From Lunularia cruciata (Eukaryota; Streptophyta; Marchantiopsida; Lunulariales; Lunulariaceae), in assembly GCA_948567375.1 (NCBI GenBank), contig OX419759.1, forward strand, positions 50,186,593-50,250,592: a stretch of 64,000 nt of DNA. The letters are read 5' to 3'. Under the pieces are notes generated by a model. It made no database searches and had not been told where the DNA came from. It saw only the letters and a list, made by a program, of their open reading frames with translations. Below are positions 1-64,000 of this stretch, piece after piece. Within the stretch, counting starts at the first letter, position 1. Each line of letters opens with the position of its first letter. A program made the translations under genes and the position numbers.

Positions 1-2089
1 TAGTGAACCAGAGGGAAAGCGCGGTCAGTAGAATGTGACCGGGTAACTGGCGACATGACGGATGAGGATGAAGGTAGGAGGGAAAAAAGAGAGGAGCGAG
101 GAAAGGAAGACGACCATCGACAAGCGGCAGCAGCAGCAGCAGACAGCAGCTCGAGGAGGAAGAGGGAGCGAGGGAAGACGAGAGACGAGGGGAGGTATGG
201 AAGGTGGATTCACGAAGGTTGAGCTGTTGTGAGAGATCGAACCAGAGGAAGTAGAAGGTGACAGCTAGGGTCGACGAAGTAGTCGATTGTGTGTGGTTCG
301 GGGTTGAGGGTCGATCGATCACATGATCCGATTGGACCCGAAAAGCGTGCGGTGTGTATTTCTAGATTAGGACGTAGAAATTATTTCGGAGAAGTTTTGT
401 TGCGAGCGAGGTTGAGGACGAGGAGGAGGAGGAAGGGAGACTACAGTTGAACAATACTCGTGGAATGAACTAGAGAGAGAGGACCGAACAGTCGGAAAGA
501 CTCGATAAGAGAAGCAGGCAACAGGCCAGCCAGCGGTGGCCAGGAGGAGCGCGTGTTGTTGTCTGTAAGTGTCGAAAGAAGTTCCATCAACCATACCGGA
601 AGAGGAGAAAAGAGGAGTAGGAGGACGAGTCTTTTCATCGGTGTTTGTTAATCGCGGTCTGGTAGACCTGGTACTGGTGGAAGAGCGTTCTTAGAAAGAG
701 ATAAGGTTGCGGAACTGGGAGGAAAAGCGAAAAAAGGACCCAGCGTAAGGAAGGGAAGAGTTAAGGAAGGAAAGAACACCGGGCATGCGCAAGGAGGACG
801 AAGATAGTAGTGGAGTTAGTGGTAGCACAGTTTGAGCATGGCGGAGAAGCCTGGCGAGTGAGTGAAGAAACAAGGTGAGATAGCGGGTCTGAAGATTGCG
901 AGCAGCACAGATTAACGGCTTTCTTCTGCCTCGTCTTGCGCTACTATATTCGAACAACTTGCGTCCTTCTTCTTCTTCTTCGTTGTAACCATCTCAACTT
1001 CTGGTGGGATCTTATCGGGACCTGTTCTAACTCTTCCCCTTCCACGCGGCCAGGAATTGTTTGCTGCAGGTTTTTGCGGTTCTCCTGATACAAGCTGTCT
1101 CCAGATCTTTAGTCCTCCGTACATTCTTGAGCAACAGTCAACGCACGCCAAAAGCTGGCTCCGGGTAGCTAAACTCTTTATCAACCACGCGGCACATGTG
1201 GACCAGGATCCGAAAGTACGTTGAGTCTACCTGCAGCACTTTCATCGCCCCTCACTTCGATCTGGGGACGCTGGGGACGGATTAGAGTAGTGATTGTTGG
1301 GCCCTGTGTTTCAAACAGCGGTGGTCGTATATCTCTTCCGAGAGGGAAATTTGCTGCGGCACTCTCAATCGAAACACAGTTTCGCAGAGGCGAGGTGGCT
1401 TGGTCGAGATTCCTTTATCTCTTCGTACTTCAATGGGATCGCAGCTTCAGCACTAGCAGCTGTGACGCGACTCATTTGCTTTACAGGACCTGATCTCCAA
1501 CTGAGGACGTCTGTAGAAGACCTTTGCGGCTTGCTTTGTGAGACTTCTTGCAAGGGACTCAACATGTCACCAAGAGCAGCTAACCTCCAAGGTCTGTATC
1601 GTTGTTGAGGTGCTCAGTTTTAAGCAGATAGGACAAGCAACTTGAGGACCTACTTGTTAGTACCTCGTTTGGCGCTGGGGGGTGCTGATTTCATGTAAGC
1701 TGCTAGTTGTCCGACCATGTCAGGGTGTTCAATGAATGTGTCATGCGATAAACTTTATTGTTGCTTATCAAAGTGGCGTCGGTGTTGACTTTCAGAATGA
1801 TCAGGTCAGGACAGACGAGTCTAAAGCCGCCTGATTTGAAGACCTTGTAAGATGCAAGCTCTAACATCGATCTCATTGTAAGAGAAGTCAGGGTCTGGCT
1901 CCCAGCGGCAGTTGTGGTTGGGATCTGCTTCCGTCTCTCACGACGTTCAAGATTAAGAAACCAAGGCCCAGGCTCAGGTTGTGGATTGCAGGTCTTCCAC
2001 GTACACAGGACATCATTAAGCCAGTTCGTAGTGTGTTCTCCAGGTTCTCTTCATCACTCCTAGGACGTGTGTTTAAAAAGTTTACCTTG
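1..2089. promoter_or_regulatory. Upstream region and probable 5' leader of the tubby-like F-box gene
   Basis: No convincing protein gene is seen here on either strand; the short open frames are low-complexity or antisense. Base composition is clearly richer in G+C than the DNA beyond 9 kb, with purine-rich runs in the first 900 bases. The reading frame of the first tubby exon stays open upstream to about 1979 but has no ATG before 2090, so this stretch is most simply promoter plus 5' UTR, possibly with a leader intron. I cannot place a transcription start or a TATA box with confidence. Confidence 0.5.
127..142. repeat. Short CAG/GCA microsatellite
   Basis: Five perfect GCA units are followed shortly by another CAG pair. 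It lies in the GC-rich upstream region and is not inside a supported coding frame. Confidence 0.8.
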
Positions 2090-4183
2090 ATGCCCCTCAA
2101 AAGTATCATCCAGGAGATGAAGGGGGGCATCGGAAGCATATCAAGGCGTAGCTTCGATGTGAAATTCCCTCATCACAGTAGGGGCCGTTCCAGCAGTGTG
2201 GTGTTAGATGAAACGCACCTTAAGGTCGAGATCTCTCTGCAGCAGCAGAGCTGCTGGGCCAGTATGCCACCGGAGTTGCTGCGCGATGTGATACAGCGGG
2301 TGGAATCGAGCGAGAGTGCATGGCCCTGTCGCAAGCACGTCGTTGCCTGTGCATCCGTATGTAGTAGTTGGAGAGAAATAACCAAGGAGCTAGTGAAGAC
2401 TCCCGAGCAGTCGGGAAAGTTGACATTTCCAATTTCGCTCAAGCAGGTGAGAGTCTTGGAGAATTTGACTCTCATTCCTATCTTGATCAACTGGATCCGT
2501 CTGAGAGCTTGTAGCTCGTTGAAGGTCATTCTGCTGACAGCTTAGGTTGAAGTGGCGCACCTACTGTTTGATGTTGCGGATGGCCAATAATGTGGGACAG
2601 CCAATTGTGTGCCAATAATTAACATATCCACATTGGCAAAGATTTTCTGGATATGTTAATTATATGAAGTTTCAATCCATCATGTTCTGGAAGTTTGAAA
2701 GGGAGTTACATCCTATGTAGCTTCATTTGTTTTTCTTCTAAACTGATGCGCAGGATGGTTGGACCTGGTGTGATTTGCACATAGCAGATGTAGAGGGCAT
2801 GTTAAAGGTGTAGCCTTGTTCATGCTAGATGTACCGCATAATTGTGTGAACTTACTGGTAGGTTTTGGGTTCTGAAACTTCATTGATTATCGCTTTTCTG
2901 TTGCTATGGCAGCCTGGGCCACGGGACAGCACTGTCCAATGTTTCATAAGGCGTGATAGAACGACGTCTACATATCAGTTATACCTGGGGCTTCCACCAG
3001 GTACATTCCTCTAATGTGTTAGCGATCTGTCAATGCTGGTCATGTAGCTTGTTCCCCGCCATGGATTGGAGTTGCCGATGATCTATGCTTCATTTTTTAT
3101 CACTCAGGTCATCTGGTTTATGTTTCTATCTATGACATGGACAGGGATGCTTTATTGCTTTCAATTTATCTCGTCGTTGTTCATTTCATCTCTTAATCTC
3201 CTTCTGTAGGTTTGTGCTAATTTTTCCTGAATCTACGATCACGGAATGTGCAGCTTCGATGGAGAATGGAAAGTTTCTCTTGGCTGCTCGAAAGTTTCGT
3301 CGCGCGACGAGCACGGACTACATTATTTCTTTGGATGCCGAAGATATGTCTCGAGGAAGCAACACATATGTTGGAAAGCTACGGTAAGCTTTCTAGCGGC
3401 AGTATTCTCGTATGCTCGCAGTCCTTTTTCTAGTATTACTACTACCATGAGCAAGATTTTGACCATTCTTTTGTTCTTCCGCGTGGCAGATCAAACTTCC
3501 TGGGTACTAAGTTCACTATCTATGACAGTCAACCCCCTCACAGCGGAGCCATTGCCTCCACCAACAGGGCTGGGAGACGCATTGGTTCCAAGCAAGTCTC
3601 TCCAAGGGTACCTGCAGGTAGTTATAATGTTGCTCATATAGCATATGAGTTAAATGTTCTAGGTACTAGGGGTCCAAGGCGGATGCAATGTACTCTCCAC
3701 ACCATACCCGCATCTGCCATGGAGCCGAATGGATCTGCTCCCACTCCAACTGAGTTTTCTACTAGTAGTATGAACGTCGATGATTCAATCGCACACTCCG
3801 GTTTTCTATCTTCTCCGAAGTCCAAGGCAGCAGTTGCAGACTGCAGTGCAGCCGACTGTGAATTCACAAGCGGGCTCCTTAACAAGGACGGACCTCTGGT
3901 GCTCAAGAACAAGGCTCCTCGATGGCATGAACAGCTCCAGTGCTGGTGTTTAAACTTCCGAGGTCGCGTGACAGTTGCGTCGGTAAAAAATTTTCAACTT
4001 GTTGCTGCCACTGAGCCTGCACAGACTACAGCCCAAAATCAAAGCGATCAAGATAAAGTGCTACTGCAGTTTGGTAAGATCGGGAAGGATATGTTTACTA
4101 TGGACTATCGCTACCCCCTTTCTGCGTTCCAGGCATTTGCCATTTGTTTGAGCAGCTTTGATACCAAGCTGGCCTGCGAATGA
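2090..4183 (+). CDS. Tubby-like F-box protein (TLP), 422 aa, four exons
   Basis: Spliced gene with exons 2090-2446, 2913-3000, 3254-3383 and 3490-4183; all introns are GT-AG (466, 253 and 106 bp) and the frame holds to a TGA at 4181-4183, giving 422 residues, normal for plant TLPs. The start [10 protein letters not shown] then SRRSFDV matches the usual TLP N-terminus. Residues about 55-102 form the F-box (PPELLRDVI...[14 protein letters not shown]), which would bind a SKP1-like subunit of an SCF ubiquitin ligase. Residues about 110-422 are the tubby barrel. A basic cluster RKFRR (161-165) lies where phosphoinositide contacts occur in the family. Tubby signature 1 ([14 protein letters not shown], 348-361) and the C-terminal FDTKLACE (415-422) are intact. 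In the family the barrel tethers the protein to PIP2-rich plasma membrane until release. No damage is seen; I read it as a functional host gene. Confidence 0.96.
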
Positions 4184-6163
4184 GACATACGAGATGAGGG
4201 CAGGTATCAAAGTGGATTGCCTGTTTGCTTTTGCAAAGGTTTTTGTAAGTTCGGTATGATCTGCAGTAGCATACTGCATGGAGTTAGAGGAGTTGGGAGT
4301 TCTACCCAGCTTTGGGGTTCTGTCCTATTGAAGAGCTGAAACATGAGCTAGGCTGAAAAGAAAGCCATGTCACTCCAGTAAACCCAGCTCCCGCATAAAC
4401 CCGGTGTTAAGGCTGAGGGCTTACTTGCTGCAGGCCACTGGGTGCAAAGTTGGGTATGTGGCAGTATGGATGGACCCATTGCTTAAAAGCTTGGCTAGTA
4501 CTTGGGATACGCTGAGCTATGCAAAACAGTGTATATATAAAATTCTTGTGTTGGATAGTACGGGATTCCAGCAATGTATGCATGTTCAACGATCTTGTCT
4601 TGAATGCATCGAGCTTTGGAGTTCTGGAGTTTTGCGATGCTGGGAAGGTGGAAAGTTAAATAGAGAGATCCAACTCACCGTAGCAGAATGGAGCATGTCC
4701 CAGCTGCTATGTGGTAGTATCGTCCGTCACGCTATTGTTCCTCCGGAGTCACTTTTAGTTGATGTGACCTGATGAAGAAGTAGCACCACTCTAACTGCTA
4801 AAGGATCTGAGCTTCTCTCGAAGTAACTGCCATGGAAGAAAATGGATCCAGAGAAGGATTGAGATGAAGGCACTTGCTTTGGGAGTTTGCTAGCAAGATC
4901 ATGACATTGTAGATCTATTGTTCAATTGAAGATTCTGTGAAGTTCCTCGAAGTGTACAAAAATGGTCTGGGGATTTATAATGTTTTAGATATGTATTGAA
5001 ATATGCCATTTGTTGAACCAATACTCTTACGTTCTGCAATGGAGTTAGCACGGTCATAATGTTTAGTTATGCAGGAAGTTAAGTTCGGGTGGCCTATTAG
5101 GTATCGTTGTCGGGCGGTACACTGGGTAAGGTTGGATGTCGATGTTGAGGTCTGATAGCTTGTAATCTGTGTCTGCATATCTGAGTTTGAATCCATCTGT
5201 AGGAATTTGTATCATATGAAGGTAGTTCGTTGTGTTTCCTTGAAGCAGGGCTTGGGTCACCGGACGTATGGTTGGATGGAGGTTAAATGTCGTTTTTACC
5301 TAGGTCAAAGTCGATTCTGTGGATGTAGTACCAGTTAGGTGGACTGTCGAGTCAATAGATCTTGATGAGGTTGACAGCCCGAAGCTTTGAGAGTGTTGGT
5401 AGGCTTTTTGACGGTGTACATCGGTGTCCTGATGGTCGTCGTCGTTCAAATTAAATATTGGTAGTGGAGGTGCAGTGAATCTACATCTATGAATTTCTTT
5501 CCATCCTAGGGTTCTGTCTTGCTCTCAGATGTGTCTCTAATATGTCACTTGGGTATTTTGAATATTTTTTAAAAATGTTCCCAAGGTTGGGATACTAGCC
5601 TCACGGACTTGACAAACACTTTTTCCTGCAAGAATATAGCTTTAGTTGGGACAGCTTTCTCCCGAGGTTTTAGTAGCACTGCTGGTAACTCTGCAGATCA
5701 AAGCGACCACTAAGAGTGCTTAAGCGAAGCGTTCACAAGGATTTTTTTACCCGCAGTGAGGCTCCTACAGGCAGGGTATTGACAAAAAGGGTGACCCACT
5801 TAGAAGGTCCAGAAACGGCCTCACATGAGAAGACTAGGCAATTGGATTCTTCTCATATCAAGAATGTCGGGTTCTTTCTTGTATTATGAGATGCAGAAGG
5901 GAGTTTGGATAAAGAAATTTGTACCGCACTAGTGGAGGTGTTGGTGTGGGTAGCTGGGTGCGTCCACAAGTCTGAGCCTGGCATGGATAAGTATCTGTTG
6001 ATGAGGATAAGCGAGTAATCTAGATCAAGAGACAGTGATCGGCTTACTGGCTAAGCCTGTGCCGATAGGGGCATAGTATTTTGACCAAAAGTCTCAAGTA
6101 ACTTGGACACATGCTTATCTGTGAATTCTTGTAAAGATGCTTGTCTGATTGTCTTACTTGTAG
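4184..6163. other. 3' flank of the TLP gene; no supported gene
   Basis: This holds the 3' UTR of the tubby-like gene and the intergenic sequence after it. An open frame at 4404-4772 has no ATG start and no recognisable domain, so I do not call it. I see no RNA gene and no transposon ends. Confidence 0.5.
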
Positions 6164-6414
6164 GTGCATTGGAATCAAAGCGCTTGGAACGTAAGCGATA
6201 TTCAATTTCAATTTGCAATATAGAGAAAGCGATACGGACTTTGTCTCACCGCAAGCACCTCGAACACGAATTGTTCCACAAAGATCATATTGCGCTGTTA
6301 AGCCGAAAGGATGAATCCAGTTCTGATGGTGGTGTCAGATTGCAGTTCATTGCAAGTACGGTGGGCCTGGACGACCTTCAGGCATGGTCTCTCAGCAACG
6401 CCGAAAAAGTGTGA
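6164..6414 (+). CDS. Possible terminal exon of an unrecognised gene
   Basis: An open stretch follows a pyrimidine-rich tract and a splice-acceptor-like TAG at 6161-6163, and runs to TGA at 6412-6414. It encodes about 82 residues rich in charged amino acids, with segments such as RTLSHRKHLEHELFHKD and VGLDDLQAWSLSNAEKV. Composition and codon use look more like the tubby exons than like the AT-rich DNA further on. I do not recognise the family and cannot find upstream exons with confidence, so it could also be a chance open frame or the remnant of a lost gene. Confidence 0.3.
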
Positions 6415-7008
6415 TAAGTCATATTTGAAGCTACTTCCGTAAATACCATGTAAGATTCAGATTTCAATGTGGAGGTCCGTTCCGATAATTAAAATTTACA
6501 CTGTTTCGAGAACTAGCGTACACTTGCAATTTCTCGTTGCAATTTATGCAATCGAAATGCTAATCTTGGCGTCTTGTGGCGAGTATGACAACGTCACTCC
6601 CTTTCCCGTGGTTGATACTTTTTAGTTCATTCTGGTAGGAATAGTAAAGACTAAGGGTGAAATTTGGTGGGAACTATACGTAGTTGCAGGTTGGTACTTG
6701 CACTGTATTCGCGCATGCATTTATCATGCGCGACTCGTGAATGTCTAGTCTTGTCTTGAACTTGTCGCGATAGCAGTAGCTGATGAGGAGGACGTGCAAC
6801 CAACGTGGCTGGCATAGGCGATGTGAATTTACTGGCCTTGTAGTCCGGACAGGCGACTCCGAAAGTGGTACGTTCTTGCTTTGACCGCCCACGTATTGTG
6901 CATTTAATAGCATGTCTTTAACTGAGTAGCTCTGCTTCAGAAACTTCTAGTTTGCTCTCTGTGCCAATACAACGCTCATATTCGGTAAAGAGCAGTTTAT
7001 TGTGTCTA

Positions 7009-7106
7009 CTTATTATAAGGTGCACTACCTCTTTTGTCTCTCCCTCCCTCTCCCATCCTTCTTGTGTTCTATGTGGTCGCCTTCTTTCACTTATTATAAG
7101 ATGCAC
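7009..7106. repeat. Short direct repeat, 81 bp apart
   Basis: CTTATTATAAGGTGCAC at 7009-7025 recurs as CTTATTATAAGATGCAC at 7090-7106 with a pyrimidine-rich spacer. This could be a small local duplication or a footprint; nothing else supports an element here. Confidence 0.5.
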
Positions 7107-7238
7107 TTTATCATCAGTACAGGATCCCATACAGTTCAGGAGCACTGTTGCAAATCTTCCTCCTTGAGCGTGTACGTCATCGTGAAGTTCAGATCAATTG
7201 TCCTTTTCGTGCACTTGCCAACTTGGTACCCCATGCAG

Positions 7239-7402
7239 TGGGTCAGCCAGTGGAGCATGGGGTGGAGATCAGATTTATAGGTACTTCAGAAGACTCTGTT
7301 GTGGACAGTTCATACGCTGCCACAGAGTCAAAACTATCTCCACTCTTTATGCAGACGAAAGAGCTTTCGGCCAAACTCAAGAACCTAGACCTATTGCACT
7401 GA
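7239..7402 (+). CDS. Possible terminal exon of an unrecognised gene
   Basis: After an acceptor-like CAG at 7236-7238 an open frame runs to TGA at 7400-7402. It encodes about 54 residues with segments GVEIRFIGTSEDSV and FMQTKELSAKLKNLDLLH. It has gene-like codon use and lies on the same strand as the exon-like stretch at 6164-6414, so the two might belong to one gene or be alternative last exons. No domain is recognised and no start exon was found. RNA evidence would decide it; as seen it is only a candidate. Confidence 0.3.
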
Positions 7403-8757
7403 CATGGTTATGTCCACGGAACTCCTTATTTTCGACAATTTTCAGCTGATGGAGCTTCCTTACTATGCTTTCTCTTCCTCTCTATGTGCTAACGATGAAA
7501 TCATACAACTGGTCTTCTAAACCAAGCCCCAGGCCTGGCACTTCCTTCACGTTCTTTCATTGGATTTAGATACTAGAACTTGAATATTACTCTTTAATTT
7601 CTCCCTCTAGGGGAAAACCACTGACAATTCCGGTGACCACGTCATTGTCCTGCTTTGTCTGCAAACATCTAGGTGCTTGTGAGTTGATTCCGTTGCTGCA
7701 CTACACTAAGGTGAACTACACTCACAGAAGATCCAGATCACTGTATTTACCCCTTCCAGTCAGTCGTTTGCAATCTTTTCTCCGCATATACAGTACTTGT
7801 CCAGTTGACTTGGTGTATGTCCATTTTTCGTGGCCTTATCTATCTAGCACCTCCGTGTTGATGCACTGTCCCTATAAAAAGCCACATGTGTCTTCTTTTC
7901 GCCGTCGACACCGTTTGTTTCCCTCCATAATCATGACTTGACTTCGCAATTCACTTGTCGACTTTCCAACCACATCGGCACTTTGTCGCCATGTTCTCTT
8001 AGAAGGTTCGGTTTCACATTCCTGTCTCTAAGCTAGAAAAGTAAAAAGAATCCAAGGAATAGAATATTCTTGTGAATCTCGTCTTATTATTAGTTGCGCT
8101 GGCAAGAGTCTAAACTTTTACATTTCGATTGACCACACACATTAAGGTAATACAGTTCTCATTAGTTGCTTTTTCCAAAGTGGTATGAGATTACCTCTAG
8201 GTTTATCTATCCGAATCTTTGACATTAACGACTTGCTTGTGGATATGACGTTACCCTTACTGTAACAAGAATAGATATGATCTAATGTCTTTGTAACAAT
8301 AGGACTTAGGACCTAAAGTCTTTGGGAAGACAGAGGATTACACACATGTTGTAATTACAACGTATGTTTCGGAATGGATATGATATATATAATTTGTGCA
8401 TATTGGTTGGGAATGATCAGATTATAATGGGGGATGGTATGATTATGAATTCCATATAAAATTTAAAATATAGTTTGAGAACTAAGGATTATCCACTTGG
8501 GATGGATAATTGCAGTCCAGTTCGCTAACGAGAAGGGTGGTATACAATAAAGTAAAACGCTTGCTTCTAATATTTAAGTGATACGAAGACATATCCTTAA
8601 TTCAGTTGAGAAAGAAATGATGCAATAATCTGGCATAATAGGTAAGAAGAGCACTTTCACGTTTCTATTTTATAATTCATTTTAGAGAATAAATATTCAC
8701 TTCTTTTATAAAGACTATTGGTTTTCACTTTACTCTTTTATAATTTGTTTTCTTGTT
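7403..8757. other. Intergenic sequence, no supported feature
   Basis: The G+C content falls through this stretch. The open frame at 7633-7941 has no ATG start and a composition without domain features. No repeats or RNA genes are recognised before the inverted repeat that starts at 8758. Confidence 0.5.
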
Positions 8758-8850
8758 GGGAATTTATATTTCTACACCTCTTGTTAAGGTTTTAGGAGTA
8801 CTAGATTAGCAGGAGTTCAATTATGGTTTTGGATATTTCCACATTATCCA
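8758..8850 (+). repeat. Left inverted repeat of the MULE
   Basis: It pairs in inverted orientation with 14395-14535. The first 21 bases differ at four positions. After an indel, ATTAGCAG and ATATTTCCACAT are again shared in the same order. Confidence 0.55.
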
Positions 8851-9152
8851 AATGCAACTGCAGCTTGTACCTGGGTTTTTCCAATGTGACGAGAGCGACG
8901 AGATACACCAAATGTGTGGCAACCCGTGGAGGTGTATGGCTGTGCACCCAACTTCATGACAGTCTGAGTCTTATGGTTCACAATGCGAAAGTTCAAAGTG
9001 TATTTTACAGTGGAATTCGATATGCTTGTTGGAGACCCTCAAGGCCTGTGGGGAAAATGCTTTCGCGTTCTGGCGGTTCCAGTACCTACACACCTATTCA
9101 ACAACAACGAGCAGGCTCTAGAATTGGGGTAGCTGAAAAGAAACTGTCATGA
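8823..9152 (+). CDS. Unrecognised 109-aa open frame inside the MULE
   Basis: It begins with a real ATG at 8823, partly within the left inverted repeat, and runs to TGA at 9150-9152. The predicted protein has eight Arg/Cys-rich turns such as GGVWLCTQLHDSL and no recognisable domain. It is GC-richer than the surrounding DNA, which could mean a captured host fragment (as in Pack-MULEs) or chance. I have no evidence of expression or homology. Confidence 0.2.
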   Translation: MVLDISTLSKCNCSLYLGFSNVTRATRYTKCVATRGGVWLCTQLHDSLSLMVHNAKVQSVFYSGIRYACWRPSRPVGKMLSRSGGSSTYTPIQQQRAGSRIGVAEKKLS

Positions 9153-9338
9153 CCTTCCATCTCTTGAACTCCTCCACTTCTATGATATAAACTAGAACGG
9201 TACAGAAGTACACACACCCAAGGACCTTTCACTCTGTTTATGGATGTGCACATTTAGCTGAAGTTCTCTTCTCTTCCCATTAGTGTGAGAAACCACTTGG
9301 TGTAAAAAAAGCCTGACACTACTTCTCTTCACTACATT

Positions 9339-9622
9339 GCAATTTCCGAGGTGGAACTCAAAACATAATATGGGGGATCCACACAGTAAACCCAAAAGAA
9401 AGTATCAGGTGCCAGTCCTGCCAAAGGGGACACAATGGGAGGGCGGTGAACTAGAATGATTGCTACTGCATCATGCAAAATTTATAGCAATTTCTGAGGT
9501 GCAGCTCAAAATATAATACGGGGGATCCACACAATAAACCCGATCAAAAGAAAAAAAAAAGTGTCAAATGCCGGTCCTACCAAGGTGATAATATTGGAGG
9601 ACAGTGAACTAAAATGATTGCT
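9339..9622. repeat. Imperfect tandem duplication, about 130-bp unit
   Basis: The unit GCAATTTCCGAGGTGGAACT...AATGATTGCT (9339-9464) recurs at 9487-9622 with scattered changes. Both units hold GGGGGATCCACACA and CCAGTCCTGCCA or a close variant. It lies between the MULE inverted repeat and its transposase region and has no coding sense. Confidence 0.75.
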
Positions 9623-10899
9623 CTTTGCAAAAATCACTAGCTAAATGAGCAGCCAGGTCAATTTGCCCTAAATTGTAAATTTAAATGTGCCCGCTTACAA
9701 TTAGATTGGTTTTCTATGGAAATTGAACAATCATGTGTTTAAGATTAGTGACACTATGAAATGGACAAAGATCGATTTGAGGTGTGAATACAAAGGTGAT
9801 AGACCAAGCAAAAATTCATCGCCCTTCTTGTACTCCATCATTCTAGCTACCTGAGAACATTGATTTGTAATTTTTTGAAATGGCTACAAGTTGAGCTTGT
9901 TTTGATGCTCAATATACAACCATGATAGAAAACTAGGTAGAAACAACTGAAACCTATCTTCCCTAGTCCTCATCTATGTCAATTGTTTCTCCAAAACAAG
10001 GTCATCAGAAGAACTTCTAGTGACCTTGTCCTACTTCAAAAGAACTTTATTGTCGTATAGCTCACAATGCAATCATGAACAATCTGAGTCCTATAAACAC
10101 CCAACTTTTACCTTTATAGTAATGCTTGCTTGTTTAACTTTTGAAGGTTGCAAGAAAAAATATTCTTTCTCAATGCAAAGACTTATATTCAGAGCACCAT
10201 AATGATTTGTCTTCAATATTTAACAACAAAAGATAATCTAAATCAGTTTTCTTTCCATTTTTCTTGGTTGTGAACCTACTTTAGCCACCATAGTTTGGTT
10301 TTGGAAATGAATGATAAGCATCCGATTGATCTCACAGTAGTTGAAGCCATGCAATCCCAACCAAAGTTCCATGTTGCATGGCCCACCATTGCAACTCTAT
10401 GGGAGGGATAATATCATAGGTCCACTTTCCCAACTGCCAATGCAGCAAGTGCAGCTGATGGTTAAAACATAAATGAGATAGCTTTGACCTCAATGTCTAG
10501 CATAGAAGTGTAGGAAAGGAACATCAAGCAGACCTTAGCATCCTCACTCATAACTACAACCTGCCATTAGAGCATTTGTGCAACTATCAACATTTCTGCT
10601 GCAAAATAACCATTTTCCCTAGGTGGAATCTTAAGTGTGCAAAATATAACATGTGGTCTATGTATACCCTACCAGTTCCCTAGTCTAGACAAGGATTGGA
10701 AAAGGACTTGGTCTCAGTGGACGATGGCTTCTATTTGCTTTCATTTGTTCTATTTCTTTGTCTTTTGTAAGTACCAAAGCCATTGCTCAAAAACCACAAT
10801 TACCATCTCCCTTAACATCTGTCAAGGATTGCACCAAACAAGCTAATGGAATAGATGCAACATAGTCAACCATTGACAATGGTTGTCTACTTTGGGTTC

Positions 10900-12720
10900 T
10901 TTCCCTTTGCACTTCTAGATGCCACGACTGGCCCTATGGCAAATGCCACACTTTGTGCATTTAGTAGGAGGCTTTAGGAGTTCATAAGAGGACTTGTCTC
11001 TTGTTGTAGAAGACTCAAAACTTCAAAGAGATCCTCAAGGAAAGCCTTTGATAACCATAACCACTATATTCTTGATATCCAGCAGCTATCCCAAAAAATG
11101 ATCCTATAATCAAGTCTCAAATACTACTTGTTTAGGCCATAGAAGTCTCTACTTGGGTCTGATGGCATCAAATAAATTCACCTTAGTTGTCCAAACTATA
11201 GGGTAGAGCTGCAGCTATAGAAGCCGTTGTGGATGCATATTAACCAATGTAAGCTTTTGACCAGATTTGAGTTTGGCCTCAATGATGTGGCTGCATGGTA
11301 GTCCCATTTTAGTACTAAAGGCCTTGATACATTTTATAACTTAGTCAAAGAGAAGAGATCTTTGTCCTATTCTTGTACAAGGTTAAGTATGAATTGGATC
11401 GATTTTACACACTTTTACTCTCTCACTTCCAATTGTCTAGCTATGAGACATGAGAAAAATCATAAGAATGAATCAACAAGAGAGATACAAGACATGCAAA
11501 TAATATGTAGGACAATCAAGCATATCTATTGCATTTTACATTTCTCAACAAAAATAGTGAGACTTTTCCAATCATGTCTTCCAAAAAAGGGATTCTAAGA
11601 GAATGAGATATCCAAAACCAACCCTTTGAGAGTGATACCAACAACATGGCCTTTTGATGTTGAATTATCTTCTTGATACATTAGACTACATATAAACCAC
11701 CAGTTGAGACTTGGAGAAAATTCTTGAGTAATGCATGAGCACTTTCCACTTTGGATGTGGATTGGGATCTGAAATGGAGGACCTAGTTTGTCCATGCATA
11801 AGCAAAGTTTTCTTTCAATGGTAGCTGTGTTTGCTCTAAATACTTTATTATCTTTGGATGGTCATCCAATTGGCTTTGGAGAGATGTCCAAAGATAAGCA
11901 AACTTGTTAACCAACAGAGCAATCACCAAAACATTTCACCTTCTCAAAAAATTTTTCAACCCCTTGTTGTCATCAAAGTGACTTTTATAATTAGACAAGT
12001 AATTCTTTGAAATGTGCTAGAAGCAAATGTGATGGTTTATGGTTGGGATACATCTTCTAGTGCACTCAAAAATCCTAGCTCCTTGTTCATTGCCACTAAC
12101 ACTAGAGGCTACCCAAGGTAACAATATCCCAAAACTTTGCTAATGCCCAAAGGTAATCCACCTGCTCTTCCTTCTGCAAGAATGCAAACCCAACAAGGAA
12201 AGTCTCATTTGTTGCCATTGTCCCAACAATGTTCAATAGAGGGGGAGTGAACTGATTTTTTTAGTATATATTGTCCATTAGGAACAACTCATGGAAAAAA
12301 TATCAAGCCAAACTAATGGAATCTCTATGGGCAAAAAAGAGATGGGTCACATTACTTGACCATTTCCACTCTTTCAAGTTCCTTAGTGTAGAGATAAAGG
12401 AATGGATGGATGTCTTCCAAACCAAATCTTCTATATGGATATTTTCCTTTTTCTTATAAATATCCCTTGTAGTGACACTAATGGATAGGTACTCTTGTCA
12501 AAGAGCTACTGAAATTTGATGAGGATAAATCCTAACCATAGCTAACGTCTTATCCTTTTTGGTAGCTATTTCATTGAAACATCTAGCTGTTAGGTGGCCA
12601 GATATGTCTTGAGAAGGGAGATGATTCTGTTGAGGATTGGTGATTATTAACTTGTGTACTTCAATCCTCCAACATATGACAACTTGGAATGGGCATTTTC
12701 CAAGTGGTATGCTAGTCTTT
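10900..12720 (-). pseudogene. MULE transposase pseudogene (FAR1/MuDR type)
   Basis: Read on the minus strand from about 12720, family blocks appear in order. A zinc-binding/DNA-binding N-terminal part ends with HLPSQDISGHLTARCF (near 12580-12640). The catalytic-domain start LFFAHRDSISLA, then LFLMDNIY (Asp at 12271-12278), is followed by LLNIVGTMATNETFLVGFAF (12150-12240). Next come WALAKFWDIV and, near 11715-11820, KENFAYAW with a later ESAHALLKNFLQ block that mirrors KE.FV.AW...R.E.AH..LK of MULE transposases. A Cys-rich TKCTKCGICH stretch near 10930-10975 may be the terminal zinc knuckle. The frame changes several times and stops are scattered, for example near 12500 and 12310, so it is dead. 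Any OTU-like C-terminal extension is not certain. Confidence 0.8.
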
Positions 12721-14394
12721 CATTCAAGCTTCAATTATTAAGCCAAGTTGGTTGCGGTAAGTGCATCCATGGTCACATTTGAAGTAAATGGCCTTTTGGT
12801 TTGACCTGCTTTGTGTTATGATGTAGCCTTGCTCCATGGTCTAGTCCTTGGTTTTTTGAATGAGGAGTTCTAAGGATGAATTGAATCTTGACAGTGGAGG
12901 GAGCATTGTTTGAGATGAGGTTAGGATAGACTTGCCTATAAGTCCTAAAGGTGATGACAACATGAAAATAGGTGTGGAGTATAATATGAGGATCATATTT
13001 TAATGACCTGAAAAATTATAATATAGGACTTGATGCATATACACTAAGTAACTAAAAGGGATTTATATTAAGGGTTAAGTTTTCCAGATCTTTCCTTGTC
13101 AAATTTTGTATCATCATCTGGGCAATAAAGATGTCAAGTTAATGAGGAACCAAGAATATGCAGAACACAAACCAAACATGTTTAGAAGACCTTTCAACCA
13201 CAAGAACACAACCATGTAATTTTTTTTGTACTTTGTGAGCTATATATAACTCCTATATGTTGACATGCTACCAACTAGTGTGTATATGGTAGCCATAAAG
13301 TTTTGTGCACTACAGATTAAAGGATTATCATGTAACATTGCTTTATACACCTAGGTGATGACAACTAACTTGGAATTTGGTGTAAAATAAAGGTTGCTTG
13401 AGAGTAAATTGTGCCTATCTGAATTCATGTAGAGCAATACACAAGATGACTTAGGCAATGAGTATGGTTTTTAATCATTGGAGAAACTTATCAACAAGTG
13501 TCTATATTATGTTCAATTGTTGCTTGTTTTAACTTCTCTATGATTTGAGATTGATAATAGGTTTTTGTCTAAAACACAAACAGGAAATTGCAGATCGTAA
13601 ATCAGGCAAGTCTACTTGAAGTGGGAAATCTACCCAACAAAGACAAAACACTTTGAAAACCTCATCAATCTGAGTTTTTTGTGCAATATATGTCAATGAA
13701 GATAATCAATAGAAAGTGTCTTCCTAGCAAGCCAACTCCATCCTTCTTTAGAACTATCAAGAGAATATGAGGCAACTTTATAATCTATTAGAATTGCGGT
13801 AACCTATGCTACTAAGTATCAAGTACACAAAATCTGATGGTGTCAAAGTAACTATGGATCCAATTGTGTGCAATGGGGATGACCTTCTACTTGGAAAAAT
13901 AAAGAAAAAGCATTACAACAAACTATGTTGTGAAACAAAAACCTCAAAATAGCTCAAAATAATCTTGCATTTGCATCTTAGTAAAATAAAATTAGTCAAT
14001 ATCTTGTACGCTTACAAATGAGTAAAATCATAATATTACTATATGAAAATTGCAAGATTGTTGGAAGATTGATTGAAATTGCATTTGTTCTTAAGAACAT
14101 CATGCAATATAAAGAGGATAGAAGACTTATTAATGAGGATGATCAAATAGAGCAAATCTACAATGGATATGAAGAGAAGTTGGGGAAGTTGGAGAAATTT
14201 ACCACAAAACAAAGCTACTCAAACAAGCTCCAACACTTACTTTTACACGGATTCTTGTTTTTGAAATTGTAGGATAGTTACAAAGGACACACCTCATGAT
14301 TGGGGTTGAGATTAACCGTAAAACACAACTTCTACAATGAACTACAATACTTGATTTTGCTGGATGCCCAAGAATCCACCACCAAATTTAGTAG

Positions 14395-14535
14395 GGATGT
14401 GGAAATATAAAAAAACATTGTTTAATTTCTGCTAATGTATGATTCCCTAACCTAGTGGGAGGTGTAACCTAAGACTCTCAAACTTGGCACAAGGTATGGA
14501 ATTTTAAAAAAAAGGGTGTGGAAATATCAGTTCCC
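14395..14535 (-). repeat. Right inverted repeat of the MULE
   Basis: On the minus strand it starts GGGAACTGATATTTCCACACC and matches the left repeat, with an extra stretch of about 50 bp in the middle. The next bases outward (ATAATTAAT) do not repeat the left flank. Confidence 0.5.
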
Positions 14536-17500
14536 ATAATTAATCAATAGATATTTATTTCTCTATAAAGAGTATTGGTCAAGGGAGACTGATAACTTTA
14601 GATGATGCATAATGTTGCTATTTATGACAAAACAACCAAACTAAGTGATACTTCTCTTAATACTCTAATAATATAGGCAGTATGATATACAATATATGGT
14701 ATCATATCTTACTTGCCAAAGATTGTATTATTTCCTTTGCATTCTAGGGAAGGGTTAGGTATCATGGTCAAGATATCCATCAAAATTCAAACCTTTTAAC
14801 AGATACATCATTTTTAAGGTTATTATGATCAACAGATTATCCAATTGTTTTTATGTGTAGTTATCAATATTAAGAAGATATAATATAGTTGATATGTCTT
14901 TATTATAACCCAAATTTATCACATTCTCCTACTTTGTTGATATCATATTATCATGTAAATAAGAAAACATATTTTACTTAAATTATGTGTTATATTTATA
15001 GAGTTTTTTTGAGGTCAAAATACTAAAAATGCTCTACAAGTGTTTTCTAGCTTCATTTGGGTATGAAGCATTTTTTATCATTTTGATTATTATAAAAAAT
15101 AAGAAAAATATTTGGATTATGATTCAAATAAAAATTTAGATGGTTTATCTATATTTATGGTGTTTGAAAGCTTAATTTTACAATGCTAGAAAATGATAGA
15201 ATTACTAGTGTAATAAACACTTGGAAACACTAGGAAATAATTAAACCTCTAGAGCAGGAACAAAACATAGCATAGAAAATTCAGTGGATTTGGAAAAATA
15301 TTAGTGGACCTGAAAGAAAAATCTTTCTCATTCTTGTAGAGTTTATAAGCATTGGGAGAATCTAGATTTCAACCTAGAATAATTATAAATCCCATAATAT
15401 ATATGCTATACATATAAAAAATTAAACCAAATATATTATTTACATGATTTTATAATTTTATCTTAAAAAATTTTGACTTCTTTTGTTATGTGATACTCCA
15501 GATATGTGTAGTAAAGTTCAATCTACAAGGTAAGCAAGATATCCAAGGTTTGGAGAATTGAATACAGTAGAAGTGTTTATCTCCTTTGCTACAATGGTTT
15601 TGTATACACAATGTTCTTACTAAATTTTGAGATATAATAATCTATCAAAGAAGAAAAAAAACTAAACTTGATACATTTGGATGAATTATATTTCTTATAA
15701 TTAAAACTCTAGTTTTCATTTTAAATTGGGTGATTAAAATATTTGTTAATAAACAACATTATGAGTACTAAATGGTAAAGAATAAATTATTTTCTCATCT
15801 CAAATTTTATTTGACTTTTCAAAAGATATGGCTAAATTTGAACTTAGGACAGAATAAAAAAGAAGAAGAAAAGACCAAAGCTAATTGAATGGACAAAACA
15901 CTCAACATGTTCTTAACTAGTGTTTGAGTTGCCTCCATCCTCACTCAGATTTTATTCAAGAATGATTATCAAGGCAACAAGTCCATATGTTAACACATTG
16001 CCTTTCACGAATTTGCAAATAAGTGTTTGTAGTTGCTTTTTACTGATTAAGAAAGTCAAATAGAAGCAAAGTTAACTTCGATATATCCATAGCTTGCTTT
16101 CAAAATTTCCTAATTTCACTATGATTTGTAACTCTATATGATTTGGAAAATTATTTACCAATTATGCATCTAGACTTCCATTGCATATTATTGAATTAAA
16201 TATTTTCATGGAATGGTCCTTACTTCGTCTCCAATATGTATGCTATCTAGAAGGGAATCTCCCAAAGATAATTCTCTGCATCATGCAAATGAGCATATTC
16301 ATAGAAAATCCCTAAAAATATTATACTCAGTGTGTTCATTGAGTGTAATACACACAAGGGTTCAAAAAAGTAACCTGCAGAAAGAAATCATCAGCCGAGA
16401 GAGAGAGAGATCACTGCCCTAAACATCAAGCGCGTGATTTGTGCTTGCAAAATCAAAGAGTCACTTTGAATTTTTTGATCACTTTTTGTTAATGAAGAAA
16501 AGTGCGATCGCGTAAGAACAAGAACAATAGGGAAATCCCATCAAGAGGTACAAGGATACGACACAAGAAGTAAAATGGGGCTAAGACCCAATATTTGTTT
16601 TAACTTGCAAAAGAAAATCATCAGCTTTAAGAGAGAGATCACTAACCTGGACATCAAGATCAAGAGCGTGAATTGTGCCGGCAAAATCAAAGAGTCACCT
16701 GAAGTTTGAGCAATTGTTATTAAATATAAATTATGTTATTGTTTCTTGAAGCAATTTAAGTAATTAGGAGCCAACAACATAACATAAAACGATAACTTTT
16801 TCTATTGCAATCAATAGATATTTAACACAATTCTGAATAGGTTAGCTAAGATATTGAGCAAGCTAGAGACTATGCTACTACCAAAGCTAAGTTCTCTAGC
16901 ATTCAAGTGAACATCATAGAAATTAACTCACCGGTAGTACTAGGCTCTATTCTGATGAAAAAAATTGTTGACTTGTTTAGCAAAGTTTGCTAATGTTCTA
17001 CTATATATATAGTAGAACATTCAAGTTAGTCAATAAAGTTTTTGTTCTGCATGATTATTTAGTAGAAATCTTATAGTTACAGCAGTCTTGGATTTGATTT
17101 TGCATAACTCAAAGCTTAGCTTAAATCTAAGTTTGTTGATGTCAAGACGCCGAAGATGGAATTAAATGGATGTTCAAACTTTATGATCTTTAGATGTGGC
17201 TTTTTTCTTTGGAGTGGATGTTAGTAAGTTTCAAACATGAGTTCAAATAAGGAATGTGTCTCATTGAAACATCTAAGAATGTTAGTGTTTGAATTCGATA
17301 AAGTCAAACAAAAATGTAAAATTGATCTATCGATAAATAACACAATTCCATTTGCCTTAGACAAACTAGTGTTTCAATATGTCACAAGTTATGGATTACC
17401 AGAAATGATAACCAGAAGTAATATGTAACAAGTTATGGATTGACAGAAGCAGAATAGTGATATCAACGTGTAACTTAAATAAATGGTGGATCGTTCACAA

Positions 17501-20500
17501 AATGATGATGATTTTGGCTTCTTTTGTGCTAATTTATCAAGTAGTCCCATTGATAAGAGGGATGCGATAAAATAACACATTGTGAGACTTGAGTACTTGG
17601 ATTGGTGTACATCTTTAGTGACTAGGAATAAACCTCTAAAAATTTGTACATATTTTGCCATGTTCCTTATTATTGCAGGTTCTGAAAAATCTAAAAGAAG
17701 GATATGCTAAAATTTTAGTACAAATAGTTAACTTTATACAGAAAATCTTGTCCTTGATGAATTGAATTTATTGAGTACCGTGAAAACAGATTTTTTTTTC
17801 ACCTAGATATTTGATTTGATCTCAAACTGTTTGAAATAAGTAGTTCTCATATTTTCTCTAAGGTCTTGTATTGATTTGAATGTATTTTTTAACGAAACTC
17901 CCTTTTTAAGTGTTTGATTTATGAATTTACTTTCAGACCAACTAATTAAGAGTTGACTACCACTCTAGGTTCATCCAGAAATATAAAAGTTATCTTTATC
18001 TTTTGAGAGGTAATCAAAATTTGTAGAATGATAGCTTTTTGATCTAAAATCTTGCAATGCTTTCTTTGGAATGAACTTGAACTTTTTTTTGAACATGATA
18101 CGATAAATCTTTTGCACTGAAGGATGTGTATGCCTTAACCAAGAATTGATACTCCAATATTTGCTAGATAAAGTGACTTCTAGTTTAGGATTTCATTATT
18201 TCCACAACTTGGCCAATTTAATCATTGGTAAACCAAAATGAATAATATTTGTATTCTTGACTAAGCTAATTTTAAAAGGAAATACAAGTAGTCATAAATT
18301 TCTTATTGTCTCTTTTAGTATTATCCAAATGAAGGTTCAATATGATATGTAATTCTCCATCCTATTCCAAAATGATATTTTGAATGATAATGATTGCAAG
18401 ATTTGTATTGATTATAATTTTTCTATGCATAAAATAGTATAGCTTGTAAATTATTTTCTAAAATAAGTGTATCCATTACATGAGTGCCTATTTGATTGTT
18501 TTTATCTTTGCTTTTAGGACAAGAAAGCAAACATGGTAGGGAAATATTGGCTTCTTTCATACTATTAATCCAAATACCCAAGTATTAGTCACCATCCTTA
18601 TAGTACAATGTACTATAAGGATTTTAAGGATTTTTAAAGTCAAATTAAGGATGTACCCAAGTATTAGTCACCATCCTTGCTAAAATTTCACTCTCTTCTT
18701 TTTATTCTTGCAAAGCAAATGGAGTTTGTGAGATGCAATTTGGTAAGAGACCATTACAAACTTGAAATCATTGGATGATCTTATGTGGTAGAATTTTATA
18801 GTAGTATATGCAAAAAAGGATCCGTTAACAACCTAGTACAAATACGTAAGTATAGACAATGGAACTAAGAAATATCAAAATAATGATAAAGTTCATATTT
18901 TGAATAGAAGACAACTTGGAAAAATATATTAACTTGAAAATAATTAATAAATTTTATAATATATAGGAAGTATGGGTAAATAACCTTATAAATAGCAAGA
19001 ACTACCTAGTATAATTCAACCTTTAGTTCAGCATAAGATTTTCAATTGAAAATTATTTATTTGCTTAGAATTTTGGATTTTGATATTTGGAAAAAATATT
19101 TGCTTAGAATTTTTAATTTGAAAAATGCTTTTAAAACTTGTTGAACTCAATCTATTGAGATCCTACATATCCATGAATACTTTGCAATAATCATAAATTC
19201 CTCTTTTGGAGAATTAGTTAGAAGATTATAAATATTAACATATATAAAATATCCTTTGGGAAAACATCTAGCTATTCTAATAAAAGATGCCTAAGATTAG
19301 TGTATTTGTCAAACACAACCACTTGTTACGATATTAGAATTTCCCAAGGATGTAATTTGTGCTATTTGGATATGATATATTCCATAAACTTTATTGAAAG
19401 CTTCCTTACCATTTGGCAAACCGCCATATCAAATGTATTTCCTATTATCCATATGTGGAAAATCTTGTTATAAGTAAAAGAACTCCTGGATATATTTGAT
19501 TATGAATCATGCTTCTTGCATTATCTTGAGCTTCTTCAGTTGAATAGTTATTTGTGCAAAAAAACCATCTAGTTTTATAAATAAAGAAGAGACATGTGTT
19601 GAGATATTATAGCTTTGCTATATAGTCTTGCTTTCTTAAAGTTTACCAATTGGCTTTAGTTCCATAAAAATGTTTGTCTTAGATGAAGAAAACATAACTC
19701 TATTTATGATACAAAACTAGATGTAATTTTTTTTGTATCCTTAGCTTCTTGGAGCTCACAAGATATACTTCCAACTTTTACTCTTATGTTTCAAAGAGTT
19801 ACAATGCTACAATCACTATTTTGAGAAATTTTCAATTTAATTGGAATTGATTACGGAAATTTTTATCTCCCAGTTTGTATTTTCTGTCTATGTAGCATAA
19901 AGAAATATCCTCTTCCTCAACTTTGTCAATTGGTATAGTTTATTTGACAAGATTACTAACTTGGAGAAAGTAACAATAGCCCCTTTAAACCAATTAACAC
20001 AAGGTGAAATCTTAACCAAAAACTTTGAACTAGAATCCATGTTTGACTTAGACTTAGACTCTATGATTCTGACTTCTCTAAGGATTTCTCTATATTATCC
20101 AATCAACTATCTCTAAAAGCAAGTGATGATTGGATTTATTCCCTATAGATGTAATACCTCAACAATCATGTGACCCATCTTTGGAAGAGTCACTTTCTAG
20201 AACTTGTTCTAATATATTCCCAATATCATCTATTATGTTCTCTTGACTTGGCAATCAACATACACTAAGATTAACCTAAGATATGATATGATCTCTATAT
20301 TCATCAACTTGCTTATTTGGCTCTTGTAATGCAAAATGGCTGACCTTTGCAGTTGGAACTTATACATGCAAAACAGTCCAAAGAAACATATTCCAAATTT
20401 TATTCCCAAAGCATACTTAGTGTTATATTTTTAGATTTTCATAAAATGGTTGCATTTATTACCTAGAGATATTTATTATAATAAAAAATATTATCCAAGA

Positions 20501-23500
20501 TACTTTACTTTATCTATCTCATTTATAAAATTATACAAATCACCAAAATGAAAATTTGTCCAGCTATGAAGACATGATATATTTGACCAATAAAAAAGGA
20601 TCATGTTTGAACAACTATAGTACAATAACGGGTGGTTAATTCCACTTGAGATCTTAATAAATTCTTTAAGTCAAATTGTTGTTAGCCATATTGATAATTT
20701 GGTAAATGCAAAGAAATTTCTTCAAAATCAAATCATTTGTATGAAACCTCCAAATATTTATGTATTGGATCAAATGTAAAGATCAAAGAAAAATATCTAA
20801 ACATGAGAAATGTTGGAAATCTATAATTTCTAGAACTCAAGGATCAAATTCTGATTATAAAAATCAGTTTAATTAGAACCTATCAATTTTAGGAGGTTTG
20901 GATGGATAGAAGAAAATTTAATGCAAGTTTTGTGAGTAATAGTTTAGTTCAATTTTGAGGATTGGAAGTATGAAAGAGAAAATCTCTTAAATTTTCTCCT
21001 ATTTGGACATATTTCCTAAATTTCCAAATTTTGAGGAGATATTTCTTTTTCATTTATGATGTATATGTGTAAGATGTACCTTATGAAGGGAATACTTAAT
21101 TCTTCTTTGTATATTTTCTTGTGCTTATCTTCTCTACTTTCCTTGGTTTAGGCTTGCATGTTTGCAAAAATAGTCATTTTCTATCTTCCATTTTGATATT
21201 ACCATTTCTTGCTTCACATCATTTTTAGATTATCCTTCCTTCTACTAACTTCCCCTATAAACTTCATTATGCTTTGCAAGATGGCACCCAAGAAGTGGAT
21301 TTGTAATATTCTAGTTAGATTTTATAATTCTTTACAATGAGATGTAATTGCTACTTTTTTCATCTATTTTATTTAAGGAGGATAGATGGTATCAAAGGGA
21401 TGCAGCAAGGATTTGGAGTGTCAATATCCTTAGGAGAAGCATCTCTTTAGTGATAACATGATGCGGTTGAGATTTATTGTAATGTTGTTATTACTTTGTC
21501 GTCTTTGATTTATGGAGAATGAAAGTTGACAAAAGGATCTTTAGTAAAATTTTCAATTTTCTAGTAGAAGCAACCATTTAGTGGTAGCTTGTTGTAGATG
21601 GGAATGATCATTAAAGCAATTATGGTGAAGCATACTGATAAAAATATGCTTATTTGGCATTCTTGGTGATTCAAAGCAAGGAACCAATTTTATACTTGAT
21701 GAAGATTAATACTTGGATGGTAAAATTGCTCCTAAAAGCTCTTTGAAGTAAGATATTTGAGTAACAATCAAGGGAATCAGGCAGTAGAAGCTTCTTAAAA
21801 AGTATGTGTGCTTGATATAAAAGTGCATTGTGCAAATAATGTATACGTGTATAAGGGTTCTTGGAGTTGTATTTGTTAATGCTCCATACATATATTTTTA
21901 GGATATGAATCTTATAGACATACCTCTTAACTCAACTATGCTTGTATATGAGCTTGGCAATTAAACTATTTACTTACTTTTTGAAATGCATTTTTTACAG
22001 ACAATGCTTATGCCTATTCCTAAGAAGTCTTGTTTCTGTTGTGTTATTTGTTCTCAAAATACACTTTGCATCATGGAAATATAATACAATATGTAAAGTG
22101 TTTTCTCTCTCTCTTATGTTGATTTCTCCTTATTTTTGGAAGATTTGGTTGAGAATTTCTCAGAATACATTTTGCATGTATAATATTTTTTATTTCCTAA
22201 AACAAATTTTTACGTTGTAAATTCTCATGTTTTTGTCAATTTTTTCCTTCTAGGTGCTCCACTTTCTATACTTGTTTTTGGAGAAATATTACGATGTATA
22301 TGGTTCAAAGAGTGCTCTTGTGAAGTTAACTATCAAAGAAGAGATCATTACTTGATAATACATGGGTCTCGAGAGCTTTATGATAAGTGGAAGGAGATGG
22401 ATAAGGCAAATTTGGTTGAGATAAGTGTAACTCCATAAATGGTTGCACAGTAGGGAGATCCTTCTATTATGGTGATTCCCAAGAAGCAAAAGTGCAGGTA
22501 ACTATATATGCAATAAGGAGCAAGTGTACAAAAAAGTGCTTCCAAAGTCACAAAGTTCTTAGCTCTAGCAAGAAAGTTAAGAAATTTGTCCATGTTGTAG
22601 TTGAAGTCTTTTTTTAATGATGCAAAATATCAGCCTAGTTATTATATTCCATCTATTAATGGCAGTAGTAGAGATATCATAAGGCCAGTTCTTTTATGCA
22701 AAGTGGATCTAACTCCAAGGATTTCAGAGGAGTTGAAATAAGTTGAACTTTAATGTTTTTGGATGATTTTTGTAAGATACCAAATGCATGTCAAGGAAAA
22801 AATGAGATATATAAGGAAGGGAAGTACTATCACAACCCACTTGGACAAAATTGAGCAACCAAAGAAGGAAAATTAGCTACGATTTCATCGGACAATTTAA
22901 CAGCAAGTTTATGGATCTTTTAGCCAAGTCACATGTGCTATATTATGGTTATCTATCTTTATTTATTTTAAGAATTATAATTATGATTTTTTATGTAAGG
23001 TATATAATTTATAAGCATGAATATTAACCATTGATTAAAATGAAAATTAGCAATTTAATTTGTAGTAGAATATTGGCACTAATAATCCCTTGATGAGGGA
23101 GGAAAGAAGACACAAGCATGGGAGAGAGCCTTGGTGATATTGACCCAAGTAGTTAAGCTATCCTATGCATGGGACAAGCATTGTCATAGCAAGAGCCTTC
23201 TCTTTTAGAAAAGATAAACCTTATAAGGGTAACTTATAACAATGGCAAGAGATGGATCTAAAAATGAATGGATGACCAATATTACATTCTTCATCAACTA
23301 GTAAAGTCATTGTAGATTGTATGATCACATGCTTGTTCATAGATGATCAGAAGGAAAATTATAAAGATTTGCAAGTCCATGATCTATGAGAAAATTTCAC
23401 ACCAAGTTCAGCTATGAAAATTGTTTAGAAGTACATAAAGTTTATAAATCTCAATAGGATAGTTCTCATAGAGAAATTTTACCAAGTATGTCTCTCACCC

Positions 23501-24044
23501 AAGAGATACACTTGAATGATAATTCTATGTACATTATGTGCTAGAAGGATGAGAAGTTATTATTAAGCACTATAAGATCATAATTAAAAGAGAATCTCAT
23601 TCACTCTCCAAATCTTTCATTCTCCCTCAAGTCACTCATTCTTTCAAATGCCAAAGCTTATCCAAAATAGCCTATAAGAGAACAAGTAACCAATATCAAC
23701 ATAGTTCCTTCTCTTACATGCACAAAAGGGTCCTTTAGAGTTAGAGGTTCCTCAAAGATTAACATTATAAAAAAAGCTCTCTCAAGTAGCCAATCACACT
23801 CTATGCTTACTAAATATAAGTAACACTCAAGAAACTTCATTTTGCTCACTCACTCCATACTCCAAGCTCACTAAGGAATATATTACATTCACATCCTAAG
23901 CCCCACCTTATAAACTCATAAAAATTACCACAGTAAATGCCTTAGTGAACCCCATACTTTACCTAATTACCCTTAGGCAAGAAATCCTTGGTCAATTTTC
24001 ATTCACATCTTTAGCCTCACATGCATTCTCGTGGAAGATTTCAA
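14536..24044. other. AT-rich unrecognised sequence, no supported gene
   Basis: This is about 9.5 kb of strongly AT-rich DNA with only short open frames. I looked for reverse transcriptase, integrase, transposase and tRNA patterns on both strands and found none I would defend. It is most likely very old, decayed repeat sequence. The only internal structure noted is the direct repeat at 16380-16712. Confidence 0.5.
16380..16712. repeat. Direct duplication of a roughly 100-bp block, about 230 bp apart
   Basis: A block with AAATCATCAGC, GAGAGAGATCACT, ACATCAAG and GGCAAAATCAAAGAGTCAC-like words occurs at about 16380-16475 and again at about 16610-16712. The first copy contains a GA microsatellite. 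The order of words is the same, so this is a tandem-like direct repeat with a 130-bp spacer. Confidence 0.7.
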
Positions 24045-24481
24045 TGCCATGATATTTATAGTACTAAAGCTAGTCTACTTGGATGTTGAAGTGATAATCT
24101 TGGCGGTCATTAGTACATTAGTAGTTTCTCATAGACTACTTAGTGGCAACCAGATTTTGTGTTAGGACTACTAATCACACCATGAGACCTATCGTCACTT
24201 GCACCATTTGCACCATTTGCACCGTTAGATGAACCATCAATGGCACCATTAGGGCTGGAGATCCAAGATGAACAAAGGGGTATACTTTCAAAGTGCAACT
24301 CTAGAGAACTCACTTCTTTGATATTGGGCCTTCGAGTTTTTGGCTATGGTATACAGAGATCAACAAACATCACCTAGAGTCTCTTAGCTAGAGTGCGTAT
24401 GGTTTGCTTGTAATTAGTGCACATTGTTTGCAGATTATTGAGTTGAGTATTGAGTTTGATCTGATTTGAATATGATTATTG
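24045..24481 (+). repeat. Copy A, terminal repeat A1
   Basis: Begins TGCCATGATATTTATAG and aligns along its length with A2 at 59574-60013. It stops matching at GATTATTG, where A2 continues into B2 but A1 runs into the leader. No B segment follows it on this side. Confidence 0.8.
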
Positions 24482-24559
24482 TTATTGTGTTTTGATTTGT
24501 GAGATGTTATTGGGTTATTGATTTGTGAGATGTTAAGAATAACTCTATTGTTTTGATTT

Positions 24560-26880
24560 CTTGTGATTGGGCCCAATCACAAGAATATTTTATGTTCATG
24601 TGAGGTGCCTTGATATTTAGAGCATTGATGTTCCAATGTGCTCTGAAAAATGAGGTTAGGGTGATGACCAATCAGACTACCTAAGTTTCTCTTTGGTGAA
24701 GTAAGAAGTGATGGACTACAGATTATGAGAGTGCATCTTATGATGACAACTTATAGGTTGTACTTCTCTCTAGTGTAGTGTAATTATCATAGTTAAGTTT
24801 ACATTAGTGGGTGGTTCTTGGTGGTGATACTTGGTAGTTATAGTTGCAATTTAGAATACATTGTCACAGTGGAGTTCTCCAAGGATCATTGAGGAGATTT
24901 TCTATAGTAAGTAATGTGTTACACATAATGGTGTTTGATATAAACCCATATCTCAAGTCCCAATGAAGAAGGAGATTGAATCCAATTTGGAGTTTGACAT
25001 GGGAGCTAATTCAATTTAGTGTGCACTACAATAGGGACCATTGAGTTGGATGACTTTATCCAAGAGTTTGATAGTTGGTGTGATTTGCAATAGATGTAGA
25101 ACCTGACTTTGTTCATACCTTTCATGGTATGGAAGAGGTTGTTCTAACACTTGGGAGGGTCCACTAATGGATGACTACCATGAGTTTAGGAGAGATCACT
25201 TGGAACTATGGATATAGTATTGGTCTCAAAACTACATCTTCATCACTTTAGGCTTGGTTTCTAGGGTATATTGGTAGTACCCACAAGTTCTAACTCTAGT
25301 AGCATTGGTGTATTTGATGGAGGTTCATTATCTGGAGATAGTACTATTACAAGTAGAGGTACCACTACAAGAGGTGGTGTATTATTGGGATTTAACCCCA
25401 TAGTGGAGTTCTTCCAAGGCTTGAGGTAGAACTACCATGGAGTGTGGATTGACAAGCTAAAGAGTAAGAGCAAGCGAGAGTTCTAATGAAAGGCTAGAGA
25501 GAGCTTAAGTGAGGTATATACTTGCATGAGATGGCTGATCAATTTCACTCAAGGAATTATTGAGGCCCAACTAGTCTAGTTTTGGTATGGGATATTGGAC
25601 ATAGAGTTGCAATGTAGAGTACTTGATGCTATGTTGTTACAAGTTACCTAATTGACTTTGGTGATAGCTTTTGGTTTGGATGAGCATATTGAGCTCAACA
25701 TGATGGAGGAGAGAGAGGTGACATCTGGATTTGGTAAGGAGGTCTCATCTATAGTTGTTACTTTTTCTAGAGTGTAACAAAGTGCACCACATTATATTGG
25801 TTTTCAAGAGCAAAGTGGATAGTCCTAATCTTATGGAGTGAGTGGAAGGCCTAGTAAATCTAGACTCTAATTGTCAATTTTTGGTCAATAGTAGCTAATG
25901 GGTAGGGAAGTTTCTTGTTAGCTTTATGGTGGATCTCACCACAAGAGAGAAGGATCCTAGGGTAATGGACATGATAACTTTGGAGTACCATAGCTAATTC
26001 AAAGACAATGTGACCAATGCAATAAATTTTGGTCATACTAATGATTGATGCTTTGACCTCTACCAAAAGTTACTGAATGGTAAGGCTATTACAACCGGTG
26101 GTAGAAGAGCTCCAAGTAATGGAGGAAGAGGTGGTAGTAGAGGAAGTACACTTAGTAGGAGCATAGTACTTGCCTTTGCTTTCAATATAACCATTGCTAC
26201 CTGGATTGAGTAATTGGAACAGAGATTGGCTAGCATAGCTATAGCTCAAAGGAGATAAGATTCAAACATTGAGGCTTCTACCTTATGTTGGTGAGAAAGA
26301 TATCCTAAATTTTGTATGCAGAATAACACATGTAGATGTATCTACCATAGGAACTAGGAGTGCAATACACGCTCCAAAGCCTAGACGAGCATCAATAGAG
26401 TTGGATCCACAAAGAGGAGAGGTTGGTAGGTCAAACTTCCTCAATCTTTTACACTCTTTGAGGCACTATAAACAACGTCCATGGATCCTAGATGTCCTAG
26501 TGTAGGTGGTGATGAAGTGCATGATGGACTAGATATTAGTCAGTCACTTGCTACTACAAAATTGAATCTAGCATGATTTTGGGGGCGCTTAGTTGATTAT
26601 GCGCTCCCCTTTGTTAAAGCCAATGACATGCTTACATTGAAAGTTAACCCAACTTTAGTGTTCCAATTGGTTGCCATAATTTTTGAGAGTAAGCATGATA
26701 TGGTTCTTGCTTCTAGAGTAGAGGTGGTTGATGGTGGAGTTGACTTGGTTGAGGAGTATGGGATCCATTCAACTACCAATGGTTTATGGCAGGTGGCAAC
26801 AATTAGGTTGAAGGAGTTATCAACTAGACTTACATTTGAGTGAGTTTGGTTCACACTTGGAGTTGTCTTATTGGACAACC
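24560..26880 (+). pseudogene. Copy A, leader and gag region (fossil)
   Basis: Aligns with the same region of copy C (31560-31700 and 38240-40600). Shared landmarks are CAGACTACCT..TTTCTCTTTGGTGA, a capsid-like stretch, and the downstream segment RAIEPxRASIELDPQRGEVG at about 26360-26430. Heavily decayed. Confidence 0.7.
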
Positions 26881-26924
26881 AAAGTGAGATGTTTTGATTG
26901 GTGGGACCTTCAAGGAAATTATAT

Positions 26925-27128
26925 AAACCATAGATGTCTTATTAGACTCTAGTGTGCAGCCCTTTATGTTAAGGAAGGTTATAATTGTTGGTCTTGGGCT
27001 ACAAAAGACCAATGTAAAGAGATGTCCATTTCAGATGCAAACATCTCTAGGGATGGTTCTACACAATACATCAAATATGGGGAGCTTATTGTTTAGATTT
27101 AGCCAAATCATTTGATTGCTACCTTTGT
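26925..27128 (+). pseudogene. Copy A, protease region (fossil)
   Basis: A VLLDS..QPFMLRK segment near 26930-26980 corresponds to VLLDSGAQPLMLGK in copy C, an aspartic protease active-site pattern. The region is cut at 27128 by insertion of element B and continues after 48174. Confidence 0.65.
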
Positions 27129-27495
27129 TGTAACAATAAGGAGTTTAGCGATGAAGTTAGTATGGCTAACAAAGTAGCAAATATGACAAATTAACCTAGA
27201 ATATTCTAGAAGTATCTAGGAAGCTTCTTTGGAAGCTTCCCAACTAGCTTAACTTACACCCCAAGTAGGTAGCTTCTAGAAGGAAGCATCTAGAAGCTTC
27301 TAACTAGCTTAGCTTGCACGCCAAGTAAATGACTTCTAAAAGGAAGCTTCTTGAGAAGCTTCTCAAGAGCCTTGTAGGATCCCTAAAACTACAAGAGCCA
27401 AAGCTCATGCTAGGCATTTGGAGTTTACCCACATTCAAGTGCTCCAATGTGATCTTCCATTCTCCTATTTCTCTCCTCGATCTTGGACTTTTACA
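27129..27495 (+). repeat. Element B 5' LTR
   Basis: Starts TGTAACAATAAGGAG and ends GGACTTTTACA. It carries many GAAGCTTC-type modules. The sequence TGGTATTGAGTAGG at 27497 just downstream resembles an initiator methionine tRNA primer-binding site. Confidence 0.9.
27199..27400 (+). promoter_or_regulatory. Heat-shock-element-like GAA/TTC cluster in element B LTR
   Basis: A perfect alternating GAA-TTC-GAA module with two-base spacers lies at 27199-27211 and is kept in the 3' LTR at 47840-47852. Several more GAAGCTTC and CTTCTTGAGAAGC units follow in both LTRs. The pattern matches the heat-shock factor binding consensus; function is not shown. Confidence 0.5.
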
Positions 27496-27879
27496 TTGGT
27501 ATTGAGTAGGAATGAGATAGATGGAACTTATGGACCACAAAATCTACTTCTGCCAAACCATTGGGATTTTTGTGTCCAAGTATTACCCAAGCATTGTTTC
27601 ACACCATTCATCACCTTGTGCTTTGGGCAAGATTTTTTGCATATGATCACCTTGTCCAAAGAACCCTTGATACTTTTGGTTGTAATTTATGGAGAATGGT
27701 GGATGTGCTACATCTATGTGTTAATAAATTAGATAAATTGTGAGTAATAGGATAGAGTAGTAGCAATAGTAGCAATACCAGATGTTATCATTGCTATGTA
27801 GCAATAAATCAGGCACCTTACTTGATTGTTGGATGAACGAGACAAACAACGACAAGAACACATAGAGAGAGCATCAGTT

Positions 27880-28650
27880 CAAGATAGAGAAGATCAAATC
27901 CTATTTCCAAAACCCAAGGTGTTTGAAGGCAAGATCTTTTGGGTATAGTAGAGAATTTTATGTTTGAATACAAATGTTACTTTGAAGCTACCAATCTTCA
28001 AGATGAATGGAAAGAGATTATCTTGGCTTCTAGCCAATTGCATGGTGTGACAAAACTTTGGTGGCTATTCCAAGTGGAGCGAGTTGAACGACAAATTGTT
28101 GCACCAATTTTGACATGGGCAAAATTCAAGGATGCAATACTTGGTTGATTTCAAACTATAATGCCACCCGAGCTGTACAAGATAAATTAGCGGAGTTGAA
28201 GCAGATTTGCTTTGTAAGGAGCCACATCACACAATTTTAGAACATCATCATGTAGATTCTAGATATACAAGAAGCTGAAGTTTTGGATTGATTTATGAGA
28301 GGATTGAAGTCACAAACCAAATTGGAAATGACCATGCGGGAACCACAAAATGTGGAAGAAGCCATGCAATTGGCTGAGCGCTTTGATTCCTTGGTTGTGA
28401 CAACTTGGTCTTGACCTCGACCTACACAAAGCCTACCAGTACACTACGCATGGGTGGAGGAACCAACACCAATGGAGATTGATGCTATCTAATGGAGACC
28501 ACTTGGTATAGCGGATAGAGAAAGATTACAACAAAGTGGTGGTTGTTTTTATTGTTGCCAAGTTGGACATTGCATTGCTGAATGTCCACTTAGGAATGGG
28601 TGACCTTGACAAGTCACCCATATGGAATTTGTGAAACGGAATGATCATGG
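27880..28650 (+). pseudogene. Element B gag with CCHC zinc knuckle (fossil)
   Basis: Capsid-like segments (FEYKCYFEATNLQDEWKEI, near 27950) are followed by a C-x2-C-x4-H-x4-C knuckle (CFYCCQVGHCIAEC) at about 28540-28585. Typical plant Ty3/gypsy gag. Confidence 0.8.
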
Positions 28651-28739
28651 AAACAAGGAATCCCAATAGGAGATTTTGAGCCACCTATTGGGAGCTTGAT
28701 TAGTTCCAATGGGATTGAAGGCTTGACCTATGCAATTTT

Positions 28740-29690
28740 TCTTCACTTGCAAGGTACAATATCTAATCGGGGTTGTAAGATTTTGGTTGATTTTGGAAGT
28801 TCAAAGATTTGCATGTTTATGCAAGTAGCAAAAGAATTGGATATTCCTATGAAGCCAATAATTTGAAGTAGATTGATGATGGTGGATGGTAGAAAGGGTT
28901 CTGCATTTTGTACCTCGTATCCTATTACCTTTAAGATTTGGAATGAGTACTTGGAGTGAAGTCAAAGAAGTCAAGAAGTCAAAGTGTCCTTTTTTGGTAG
29001 AAGGAAGTTACCTTCTTGGGTCACAAGATCTCATTGGAGGAGATCAAGATGCAAGAGGAGAAAATCAAGGCCATTATTGATTGGCCTTGATTTTACTTAC
29101 TCTAAAGGATGTTACAAAAGTATGGGCATTTGATGGCCAATTTTTACCGATGGTTCATCCACTATTATACTCATGTAGTTGCACCATTGATTGACCTCTT
29201 GGGGAAGAACTTGAGCTTCTAGTGGATCACCAAACACAAAGGAGCATTCCAAAAGTTAAAACATATGGTATCTTCAAGACCTATTCTTCAACCATATGAT
29301 ACTTTGCTACCTTGTGTGGTTGATTTTGATAATTCTAACTTTGCAATTGGAGCTATTTTGCAACAAGAATTCCTAGATGGACTACATCCTATTGCCTTTG
29401 TGTCTCATTGACTAAATACAACTAAAAGAAATTACTCTACTTGAGATTGGAAACAACTTGCAATGGTATATGCCACCAAGGTATGGAGGCATTATCTCTT
29501 GGGGAAACAAGTGATCATACAAACTGATCACAAACCATTGTTGTTGAAGACCTTACACTTGGAACACATGAAGAGTTGATATCATTGATGAGAGGAGCAA
29601 CTCCAATTGTTTGACATCAAACTTGAGTACAAACCAGGTCGGTTCCATGTCATCCCTGATGCTCTGTTACGATGACCTGATTTGAAGTCT
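28740..29690 (+). pseudogene. Element B protease, reverse transcriptase and RNase H remnants (fossil)
   Basis: ILVDFGSSKIC near 28770 is the protease active-site region. VTFLGHKISLEEIKMQ near 29010 is the end of the reverse transcriptase. An RNase H-like stretch (PYDTLL...VDFDNS; AIGAILQQ; later EYKPGRFHVIPDALL) spans about 29290-29680. Confidence 0.75.
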
Positions 29691-29899
29691 CTTCCTCTTA
29701 TCACAAGGGCAATTATGATGGTGTCAATTGACTCAAAGGTCCAAAATGAGTTTTGGTTAGCTCTACAACAATATTCCTTCTTCCAAATGGTACATGGTAA
29801 TCTTATAGCATGTGACAAGGAGTACAAAACCTTCTCCTTCAAGGAAGACCTTCTATTCCATGAAGACTGGATCTATGTTCTAGCCAAAGGTTATCTTTG

Positions 29900-30153
29900 A
29901 CTTGTGCGCCTTCAAGAAGCCCATGATTTACTAATAGTTGGTCACATGAGTGTGGATAAGACCTTTGGTACCCATCAACATCAATGGTGGTGGCCCAACA
30001 TGGCACAAGATGTTTGGGAGTTTGTCCAATTGTGTGAGAGTTGCCAACGCAACAAGGCTAGTAACCAAAAACCAAATGGACTCCTTCAACCACTCCCCAT
30101 TCCATCTACTTGTTGGGAACATGTGAGCTTAAATCTCATCACCTCCTTGCCCA
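29900..30153 (+). pseudogene. Element B integrase, N-terminal zinc-binding part (fossil)
   Basis: H...H...C-x2-C pattern with GHMSVDKTF, WWPNMAQDVWEFVQLC and ESCQRNKA. It is interrupted at 30153 by copy C. Confidence 0.8.
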
Positions 30154-30605
30154 TGTCACACCATTTGTAGTGTCATATCTAGATTGCTTGGACATTGGAG
30201 TCGTAGTGATAGTACTTAGAGAGGTATTTCAATAGTTCCACATAGACTACTTTCCAATGGTCAAATTTTGTGTTTGGGGTATAGACTTCACGGTGGGGCA
30301 CATTGTCACTTTGTACCATTTGCACCATCCAGTGTGCCATCAGCGGGACCGTTAGGGTTCCAAACCTAGCTCAAGTCCAAGAGTATACTTTCAAAGTGCA
30401 GCTCTAGAGAGCTCACTTCTTTGATGTTGAGCCTTCGAGTTCTTGGTTGTGGTGGATAGAGGCCGGTGAGCATCACTTGGATTCTCTTAGCTAGAATGGA
30501 TGTGAATTAATATAATCAGTGCCCAATTGTTCATAGTTTATAGAATGACAGATCAAGTACTAATCTGAGTTGAGTTGAGTAAAAGAGGTGTAAACAATCT
30601 GATTA
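30154..30605 (+). repeat. Copy C, terminal repeat A1
   Basis: Matches A2 (46116-46601) until AACAATCTGATTA, where it passes into the leader (CATCAAAG...) instead of a B segment. No initiator-Met primer site follows it, unlike elements B and D. Confidence 0.88.
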
Positions 30606-31700
30606 CATCAAAGAAGTGAAGTCAGGGGGAAATTGGGTGCAAGAATTGAGAGTATTGGTGGTATTTCCATGACTTGCTAATTGTTGGTAGCTCGATCGGA
30701 GCTCAAGTTTTCCCTAGTGCGCACAAGCTCATTAAATTGATGTAGATTTGGTAGTGAGATAGACGGTGTGAGGAAGTGCTGGCCAAATTTTGAGCAAAAA
30801 GAAGCAATTTTTGAGTAGTGGTTGTGATTTTGAGCTCAAGAGGTGAGAGTATGACCAATTTGTTTCGAGTTGAGCTCAGAAAGTGAAATTGAAGATGGAG
30901 TTGGGAACCCACTCCCATGAATTTGTGATTTGGAGAAACCTATTTTTTCAATTTGGCTCGAGTGAAGAGTTAGTTGAGGATTTTGGCGGTCAGCCAAATT
31001 TAGGGTTTATGTCAGGATTTTGCTAGAGTTTATGTCAGATTTTGGCCAAATTTGGAGAGTTTTGCTGGTTGGCCAGATTTGGAGTAGTTTTGCCAAATTT
31101 GGAGAGGGTTCAAAGTGGCAATTTGGAGAGGGTTCAAAGTGGCAAGAAGAAAAGCCTCATTTGGCTGATAGAGGCTTTAAGGCATAGGGCTATGAGAGGT
31201 TACAAAGGCCTAGAAGTGCCAACAAGCCAACTTGCTAGCGTGAGACTAGCTAGTTTAGAGTAGATCTTGGTCATTGTTTGGCAAAATCTACACACCATGC
31301 TAGATTGTGCACAATAGGGTTTGATCCCTAGATCTCTTGTTCTTAGACTAATGCCCTAGCCAACTGGTCCACCCTCACTTATTGTTCTAGTGATTGTGCC
31401 ACTATTATCTATACACTTGTAGCTTTAGCTAGGAGAGACAGTTTGATCCCATTCTTGGTGATCCCAATAGCTTAGGACATAGATACAAATTTCTCTTATG
31501 TCAAATGCCAAATGGTGGTAGTCTTGTGTCAATTTTGTGTTTCTTTATGAGATGAAGGGTTTTTCATTTAGAATTCTTGTGATTGGACCCCCTCCATTCT
31601 CTACTTCTTGTTTGTGCACCACATTTGTGTGAGGTGCCCTGAATTTAGAGCGTTGGTGCTTTGGTGTGCTCTCAATAGTGAGGCTGGAGTGATGACTAGT
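30606..31700 (+). other. Copy C leader region
   Basis: Non-coding stretch between A1 and the D1 insertion point. Only the last 140 bp (from TTCTTGTGATTGG at about 31563) align with the leader of copy A. It contains a perfect 24-bp tandem pair and repeated TTTGGCCAAATTTGG-type words. Confidence 0.6.
31097..31144 (+). repeat. Perfect 24-bp tandem duplication
   Basis: ATTTGGAGAGGGTTCAAAGT plus GGCA occurs twice back to back without change, inside the copy C leader. Confidence 0.95.
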
Positions 31701-32439
31701 TGTAATACCAAGAGCTAGCCATATGATCTAGATGTGAAATTTGGTTTGGTAACATCTAGAATGATGTTATACATGATGGTCAAAATAGATTAGAGAGAAG
31801 TATCACCAAAAGAGTATTTTTACTAATAGGGCAAAAACCAAAATAAATTTGAAAACCTTAGAACCAATAGCTAGACATATGATTTAAAGGTGAGAATTGT
31901 TTTGGTAATATTTGGAAGGATGCTACACATGATGGAATAAATAGATCAGAAAGGGTATCACCAAAAGGGGACTTCTACTAATAGAGTAGAAACTGAAATA
32001 TGTCTGAAATCTTTGAAGGCAATTTTGGAGACCTAAATGGATGAATTAGGCTTCGAAACTATGTGAACTTGCTTCCCAATAAAGGAAAGGCTAGCCTTCC
32101 CTCCCCCCTCGTTTGTCTCATCAAGAGCTTTCCAATAGTACCTCACCCATGTGATTTTGAGCTTCATATAAGAAGATTCCCTCCAATTAAAGCTTATTTG
32201 ACCAACCAGATAGGACCAAAACCGACATGTCACCCATCCAAGTAAGTAATCCAAGGGTGGAGCTTGTTGACATGTCACCTATTTGTGTGCCTAATCCTAT
32301 GGTGGAGCTTCCTTGGAGGAGATCCTCTTTTCAATATAATAAAGAGAGGTGCTGCTTTGGGGCATCGGAGTTTGACAATGAAAGTGTGTGTTTCTCATGG
32401 TGTGTGTATCTTTAGGTCTCCTATTCTTGGAGTATTACA
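31701..32439 (+). repeat. Element D1 5' LTR
   Basis: Starts TGTAATACCAAGAGCTAGCC and ends GGAGTATTACA. A TATA-like CAATATAATAAAGAG lies near 32333. Confidence 0.92.
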
Positions 32440-33059
32440 ATGGTATCAAAGAGAGTGTTGTCATCCAAGAGAGCGGATCACCCCTCTTCAAAGAACATGG
32501 GCTATTGAGACAATAATTTTGAAGAGAGACATCCTGGTGTAATTGGTAGATTAGGAGTGTTAGAAAGAGGATGGAATGGAGGCTCCGAGAGGACAATATC
32601 CAACACTTCACTTTCTATTCTTGAATCCATTCCACATCAAGATTATGTACATTCAGCATGAACACGTGAAAGTGTATCTTGATTTTCACTTTGGAGCAGG
32701 GTTCATGGATACAGTGATGAATTTGCCAAACCCAATGATTCTGCCTATAGTGATTTATGATAGAGAGTGGGATTTGAAAATCCCACTCTACATTTTTTTG
32801 TGGTAGATTTGAATGTCCCAAATCCTTTCCTTTTTTAACACTTAAGTAGAAATTTGTCATGTAGTGAGACCAAAAGTGATGTTTAGAGATTTTGTGGTCA
32901 GGAATTTTGGTGAGGAATATTATCAATGAGTGGTAGTTTTTGAGGTCCCAATGGTAGTTCCAATAGTTTATGCACCCTCCAGAGTGATCATATTAACTCT
33001 CTATCAATTGAAGTAGACAATAACAATTGAGTGTTATAGGAACCATGGATTCACAATTG

Positions 33060-34035
33060 CAAGAGTTGGTGCAAGGAATGTAGGGGATGTTGAACAAATT
33101 TCAAGAGATTAAGATGACCATGGGGGCGTTACAAAGTCAAGTGCAGACCCTCAAGAATGATCAAGCAATGCAAGACGAAGAGCCGTCTCAAATCCCAATA
33201 CCTGTGATTGAAGTACTTGGGGAGGTACTTGTGCCTTCAAACCTTATCAACAATGAAGCCACATTACTACTCCGGATGAAGAGGACCTGCAACATCAAGC
33301 CTTACAAGGGGCAATATACGATGGGAGTAGTGGAGAATTGGATCTTGAGAATGAATCGATATTTTTGGTTATTCTCAACAAAGATCACTGAGCATGCTGT
33401 AGGTGTGTTTGCATGTGGGTACTTGGCCAATAAAGCACTCACATGGTACAATGCTTGGGAACAATCCATGTTGGCAGAGAGAAAGAAGGTCACATAGACA
33501 ACAATGCAAGAAGGATTGCTGAAGAATTTCTAGTCAGTGGATTCTATGTAGATGGCCCCGATCCGACTATGGAGATTGAAACAAAAGAATAATGTACAAG
33601 AGTACGTGGAGACATTTTTGGATCTACAAGTCGCAATAACCAACATGAGCCTAGCAGAGGCTCTCAACAATTTCAAATGAGGGTTGAAGGAGCGGATTTG
33701 CCAAGAAGTCATGGTACAAAATCCTTGCACGATATTTCAAGCCATTGCTTGTGCACATGGAATAGCAAGGGCATTGGATTGAGGTGAAGGAGTAGTTCCA
33801 CGTGAACATTATTGGGCAGAAATTCCACCCATGGGTGGACCAATACCGATGGAATTGAGCAACCTTCAAGACCGAGGAGCACGACCCCTTCAAGAAGAAT
33901 GGGGACGGGTAGAAGAACAAAGAGATGGAGTCACACGAGGAGAACAATGCTGTTGTTACAATTGTGGTTGTATTGGGCGTATATCTACCAATTGTTGTTC
34001 TTGTCTCCCTAGAGGCCCTCGACCTTCATACATGT
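33060..34035 (+). pseudogene. Element D1 gag with zinc knuckle (fossil)
   Basis: A helical start (MLNKFQEIKMTMGALQSQVQ), a capsid region (NWILRMNRYFWLFS, ALTWYNAWEQS) and a CYNCGCIGRISTNC knuckle-like end near 33955-34000. Confidence 0.85.
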
Positions 34036-34189
34036 GATCTTTGAACAACATGGAGAGACGCACTGAAGAGGAAGAGGTGGAAATCACTTTGGAAAAACAA
34101 AGATCACTAGTAAATGTACCTCATGACCTTACTTGCTCAATAAGGAAGCAAAAAAGCAAGGGAAAGAAGAAGACAAGCACACAAAGGTA

Positions 34190-36045
34190 CCAAAATGTAA
34201 CCTCACAATTGATTGTAGTGAATGGAGTCCTAGAAGTCAATCAAGTGAGAGTATTAATAGATATGGGAGCCACAAAGAATTTCTTATCTTGCCCTATTGC
34301 AATGAGATTGGGAATGGATCTAGAGAGAGATGAGAGTGAAGAAGTAGAGTTACCTAATGGGCAAACAAAGAGGATTGAATCATTACCTAGATGGGTAATA
34401 CTCTTTGTAGGAGAATATCAAGAAGCAATTGAGTAGCAAGTGATACAATTAGCTTGTTATGATGCAATCTTAGGCATATCATGGATGGAGCATTACAACC
34501 CTATGGTAGATTGGAGGAAGAAAGTAATGAGAACACACCAATGGTTGATCATTGGGGATAAAAAAAATCACACAGGCAAGAGTTGCCTCTCTATGTCATA
34601 AGGACAACAACTATTTGTAATACCAATAGATGTTTCATGGGTCTAATAAGAGAAGTCCAAAGTGCACAACTTGATGGAAAAATTCTTGAGAAATTGAAGG
34701 ATGTGGTAAATGCGTTTCAAGATGTCTTTCTCGATGCTCTACCCTCAAGATTACCACCAAAAAGGAGAGTAGATCATAAAATTAAGACACTTTTGGGGAA
34801 GACACCTCCTTGTAAGGCTCCATATTGCCTATCACCTCATGAGTTGGAGGAGTGTAAGAATCAAATTGAGGATATGCTACAAAAAGGTTCATCTAACCCA
34901 ACGTATCACCATATGGGGCTCCGGTCGTGTTTGTGAAGAAGAAGGATGGTACAATACACATGTGCATTGACTATCGGAGTCTCAATCAGCAAAAAGTGAA
35001 GAAAAAATACCCCTTCCCTTGCATGGATTACCTGTTTGATCAACTCAATGGAGCAAGACACTTCACCAAACTAGATTTTCGGAGCGGATACAATCAAATC
35101 CAAATTGCAAAGAAGGATGTGTACAAAACTACCTTTTGAACTAGGTATGGACACTTTGAGTATCTTGTGATGCCTTTTGGTCTCACCAATGCACATGCCA
35201 CTTTCATGAGTCTAATGAATGACATATTTTGTCCATATTTGGATGAGTCTGTTATTGTCTTCTTAGACAACATTCTAGTATACAATAGCATAATGACGGA
35301 ACACAAACAACATCTACAAGAAGTCCTCCAAATTTTAAGATAGAATCAATTGTATGCTAAAATCTCAAAGTGCGAGTTTGGCAAGTCTAAAGTAGACTAC
35401 TTGGGTCATAGAGTAAGTGTAGAGGGTATTCAAGTACAGATAGATAAAATAAAGGTCAATCAAAAATGGAGTGCTCCAGAAGATCAGACTCAACTCAAGA
35501 GCTTCTTGGGGTTGACAAGGTTCTATCGTTGATTTGTCAAGGACTTCTCTAAGGTTGCATAGCCTTTAGCGACACTACTTGGCAAGAAGAAGAAGTGGAT
35601 GTGGGGAATCGTACAAGATTTGGCCTTTCAAGTTGCTACATGCCCCAAGCTTGAAGTGATATGACCCAAAACGTCCAATCAAGTTGGCTACAGATGCATC
35701 AGGCATAGCAATAGGAGCAATCCTACAACAAGAGTGGCATGACGGATGACATCCAATTGCATATTTCTCTTGAAAGTTGTTATCGGCAGAATGCAACTAC
35801 AACACCACAGAATGAGAGGAGTTAGCCATTGTCCTTGCAACCAAGCATTGGAAGCACTATCTAGGTAAGAAGGTATTTGTAGTAGAGATAAACCCCAAAC
35901 CTCTAGTCTACCTCAAGATGCAGAAGGATCTATCTTGTCGCCAGATTTGATGGGCAGAGTGGCAACAATGCTTCAGCATAACAATCACCTGTGTGGAAGG
36001 TAAGAAGCAACTTGCTGATGCATTCACCTACATGCTGATGGCAAA
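34190..36045 (+). pseudogene. Element D1 protease, reverse transcriptase and RNase H (fossil)
   Basis: VRVLIDMGATKNFLSC (about 34245-34295) is the protease site. [30 protein letters not shown] and a downstream LGHRVS segment (about 34925-35420) are reverse transcriptase. The RNase H region follows around 35650-36040 with a YFS and QQEWHD context. Confidence 0.88.
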
Positions 36046-36199
36046 CAACGTGGTGGCAAAGGTTAAGATTAACCTTGAATTCTGGCCAGAGATTCTGGCT
36101 GCTACAAAAACCAATCCACAGATTGTAGAAGCGCAATCATCCAAAGGCATCACTCACCTTTTGTGATGGAAGATTATGGATCCCAAACGTCCCAGAATT

Positions 36200-37518
36200 A
36201 TGCACTACCATTCTAGTGGAATGTCATGATTCGGCCATTGTAGGTCATGTCGGAGTGGACAAGACCTTGGATGGAGTCCAATGCCATTACTATTGGCCCA
36301 AGATAAGCAATGATGTGATGGACTACATGTGCAGCTGCCTACTTGTAAATAGAACAAAGATCCAAATCAAGCTCCAACAGTGCTCCTTCAACCTCTCCCC
36401 ACTCCTACCCAACGTTGGAACAAGTGAGTATGGATCTCCTTTATGAATTACCCAAGACCACTTCAAGGTTTGACTCCATCATGGTCTTTGTGGACCGGCT
36501 CAACAAAATAATTAATGTACGCCCTACCACCAAGGATGTGACTGCTCCAAAACTAGCTCAATTATACTTAGAGGCAATCTTCTCTCACCATGGCTTGTCT
36601 CGAGTACTCATCACCGATAGAGGCACTCAATTCACCAATTTGTTTTGGAAAACACTCTTTGGTTTCTTCGAAACCAAGTTCACCATGTCCATAGCTTACC
36701 ACCCACAAGTATATGACAAATAGAGCGGGCTAATCACACTATTGAAAGCATGTTATGTGGCTTCACCTTAGAAGAGCAAGAGAGGTGAGACACCTTACTC
36801 CTGTTGGTGGAATTCACTTACAATAATTTTGTGAATGCATCCACCAATGTCACTTTGTTCTTCCTCATGTATGGTGAGCATCCCTTCACACCTTCTAGCT
36901 TGATGAAGATCTGTCCAATGGCTACCAAGGTCGACGCAATTAACACATTTGTTTCTAGAATCCAACAAGGTGTAGAGAGCGCCAAGCATAGATTATACAT
37001 TGCACAAAATCAACAAAAGCAGTATGCTGATGCACACTATAGGCACATGAAATTCAATTTTGGGGATCAAGTGTGGCTATTGACAACCAACCTCATATTA
37101 GTTGGACCTCATAAGCTCAAACCTTGTTTTATTGGGCCTTTTTCTATTCTTCATTGAGTCAGCGCTATGGCCTATCACCTCAAGCTACCACCACACATGA
37201 AGATCCATCTAGTGTTCCATGTTTCCTTCCTATGAAGATATGCTCTTTGATCAGGCCAATGTCATTCCACACAAGACATTCAACCTTGTTCAACACTCAT
37301 TGATGGCACGGAGGAATATGAAGTAGAGCGTATTCTCCAAAAATGCATATGTGGTACTCGCCATCTGCGGGTGGACTATCTAGTACAATACAAAGGTTAC
37401 CCCTTCTATGAAGCAACCAGGGAACCCACTGCCAATTTGACACATGCACCAGTGTTGGTGCAAGCGTTTGAGCAACAACTGCACAATGAGGACGTTACGT
37501 CTTAAAAGGAGGGAGGTT
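36200..37518 (+). pseudogene. Element D1 integrase and chromodomain (fossil)
   Basis: VGHVGVDKTLDGVQCHYYWP zinc-binding part, FVDRLNK and LITDRGTQFTNLFW core segments, GDQVWLLTTNL, and a C-terminal EYEVERILQK...YLVQYKGYPFYEATREP chromodomain (about 37315-37430). Confidence 0.88.
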
Positions 37519-38239
37519 TGTAATACCAAGAGCTAGCCATATGATCTAGATGTGAAATTTGGTTTGGTAACATCTAGAATGATGTTATACATGATGGTCA
37601 AAATAGATAAGATAGAAGTATCACCAAAAGAGTACTTCTACTAATAGTGCAGGAATTGAAATACATTTGGAAACCTTAGAACCAATAGAACCAATAGAAC
37701 CAATAGCTAGACATGATTTAAAGTTGAGAATTGGTTTGGTAACATCTGAAAGGATGTTACACATAATGGACTAAACAGATCAGAAAGAGATATCACCAAA
37801 AGGGGACTTCTACTAATAGAGTAGGAATTGAAATATACCTAAAATATTTGAAGGTAATTGTGGAGGCTTAAACGGATGATTTAGGCCTTGAAAATGTGTT
37901 GATCCCCCCAATGGAGGAAAGGTTGGCCTTCCTTCATTCTGGTTTGTCTCATCAAGAGCTTTCCAATGGTACCTCATCCATGTGATTTTGAGCTTCCTAC
38001 AAGAAGATTCTCTAAAAGATTCCCTTTGGTCAAAGCTTGTTTGACCTACCAGATAGGACCAGAACCAACATGTCACCCATCCAAGTAAGTAATCCTATGG
38101 CGGAGCTTCCTTGGAGGAGATCCTCTTTATCTATATAATAAAGAGAAGGTGCTCCTTTGGGGCATGAGAGTTTGATAGTGAAAGTGTGTGTTTTTCATGG
38201 TATGTGTCTCTTTAGGTCTCCTATCCTCAGAGTATTACA
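37519..38239 (+). repeat. Element D1 3' LTR
   Basis: Same start and end as the 5' LTR with scattered divergence. It holds a 9-bp AGAACCAAT unit three times at 37679-37705, found once in the other LTRs. Confidence 0.92.
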
Positions 38240-40600
38240 TTCAGACTACCTTTGTTTCTCTTTGGTGAGGCAAGAAGTGATGATCTGCAAGATCGTGAGA
38301 GTGCATGTTGTGATGGCATGTTACAGGTTGCCTTTTCCCCTAATGTAGTTATCTCAATTAGAGTTACATTAGTGGGTGGTGTTCCGTGGGTATTGGCACT
38401 TGGTGGTGCTCAATTGGTGTTGACACTTGGTGGAGTACTTGTGGTTGCGGTTTGCAATTGCATTTGGTGGTTCCAATTTGTGGTTGCAGTTATGGTTACT
38501 TTGTCACGATGGAGTTCTTTGGGGATTCTAGAGGAGTTAGCCTTGCAATACGCAATGGATTTACTTGGAATGGCATTTGGTATCAGCATGTATCTTAGGT
38601 CCCAATTAGGGAGGAGATTGACTTTGAGTTAGAGTTTGACAAAAGAGCTGATTCAATTGGGAGTGCACTTGGCACGTCCATACCATTGTTATGGGACATG
38701 GACAAGATTTATGGGGCCTCCAAAAGCCCTAAGCATTACTTTTGTATAGTGGGTACCATTGAGTTGGATGACTTTTCATCTAGGAGTTTGATAGTTGGTG
38801 TGATCTGTAGCAAATGCGGAACCAGACTTATTTACACCTTTTATAGCATGGAAGGGGTTGTTTCAACAATTAGAGGGTCCACCAAAAGATGACTACCATG
38901 AGTTCAGGAGAGCTCATTTAGAGGAGATTGAGTTATGGAGATGGTATTGGTCTCAAAATTATGTCTCTATTACTTCAAGCTTGGTTGCCAAGAGTAGATT
39001 GGCTGTACCCATGAGTTCTAGCTTGAGTAGTGTTGGTGGAGCTAGTGGAAGTGCACTAGCTGGAGATAGTGCAACCACGAGTGGAGGTACCACTGCATGA
39101 GGTGGCATGGTATTGGGGTTTAACCCCATGGTGGAGTTCTTCCAGTGTTTGAGGCAGAACTACTAGGGAGTACGGATTGACAAGCTAAGGAGCTTGTATG
39201 AGTTCCCGTGGAAAGCTGGAGAGAGCCTATGCAAGGCATACACTCACATGAGACGGCTAATCAATTTCACTTAGGGAGTTAGAGAGGCTCAAGCAGTCTA
39301 GTTTTGGTATGGAATATTGGACAAAGAGTTACAACGTAGAGTTTGTGATGCTACATTGTTACAGGCTACTTTGCACACTTTAGCAATGGTCTTTGGTTTG
39401 GCTAAGTGTATTGAGCTCATGGTAGAGGAGAGGGTAATAACATCTGGATTTTGTAGGAAGACCTTATCTACAACTGTTACTTCTTCTAGAGTGCAGTAGA
39501 GTGCACCACGCCCAATTGGTTTTTGAGGATAGGGTGGACAACCCAGATTCTATGGAGCAAGTGAAGGGCATAGTGGAGCTAGATCTTTACCTTCCTTTTC
39601 AAGTCAAGAACAATCAATGAGTGGTAGTGTTGCTTGTTGGACTTGTGGTGGACCTCACCATAAGAAAGAGTGTACTCAAGGCAGCGGACTTGATACCTCT
39701 GGTGCATTGCAGCCAAACACAAAGGCAATATGAGCATTGCCATAAATCGGTCACACTAGTGACCGATGCTTTGATCTACACCTGGAGTTACAGAGTGGTA
39801 GGGCTGCTATGGAAGGTAGTAGAGGAGCTCTAGTTCATGGAGGACGAGGTGGTAGAGGATCTATACCTAGTAGAGGTGCAATACCTACCCTTACTTTTGA
39901 TACAACTATGGCTACTCGGATTGAGCAATTGGAGTTGAGATTGGATAGTATGGCCATTGCTCAAAGGCAATTAGATTTGGGTGTTGAGGCTTCCACCTCA
40001 TATGTTGGTAGTAGAGATGCTTTGGACTTCATGTGCGGAGCAGCACAGATGGATGCATCTGGAGCAGTGACTAGGAGTGCAATACGTGCTCTTGAGCCTA
40101 GAAGAGCCTTAGTGGAGTTGGACCCACAAAGAGGAGAGGTTGGGAGACATGTCAGACTTCCCTAGTCTTTCATGCTATCTGAGGCATTGCAAACAACATC
40201 CATGGCTCCTAGATGTCCAGTGCAGGTGTGGTAGGTGGTGATGGGGTGCATGATGGACTACTTACTAGTCAGCCACCTGCTATTACACAAACTGAGTTGA
40301 GCATGATGTTTGGGGCGGCTCAACTGATTATGCAATGCCCTTTGTTTCTAGCCAATGACATGTTTACATCGGGAGTTGATCCAACCCTAGTGTTCTAATT
40401 GGCTGCCATGCTTTGTGAGAGTAGGGATGATGCGGTTCCTACTACTAGAGCAGAGGTGGTTGATAGTGGAGTTGACTTGGTTGAGGAGCATGAGATCCAT
40501 TCAACAACGAGTGGTTTATAGCAGGCAGCAACGGCTAGACTAGAAGAGTTGCCAACTGGACTGGCCTTTGAGAGAGTGCGATTCACACCTGGTGTTATCT
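38240..40600 (+). pseudogene. Copy C gag (fossil)
   Basis: Resumes copy C after D1. Capsid-like sequence is followed by CWTCGGPHHKKEC (about 39635-39680), a zinc-knuckle-like motif, then a Gly/Arg-rich stretch (GGRGGRGSIPSRGA, about 39840-39885) and a helical segment ATRIEQLELRLDSMAIAQ (about 39908-39960). Confidence 0.7.
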
Positions 40601-40639
40601 TATTGGATAACTAGAGGGGGATTTTCTGTTTGGTTGGAC

Positions 40640-41000
40640 CTTTAGGGAAGGTCTATACACCACAAAGAGTCTTGTTAGACTCTGGTGCGCAACCCCTTAT
40701 GTTGGGGAAGGCTGCAGTAGTTGGTCTGGAGTTATGGAAGATCGATGTGGGAGGTGTCCATTTCAGATCAAGACATCTCTAGGTGGTGGTTTGACATAGT
40801 ACATCACACATGGGGAGCTTGTTGTCCAAGTTCAGCCTGGTCATCCAATTGATAGCTCGGTTGTCAAAGCTTAGGCTATTGCGATAATAGTAGAGTCATA
40901 TGATGTGCTAGTTGGGGGAGCAATGTTATACCCCATGGGTTTCAGTATTGACTATTGGGAGAAGACAACCTCCTATAGAACAGGTTGGTAGTCTAGTGAG
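40640..41000 (+). pseudogene. Copy C protease (fossil)
   Basis: VLLDSGAQPLMLGKA near 40670-40715 is the aspartic protease active-site pattern. VESYDVLVGGAMLYPMGFS (about 40890-40945) follows where the second half of the domain is expected. Confidence 0.75.
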
Positions 41001-41379
41001 GGATGGGTATGTCACCTACTAGTACGCTTCAGTAGTGGCAGTCTTGGCTCGATACAGTTGAGACCATGGCGGCATTAGTTTCAGCTTTTAATGGTGTAGT
41101 TACTTGGCCTAGTGACTTGTTGGAGGGGAATGGCCATGCAAAGGATACTCCAATACCAAAGGAGATCACTTGTATTTGGAGTACAAGTGGGATTGTTCCA
41201 TCCACCTTGGATGTTCCATTGTGGAGTTCAAAGGAGGCATTATAGCAACATGTAGATCATTGGTGCAATAGGCTTGGAGTGGCTCCTTTGTACCATTAGG
41301 AGATGAGTGTGAGGATGAACCTCCAGAGTTGATTACTTTGACACCTCTAGATACCACACTCATTGCTTGGTAGTATCCA

Positions 41380-42145
41380 ATAGAGGAGATATGTTTCTTA
41401 GAGTTGTTTGGTGGGACTAGCATCAGACTAGTTGCGGTATTACATAGGGGTATACGAGTATAGAGGTACTTGTATGTGGAGAGAGATGAGACAACTAGGC
41501 AAGTCTCTCTACATCATGTGGCATACTCGGCCTACCGGTATCCATAGTTATTATTGATGTCAACAGGAAGAGGTTACAAGAAGGCCTTACCAGCACATAT
41601 TTCCTTATTGGGGGCGCATGATCTGGAGAGACATGGGCTTGTTCACTTGGTGATTTCTGGATTGCTATATCAACAACATACATATGCTGGCCGAGGTTTG
41701 GGTCTTCAAAATCCTGGTTCTGGTGTGTTTTGGGAGATACTATAGATATTACAACATCTCCAGGTTCATCACTCCGTTTCTCCAACTTACATTTTGGAGA
41801 ACGTTCCTTTGATAGGTGATTCTTATACTCGGGTGGTGGCAAGTACACATCAGGTCCATTCTTGGATAGGACTTGCTATATTGTTAGATGCAGCCAGAGT
41901 GGGATCACGGGCTCATCGTCTTTGTCTTTGGTGGACAAACATCTTACCCAAAGAGGTTTCAGAGCGTGCATATGATGGGATTCAACGACAAGACCACATC
42001 CTTGTTGATGACATCTTGGATGTGGTGCATCAATCTCAAATGGTAGTAGTGGCTGATAGGTCACCTATGGCAATGGTGAACCTAGTTGGACAACCTAGAG
42101 CCACTTTTCCCACACTTATGAGTTTCCCAAGCTCTCATGCTTTTT
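41380..42145 (+). pseudogene. Copy C, C5-cytosine DNA methyltransferase-like domain (fossil)
   Basis: Between protease and RNase H lies a stretch with the ordered landmarks of a cytosine-5 methyltransferase. FLELFGGTSIRLVAVLHRGI (41394-41453) resembles motif I, the SAM-binding loop. YLYVERDE (41471-41494) resembles motif II. LVISGLLYQQHTYAGRG (41647-41698) lies where the catalytic loop is expected, and YILENVP (about 41788-41808) resembles the ENV motif. LLDAARVGSRAHR..LWWTNILP (about 41883-41950) resembles the closing motifs of DNMT3/DRM-type enzymes (R.R.FWGN). Such domains transfer methyl groups to DNA cytosine. The same domain recurs in copy A, so it belongs to the element. Family assignment is from memory of motifs, not a search. 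Confidence 0.75.
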
Positions 42146-42539
42146 GAGAAGGAGGACTTGGACTTGTTTGGGACTCACATTTATAGCAATTGGTGGAGCC
42201 TAACGCCCATGAGAGAGAGCAGGCAATGGGTTTTTGCACTAGTATTACCAATGTTCTAGTAGTATCAGAGGCATCTAGGCGTTAAGTGTTAGGTTAGGCT
42301 ATGGATCTAAACTGTTTGACCTGATTGTGAGCCTTGGTTTGGCAGAGTAGCGTAGGATGCGCTTGATAGCCATCACCACTCGGACACTTGTGAGCCCTGT
42401 GCCTATCAAGACAATTCAAGCACATGCTAGGGGCGATGGACTGAGTGAACATGGTATTCTTGGGACACCAGTTTACACAAGACCAAGCTTACACAAGAGT
42501 GGTGTTGAAGAGATAAGCAGGAGAGAGCTTTTGTAGAGC

Positions 42540-42965
42540 TAAAGGAGAGGTTGACATCTGCTCCTATTTTAAGGAGATTAATCAGAGGATGACCATTTCA
42601 GGTTCATATTGATTAGAGTATGTTGGGGCTTGGAGCAGTGCTTACCCAACATGATGATGAGGGGAAGGAATTTGTGGGGCATATGCTTGTCGCTCCAACA
42701 ATTCAGCGAAGGCAAAGTATAGTTCATATGAGGGAGAGTGCTTGGCAGCAGTTTGGGCAATAACACATTTATGATGTTACCTATTTGGTAACTCTTTCAC
42801 TCTCATCATTGATCATCAGCCACTGAAGTGGTTGATGGAGTCCAACAAGCTTTCAGAGAAGCTTGCACGATGGGCTCTGATTTTACAAGAGTATGACTTC
42901 ATGATTATTCACAAACTTGGAGTGGCAAATCGTGATACAAATGGGTTAAGTAGAAACCCATGTCC
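42540..42965 (+). pseudogene. Copy C RNase H region (fossil)
   Basis: A stretch with PFQVHID, LGLGAVLTQ, a middle part around 42700-42780 and EYDFMIIHKLGVANRDTNGL matches the RNase H and tether of Ty3/gypsy polyproteins. Confidence 0.75.
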
Positions 42966-43189
42966 CCGCCAGTCAGATCAGACTATGTTGGCATGGTGAG
43001 ATAGATGAGGAGTTGGTGCCAAGTTGGCATGAATTAGCCTTTCTTTGTATATTTTTTGAGGCTTTGGTGGTATCTATGTTAGCATACATAGGAGGAGTTA
43101 TTGAGGTCACGGATCTAGAGAGTGAAGATATTGGTATAGTTCAGCGAGACATTCATGATGATGTCTTAGTGATGGACTATCTTTGCATT

Positions 43190-44297
43190 GGTGTTGTGGG
43201 TGGCATATTTGGGGCCAAGGAGAGAGACAATGTTCTTCAACAAGCCAAGCGGTTCAGATTGGAGTGTATATACCTTCTTTGAGTATAGAAGGATGGTAGA
43301 GTACAAGTAGTACCAGTTCCATCTCAAAATCCACAATTGGTCCATCATGCTCATGAGGAGCTAGGATATTTTGGAGTAAAGCATACATATAGCTTACTCC
43401 AATGTCATTATTGGTGGCACGGTATGCAGACCAAGGTATAGCAATTTGTTGCCAGATTTGTGGTTTGTGGCCGAGTTAGAGCATCATTTAATACTCCTAC
43501 GCCATAGTTACACCCATCACCTATCATGGGATTGGGTTATTGTTGGAGTTTGGACTTTGTTGGACCTTAACCGTTGACTGTGAGACATCATCGGTATGTT
43601 TTGATGATGGTGGAGCACTTCTTCAAGTGAATTGAGTTGGTGGTACTTCTTGACAAGTCTAGTGAAAAGACAACTTACTTGTTCATGGATCAAGTTCTTA
43701 GTCATTTTGGTGCATCAGCGGAGGTTTTGAGTGATCAGGGTATAGAGTTCTTGGGAGAGTTTCAGATCTTGTGTAACAAGGCTTTGATTGATCATTGTAC
43801 TACATCCCAAGATCACCTTGAGGCAGATGGCTTAGCAAAGAGAGTGGTTTAGATAGTGAAGAGAGGATTGTAGAAGTATGGTTTGTAGAGAGGCCACTTG
43901 GGAGATTCAGATCTTCGATTACATTGGTTGGACATGGGCTATCGGTTCAACTGGCAAGCCTTCTTAGCATCCTTCTCTCCTTACTTTCTACTTTATGGAC
44001 AAGATCCAGATTTACCTATAGCCATTTGTCAAGATGCTATTGTAGTTTTGGACTTGGATAATCCAAATATATGGATGAGCACATGTTCTCAACGGGCAAA
44101 GATCTTTTAGAGAATGATGCCAATAGCCTTTGAGAACTTGGCGATTGCTCAACATAGAGATACCTTATGCTATGCTACCATTCAAGGAGGAGGTTATAGA
44201 CCCTCAATCTGTCAATTTCATCCTGGTGACTATGTATATCTACAGCAGACAACACCGATGACACTTGATGTTTTGATAGGCCGCACTATCTTGAGAG
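43190..44297 (+). pseudogene. Copy C integrase (fossil)
   Basis: GAKERDNVLQQAKRF, the zinc-binding HAHEELGYFGVKHTYSLL, then SLDF.GP and VLSDQGIEFLGEF core segments align with copy E. The C-terminal FHPGDYVYLQQT segment lies near 44215-44250. Confidence 0.85.
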
Positions 44298-45545
44298 ATC
44301 TTCCTCCAAAAAAAACTAAAACTTTTGCTTCAGGCCAAAAAAACACCCATGGGCTATAAAATAGGGGTGTTATGGTAGATTAGCTTAGGCAATAGAACCA
44401 AAATGGGTAACGCCTGTGCGCTCTATTTTGCATTCATCCGCACTTGAATGGATGAGTGAGTGAACCAACATTTTTTTGCTACGCGCTAAACTTTCTCCAC
44501 AAAAAATCTAATAGCAAGCTTGCAATCGACTAAAGGTTTCATCTCCCAGGCATATTTTATAAATATAATTCGAGAGGATTTGCTAAAGGTGTAACCTCGG
44601 ATATCTTGCTTGTGTTATTGGTAGAGGCGACGAATCCATATTGGTTGTTCAGGTCGATTAAATGGTGCAGAAATAGCCCATAGCTTGCATTGAACACGGT
44701 ATCCACCCCTAGGCAATTGGCAAAATCTTCCGCCAACCCTTGAAGTTATGCAATCACTAGGCCACAGTAATTGCTATGCTACATGCCTACTTTTTCCTAT
44801 GATACTAGTTGTTTTCTGATATTGTTCCTTGAGTTGCCAAATTGTTGGTGTTGGTTTTTTCAATCTCTTTTTTTGTAGATTATTTTATTTTTATTCCGTC
44901 AAGCCATAAAAGAGTGGCTTATTGACAATCACTTGACACGGGTCATCCAACATTGAGTGCAAGCGCAGCCGCCCTCAAAAAAAGTGGCATCCCCAACGCT
45001 CTCTTTCTGGTCGAGTGCTATGCACCTCTCCCTCTGGTTTTGTGCTGCGCACCTATAATCAAGATGTTTTTTGTGTTCCGAGTAAGTTTATTGGTCTGCC
45101 AAACATTTTCTAAAATTTGGCGACAAAATTTAAATCTTGATGCAAACATATGAAGTTTAGTTTGTTTTTTTAGTCATTGCGGATAACGGAATTGAACCCA
45201 TATCCTCTACTTGGAAGGCAGATAATTTACCTTTAATCTATATCCGCATTGAAAAAAAAATATAGAATTTGACAGTCATGAATTATCACCAATGATTCAT
45301 GATCAACACTTGCTTGATTTGCAAAATAAGGGTATTTTAGGGGTGGTTATTGCAAAGCTCTCAACCAACAGCCCAAAGGCCACGAGACTCTAGGGAGAAG
45401 CGCTACGTGCTTGACCAATGGGAGGCATTGGCTTGGAGAAGGTTGCAATGTCAGCTGGCGATAGTCACCAGAACCTAAACCTGGCATGTTTACCAATTCG
45501 ATCAGCTTTCCAGGGGGGTGCATGAGAAAGCAAAAGCAAAAAAAA
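44298..45545. mobile_element. Unclassified 1.25-kb insertion in the copy C integrase region
   Basis: Copy E reads straight from ...CTATCTTGAGAG into TGCGCGAGG, but in copy C these are separated by this block. It is unrelated to the retroelements, starts with A-rich/T-rich sequence, ends in an A-rich tail (GCAAAAGCAAAAAAAA), and holds a tRNA-Gly-like sequence. I see no clear target duplication or terminal inverted repeat, so the type is open; a retroposed or captured organellar fragment is possible. Confidence 0.6.
45178..45247 (-). tRNA. tRNA-Gly(UCC)-like sequence, organelle-like, probably a pseudogene
   Basis: On the minus strand the acceptor arms GCGGATA and TATCCGC pair perfectly, with discriminator A. 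The anticodon arm TCTGC-CTTCCAA-GTAGA gives loop anticodon UCC, and GGGTTCAATTCC is a T-loop-like segment. The T stem seems one base short, and the D arm is A/T-rich as in organellar tRNAs. It lies inside an insertion, so it is likely a transferred copy rather than a working gene. Confidence 0.6.
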
Positions 45546-45840
45546 TGCGTGAGGTTTTGCCATCTGGAGTCCTTGTGTTGGAAGGACGTGATAGTGTAAT
45601 TTGGAAGGATCATGTGTGCAATTGTGCACCATGCCACCTCCCAAACATTGATGGTACTATAGACCAAAGCTTGGTACTTGTATGTGCAGGCTTGAGGTGT
45701 ATGTTATGTGGCTCTTCTGGTGGAGCTACTATTATATTAGTATGTGATAGCTGTTCCAGAGGATGACATATGGCATGTATGACTCCTCCCCTCATGGTGG
45801 TTCCTCAAAGACAATGGTTATGTCCTAGATGTACTTGACC
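45546..45840 (+). pseudogene. Copy C, integrase end and PHD-finger-like domain (fossil)
   Basis: EVLPSGVLVLEGRDSVIWKD is followed by CNCAPCHLPNIDG and then the PHD-like series CMLCG..., CDSC, H-x2-C and CPRC. It aligns with copies A and E. Confidence 0.75.
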
Positions 45841-46008
45841 TATAGCTAGTTCATTCTGTATATGGTATAGATGGTAGACAGGCGACTTATGATGGGGCTC
45901 CATAACACCCGGCCTTTTGATCTTTGCTTATCATAGGGTATACCATATACTTAGAGTAGATGGCTATCTGAAGTTAGAGGGACCTAACCACCAGCTAGGG
46001 AGGGCAAT

Positions 46009-46113
46009 TGTGGCACTTTAGAATCTATGTATGACTTATGTGTGAGTTGTGCTTCTACAATGTATGATGTTGACAACAATGTATGTTGTGTAGCAATGTA
46101 TATATGCATGACA
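46009..46113 (+). repeat. Copy C, repeat B1
   Basis: 105 bp starting TGTGGCACTTTAGAATC after the purine-rich CTAGGGAGGGCAAT. It ends GCATGACA; after AC the A2 repeat starts TGTCATGC, so the junction is a near-perfect inverted repeat. Confidence 0.9.
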
Positions 46114-46115
46114 AC

Positions 46116-46601
46116 TGTCATGCCATTTGTCGTGTTGCATCTAGATTGCTCGGACATTAGAGTCATTGTGATAGTAGTTAGAGGTATTTCAGCAATTCCC
46201 CATAGACTACTTTCCGATGGTCAAATTTTGTGTTTGGAGTACTGACTTCACGGTGGAGCCCACCATCACTTTGCACCATTCACACCATTGAGTGTGCCGT
46301 CAGCAGGACCGTTAGGGTTCCAGACCTAGCTTGAGTCCAAGGGTATACTTTTGAAGTGTACCTTTGAACTCGAAGGCTCAACATCAAAACAAGTGAGCTC
46401 CAAAGAGCTCACTTCTTTGATGTTGAGCCTTTGAGTTCTTGGCTATGGTGGACAGAGGCCGGAAAGCATCACCTGGATTCTCTTAGATAGAGTGAGTGTG
46501 GCTTGATAGTAATCAATGCCCAATTATTGGTAGTTTATAGAGTTATAGATGAAGTACTAATCTGAGTTGAGTTGAGTCAAGAGTTGTAAACAATCTGATT
46601 A
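46116..46601 (+). repeat. Copy C, repeat A2
   Basis: Direct repeat of A1 (30154-30605). It includes an extra local inverted duplication at 46366-46438 that is not present in A1. Confidence 0.9.
46366..46438. repeat. Long hairpin, arms of about 34 bp, 4-base loop
   Basis: Arms GAACTCGAAGGCTCAACATC... (46366-46400) and its near reverse complement (46405-46438) are separated by CAAA. There are about three mismatches. Copy E has a shorter version centred on GAGCTC at the same place. Confidence 0.85.
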
Positions 46602-46602
46602 T

Positions 46603-46707
46603 TGTGGCACTTTAGAATCAATATATGACTTATGTGTGAGTTTTGCTTCTATAGTGTATGATGTTGACAACAATTTATGTTGTGTAATGATGTATATATG
46701 CACAACA
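46603..46707 (+). repeat. Copy C, repeat B2 (outer end)
   Basis: 105 bp, direct repeat of B1. It ends GCACAACA, followed by the target duplication CCCA. Confidence 0.9.
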
Positions 46708-46711
46708 CCCA

Positions 46712-47300
46712 AGACAAAGCAAGGTCACAAACAATTGTGGTGTTTGTGGATAAGCTTAGTAAGCAAATCCATTTAGCACCAACGGTTGATATTGTGGATG
46801 CTCCAACCTTGGCACAAATCTACTTTGACAATGTATTCAAGCATCATGGGATGCCATGTGTACTCATCTTGGACCGTGATCCTCACTTCATTGGAAAATT
46901 TTGGCAAACACTCTTCCAAATACTCGGCACCATGCTTCCTTTGTCCATGGCCTATCATCCTCAAACTGATGGAAAAATTGAATGTGCAAATTGCACTTTG
47001 GAAGATATGCTTTGCATCTTTGTCAACATTTGCCATACCAATTAGGATGACTGTCTTGCAACTGCGGAGTTTGCATACAATAATTTTAAAGAGGCAAGCA
47101 AAGGATTCTCTTCTTTCTTTCTTAATTTTGGTCAAGACCCACTTGTTCATTCCTTCTTGCTCCTCCTCCGTCTCATGTCCCTCACTTCCACCTTCTTGAC
47201 CACCATCTCCTAATTCCTCCAACAAGCCAAATCTCATCTCCTTGTTGCTCAAAATTGGCAGAAACAATATGCAGATCACCAATGCCATGATGTTAGCTTT
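46712..47300 (+). pseudogene. Element B integrase core (fossil)
   Basis: Resumes after copy C. IVVFVDKLSKQIHLAP, FKHHGMPCVLILDRD and MAYHPQTDGKIECAN show the DDE-type catalytic core of a Ty3/gypsy integrase. Confidence 0.85.
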
Positions 47301-47769
47301 CAAGTTGGTGATAAGGTCATGCTCTCATTCAATAACCTCACTCTCTCACTTGATACCAAAGTTCATAAACTTGCCCCTAATTGGATAGGACTCTTTGTTG
47401 TCACCCAAATTGTCTCTCTTGTTGCTTATCAACTTGCCTTACCTTGTCATATGCGCATCCATCCTATCTTTCATGTTTCCAAGTTGAAACCTTTGTTCCT
47501 AACCCCTCTTCCTTTTCCTCTTGTCCAACTTCCCCCTCCTCTTGTCCTTATCAATGATCACAAGGAGTATGAAGTTGATCGTATCCTTGCACGGCTACAT
47601 TTAACAAGGCCGTCAATAACATATGGAGTACAAGGTCCTTTGGAAAGAGTATCCCCTTCATGCTGCCACATAAGAACCTCTTTCTCATCTCCAGAATGCA
47701 CAATTGGCCATCCAGGAGTTCAAAACATCACTGGCGATGAGGACATCACCAACTAGTAGTGGGGGAATA
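47301..47769 (+). pseudogene. Element B integrase C-terminus with chromodomain-like end (fossil)
   Basis: Contains the GPF-like region, HMRIHPIFHVSKLKP and then EYEVDRILAR near 47565-47595, the usual start of a chromodomain. A purine-rich GTAGTGGGGGAATA precedes the 3' LTR. This places B among chromoviruses. Confidence 0.75.
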
Positions 47770-48169
47770 TGTAACAATATGGAGCTTAGCGACAAAGTTA
47801 ATATGGCTAACAAAGTAGCAAATACAACAAATTAGTCTAGAATATTCTAGAAGTATTTAGGAAGCTTCTTGGCTAGCTTAGCTTGCACCCCAAGTAGGTA
47901 GCTTCTAGAAGGAAGCTTCTAGAAGCTTTTAACTAGCTTAGCTTGCACGCCAAGGAAGCAACTTCTAAAAGGAAGCTTCTTGATTAACTTGGCTTGCACT
48001 CCAAGAAAGCGGCTCAAGGAAGCTTCTTGAGAAGCTTCTCAAGAGCCTTGTAGGATCCCTATAACTACAAGAGCCAAAGCTCATGCTAGGCATTTGGGGT
48101 TTACCCAGATTCAAGTGTCCCATGTGATCTTCCATTCTTTTATTTCTCTCCTTAGTCTTGGACTTTACA
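47770..48169 (+). repeat. Element B 3' LTR
   Basis: Starts TGTAACAATATGGAG, ends GGACTTTACA, and is followed by TSD TTTGT. It differs from the 5' LTR by scattered changes and indels, so the insertion is not recent. Confidence 0.9.
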
Positions 48170-48174
48170 TTTGT

Positions 48175-48660
48175 GGTGAGAGCTCAAGCCATTGCAACAA
48201 TAGTAGAGTCATATGATGTGCTAGTTGGAGGAGTAATATTATAATCTAGGTTTAAGCCTTAACTTTTGGGAGGAGAAAGGTTCTTATATGCCAGGTTGGC
48301 AATTAGGTTAGGGATGGGTGTGTTACGGATTGGTGCACTTCACTATTGGCAATCTTGGCTCATTATAGTCAAAGACTATGACATCAATTCAACTTTCAAT
48401 GGTTTTTCTACTTGGCTTGGTGACTTATTGGAGGGGAATGGCTACGTAGAAGATACTCCAATACCAAAGAAGATCACTTGGATTTGCAGTATGAGCAAGG
48501 TTGTTCCATTGTGGAGTTATAAGGAGACATTGAAACAACATGCGGATCAATTGGTGCAACAAGCTTGGACTAGAGCCTTTATACCATTAGGAGACCAATG
48601 TGAGGAGGAGCCTCTAAAATCTATTACCTTATCACCTTTGGATACTACACTTATTGTTTG
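48175..48660 (+). pseudogene. Copy A, protease-to-methyltransferase linker (fossil)
   Basis: Resumes element A after B. VESYDVLVGG-like sequence aligns with copy C at about 40890-40930, and the following part aligns with copy C up to 41380. Confidence 0.7.
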
Positions 48661-49345
48661 GTAGTATCCAATAGAGAGAGTATGCCTATTGGATTTGTTT
48701 GGTGGGATCAACATTGGACTTGCTATAGAATTATAAGCAAGTATATAAGTTAAGAGATACTTGTATGTGGAGAGAGATAGGATTATTAGGTGAGTCTCTC
48801 GACTTCATAACATACTTGTCCTACTGGTATCTAGAGTTAGTATTGATATCAATAGTTAGAGATTACCAAAAGATCCTACCAACCAGTATTTCCTTGCTAG
48901 GAGTACAAGATCTAGAGAGACATGGTCCCATTTATTTGGTGATTTTTGGATAGCCATGTCAAGAACATATTTATACTGGCAAAGGTCAAGGTCTATGAGG
49001 TCCTCATTTTGGTGTTTTTTGGGAGATGTTATGTATACTACATCATCTCTTTGTTCATCAAGCCATGTCTCAATCCTATATTTTAGAGAACATCCCTTTG
49101 ATGGATGCTTCTTGCACACAAGTTGTAACAAGTACACATCAAGTCCATTCTTGGATGAGACTTACCATGTTATTAGATGTAGCTAGAGTTGGATCACAAG
49201 CTCATTATCTTTGTCTTTGGTGGACAAACCTCTTATCTAGAGAGGTTTACAATGTGCATATTATAGGATTTAATGATTATCCCACCTTATTATTGATGAT
49301 ACTTTGGATGTTGGGTGCCAATCTCAAATAATGGCAATAGTGAAC
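48661..49345 (+). pseudogene. Copy A, C5-cytosine methyltransferase-like domain (fossil)
   Basis: Same domain as in copy C. A glycine-rich LDLFGG segment (48688-48720) resembles methyltransferase motif I (cofactor binding). YILENIP (about 49077-49098) resembles the ENV motif, and HQVHSW...DVARVGSQAH...LWWTNLL (about 49135-49235) resembles the late motifs of DNMT3/DRM-type enzymes. The order and spacing are right for the family. The copy is broken in many places. Confidence 0.7.
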
Positions 49346-50202
49346 CTTGTTGAGCAACCTAGAGCCACTTTACTCACACTTATGGGTTTCCTACGCTCAT
49401 ATGAGTTTTGAGAGGGGGTCTTGGACTTGTATGGAACTCAAAATTATAGCAGTTGGTGGAGCCTAATGCAAATGAGAGAGAGAGAGAGCAGCCAATGGGT
49501 ATTTGTACCAATATTACTACCATTTCAATAATGTAAGAGGCATCCAAACATCAAGTGTTAGGTCAAGCTATGGACTTGAACTGTTTGACATGGATTGTGA
49601 GCCTTGGATTGGTAGAGCAAATGTAGGATGTGCTTGATAGGCATCACCACTTGGACACTTGTGAGATTTGTGCCTATCAAGACGATTCAAGTACATGTTG
49701 GGGATGATGGACCAAGTGTGCATGGTATTCTTGGGACACAACCAATGTCTGTTAGTGAGAGTGGTGTTCTTGAGGTTCATCCAAGTGAGCATGGACTACT
49801 TGGGTTCCTTGGATTACTTGGTTATCTAGAGGACATGTGGAGCTTGTAGCCAAAGCAAAGGGAGTTTTTTGCTCTAAGGTTGGAAGCATGACATTATTTC
49901 TCCCAAGGGCCTAGTGTAGCAACTAGTTGGTGCATCTTCCGTTGCTACATCAATTATAGAAGATACTTGGGAGCCAAACATTGGACCCAAGCTTATAGTA
50001 GGAGAGATGGAGAGTTTGGAGGTTCTTGAGGAGCTACACGAGTTGTTGTGCCTTTAGTATGAAGGATTTGGGTACTTTGAAAGGACTTGGTATTTGGATT
50101 GAGGTGACTAGTGATAAATTAGTTTTTTGACATCCTTACAAATATAGTGATATGGAAAGAGCATTAATTCAAAGCTGAAGTAGAGACCTTTTCGAAGTTG
50201 GG
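49346..50202 (+). pseudogene. Copy A, region between methyltransferase and reverse transcriptase (fossil)
   Basis: Aligns with copy C 42150-42470 at its start (for example around CACTTGGACACTTGTGAG). No domain of its own is recognised. D2 is inserted at its end, with TSD TTGGG. Confidence 0.55.
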
Positions 50203-50951
50203 TGTAATACCAAGAGCTAGCCATATGATCTAGATGTGAAATTTGGTTTGGTAACATCTAGAATGATATTTACATGATGGAAAAAATTAGATCAAATAGA
50301 AGTATCACCAAAAGAGTACTTCCACTAATAGGGTAGAAACCAAAATAAACTTGAAAACCTTAGAACCAATAGCTAGACATATGATTTACAGGTGAGAATT
50401 GGTTTGGTAACATTTGGAAGGATGTTACACATGATAGGACTAAATAGGTCAGAAATAGGTCTCACCAAAAGGGGACTTCTACTAGTAGAGTAGGAATTGA
50501 AATATGCCTAAATTCTTTTATGGCAATTTTGGAGGCCTAAATGGATGAATTAAGCCTTGAAAATGTGCAGATTCCCCTCCATTGAATGTATGTAAGCTTG
50601 GCCTTCCCTCCTCCCTAGTTTGTCTTGTTGATAGCTTTCCAAAGGTACCTCACTCACGTGATTATGAGATTCATATAGGAATATTCCCTAAAAAGATTCC
50701 CTCTAGTAAAAGCTTATTTGACCAGCCAGATAGGACCAAGACCAACATATCACCCATCCAAGTAAGTAATCTAAGGGTGGAGCTTGCTGACATGTCACCT
50801 ATCTATGTGCCTAATCCTATGGTAGAGCTTCCTTGGAGGAGATCCTTTTTTTCTATATAATAAAGAGAAGGTGCTCCTTTGGGGCATTGGAGTTTGAGTG
50901 TGAAACTTGTGTTTGTGCATTTGTGTTTCATGCTATCCTCATAACATTACA
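50203..50951 (+). repeat. Element D2 5' LTR
   Basis: Starts TGTAATACCAAGAGCTAGCC and ends TAACATTACA. TATA-like CTATATAATAAAGAG lies near 50853. TGGTACCATAGCAGG just downstream sits at the primer-binding position. Confidence 0.92.
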
Positions 50952-51539
50952 ATGGTACCATAGCAGGTGTTTCAATCCAAGAGAGTGGATCACCTCTCTT
51001 GGAAGAACATGGGCTACTAAGACTGAGTAATTTTGGGGTGAAAACCCGTAGAGAAATTGATAGGATAGGAGTGTTTTAGAAAGAAGATGGGATGGAAGCT
51101 CCTATAGGACAATTTCTTGCACCACATTTTCCATTTCTGACTCTGTTTCATATCAAGGTCATGTATACTCAGCGAGAGCAAGTGAGAGTATACCTCATTT
51201 ACCATTTTGGAGTAGAGTTCCTGGACATAGTGATGAATTCACCAAACTGGGTGATTTTGCCTATAGTGATTTACAATAGAGAGTGTGATTTGACAATCTA
51301 CATTTTATTGTGATGGATTTGAATGTCCCAAATCCTCTCCCTTTCAACACTCAAGTAGAAATTTGTTATGTAGTGAGACCAAAAGTGATGTTTAGACATT
51401 TCATGGTAAGGAATTTTGGTGAGGAACATTATCAACGAGTGATAGCTTTTGAGGTTCCAATGGTAGTTCCAATAGTTTGTGCGCCCTCCAAAGTGATCAT
51501 ACTAATTCTCTATTGAAGTAGACAGTAGCAATTGACTGT

Positions 51540-53180
51540 TGCAAGAACCATGTTGCAAAAGCTGGTGCAAGGAATGCAAGAGATGTTGAACAAATTTTGA
51601 GAGATTAAGATGACCATAGAGACATTACAAAGTCAAATGCAAAGCCTTAGGAATGATCAAGCAATGCAAGAAGAAGAGTTGTCTCAAACCCTAGTACTTG
51701 TGATTGAAGTATTTGGAGGTGAACCCCTACCTACAAACCTGGTCAACAATGAAGCCACATTGCTACTTTGGATGAAGAAGACCTGCAACATCGAGCCTTA
51801 CAAGGAGCAGTGTACAATGGGAGTAGTGGAGAATTGGATCTCAAGAATGAATTGATATTTCTGATTGTTCTCAATAGAGATCAACGAGCATGCTGCAAGA
51901 GTGTTTGCATGTGGGTACTTGACCAATAAAACCCTCACATGGAACGATGCTTGGGAATGATCCATGTTGGCAAAGAGAAGAAGGTCACATGGACAACAAT
52001 GCAAGAAGGATTGCTGAAGAATTTCCAATTGGTGGATTCTATGTAGATGACCCAGATCTGTGAGCTGGCCTATCTCTCACTCAAGATGAATCTCTAATGG
52101 CTTTTATAGTAGCGCACCATGGACTAAGAAGGCAAAGAACCCCAACTCTATCATACTCCTCCAAGGCTAACACTCCAATACTCAAGACATTGCTCATTAG
52201 AGAACTCAATGAGAGAGAGATAGGTGCAAATGAAAGGATGATGAGTACTTCCTCACCCCTTGTTTATATACTTGTGAAATAGTTACGCACCAAAGTTACT
52301 AATTACAAGAGTAACTCAAGTTACTGGGCTAAAAGTCAAGTAAAGTCAAAAAGTATAAAGGAATATCCATTCACATGAGCATATTCCACTAAACATGTGA
52401 TCTTATCTTGACCTAACCACTAAGTCAAGGATTCTTTCACATGGGCTATCCTTGGACTATAGAAGAATCCAAAACAAAAAAGCTTGCGGGCCCAAGAGTT
52501 CTCAACTCTTTCCTCAAAGCCAAACACCTAAGAATAATACCAAGTCATGACACTTGAATCCAAAATAGTGGTGCTCATCTTTTCTACATCCTTTATCTCT
52601 ATATAAATAATATCTCTCTAGTACTTGTAATACCAAGCTAAATATCACAATACCACACATGCATAAATGGGTGTTACATATCCGACTATGGGGATTGAAA
52701 CAAAAGAACAACATACAAGAGTATGTGGAGGCATTTTTAGATTTACAACTTGCAATAACCAATATGAGTCTAGTAGAGGCTCTCGACAATTTCAAACAAG
52801 GATTGAAGGAGCGGATTTGCAAGAAGTTATGGTACAAAATCCTTGCACGGTAGTTGAAGCCATTGCTTGTATGCAAAGAATAGCAAGGGCATTGGATGGA
52901 GGTGAAGGAGTAGTTCCACCTCAACGTTATTGGGAAAAAATGCCACACATGGGTGGACCAATATCAATGGAACTAGGCAACCTTTAGTTTCAAGACTGAG
53001 GGGCAGAACTGCTTCAAAGAGAGCGGGGATGAGTAGAAGAATAGAGAGATCTCCCACAAGGAGAAGGAGCTCAAGGAGAACAATGCCATTGTTACAATTA
53101 TGGCCGTATTGGGCACTACCAACTGACGTGCTCGTCTCCCTAGAGGCCCTCAGGCTTCATACATGCAATCTTTGAACAAC
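51540..53180 (+). pseudogene. Element D2 gag (fossil), split by a solo LTR
   Basis: Aligns with the D1 gag: the TIETLQSQMQSLRNDQAMQ start, a NWISRMN segment and a knuckle-like end near 53080. The block 52059-52678 is foreign (family F solo LTR). Confidence 0.82.
52059..52678 (-). repeat. Solo LTR of family F inside element D2
   Basis: Closely matches the LTR at 62468-63146. On the minus strand it starts TGTAACACCC and ends GGCTCACA-like (CCAGCTCACA). Flanks AGATC (left) and ATATC or TATC (right) look like a slightly changed 4-5-bp target duplication. No internal sequence remains, as after LTR-LTR recombination. Confidence 0.88.
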
Positions 53181-53319
53181 ATGGAGAGACACACTAAAGA
53201 GGAGGAGGTGGAAATCACTTTGGAAAACAAAGATCACCAATACCTTTAGCTTTACTGGCTCAATAAGGAAGCAAAAAAGTGAGGGAAGGAAGAAAAAAAG
53301 TGCACAAAGATCCCAAAAG

Positions 53320-55140
53320 GCAACCTCACAATTTGTTGTGAATGGAGTCCTAGAAAGCAATCAAGTGAGAGTATTAATAGATCCAAGAGCAACATAGAAT
53401 TTCTTGTCTTGCTTTGTTGCAACAAGATTGAGAATGGATCTAGAAAGAGATGAGAGCAAAGAAGTAGAGTTACATAACGGGCAAACAGAGAGGATTGAAT
53501 CATTACTTAAACAGGTAACACTCTTTATAGGAGAATATCAAGAAGCAATTGAGTGGCAAGTGATACAATTAGCTTGTTAGGATGCAATCTTAGGCATGCC
53601 ATGAATAGAGTATTACAACACTATGGTAGATTGGAGGAAAAAAGTAGTGAGAATCCACCAATGCTCAATCATTGGGGTTAAAGAAAAATCACACAAGCAA
53701 GAATTGCCTCTCTATGTCATAGGGACAACAACTATTTGTAATACCAATAGATGTTTCATGGGCCTAATAAGAGAAGTCCAGAGTGCACAATTTGATGGAT
53801 AAATTTTGGAGAAATTGAAGAATGTAGTAAATGAGTTTCAAGATGTCTTTCCCAATGATCTACCCTCAAGATTACCACCAAAAACAAAAGTAGATCATAA
53901 AATTGAGAGATTTCTAGGGAAGACACCTCCTTGTAAGGCCCCATATTGCCTATCACCTCATGAGTTAGAGGAGTGTAAGAATCAAATTGAAGATATGTTG
54001 CAGAACCCAACCTATCACAATATGGGTCTCTTGTCTTGTTTGTGAAGAAGAAGGATGGTACAATGCATTGACTATGTGCATTGACTATCAAGATCTTAAC
54101 GAACAAACAATGAACCAATACCCCTTACCTCGCATGGATGACCTATTTGATCAACTCAATGGAGCAAGACACTTCACCAAACCAAACTTGCGGAGCGGTT
54201 ATAATCAAATCTAAATTGCAAGGAAGGATGTGGACAAAAGTGCATTTGGAACCAAGTATGGCCACTTTGAGTATCTCGTGATACCTTTTGGCCTCACCAA
54301 TTCACCTGCCACTTTCATGAGTCTAATGAATGACATATTTTGTCCATATTTGGATAAGTCTGTTATCATCTTCCTAGACAACATCTTAGTATACAATAGC
54401 ACAATGACAAAATACAAACAACATCTACAAGAAGCCCCCTAGATTCTAAGATAGAATCAATTGTACATCAAAATCTCAAAGTCTGACTTTAGCAAGTTTG
54501 AAGTAGACTACTTGGGGCATAGAGTAAGTGCATAGAGTATTCAAGTATTGATAGATAAAATACAGGTCATTCAAAAATGGAGTGCCCCAAAAGATCGGAC
54601 TCAACTCAAGAGCTTCTTGGGGTTGACAAGATTCTATCATTGATTTGTCAAGGACTTCTCCAAGGTTGCACAACCTTTAATGGCACTACTTGGCAAGGGG
54701 AAGAAGTGTACGTGAAGAACCACACAAGAGTTGGCCTTTCAAGAATTGAAAGCCACCTTACTACATGCACCAATCTTGAAGTGGTATGACTCAAAATGTC
54801 CAATCAAGTTGGCTATAGATGCATCAAGCATAACAATAAGAGTAGTCCTACAACAAGAGTGGCATGATGGATGGCATCCAATTGCATATTTCTCTTGAAA
54901 GTCACACCACAAAATGAGAAGAGTTGGCCATTGTCTTTGCAAGCAAGCATTGGAAGCACTTTTTGGGTGAGTAGATATTTGTAGTAGAGATAGACCACAA
55001 ACCTATAGTCTACTTTGAGATGCAGAAAGATCTATCTCATTGCCAAATTTGGTGGGCAGAGTGGCAACAATGCTTCAACATGACAATTACCTATATGGAA
55101 GGTAAGAAGCAACTTGCATATGCATTCACTCCCATGCTGA
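53320..55140 (+). pseudogene. Element D2 protease, reverse transcriptase and RNase H (fossil)
   Basis: Aligns with D1 34190-36045: protease site near 53370, a [19 protein letters not shown] segment near 54120-54180, [21 protein letters not shown] near 54255-54320, and the RNase H region up to about 55140. Confidence 0.85.
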
Positions 55141-55299
55141 TGGCAAACAATTTGGTGGTAGAGGTTAAGATTAATCGTGAATTCTGGCTGCTACAAAAAT
55201 TGATCCACAAATTGTAGGAGCGGAATCATCCAAAGGTGTCACCAACACCCAAGGACTCACCTTTTGTGATGGTAGATTATGGATCCCAAATGTCCTAGA

Positions 55300-56600
55300 A
55301 TTATGCACTACTATTCTAGCGGAATGTCATGATTTGGCCATTGCAGGTCATGTCAGAGTGGACAAGACTTTGGATGCAATCTAGCGCCATTACTATTGGC
55401 CCAAGATGAGCAATGACGTGATGGACTATGTGTGCAACTGCTTACTCTGTCAACAAAAAAAAGCTTTTAATCAAGCTCTTGCATGGCTCTTTCAACCTCT
55501 CCTCACTCCTATACAACATTAAGAACAAGTGAGTATGGATCTTGTCTGTGAATTACCCAAGACCACCTTAGGGTTTGACTCCATCATGGTCTTTGTGGAC
55601 CGGCTCAGCAAAATGGTTCATGTACGGCCTACCACCAAGGATGCGACCGCTATATAACTTGCTCAATTATACTTAGATGCAGTCTTCTCTCACCATGGCT
55701 TGTCTCGAGTACTCATCATCAAAAGAGGCACTCAATTTGCCAATTTGTTTTGGCAAACACTCTTTGGTTTCTTCAAAACCAAGTTGGCCATGTCCACAGC
55801 TTATGATCCACAAACAAATGGACAAACAAAGTAGGCTAATTGCACTCTTGAAGAAATGTTATGCGGTTTCACCTTAGAGGAGCAAGAGAGGTGGAACACC
55901 TACTCCCATTGCTGGAATTTGCTTATAACAATTTGGTGAATGCATCCACCCATGTCACTATGTTCTTCTTCATGTATGGTGAGCATCCCTTCACACCTTC
56001 TAGCTTGATGAAGATCCATCTGGTGGCTACCAAGGTCAACACAGTCAACACATTTGTTTCTAGAATCCAACAAGGTGTGGAAAGCACCAAGCATAGATTG
56101 CAAATTGTGCAAAATTGATAGAAGAAGTGTCCTGATGCAAACCATAGGCACATGGAGTTCAATGTTGGGGATCAGGTGTGGCTATCTACAACCAACCTCA
56201 CATTATTTGGCACTCATAAGCTTAGACCTTGTTTTATTGAGCTTTTTTCTATTCTTCATCGAGTCGGCGCTATGGCCTATCACCTCAAGCTACCATCACA
56301 CATGAAGATCCATCCACAGTTCCATGTTTCTCTACTATGTAGATTGCTCCCCGATAGGACCACTGTCATTCCACACAAGACATTTGACCTTGTTTGACAC
56401 TCATTGATGACACAAAGGAATATGAAGCAGAGCATATCCTCCAAAAATATATGCATGGTACTCACCATCCATGGATGGACTATCTAGTATAGTGGAAAGG
56501 TTACCTATCTATGAGGCAACTTGGGAGCCCATTGCTAATTTGACACATGCAAACATTTGAGCAACAACTGCACAATAAGGATGTTGCGTCTTAAAAGGAC
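55300..56600 (+). pseudogene. Element D2 integrase and chromodomain (fossil)
   Basis: Aligns with D1 36200-37518: FVDRLSKMVHVRP-like core near 55600, EFNVGDQVWLSTTNLTLFG near 56155-56210, and the chromodomain region near 56410-56530. Confidence 0.85.
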
Positions 56601-56607
56601 GGAGGTT

Positions 56608-57349
56608 TTTAATACCAATAGCTAGCCATATGATCTAGATATGAAATTTGGTTTGATAATATCTAGAATGATGTTTACATGATGGAAAAATAGACCAGAT
56701 AGAAGTATCACCAAAAGAATACTCTACTAATTGGGCAAAAACCAAAATAGACTTGAAAACCATACTACCAATAGCTAGACATATGATTTAAAGGCAAGAA
56801 TTGGTTTGGTAACATCTGGAAGGATGTTACACACGATGGACTAAATAGATCAGAAAGAGGTATCACCAAAAGGAGACTTCTACTAATAGAGTAGGAATCA
56901 AACTATGCATGAAATCTTTGAAGGCAATTTTGGAGGCTTAAATGGATGAATTAGGCCTCAAAAATATGCAAATTTCTTCCTCATGGATAAAAGGCTAGCC
57001 TTCCCCCCCCCATTGGTTTTTCTTGTTGAGAGCTTTCCAACAGTACCTCACTCATGTGATTTTGAGATTCCTATAGGAAGATTCCCTAAAAGATTCCCTC
57101 TATTAAAAGCTTATTTGACCAACCAGATAGGACCATGACCATCATGTCACCCATCCAAGTAAGTAATCCAAGGGTGGAGCTTTCTAACATGTCATCTATC
57201 TATGTGCCTAATCCTATGGTGAAGCTTCCTTGGAGGAGATCCTCTTTGTCTATATAATAAAGAGAAGGTGCTCCTTTGGGGCATCGGAGTTTGAGTGTGA
57301 AACTTGTGTTTGAGCATCTGTGTTTCCCTGCTATCCTCACAACGTTACA
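56608..57349 (+). repeat. Element D2 3' LTR
   Basis: Follows the purine-rich AAAAGGACGGAGGTT, ends AACGTTACA, then TSD TTGGG. Confidence 0.92.
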
Positions 57350-57354
57350 TTGGG

Positions 57355-58160
57355 TTGGTAGAGATTTCACATAGAGACTATGTTTCAATTATAGTGATGC
57401 CAACCAAGAAGGATATGCATGGTAACTACATAGATAAGTGGATATGTGGAGATTACTAGCCTATCCATTGACATACTAGGGTTGATTGGCTTGCTATCCC
57501 TACCCTAGAGGAGATCTTTTTTATGATTGGGCATGCCAATGTCTTCAATACTTTATATCTTTCAGCAAGATATCATTAATTGTCAATTAGCAAGGAGGAC
57601 AAGTCCAAGACAACATTTTGGACTATTGATCTTCACGGCAAGGATAAATTATATCAATAGAGGTTCTTATCATTTGGGTTAAATTATGCTCTTGCTAAGT
57701 TCTAGAATATTATGGACAAGATCCTAATAGGATTAGATTTTTCTTGGGGCTATTTTGATGACATTTTGGTCTATAGCACTATTGTGGAAAAGCATTCGAG
57801 ATATTTGTTGGAGGTGATTTAGAGATTATAATCTCATAGATTCAAATTACATCTTGGGAAGTGCAGATTCTTTTACAAGCAAGTTGAGTATTTGGGTCAC
57901 ACTACCTACCTTGGTGGACTTGGTGTTTAGCAAACCAAGGTGGAGGCTATTGCATGTATGCCTTAGCATATGGATGTGAGTATAGTGCAAGCATTCCTTG
58001 GGTTGGCAAAATTTTATTCCTGATATGTTAGAGGGTTTAGTGATATTGCCAAGGTCTTGATGGAGTCTAACAAGCTTTCAAAGAAGCTTGCATGATGGGC
58101 TTTGATTTTACATGAGTATGATTTCACAATTATTCATGAACAATGATGTAGAACGTTGAG
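57355..58160 (+). pseudogene. Copy A, reverse transcriptase and RNase H remnant (fossil)
   Basis: Ty3/gypsy-type reverse transcriptase landmarks are visible: WICGDYRP near 57445-57470, a YFDDILVYS-like stretch near 57750-57780, and a VEYLGH-like segment near 57885-57900. A short RNase H-like tail follows. It is broken in many places. Confidence 0.75.
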
Positions 58161-58189
58161 TAGCACCAACCAGTACGATCAGACAAGAA

Positions 58190-58978
58190 CATATTAGCAT
58201 AGTGAGACATATGAGGAGATGGTGCTAATTTGGTATGAAACTACTTTTCTATGTATATTTTTGGATGCTATGATGGTATCTCTCTCAATATATACACAAA
58301 GAGTTGTTGAGTTCATAGTTCCAAAGGGTAGAGATATTGATACATGTCAACAAGATATTCATGATGATGTTTTAGTGATGGATTATCTTTGCACTAGTGT
58401 TGTGGGTGGCACAATTGGTGCCAAGGAGAGAGATATGTCCTTCAATGAGCTAGGAAATTCAGATTGGAGTGCAAACACCTTCATTGTGTGTGGGAGGATG
58501 ATAAAGTTTGAGTAGTACCACTTCTATCTTAGAGACCACAATTGGTACATCATGCTCATGAGGATATTTTGGAGCAAAGCATATATATAGCTTATTCCAT
58601 AGTCATTATTGGTGTTATGGTCTATAAACTAATGTACATCAATTTTTTGCAGATGTGTAATTGATAGTTCTAATTTATGGATGAGATACAAACTTACATA
58701 TAGCCATTTGTCATGCTATTGTAGTTTTGGACTTGGATGATGCAAACATATGGATGAGTGCATGTTTTCAATACAAACATGTGGATGAGTGCATGTATTC
58801 AATGGGCAAAGACGTTTTAGAGAGTGATGCCAATGGCCTTTGAGAACTTAGAAATTGCTCAACATGGATATTTTTATGTTATGCTATTATTCAAGGATGA
58901 GGTTATAGACCCTTGACCTATCAACTTCATTCAAGAGATTATGTATATCTATAATAGACTACACCAACAAAAATTGAT
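58190..58978 (+). pseudogene. Copy A, integrase region (fossil)
   Basis: Aligns with copies C and E: the GAKERD segment near 58415-58440, the HAHEELGHFG-like zinc-binding part near 58550, and the MPMAFENL segment near 58825-58850. Decayed. Confidence 0.65.
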
Positions 58979-59290
58979 GTGACTACAAGCCCTACTATTT
59001 TTAGACTATACAAGGATTTGCCTTTTAGAATCCTCATGTTGGAAGGATATGATGATGTTGTTTGGAAGGATTTTGTGTGCAATTGTGTGTCACGCCACCT
59101 CCCAAACATTGATGGCACTATGGACCCAAGGTTGGATGTTGTATGTGCACGCTTGTTGTGTATGTTATGTGGCTCTTTTAGTGGAGTTATTACTAGGTTG
59201 GTGTGTGATAGCTATTCAAGAAGATGGCATATGGGATGTTTGACTCCTCATCTCATAGTGGTTCCTCAAGGATAATGGTTATGTCTTTGA
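58979..59290 (+). pseudogene. Copy A, PHD-finger-like domain (fossil)
   Basis: After LEGYDDVVWKDFVCNC come paired cysteines (CMLCG), a second pair and an H-x2-C-like region, matching the pattern in copies C and E. See copy E for the clearest version. Confidence 0.65.
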
Positions 59291-59467
59291 TGTACTTTAC
59301 CTATAGTTAGTTCACACTTATATGATACAGATTGCAAATAGACAACTAAAAATGGGGCTCCATAGCACCCAATCTCTTGATTGTTGCCCACCATAGGGAA
59401 TATCATATACTTGGAGTAGATGGCTATATGGAGTTAGAGTGACCTAAATGCTAGCTAGGGAGGCAAT

Positions 59468-59571
59468 TGTGGTACTTTAGAGTTCATGTATGAATTTTAC
59501 ATGAGTTGTGCTTCTATAGTGTATGATGTGACAATGATGTATGTTGTGTAGAAATGTATATACACATGATA
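59468..59571 (+). repeat. Copy A, repeat B1
   Basis: 104 bp starting TGTGGTACTTTAGAG, directly after a purine-rich GCTAGGGAGGCAAT. It is repeated as B2 at the outer end of the element. Its end and the start of A2 are inverted with respect to each other with two bases between. Confidence 0.85.
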
Positions 59572-59573
59572 GT

Positions 59574-60013
59574 TGTCACAACATTTGTAGCACCAAAGAT
59601 TGTTTGCTCAAGCACTAGAGTGATAGTCTTGGCAATCAGAGGTATACTTGTAGTTGGTCAAAGACTGCTTAGTGGCAGCCAGATTTTGTGTTAGGGCTAA
59701 TGATCACACCATGGGACCCACCATCACTTGCATCATCAAATGGACCTTTAGTGGTGCCATTGAGGGCTAGAGATCTAGGTCAAGTAGAGGAGTATACCTT
59801 TGAAGTGCAACTCTAGAGAGCTCACTTCTTTGATATTGGTCCTTCAAGTTCTTGGCTATGGTGGACAAAGGCCATCAAGTGTCACCTTGAGTCTCTTAGC
59901 TAGAGTGAGTATGGCTTGACTATAATTTGTACCCATTTTTGGCAGATCATTAAGTTGAGGATTGAGTTTGATCCCAAGTTGAGTGTGATTCAAGTGTGAA
60001 TTGAATTGATTAT
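59574..60013 (+). repeat. Copy A, repeat A2
   Basis: Direct repeat of A1 (24045-24481), beginning TGTCACAACATTTGTAG. It runs into B2. Confidence 0.85.
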
Positions 60014-60118
60014 TGTGGTACTTTAGAGTTCATGTATGACTTCTATATGAGTTGTGCTTCTATAGTGTACGATTTTGATAGTGATGTATGTTATGTAAGA
60101 ATTTATATACACATGATA
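60014..60118 (+). repeat. Copy A, repeat B2 (outer end)
   Basis: 105 bp, direct repeat of B1. The element ends at ACATGATA, followed by the flank CCAA. Confidence 0.85.
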
Positions 60119-60248
60119 CCAAACACATTTTTGTAGGAATCTAGTACCTTCTCCTAATTGAAATTAGAATATATTACAAGATCAGGTCACATCTACCTAA
60201 AATAACCTACCTCTATTACCAAAGGTCACAACCTGGATCAACCCAATT
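60119..60248. other. Short spacer between copies A and E
   Basis: About 130 bp between the right end of copy A and the outer end of copy E. It starts with the A flank CCAA and ends AACCCAAT next to E. No feature is seen. Confidence 0.6.
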
Positions 60249-60353
60249 TGTCGTGCGTATATACATCGCTACACAACATACATCGCTGTCAACATCATAC
60301 ACTATAAAAGCACAACTCACACATAAGTCATACATAGACTCTAAAGTGCCACA
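60249..60353 (-). repeat. Copy E, repeat B2 (outer end)
   Basis: 105 bp, identical base for base to B1 at 60806-60910 as far as I can read. On the minus strand it runs TGTGGCACTTTAGAG...GCACGACA. Confidence 0.93.
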
Positions 60354-60355
60354 AT

Positions 60356-60803
60356 AATCAGATTGCTTAACATTCTCAACTCAACTCAACTCAGATCAGT
60401 ACTTGATCTGTCACTCTATAAACTGCCAACAACTGGGCACTGATTACAGTCAAGCCACACCCACTCAAGCATAGAGAATCCAGGTGACGCTCGCCGGCCT
60501 CTGTCCACCGTAGCCAGGAACTCGAAGGCTCAACATCAGAGAAGTGAGCTCTCTGGAGCTCACTTCGAAACTATACCCCCTGGACTCGAGCTAGCCCTGA
60601 AACCCTAACGGTCCCGCTGACGGCACACTCGACGGTGCAAACGGTGCAAAGTGACGGTGGGCCCCACCGTGAAGTCAGTACCCCGAACACAAAATCTAAC
60701 CGTCGGAAAGTAGTCCCTGAGAAATAGCTAGAATAACTCTAACTACCATCACTGGAACTCCAGTGTCTGAGCATCTAGATGCGGAACTACAAATGGCGTG
60801 ACA
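60356..60803 (-). repeat. Copy E, repeat A2
   Basis: On the minus strand it starts TGTCACGCCATTTGTAG. It contains a perfect 11-bp-arm inverted repeat around GAGCTC (GAAGTGAGCTC ... GAGCTCACTTC) near 60540-60567. Confidence 0.9.
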
Positions 60804-60805
60804 GC

Positions 60806-60910
60806 TGTCGTGCGTATATACATCGCTACACAACATACATCGCTGTCAACATCATACACTATAAAAGCACAACTCACACATAAGTCATACATAGACTCTA
60901 AAGTGCCACA
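60806..60910 (-). repeat. Copy E, repeat B1
   Basis: Directly follows the purine tract (60911-60925 on the minus strand). It is joined to A2 as GCACGACA-GC-TGTCACGC, an inverted junction. Confidence 0.93.
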
Positions 60911-60925
60911 ATCGCCCCCCTAGCT

Positions 60926-61080
60926 GGTGGTTAGGTCCCTCTAACTCCAGATAGCCATCTACTCTAAGTATATGGTATACCCTCTAATGGGCAAAGATCA
61001 GGAGGCCGGGTGCTATGGAGCCCCATTGTTAGTCGCCTGTTTGCAATCTATACCATATAAAGAATGAACTAGCTATAGGT
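60926..61080 (-). other. Copy E, 3' non-coding part before the purine tract
   Basis: Between the PHD-like region and B1. It is kept in copies A and C at the same place (GGGGCTCCATAGCACCC, GGTATACCATATACT), so it is a conserved non-coding segment of the family. Confidence 0.6.
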
Positions 61081-62467
61081 CAAGTACATCTAGGACATAA
61101 CCACTATCCCTGAGGAACCACCGTGAGGGGAGGAGTCATACATGCCATATGCCATCCTCTCGAACAGCTATCACACACTAACATAGTAGCAGCTCCACCA
61201 GAAGAGCCACATAACATACACCTCAAGCCTGCACGTACAAGTGCCAAGCTTGGGTCCATAGTACCATCAATGTTTGGGAGGTGGCATGGCGCACAATTGC
61301 GCACATGATCCTTCCAAACAACACCATCACGTCCTTCTAACACAAGGACTCCAGATGGCAAAACCTCGCGCACTCTCAAGATAGTGCGGCCTGTAGAAAC
61401 ATCAAGTGTCGTCGGTGCTGTCTGCTGTAGATATACATAGTCGCCTGGATGAAATCGACGGATCGAGGGTCTATAACCTCCTCCTCGAATGGTAGCATAG
61501 CGTAAAGTATCTCTATGCTGAGCAATCGCCAAGTTCTCGAAGGCCATCGGCATCACTCTCCAAAAGATCTTTGCCCGCTGAGAACATGCGCTCATCCATA
61601 CATCAGGGTCATCCAAGTCCAAAACTACAGTAGCATCTTGACAAATGGCTGCAGGTAAATCTGGATCTCGTCCATAGAGTAGAAAGTATGGAGAGAAGGA
61701 TGCTAAGGAGGCTTGCCGGCTGAACCGATAGCCCATGGCCAACCAAGGTAACTGGAGATCCCAATCTCCCAAGTGGCCTCTCTGCAAACCATACTTTCGC
61801 AATCCTCTCTTCACCGTCTGAACCACTCTCTCTACTAAGCCATCTGCCTCAGGGTGATCTCAGGATGTAGTACGATGATCAATCAAAGCCTTGTCACACA
61901 AGACCTGAAACTCTCCCAAGAACTCTGTACCCTGATCAGTCAAAACCTCAGCTGGTGCACCAAAATGACTAAGAACTCGATCCAGGAACGAGTAAGCTGT
62001 CCCTTCACTAGACTTGTCAAGAAGTGCCACCAACTCAATCCACTTGGAGAAGTGCTCCACCATCACCAAAACATACCGATGATGTCTCACAGTCAGCGGT
62101 AAAGGTCCGGCGAAGTCCAAACTCCAACGGTAACCCAATCCCATGATAGGTAATGGGTGTAACTGTGGCATAGGAGCATTGAATGATGCTCTAACTCGGT
62201 CACAAACCACACATCTGGCAACAAACTGCTGTACCTCGGTCTGCATACCGCGCCACCAATAATGACTCTGGAGTAAGCTATATGTACGCTTTACTCCAAA
62301 ATGTCCTAGCTCCTCATGAGCATGACGGACCAACTGTGGTCTCTGTGATGGAAGTGGTACTACTCGCACTCTACCATCCTCCCATACACGCAAAAGGTGT
62401 CTACCCTCCAATCTGAACCGTCTGGCTCGCTGAAGAACACGGTCTCTCTCCTTGGCCCCAACTGTGC
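61081..62467 (-). pseudogene. Copy E, integrase with C-terminal PHD-finger-like domain
   Basis: Read on the minus strand. The zinc-binding part is HEELGHFGVKRTYSLL...YWW...VARCVVCDRVR (H-H-C-C). The DDE core has WSLDFAGPL, VEHFSKWIEL, VLTDQGTEFLGEF and later AERVVQTVKRGLRKYG. The C-terminal barrel-like part includes FHPGDYVYLQQT and EVLPSGVLVLEGRDG. Then come CNCAPCHLPNIDG and a C4HC3-like series: C-x2-C, 11 residues, C-x2-C, four residues, H-x2-C, and a final Cys pair, with the typical W before H (CSRGWHMAC). PHD fingers usually read histone H3 tails. In chromoviruses a chromodomain sits at this position, so the PHD may play a comparable targeting role; that is inference. Confidence 0.85.
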
Positions 62468-63146
62468 TGTGAGCCGGCCTGTCTCTCACTCAGGATGAAC
62501 CTCTGATGGCTATTATGGTAGCGCACCATGGACTAAGAAGGCAAGGAACCCCAACTCCATCATACTCTTCCAAGGCTAACACTCCAAGACTCAAGACATT
62601 GCTCACTAGAGAACTCAATGAGAGAGAGATAGTTGCAAATGAAAGGATGCTGAGTACCTCCTCACCCCTTGTTTATATACTTGTGAAATAGTTACGTACC
62701 AAAGTTACTATTTACCGTAGTAACTCAAGTTACTAGACTAAAAGTCAAGTAAAGTCAAAAAGTAGAAAGGAATATCCATTCACATGGGCATATTCCCCTT
62801 ATCTTGACCCAACCACTAAAGCAAGGATTCCTTCACATGGGCTATCCTTGGACTAAAGAAGAATCCAAAACAAAAAGGCTTGCGGGCCCAAGAGTTCTCA
62901 ACTCTTTCCCCAAAGCCAAACACCTAGGAATAATACCAAGTCAACACACTAAAATCCAAAATAGTGGTGCTCATCTTTTCTACTTCCTCTAAAGTAAGGT
63001 CCCATCTAGCTTAGCTATGACTAACTTTAGCTAACCATGACTAATATAGAACCATCCTTTATCTCTATATAAATAATATCTCTTAAGTACTTGTAATACT
63101 AAGCTAAATATCACAATACCACACACATGCACAAATGGGTGTTACA
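62468..63146 (-). repeat. Element F LTR (3' LTR in its own orientation)
   Basis: 679 bp; on the minus strand TGTAACACCCATTTGTGC...GGCTCACA. It is preceded by the purine tract GTCCGGGGGTAAA on that strand. It matches the solo LTR at 52059-52678. Confidence 0.92.
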
Positions 63147-63194
63147 TTTACCCCCGGACTAAGTTTTCACTTTGTCCTCAAAGTGAAGGTCTCT

Positions 63195-63965
63195 CTACCT
63201 TCTATGGTACATCTTCAACTTATCATGGTTAATCCTATCAAAGTGTCTTCCTCCCAACTCCTTGAGATCATAAGTGTAATTTCCCCACACCTTCTCTACT
63301 ATGAAAGGTCCAAAGTACTTAGGCAAAAACTTCTTTTGTACTCTCTTGAATCGAATGGAATCAAACAACATTACCCAATCACCTTCTTTGAAAGGCTCCA
63401 CCTTCTTCTTGCCTTGCCTCTTGTCATAGCTCTCCTTTTGTTTCCTTTGGGCTTGCTCCACTCGAACCATAGCAACTGCTCTTGCCTCTTCCAACTCCAT
63501 GAGTTGATCCTTCCTTGACTTCTCTGCATCACTTCCTTGTGCTTTCTTCAATCTCCTATGAATGCTTTGGAAGGTAGGAAGATCAAAGTGAATAGGTAAG
63601 GTAGACTCAATACCATACACCAATTGGAATGGAGAATATCCAGTGGAAGTCTTCATGGTTGTCCTATACTCCCACAAAACTGCATGAATCCTCTTGTCCC
63701 AATGATGTTTAGCCCCCTCCATTTCTGCATCTTTGGCCAACATCATGCACAAGGTCTGATTGGTTCTCTCTGCCAAGCCATTGGAATTTGGCTTATAGGA
63801 TGTAGTTACTCTATGTGTGATAGAGAAATGTCGTAGCATGGCTGTAGTAATGCTTCCTGTAAACTCTCCTCCTCTATCAGAAACCAACTCCAAAGGGCAT
63901 CCAAACCTAGTGATAATGCGTTCATAAAGAAATCTACCCACTTCATCTTCATTCTTGTCCCTCAA
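63195..63965 (-). CDS. Element F integrase, C-terminal part of polyprotein (partial)
   Basis: An open frame of about 256 residues that continues upstream beyond the window edge in the element. It has SDRGGEF and NSNGLAERTNQTL (second Asp and Glu of the DDE core), WEYRTTMKTSTGYSPFQLVYG, a Lys/Arg/Glu-rich helical stretch (about residues 145-185), and a C-terminal GDWVMLFD...KYFGPFIV...NHDKLKMY block. This is typical Ty3/gypsy integrase without an obvious chromodomain. In the family the integrase inserts the cDNA into the genome as the end product of a gag-pol polyprotein. Confidence 0.9.
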   Translation of the reverse strand: MRDKNEDEVGRFLYERIITRFGCPLELVSDRGGEFTGSITTAMLRHFSITHRVTTSYKPNSNGLAERTNQTLCMMLAKDAEMEGAKHHWDKRIHAVLWEYRTTMKTSTGYSPFQLVYGIESTLPIHFDLPTFQSIHRRLKKAQGSDAEKSRKDQLMELEEARAVAMVRVEQAQRKQKESYDKRQGKKKVEPFKEGDWVMLFDSIRFKRVQKKFLPKYFGPFIVEKVWGNYTYDLKELGGRHFDRINHDKLKMYHRR

Positions 63966-64000
63966 TGGTCTAGCCTCAACCCACTTGGTAAGGTAATCAA

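What the first reader, a model, noticed from the sequence alone, without database searches (positions are those of the whole stretch)
41380..42145. A C5-cytosine DNA methyltransferase-like domain inside a gypsy-type retroelement family
In copy C, between protease and RNase H, a stretch shows the ordered landmarks of a cytosine-5 methyltransferase: LELFGGTS (cofactor loop), YVERDE, YILENVP and RVGSRAHR...LWWTN. The same domain is present at the same place in copy A (48661-49345), before its reverse transcriptase, so it is a family trait and not a chance capture in one copy. Retroelements with cytosine methyltransferases have, to my memory, been reported in a few algae and protists; I do not know a described land-plant family with this gene order. 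An element that writes DNA methylation could shape its own silencing or timing; that is inference.
Basis: partly seen in the sequence, partly recalled or inferred. Interest (0 to 1): 0.9.

Follow-up and report, generated by a model that had tools for sequence, protein, structure and literature searches.

The report
Jumping gene carrying DNA-methylation enzyme
A family of Ty3/Gypsy jumping genes in this (likely liverwort) genome encodes its own DNMT3-like DNA-methylation domain plus a histone-reader-like PHD finger, so the element would be able to mark its own new copies with the very signal that plants use to silence such genes.

Summary
The stretch is a decayed DNMT3-type cytosine methyltransferase inside a Ty3/Gypsy element; a profile built without the window hits copy C at E 2e-107 and copy A at E 3e-40. 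Both window copies are dead, but 130 further copies of the domain were scored in the same genome, 82 without an internal stop. Open copies read Gag-PR-DNMT, then an in-frame TAG in a leaky context (CARYYA; 18 of 18 rows, 16 distinct copies), then RT-RNaseH-integrase-PHD finger. Ends are split direct repeats with 4-bp target duplications (3 of 3). Sequence and predicted fold are nearest to DNMT3A/B. Relatives occur in Marchantia, Calypogeia, Riccia, Sphagnum, Closterium and Klebsormidium, and in metagenomes with the DNMT behind RNase H. The kind is known: KnitGypsy-Dnmt3 of the alga Klebsormidium (PMC5890265). New here, as far as my searches reach: bryophytes, the PHD finger, and the leaky stop that puts the DNMT on the Gag side. 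Self-methylation of new cDNA is inferred, not shown; a footprint control found no element-specific CG signal, and the RT tree does not support a single RT lineage of DNMT carriers.

The parts
30154..46707 (+). Copy C of the DNMT3-Gypsy family, whole, including two later insertions; starts TGTCACACC, ends GCACAACA, flanked by the 4-bp target duplication CCCA
30154..30605 (+). A1 repeat at the 5' end of copy C (77-bp block plus about 375 bp)
   Evidence: blastn to A and spacer blocks
31701..38229 (+). Ordinary gypsy element nested in the leader of copy C (not part of the family)
38416..41260 (+). Copy C ORF1 before the DNMT: gag, zinc knuckle and protease part, decayed (frameshifts, stops)
   Evidence: tblastn with L010 ORF1
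41383..42411 (+). Copy C DNMT3-type cytosine methyltransferase domain, decayed: 8 stops among the codons compared, catalytic Cys lost
42482..44296 (+). Copy C ORF2 from residue 334 on (RNase H, integrase); the end of ORF1 and ORF2 residues 1-333 with RT are deleted
44297..45541 (.). Insertion inside copy C ORF2 (origin not studied)
   Evidence: gap between tblastn pieces
45542..45835 (+). Copy C C-terminal part with the PHD finger
   Evidence: PHD called on an open copy
46007..46707 (+). Copy C 3' repeats: B1 46007-46113, A2 from 46115, B2 46601-46707
48167..60118 (+). Copy A, 5'-truncated and interrupted by an ordinary gypsy at about 50203-57351
48665..49700 (+). Copy A DNMT3-type domain, decayed, frameshifted
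49872..50033 (+). Copy A ORF1/ORF2 junction with the retained TAG CAACTA (fits TAG CARYYA)
60249..62467 (-). Third copy, young (96.5% amino-acid identity), only the 3' part (ORF2 residues 578-1037 with PHD, then B1-A2-B2)
24277..27150 (+). Old 5' fragment of a related element (leader, gag, protease; pieces at 41-69% identity); no DNMT found in it

Best explanation
The stretch is the DNMT3-like cytosine-methyltransferase domain of a Ty3/Gypsy retrotransposon family, and the enzyme is likely packaged with Gag and predicted to methylate the element's freshly made DNA before it is integrated. Shown: the order Gag-protease-DNMT, then an in-frame UAG in a leaky context, then RT-RNase H-integrase-PHD; conserved catalytic motifs; more than a hundred near-identical copies; 4-bp target duplications. 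Inferred: ribosomes mostly stop at the UAG, so DNMT is made at Gag level while RT-integrase-PHD is made at a fraction of it; protease frees the DNMT inside the particle; the DNMT puts de novo marks, probably CG, on the double-stranded cDNA; integrase inserts it, with the PHD finger tethering the complex to histone H3 tails. A copy that arrives already marked would look like host heterochromatin, escape being treated as foreign DNA and do less damage at the insertion site, at the price of later host maintenance and decay.
Against: No activity is shown. The Klebsormidium relative gave no methylation in the published yeast test, which the authors call inconclusive (PMC5890265, section 10). Among ten young copies dN/dS is higher in the DNMT (0.50) than in gag 0.31, protease 0.38 and RT 0.40, and RT-RNase H is better conserved against Marchantia (82%) than the DNMT (69%). 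The C-to-T decay of copies (C: CG 36%, CHG 29%, CHH 8%) has a CG/CHG ratio (1.25-1.26 for L010 against A and C, 1.78 for C against the minus copy, 1.06-1.64 for six young copies) that brackets an ordinary gypsy pair in the window (1.44), so it reports host methylation and gives no sign of element-specific CG marking; CG/CHH is somewhat higher (5.1-5.3 for the three older comparisons against 3.4). Readthrough rests on motif match and conservation only. The PHD was seen in this genome's copies and in type-2 proteins, but not in four Closterium gene models that run 152-159 residues past the integrase, so it is not essential to the kind; no other bryophyte protein in hand reached that far.
Confidence: 0.5

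Rival explanations
1. The DNMT acts after insertion and in trans: it methylates resident copies and flanking chromatin, a brake on copy number that spares the host and so the element.
For: Copies show strong CG and CHG decay; ORF2 carries a histone-reader-like PHD; silent copies of the Klebsormidium element are methylated (PMC5890265 section 9, read).
Against: The decay spectrum resembles that of an ordinary gypsy; the family is abundant and partly open (82 of 130 domains without internal stop).
Confidence: 0.2
2. The domain methylates RNA (element RNA or primer tRNA), protecting the genomic RNA in the particle.
For: By anatomy it would be packaged at Gag level with the RNA genome; DNMT2-type enzymes act on tRNA (recalled); the 2018 paper raises RNA for its LINE DNMT (section 11, read).
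Against: Sequence and predicted fold are nearest to DNMT3, not DNMT2.
Confidence: 0.1
3. The domain's catalysis no longer matters; it is retained as a structural or nucleic-acid-binding extension of Gag.
For: Young-copy dN/dS in the DNMT is the highest of the four domains measured (0.50); motif VI Asn is replaced in 10 of 83 members.
Against: Catalytic Cys in 78 of 80 and motif VIII Arg in 79 of 81 members with a residue there; 69% identity of the DNMT to Marchantia against 65% for gag and 60% for protease.
Confidence: 0.12
4. Chance or one-off capture of host sequence in two copies.
For: Pfam finds nothing in the decayed fragments themselves.
Against: Profile E 2e-107 and 3e-40, 130 further hits, homologues in other bryophytes and algae at the same place.
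Confidence: 0.01

Closest known systems
KnitGypsy-Dnmt3 of Klebsormidium nitens (de Mendoza et al. 2018, PMC5890265)
   Same: Ty3/Gypsy pol with an unrearranged DNMT3 in the polyprotein and DIRS-like split repeats (paper, section 9); the two Klebsormidium proteins that I recovered show PR-DNMT-RT-RH-INT (P0156) and gag-PR-DNMT (P0148), the order seen here.
   Different: Host is a bryophyte, not an alga; PHD finger after the integrase; in-frame TAG after the DNMT; over a hundred near-identical copies. PHD is not mentioned in the paper's main text. That P0148 and P0156 are the published element itself is likely but not tested.
SymbioDIRS-Dnmt3 and SymbioLINE-Dnmt of dinoflagellates (same paper)
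   Same: Retroelements that carry a cytosine DNMT.
   Different: DIRS and LINE, not Gypsy; here a DDE-type integrase domain and 4-bp target duplications. The paper treats them as independent captures.
Metagenome elements RT-RH-DNMT-INT-PHD (type 2, e.g. P0023, P0030)
   Same: Related DNMT, RT-RNase H-integrase pol, PHD at the end.
   Different: DNMT sits between RNase H and integrase; host unknown; I did not find them described.
Chromoviruses (chromodomain Gypsy)
   Same: Chromatin-reader domain after the integrase.
   Different: PHD instead of a chromodomain; no DNMT in chromoviruses (recalled).
Orchid Ty3/Gypsy with an m6A RNA demethylase domain (PMC9289625, search listing only)
   Same: A Gypsy that acquired a nucleic-acid-modification enzyme.
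   Different: RNA demethylase, recent acquisition in orchids (title).

Membership tests
KnitGypsy-Dnmt3 kind | Ty3/Gypsy pol with RT, RNase H and DDE integrase | tested here: met
   RVT_1 5.8e-32, RT_RNaseH 3.1e-36, Integrase_H2C2 1.8e-18, rve 1.1e-12
KnitGypsy-Dnmt3 kind | Unrearranged DNMT3 in the polyprotein | tested here: met
KnitGypsy-Dnmt3 kind | DIRS-like repeat structure | tested here: met
   B1-A2-B2 in L016, in window copy C and in the minus copy; A1 in L012 (with L033), L017 (with L035) and copy C. L011 keeps only the 77-bp block of A1.
KnitGypsy-Dnmt3 kind | DNMT grouped with the Klebsormidium DNMT | tested here: inconclusive
   All 84 element DNMTs split from three outgroup pieces (0.998) and Klebsormidium falls on the type-1 side (53 sequences, 0.911), but P0148 and P0156 do not group together
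DNMT3 family | Nearest solved relatives are DNMT3; motifs I-IV-VI-VIII-IX-X in canonical order | tested here: met
   (motif names recalled)
DRM (plant rearranged DNMT) | Permuted motif order | tested here: not met
   Motif I precedes IV, VI, VIII and X in ORF1
DIRS order | Tyrosine recombinase, no target duplication (recalled) | tested here: not met
   DDE-type integrase domain; 4-bp duplications in 3 of 3
Chromovirus | Chromodomain after integrase | tested here: not met
   Pfam lists a PHD and no chromodomain in L014 ORF2 at E <= 1
Tobamovirus-type readthrough | UAG followed by CARYYA | tested here: met
   18 of 18 rows, 16 distinct copies
Tobamovirus-type readthrough | Measured readthrough | not testable with these tools
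   Needs a reporter assay

The most novel reading that the evidence does not exclude
One ancient capture of a host DNMT3 founded a whole lineage of Ty3/Gypsy elements, older than the split of Klebsormidium from land plants, that carries both a writer of DNA methylation and a PHD reader of histones, moved the writer once within pol, and in bryophytes put it on the Gag side of a leaky stop so that every particle is loaded with methyltransferase and integrates pre-methylated DNA. Bursts of this lineage helped to inflate the Lunularia genome.
Probability: 0.25. Interest if true: 0.9.

Novelty: new variant of a known kind. Interest (0 to 1): 0.72.

Why it matters
DNA methylation is how plants silence transposons. 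A successful land-plant transposon that encodes its own de novo methyltransferase turns that logic round, and the anatomy here (enzyme on the Gag side of a leaky stop, reader on the integrase side) makes a testable proposal about when the mark is written: in the particle, before integration. Marchantia polymorpha, a genetic model, carries relatives, so the question can be tested directly.

Tried and rejected
Pfam on the decayed fragments: nothing. Chance: rejected. Conventional LTR reading: repeats A and B do not form two identical LTRs; B was not found at the 5' end. DIRS membership: rejected on integrase and target duplications. L011 alone lacks the A1 spacer and the leader; taken as a deletion with a 3-bp TCT microhomology, not as the family's structure. 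Element-specific CG footprint: looked for and not found. The old fragment 24277-27150 and its downstream stretch were searched for a DNMT: none. Genome-wide search for copies near copy A: not completed, so divergent subfamilies and total copy number are unknown; 130 is a lower bound set by the tool's scoring limit. RT tree as a test of single capture: not usable, since its only two controls are copies of one ordinary gypsy and they fall on the type-1 side next to Closterium (0.84). dN/dS for INT and PHD in young copies: the script stopped. In one search the motif I rows are invalid (the slice began after motif I); motif I is read. Tree, dN/dS and profile slices of the DNMT start at ORF1 residue 1020 or 1025, after motif I. 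Supports printed were read after midpoint rooting and can sit one branch off; one search reads them on the unrooted tree.

Full report
WHAT WAS CLAIMED AND WHAT IS THERE. The window is G000:C8:50186593-50250592 of a 565.77-Mb assembly in 74 contigs. The best guess for the host is the liverwort Lunularia cruciata: its genome is given as 565.6 Mbp in PMC12885004 (passages read), it is described as inflated by bursts of Ty3/Gypsy (PMC9985172, passages and section 6 read), and the top named homologues of the DNMT are from Marchantia.

Copy C (30154-46707) is one element with 4-bp target duplications CCCA on both sides. A 6.5-kb ordinary gypsy interrupts its leader and 1.2 kb of other sequence its ORF2. 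Copy A (about 48167-60118) is 5'-truncated and also holds a nested gypsy. A third copy on the minus strand (60249-62467) is a young 3' part at 96.5% identity, and 24277-27150 is an old 5' fragment. The family DNMT profile hits C and A only.

ANATOMY FROM OPEN COPIES OF THE SAME GENOME. L010 and L011 have an ORF1 frame of 1428 codons (stop to stop): gag with zinc knuckles, protease, DNMT (motif I at about residue 1004, motif X near 1310). Pfam names only the DNMT over its cut-off there, and gag weakly (E 0.07); zinc knuckles and protease are read by eye and by homology to relatives in which Pfam names a protease (P0044). A single TAG follows in the same frame, and then ORF2, 1037 codons in L014: RT, RNase H, integrase, PHD. 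The stop is TAG followed by CARYYA in 18 of 18 blast rows, which are 16 distinct copies because L006/L009 and L016/L017 overlap; copy C has no such junction left. L013 reads CAGCTA and copy A reads CAACTA, so the letters vary while the motif stays. UAG CAR YYA as the readthrough motif of tobamoviruses and other plant viruses: PMC3542737, passage read. A leaky stop between gag and pol is called very rare among retrotransposons in PMC3441728, whose example lacks CARYYA (passages read). The Marchantia protein P0001 also ends shortly after the DNMT, as a stop at that place would give.

ENDS. A 77-bp block plus about 375 bp (A) stands at the 5' end and again near the 3' end, where it lies between two copies of a 107-bp block (B): A1-leader-body-B1-A2-B2. 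Termini are TGTC...GACA, and the B1/A2 junction reads GACAGCTGTC, a perfect palindrome. This is the split-repeat pattern that PMC5890265 calls DIRS-like for KnitGypsy-Dnmt3 (Fig. 4 legend, section 9), yet the integrase is of the DDE type and all 3 copies with both ends in hand have 4-bp duplications: CATA, ACTT, CCCA. In the copy L035/L017/L016, A1 and A2 differ at 12 of 449 positions, so it is not brand new.

ABUNDANCE. A search with the 303-aa domain gave 130 scored matches, all full length; one is the query itself, the others are 95-97% identical; by my count of the table 82 have no internal stop and 48 have one or more, and several lie in an ORF1 frame of 1428 codons. The tool scored 130 of 12,788 first-look candidates, so this is a lower bound. 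The first search with PF00145 gave 123 scored matches, all over the cut-off, most with the same profile range 48-120. Host genes of other DNMT classes are separate: a DNMT3-like exon (L001; PDB best DNMT3C 2.4e-15 and DNMT3A 1.9e-14), a DRM-like exon (L002) and a CMT-like exon (L003), the last two judged by eye.

WHO ELSE HAS IT. Homologues: Marchantia polymorpha (up to 71% over part, 69% over the whole domain), M. paleacea, Calypogeia fissa, Riccia sorocarpa, Sphagnum fallax, troendelagicum and tenellum, Closterium (several strains), Klebsormidium nitens, and many metagenome proteins. Of 97 sequences with DNMT plus PR, RT or integrase (96 public proteins and this genome's ORF1), 69 place the DNMT after PR or gag or before RT (type 1; every named bryophyte, Closterium and Klebsormidium member of the tally, P0011 among them with a gene model that lacks RT) and 28 after RNase H or before integrase (type 2; none with a named host) (tallied by neighbour). 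PHD: present in this genome's ORF2 and in 19 of 28 type-2 proteins; absent from four Closterium gene models that run 152-159 residues past the integrase, from Klebsormidium P0156 (116 residues past it) and from P0048 (236 residues past it); the two bryophyte proteins with an integrase match end inside it, so PHD in other bryophytes is untested.

TREES. 84 element DNMTs split from three outgroup pieces (human DNMT3A, host DNMT3 and DRM exons) at 0.998; all type-1 members lie on one side without any type-2 member at 0.911; bryophytes plus seven metagenome sequences form a group at 0.95 and Closterium at 0.975. In the RT tree 19 type-2 RTs split from the other 19 at 0.997, but those 19 include the two ordinary gypsies of the window, which fall next to Closterium (0.84). 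So DNMT and RT agree on type 1 against type 2, while the RT tree gives no support for one RT lineage of carriers: either ordinary gypsies lost the domain, or it moved between Gypsies, or two controls from one family on long branches are misplaced. PMC5890265 describes the Klebsormidium case as its own acquisition.

SELECTION AND DECAY. Pairwise dN/dS (Nei-Gojobori) among stop-free young copies: gag 0.31 (6 of 11 copies used), PR 0.38 (12 of 14), DNMT 0.50 (10 of 15), RT 0.40 (7 of 12). Old copies against L010 or L014: C gag 0.38, PR 0.37, DNMT 0.41, RH-INT 0.78; A PR 0.40, DNMT 0.49, RT 0.53, RH-INT 0.62; the PHD values (1.99 and 1.76) rest on about 50 codons and are uninformative. So the DNMT has been kept about as well as gag in the old lineages, and is the loosest of four domains among young copies. 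Decay, L010 taken as reference: C-to-T at CG 36%, CHG 29%, CHH 8% in copy C, and 55%, 43%, 14% in copy A, against 3-5% for A/T transitions. That is the footprint expected of plant-type methylation. Counted without polarity, the ordinary gypsy pair shows the same ranking (36, 25, 11%; CG/CHG 1.44, CG/CHH 3.4) as L010 against C (28, 22, 5%; 1.26, 5.2) and against A (50, 40, 10%; 1.25, 5.1), so host methylation explains it.

HOW IT LIKELY WORKS. Shown: anatomy, conservation, copy number, target duplications. Inferred: the leaky stop sets a Gag-DNMT to RT-integrase-PHD ratio as in retroviral gag-pol; the DNMT is released or stays in the particle and methylates the double-stranded cDNA; PHD-guided integration follows. 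The reason to prefer cDNA over chromatin as substrate is position: the enzyme is made with the particle's main protein. Rivals are listed with their tests.

KNOWN OR NEW. The kind is known from Klebsormidium (2018). PMC12344493 (2025; section 5 read) repeats that streptophytes and dinoflagellates have DNMT3 in retrotransposons and calls the LTR ones Copia; the domain order here is Gypsy. In ten paper searches I found no description of a bryophyte family, of its PHD finger or of its leaky stop; the library lacks most subscription journals and preprints, and supplements were not searched, so this is weak evidence of novelty. I rate it a new variant of a known kind.

Noticed in passing
window 31701-38229 and 50203-57351: Two copies of one ordinary Ty3/Gypsy element, about 86% identical, sit nested in copy C and in copy A of the DNMT family.
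   Followed up: partly
P0030 residues about 1715-1755 (public metagenome protein): Downstream of its PHD this type-2 element has a second methyltransferase-like stretch (weak D12 adenine-methylase match, E 0.16, below cut-off; DPWAGTGT and SPWF-like motifs by eye).
   Followed up: no
L011:641-730: This copy lacks the spacer and leader between A1 and the body, with a 3-bp TCT microhomology at the join; deletion or template switch.
   Followed up: partly
L011:8743-8752 and other B1/A2 junctions: The junction GACAGCTGTC is a perfect 10-bp palindrome, what joined element ends in a circle would look like.
   Followed up: no
P0117, P0119, P0139, P0141 (Closterium): Gene models that run 152-159 residues past the integrase show no PHD finger, so the reader domain was lost there or gained elsewhere, or the models are short.
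   Followed up: partly
window 28992-30153 and 46708-47756: Copy C seems to have landed inside another gypsy, whose integrase region continues on both sides of it.
   Followed up: no
window 44297-45541: 1.2-kb insertion in copy C ORF2 of unknown origin.
   Followed up: no
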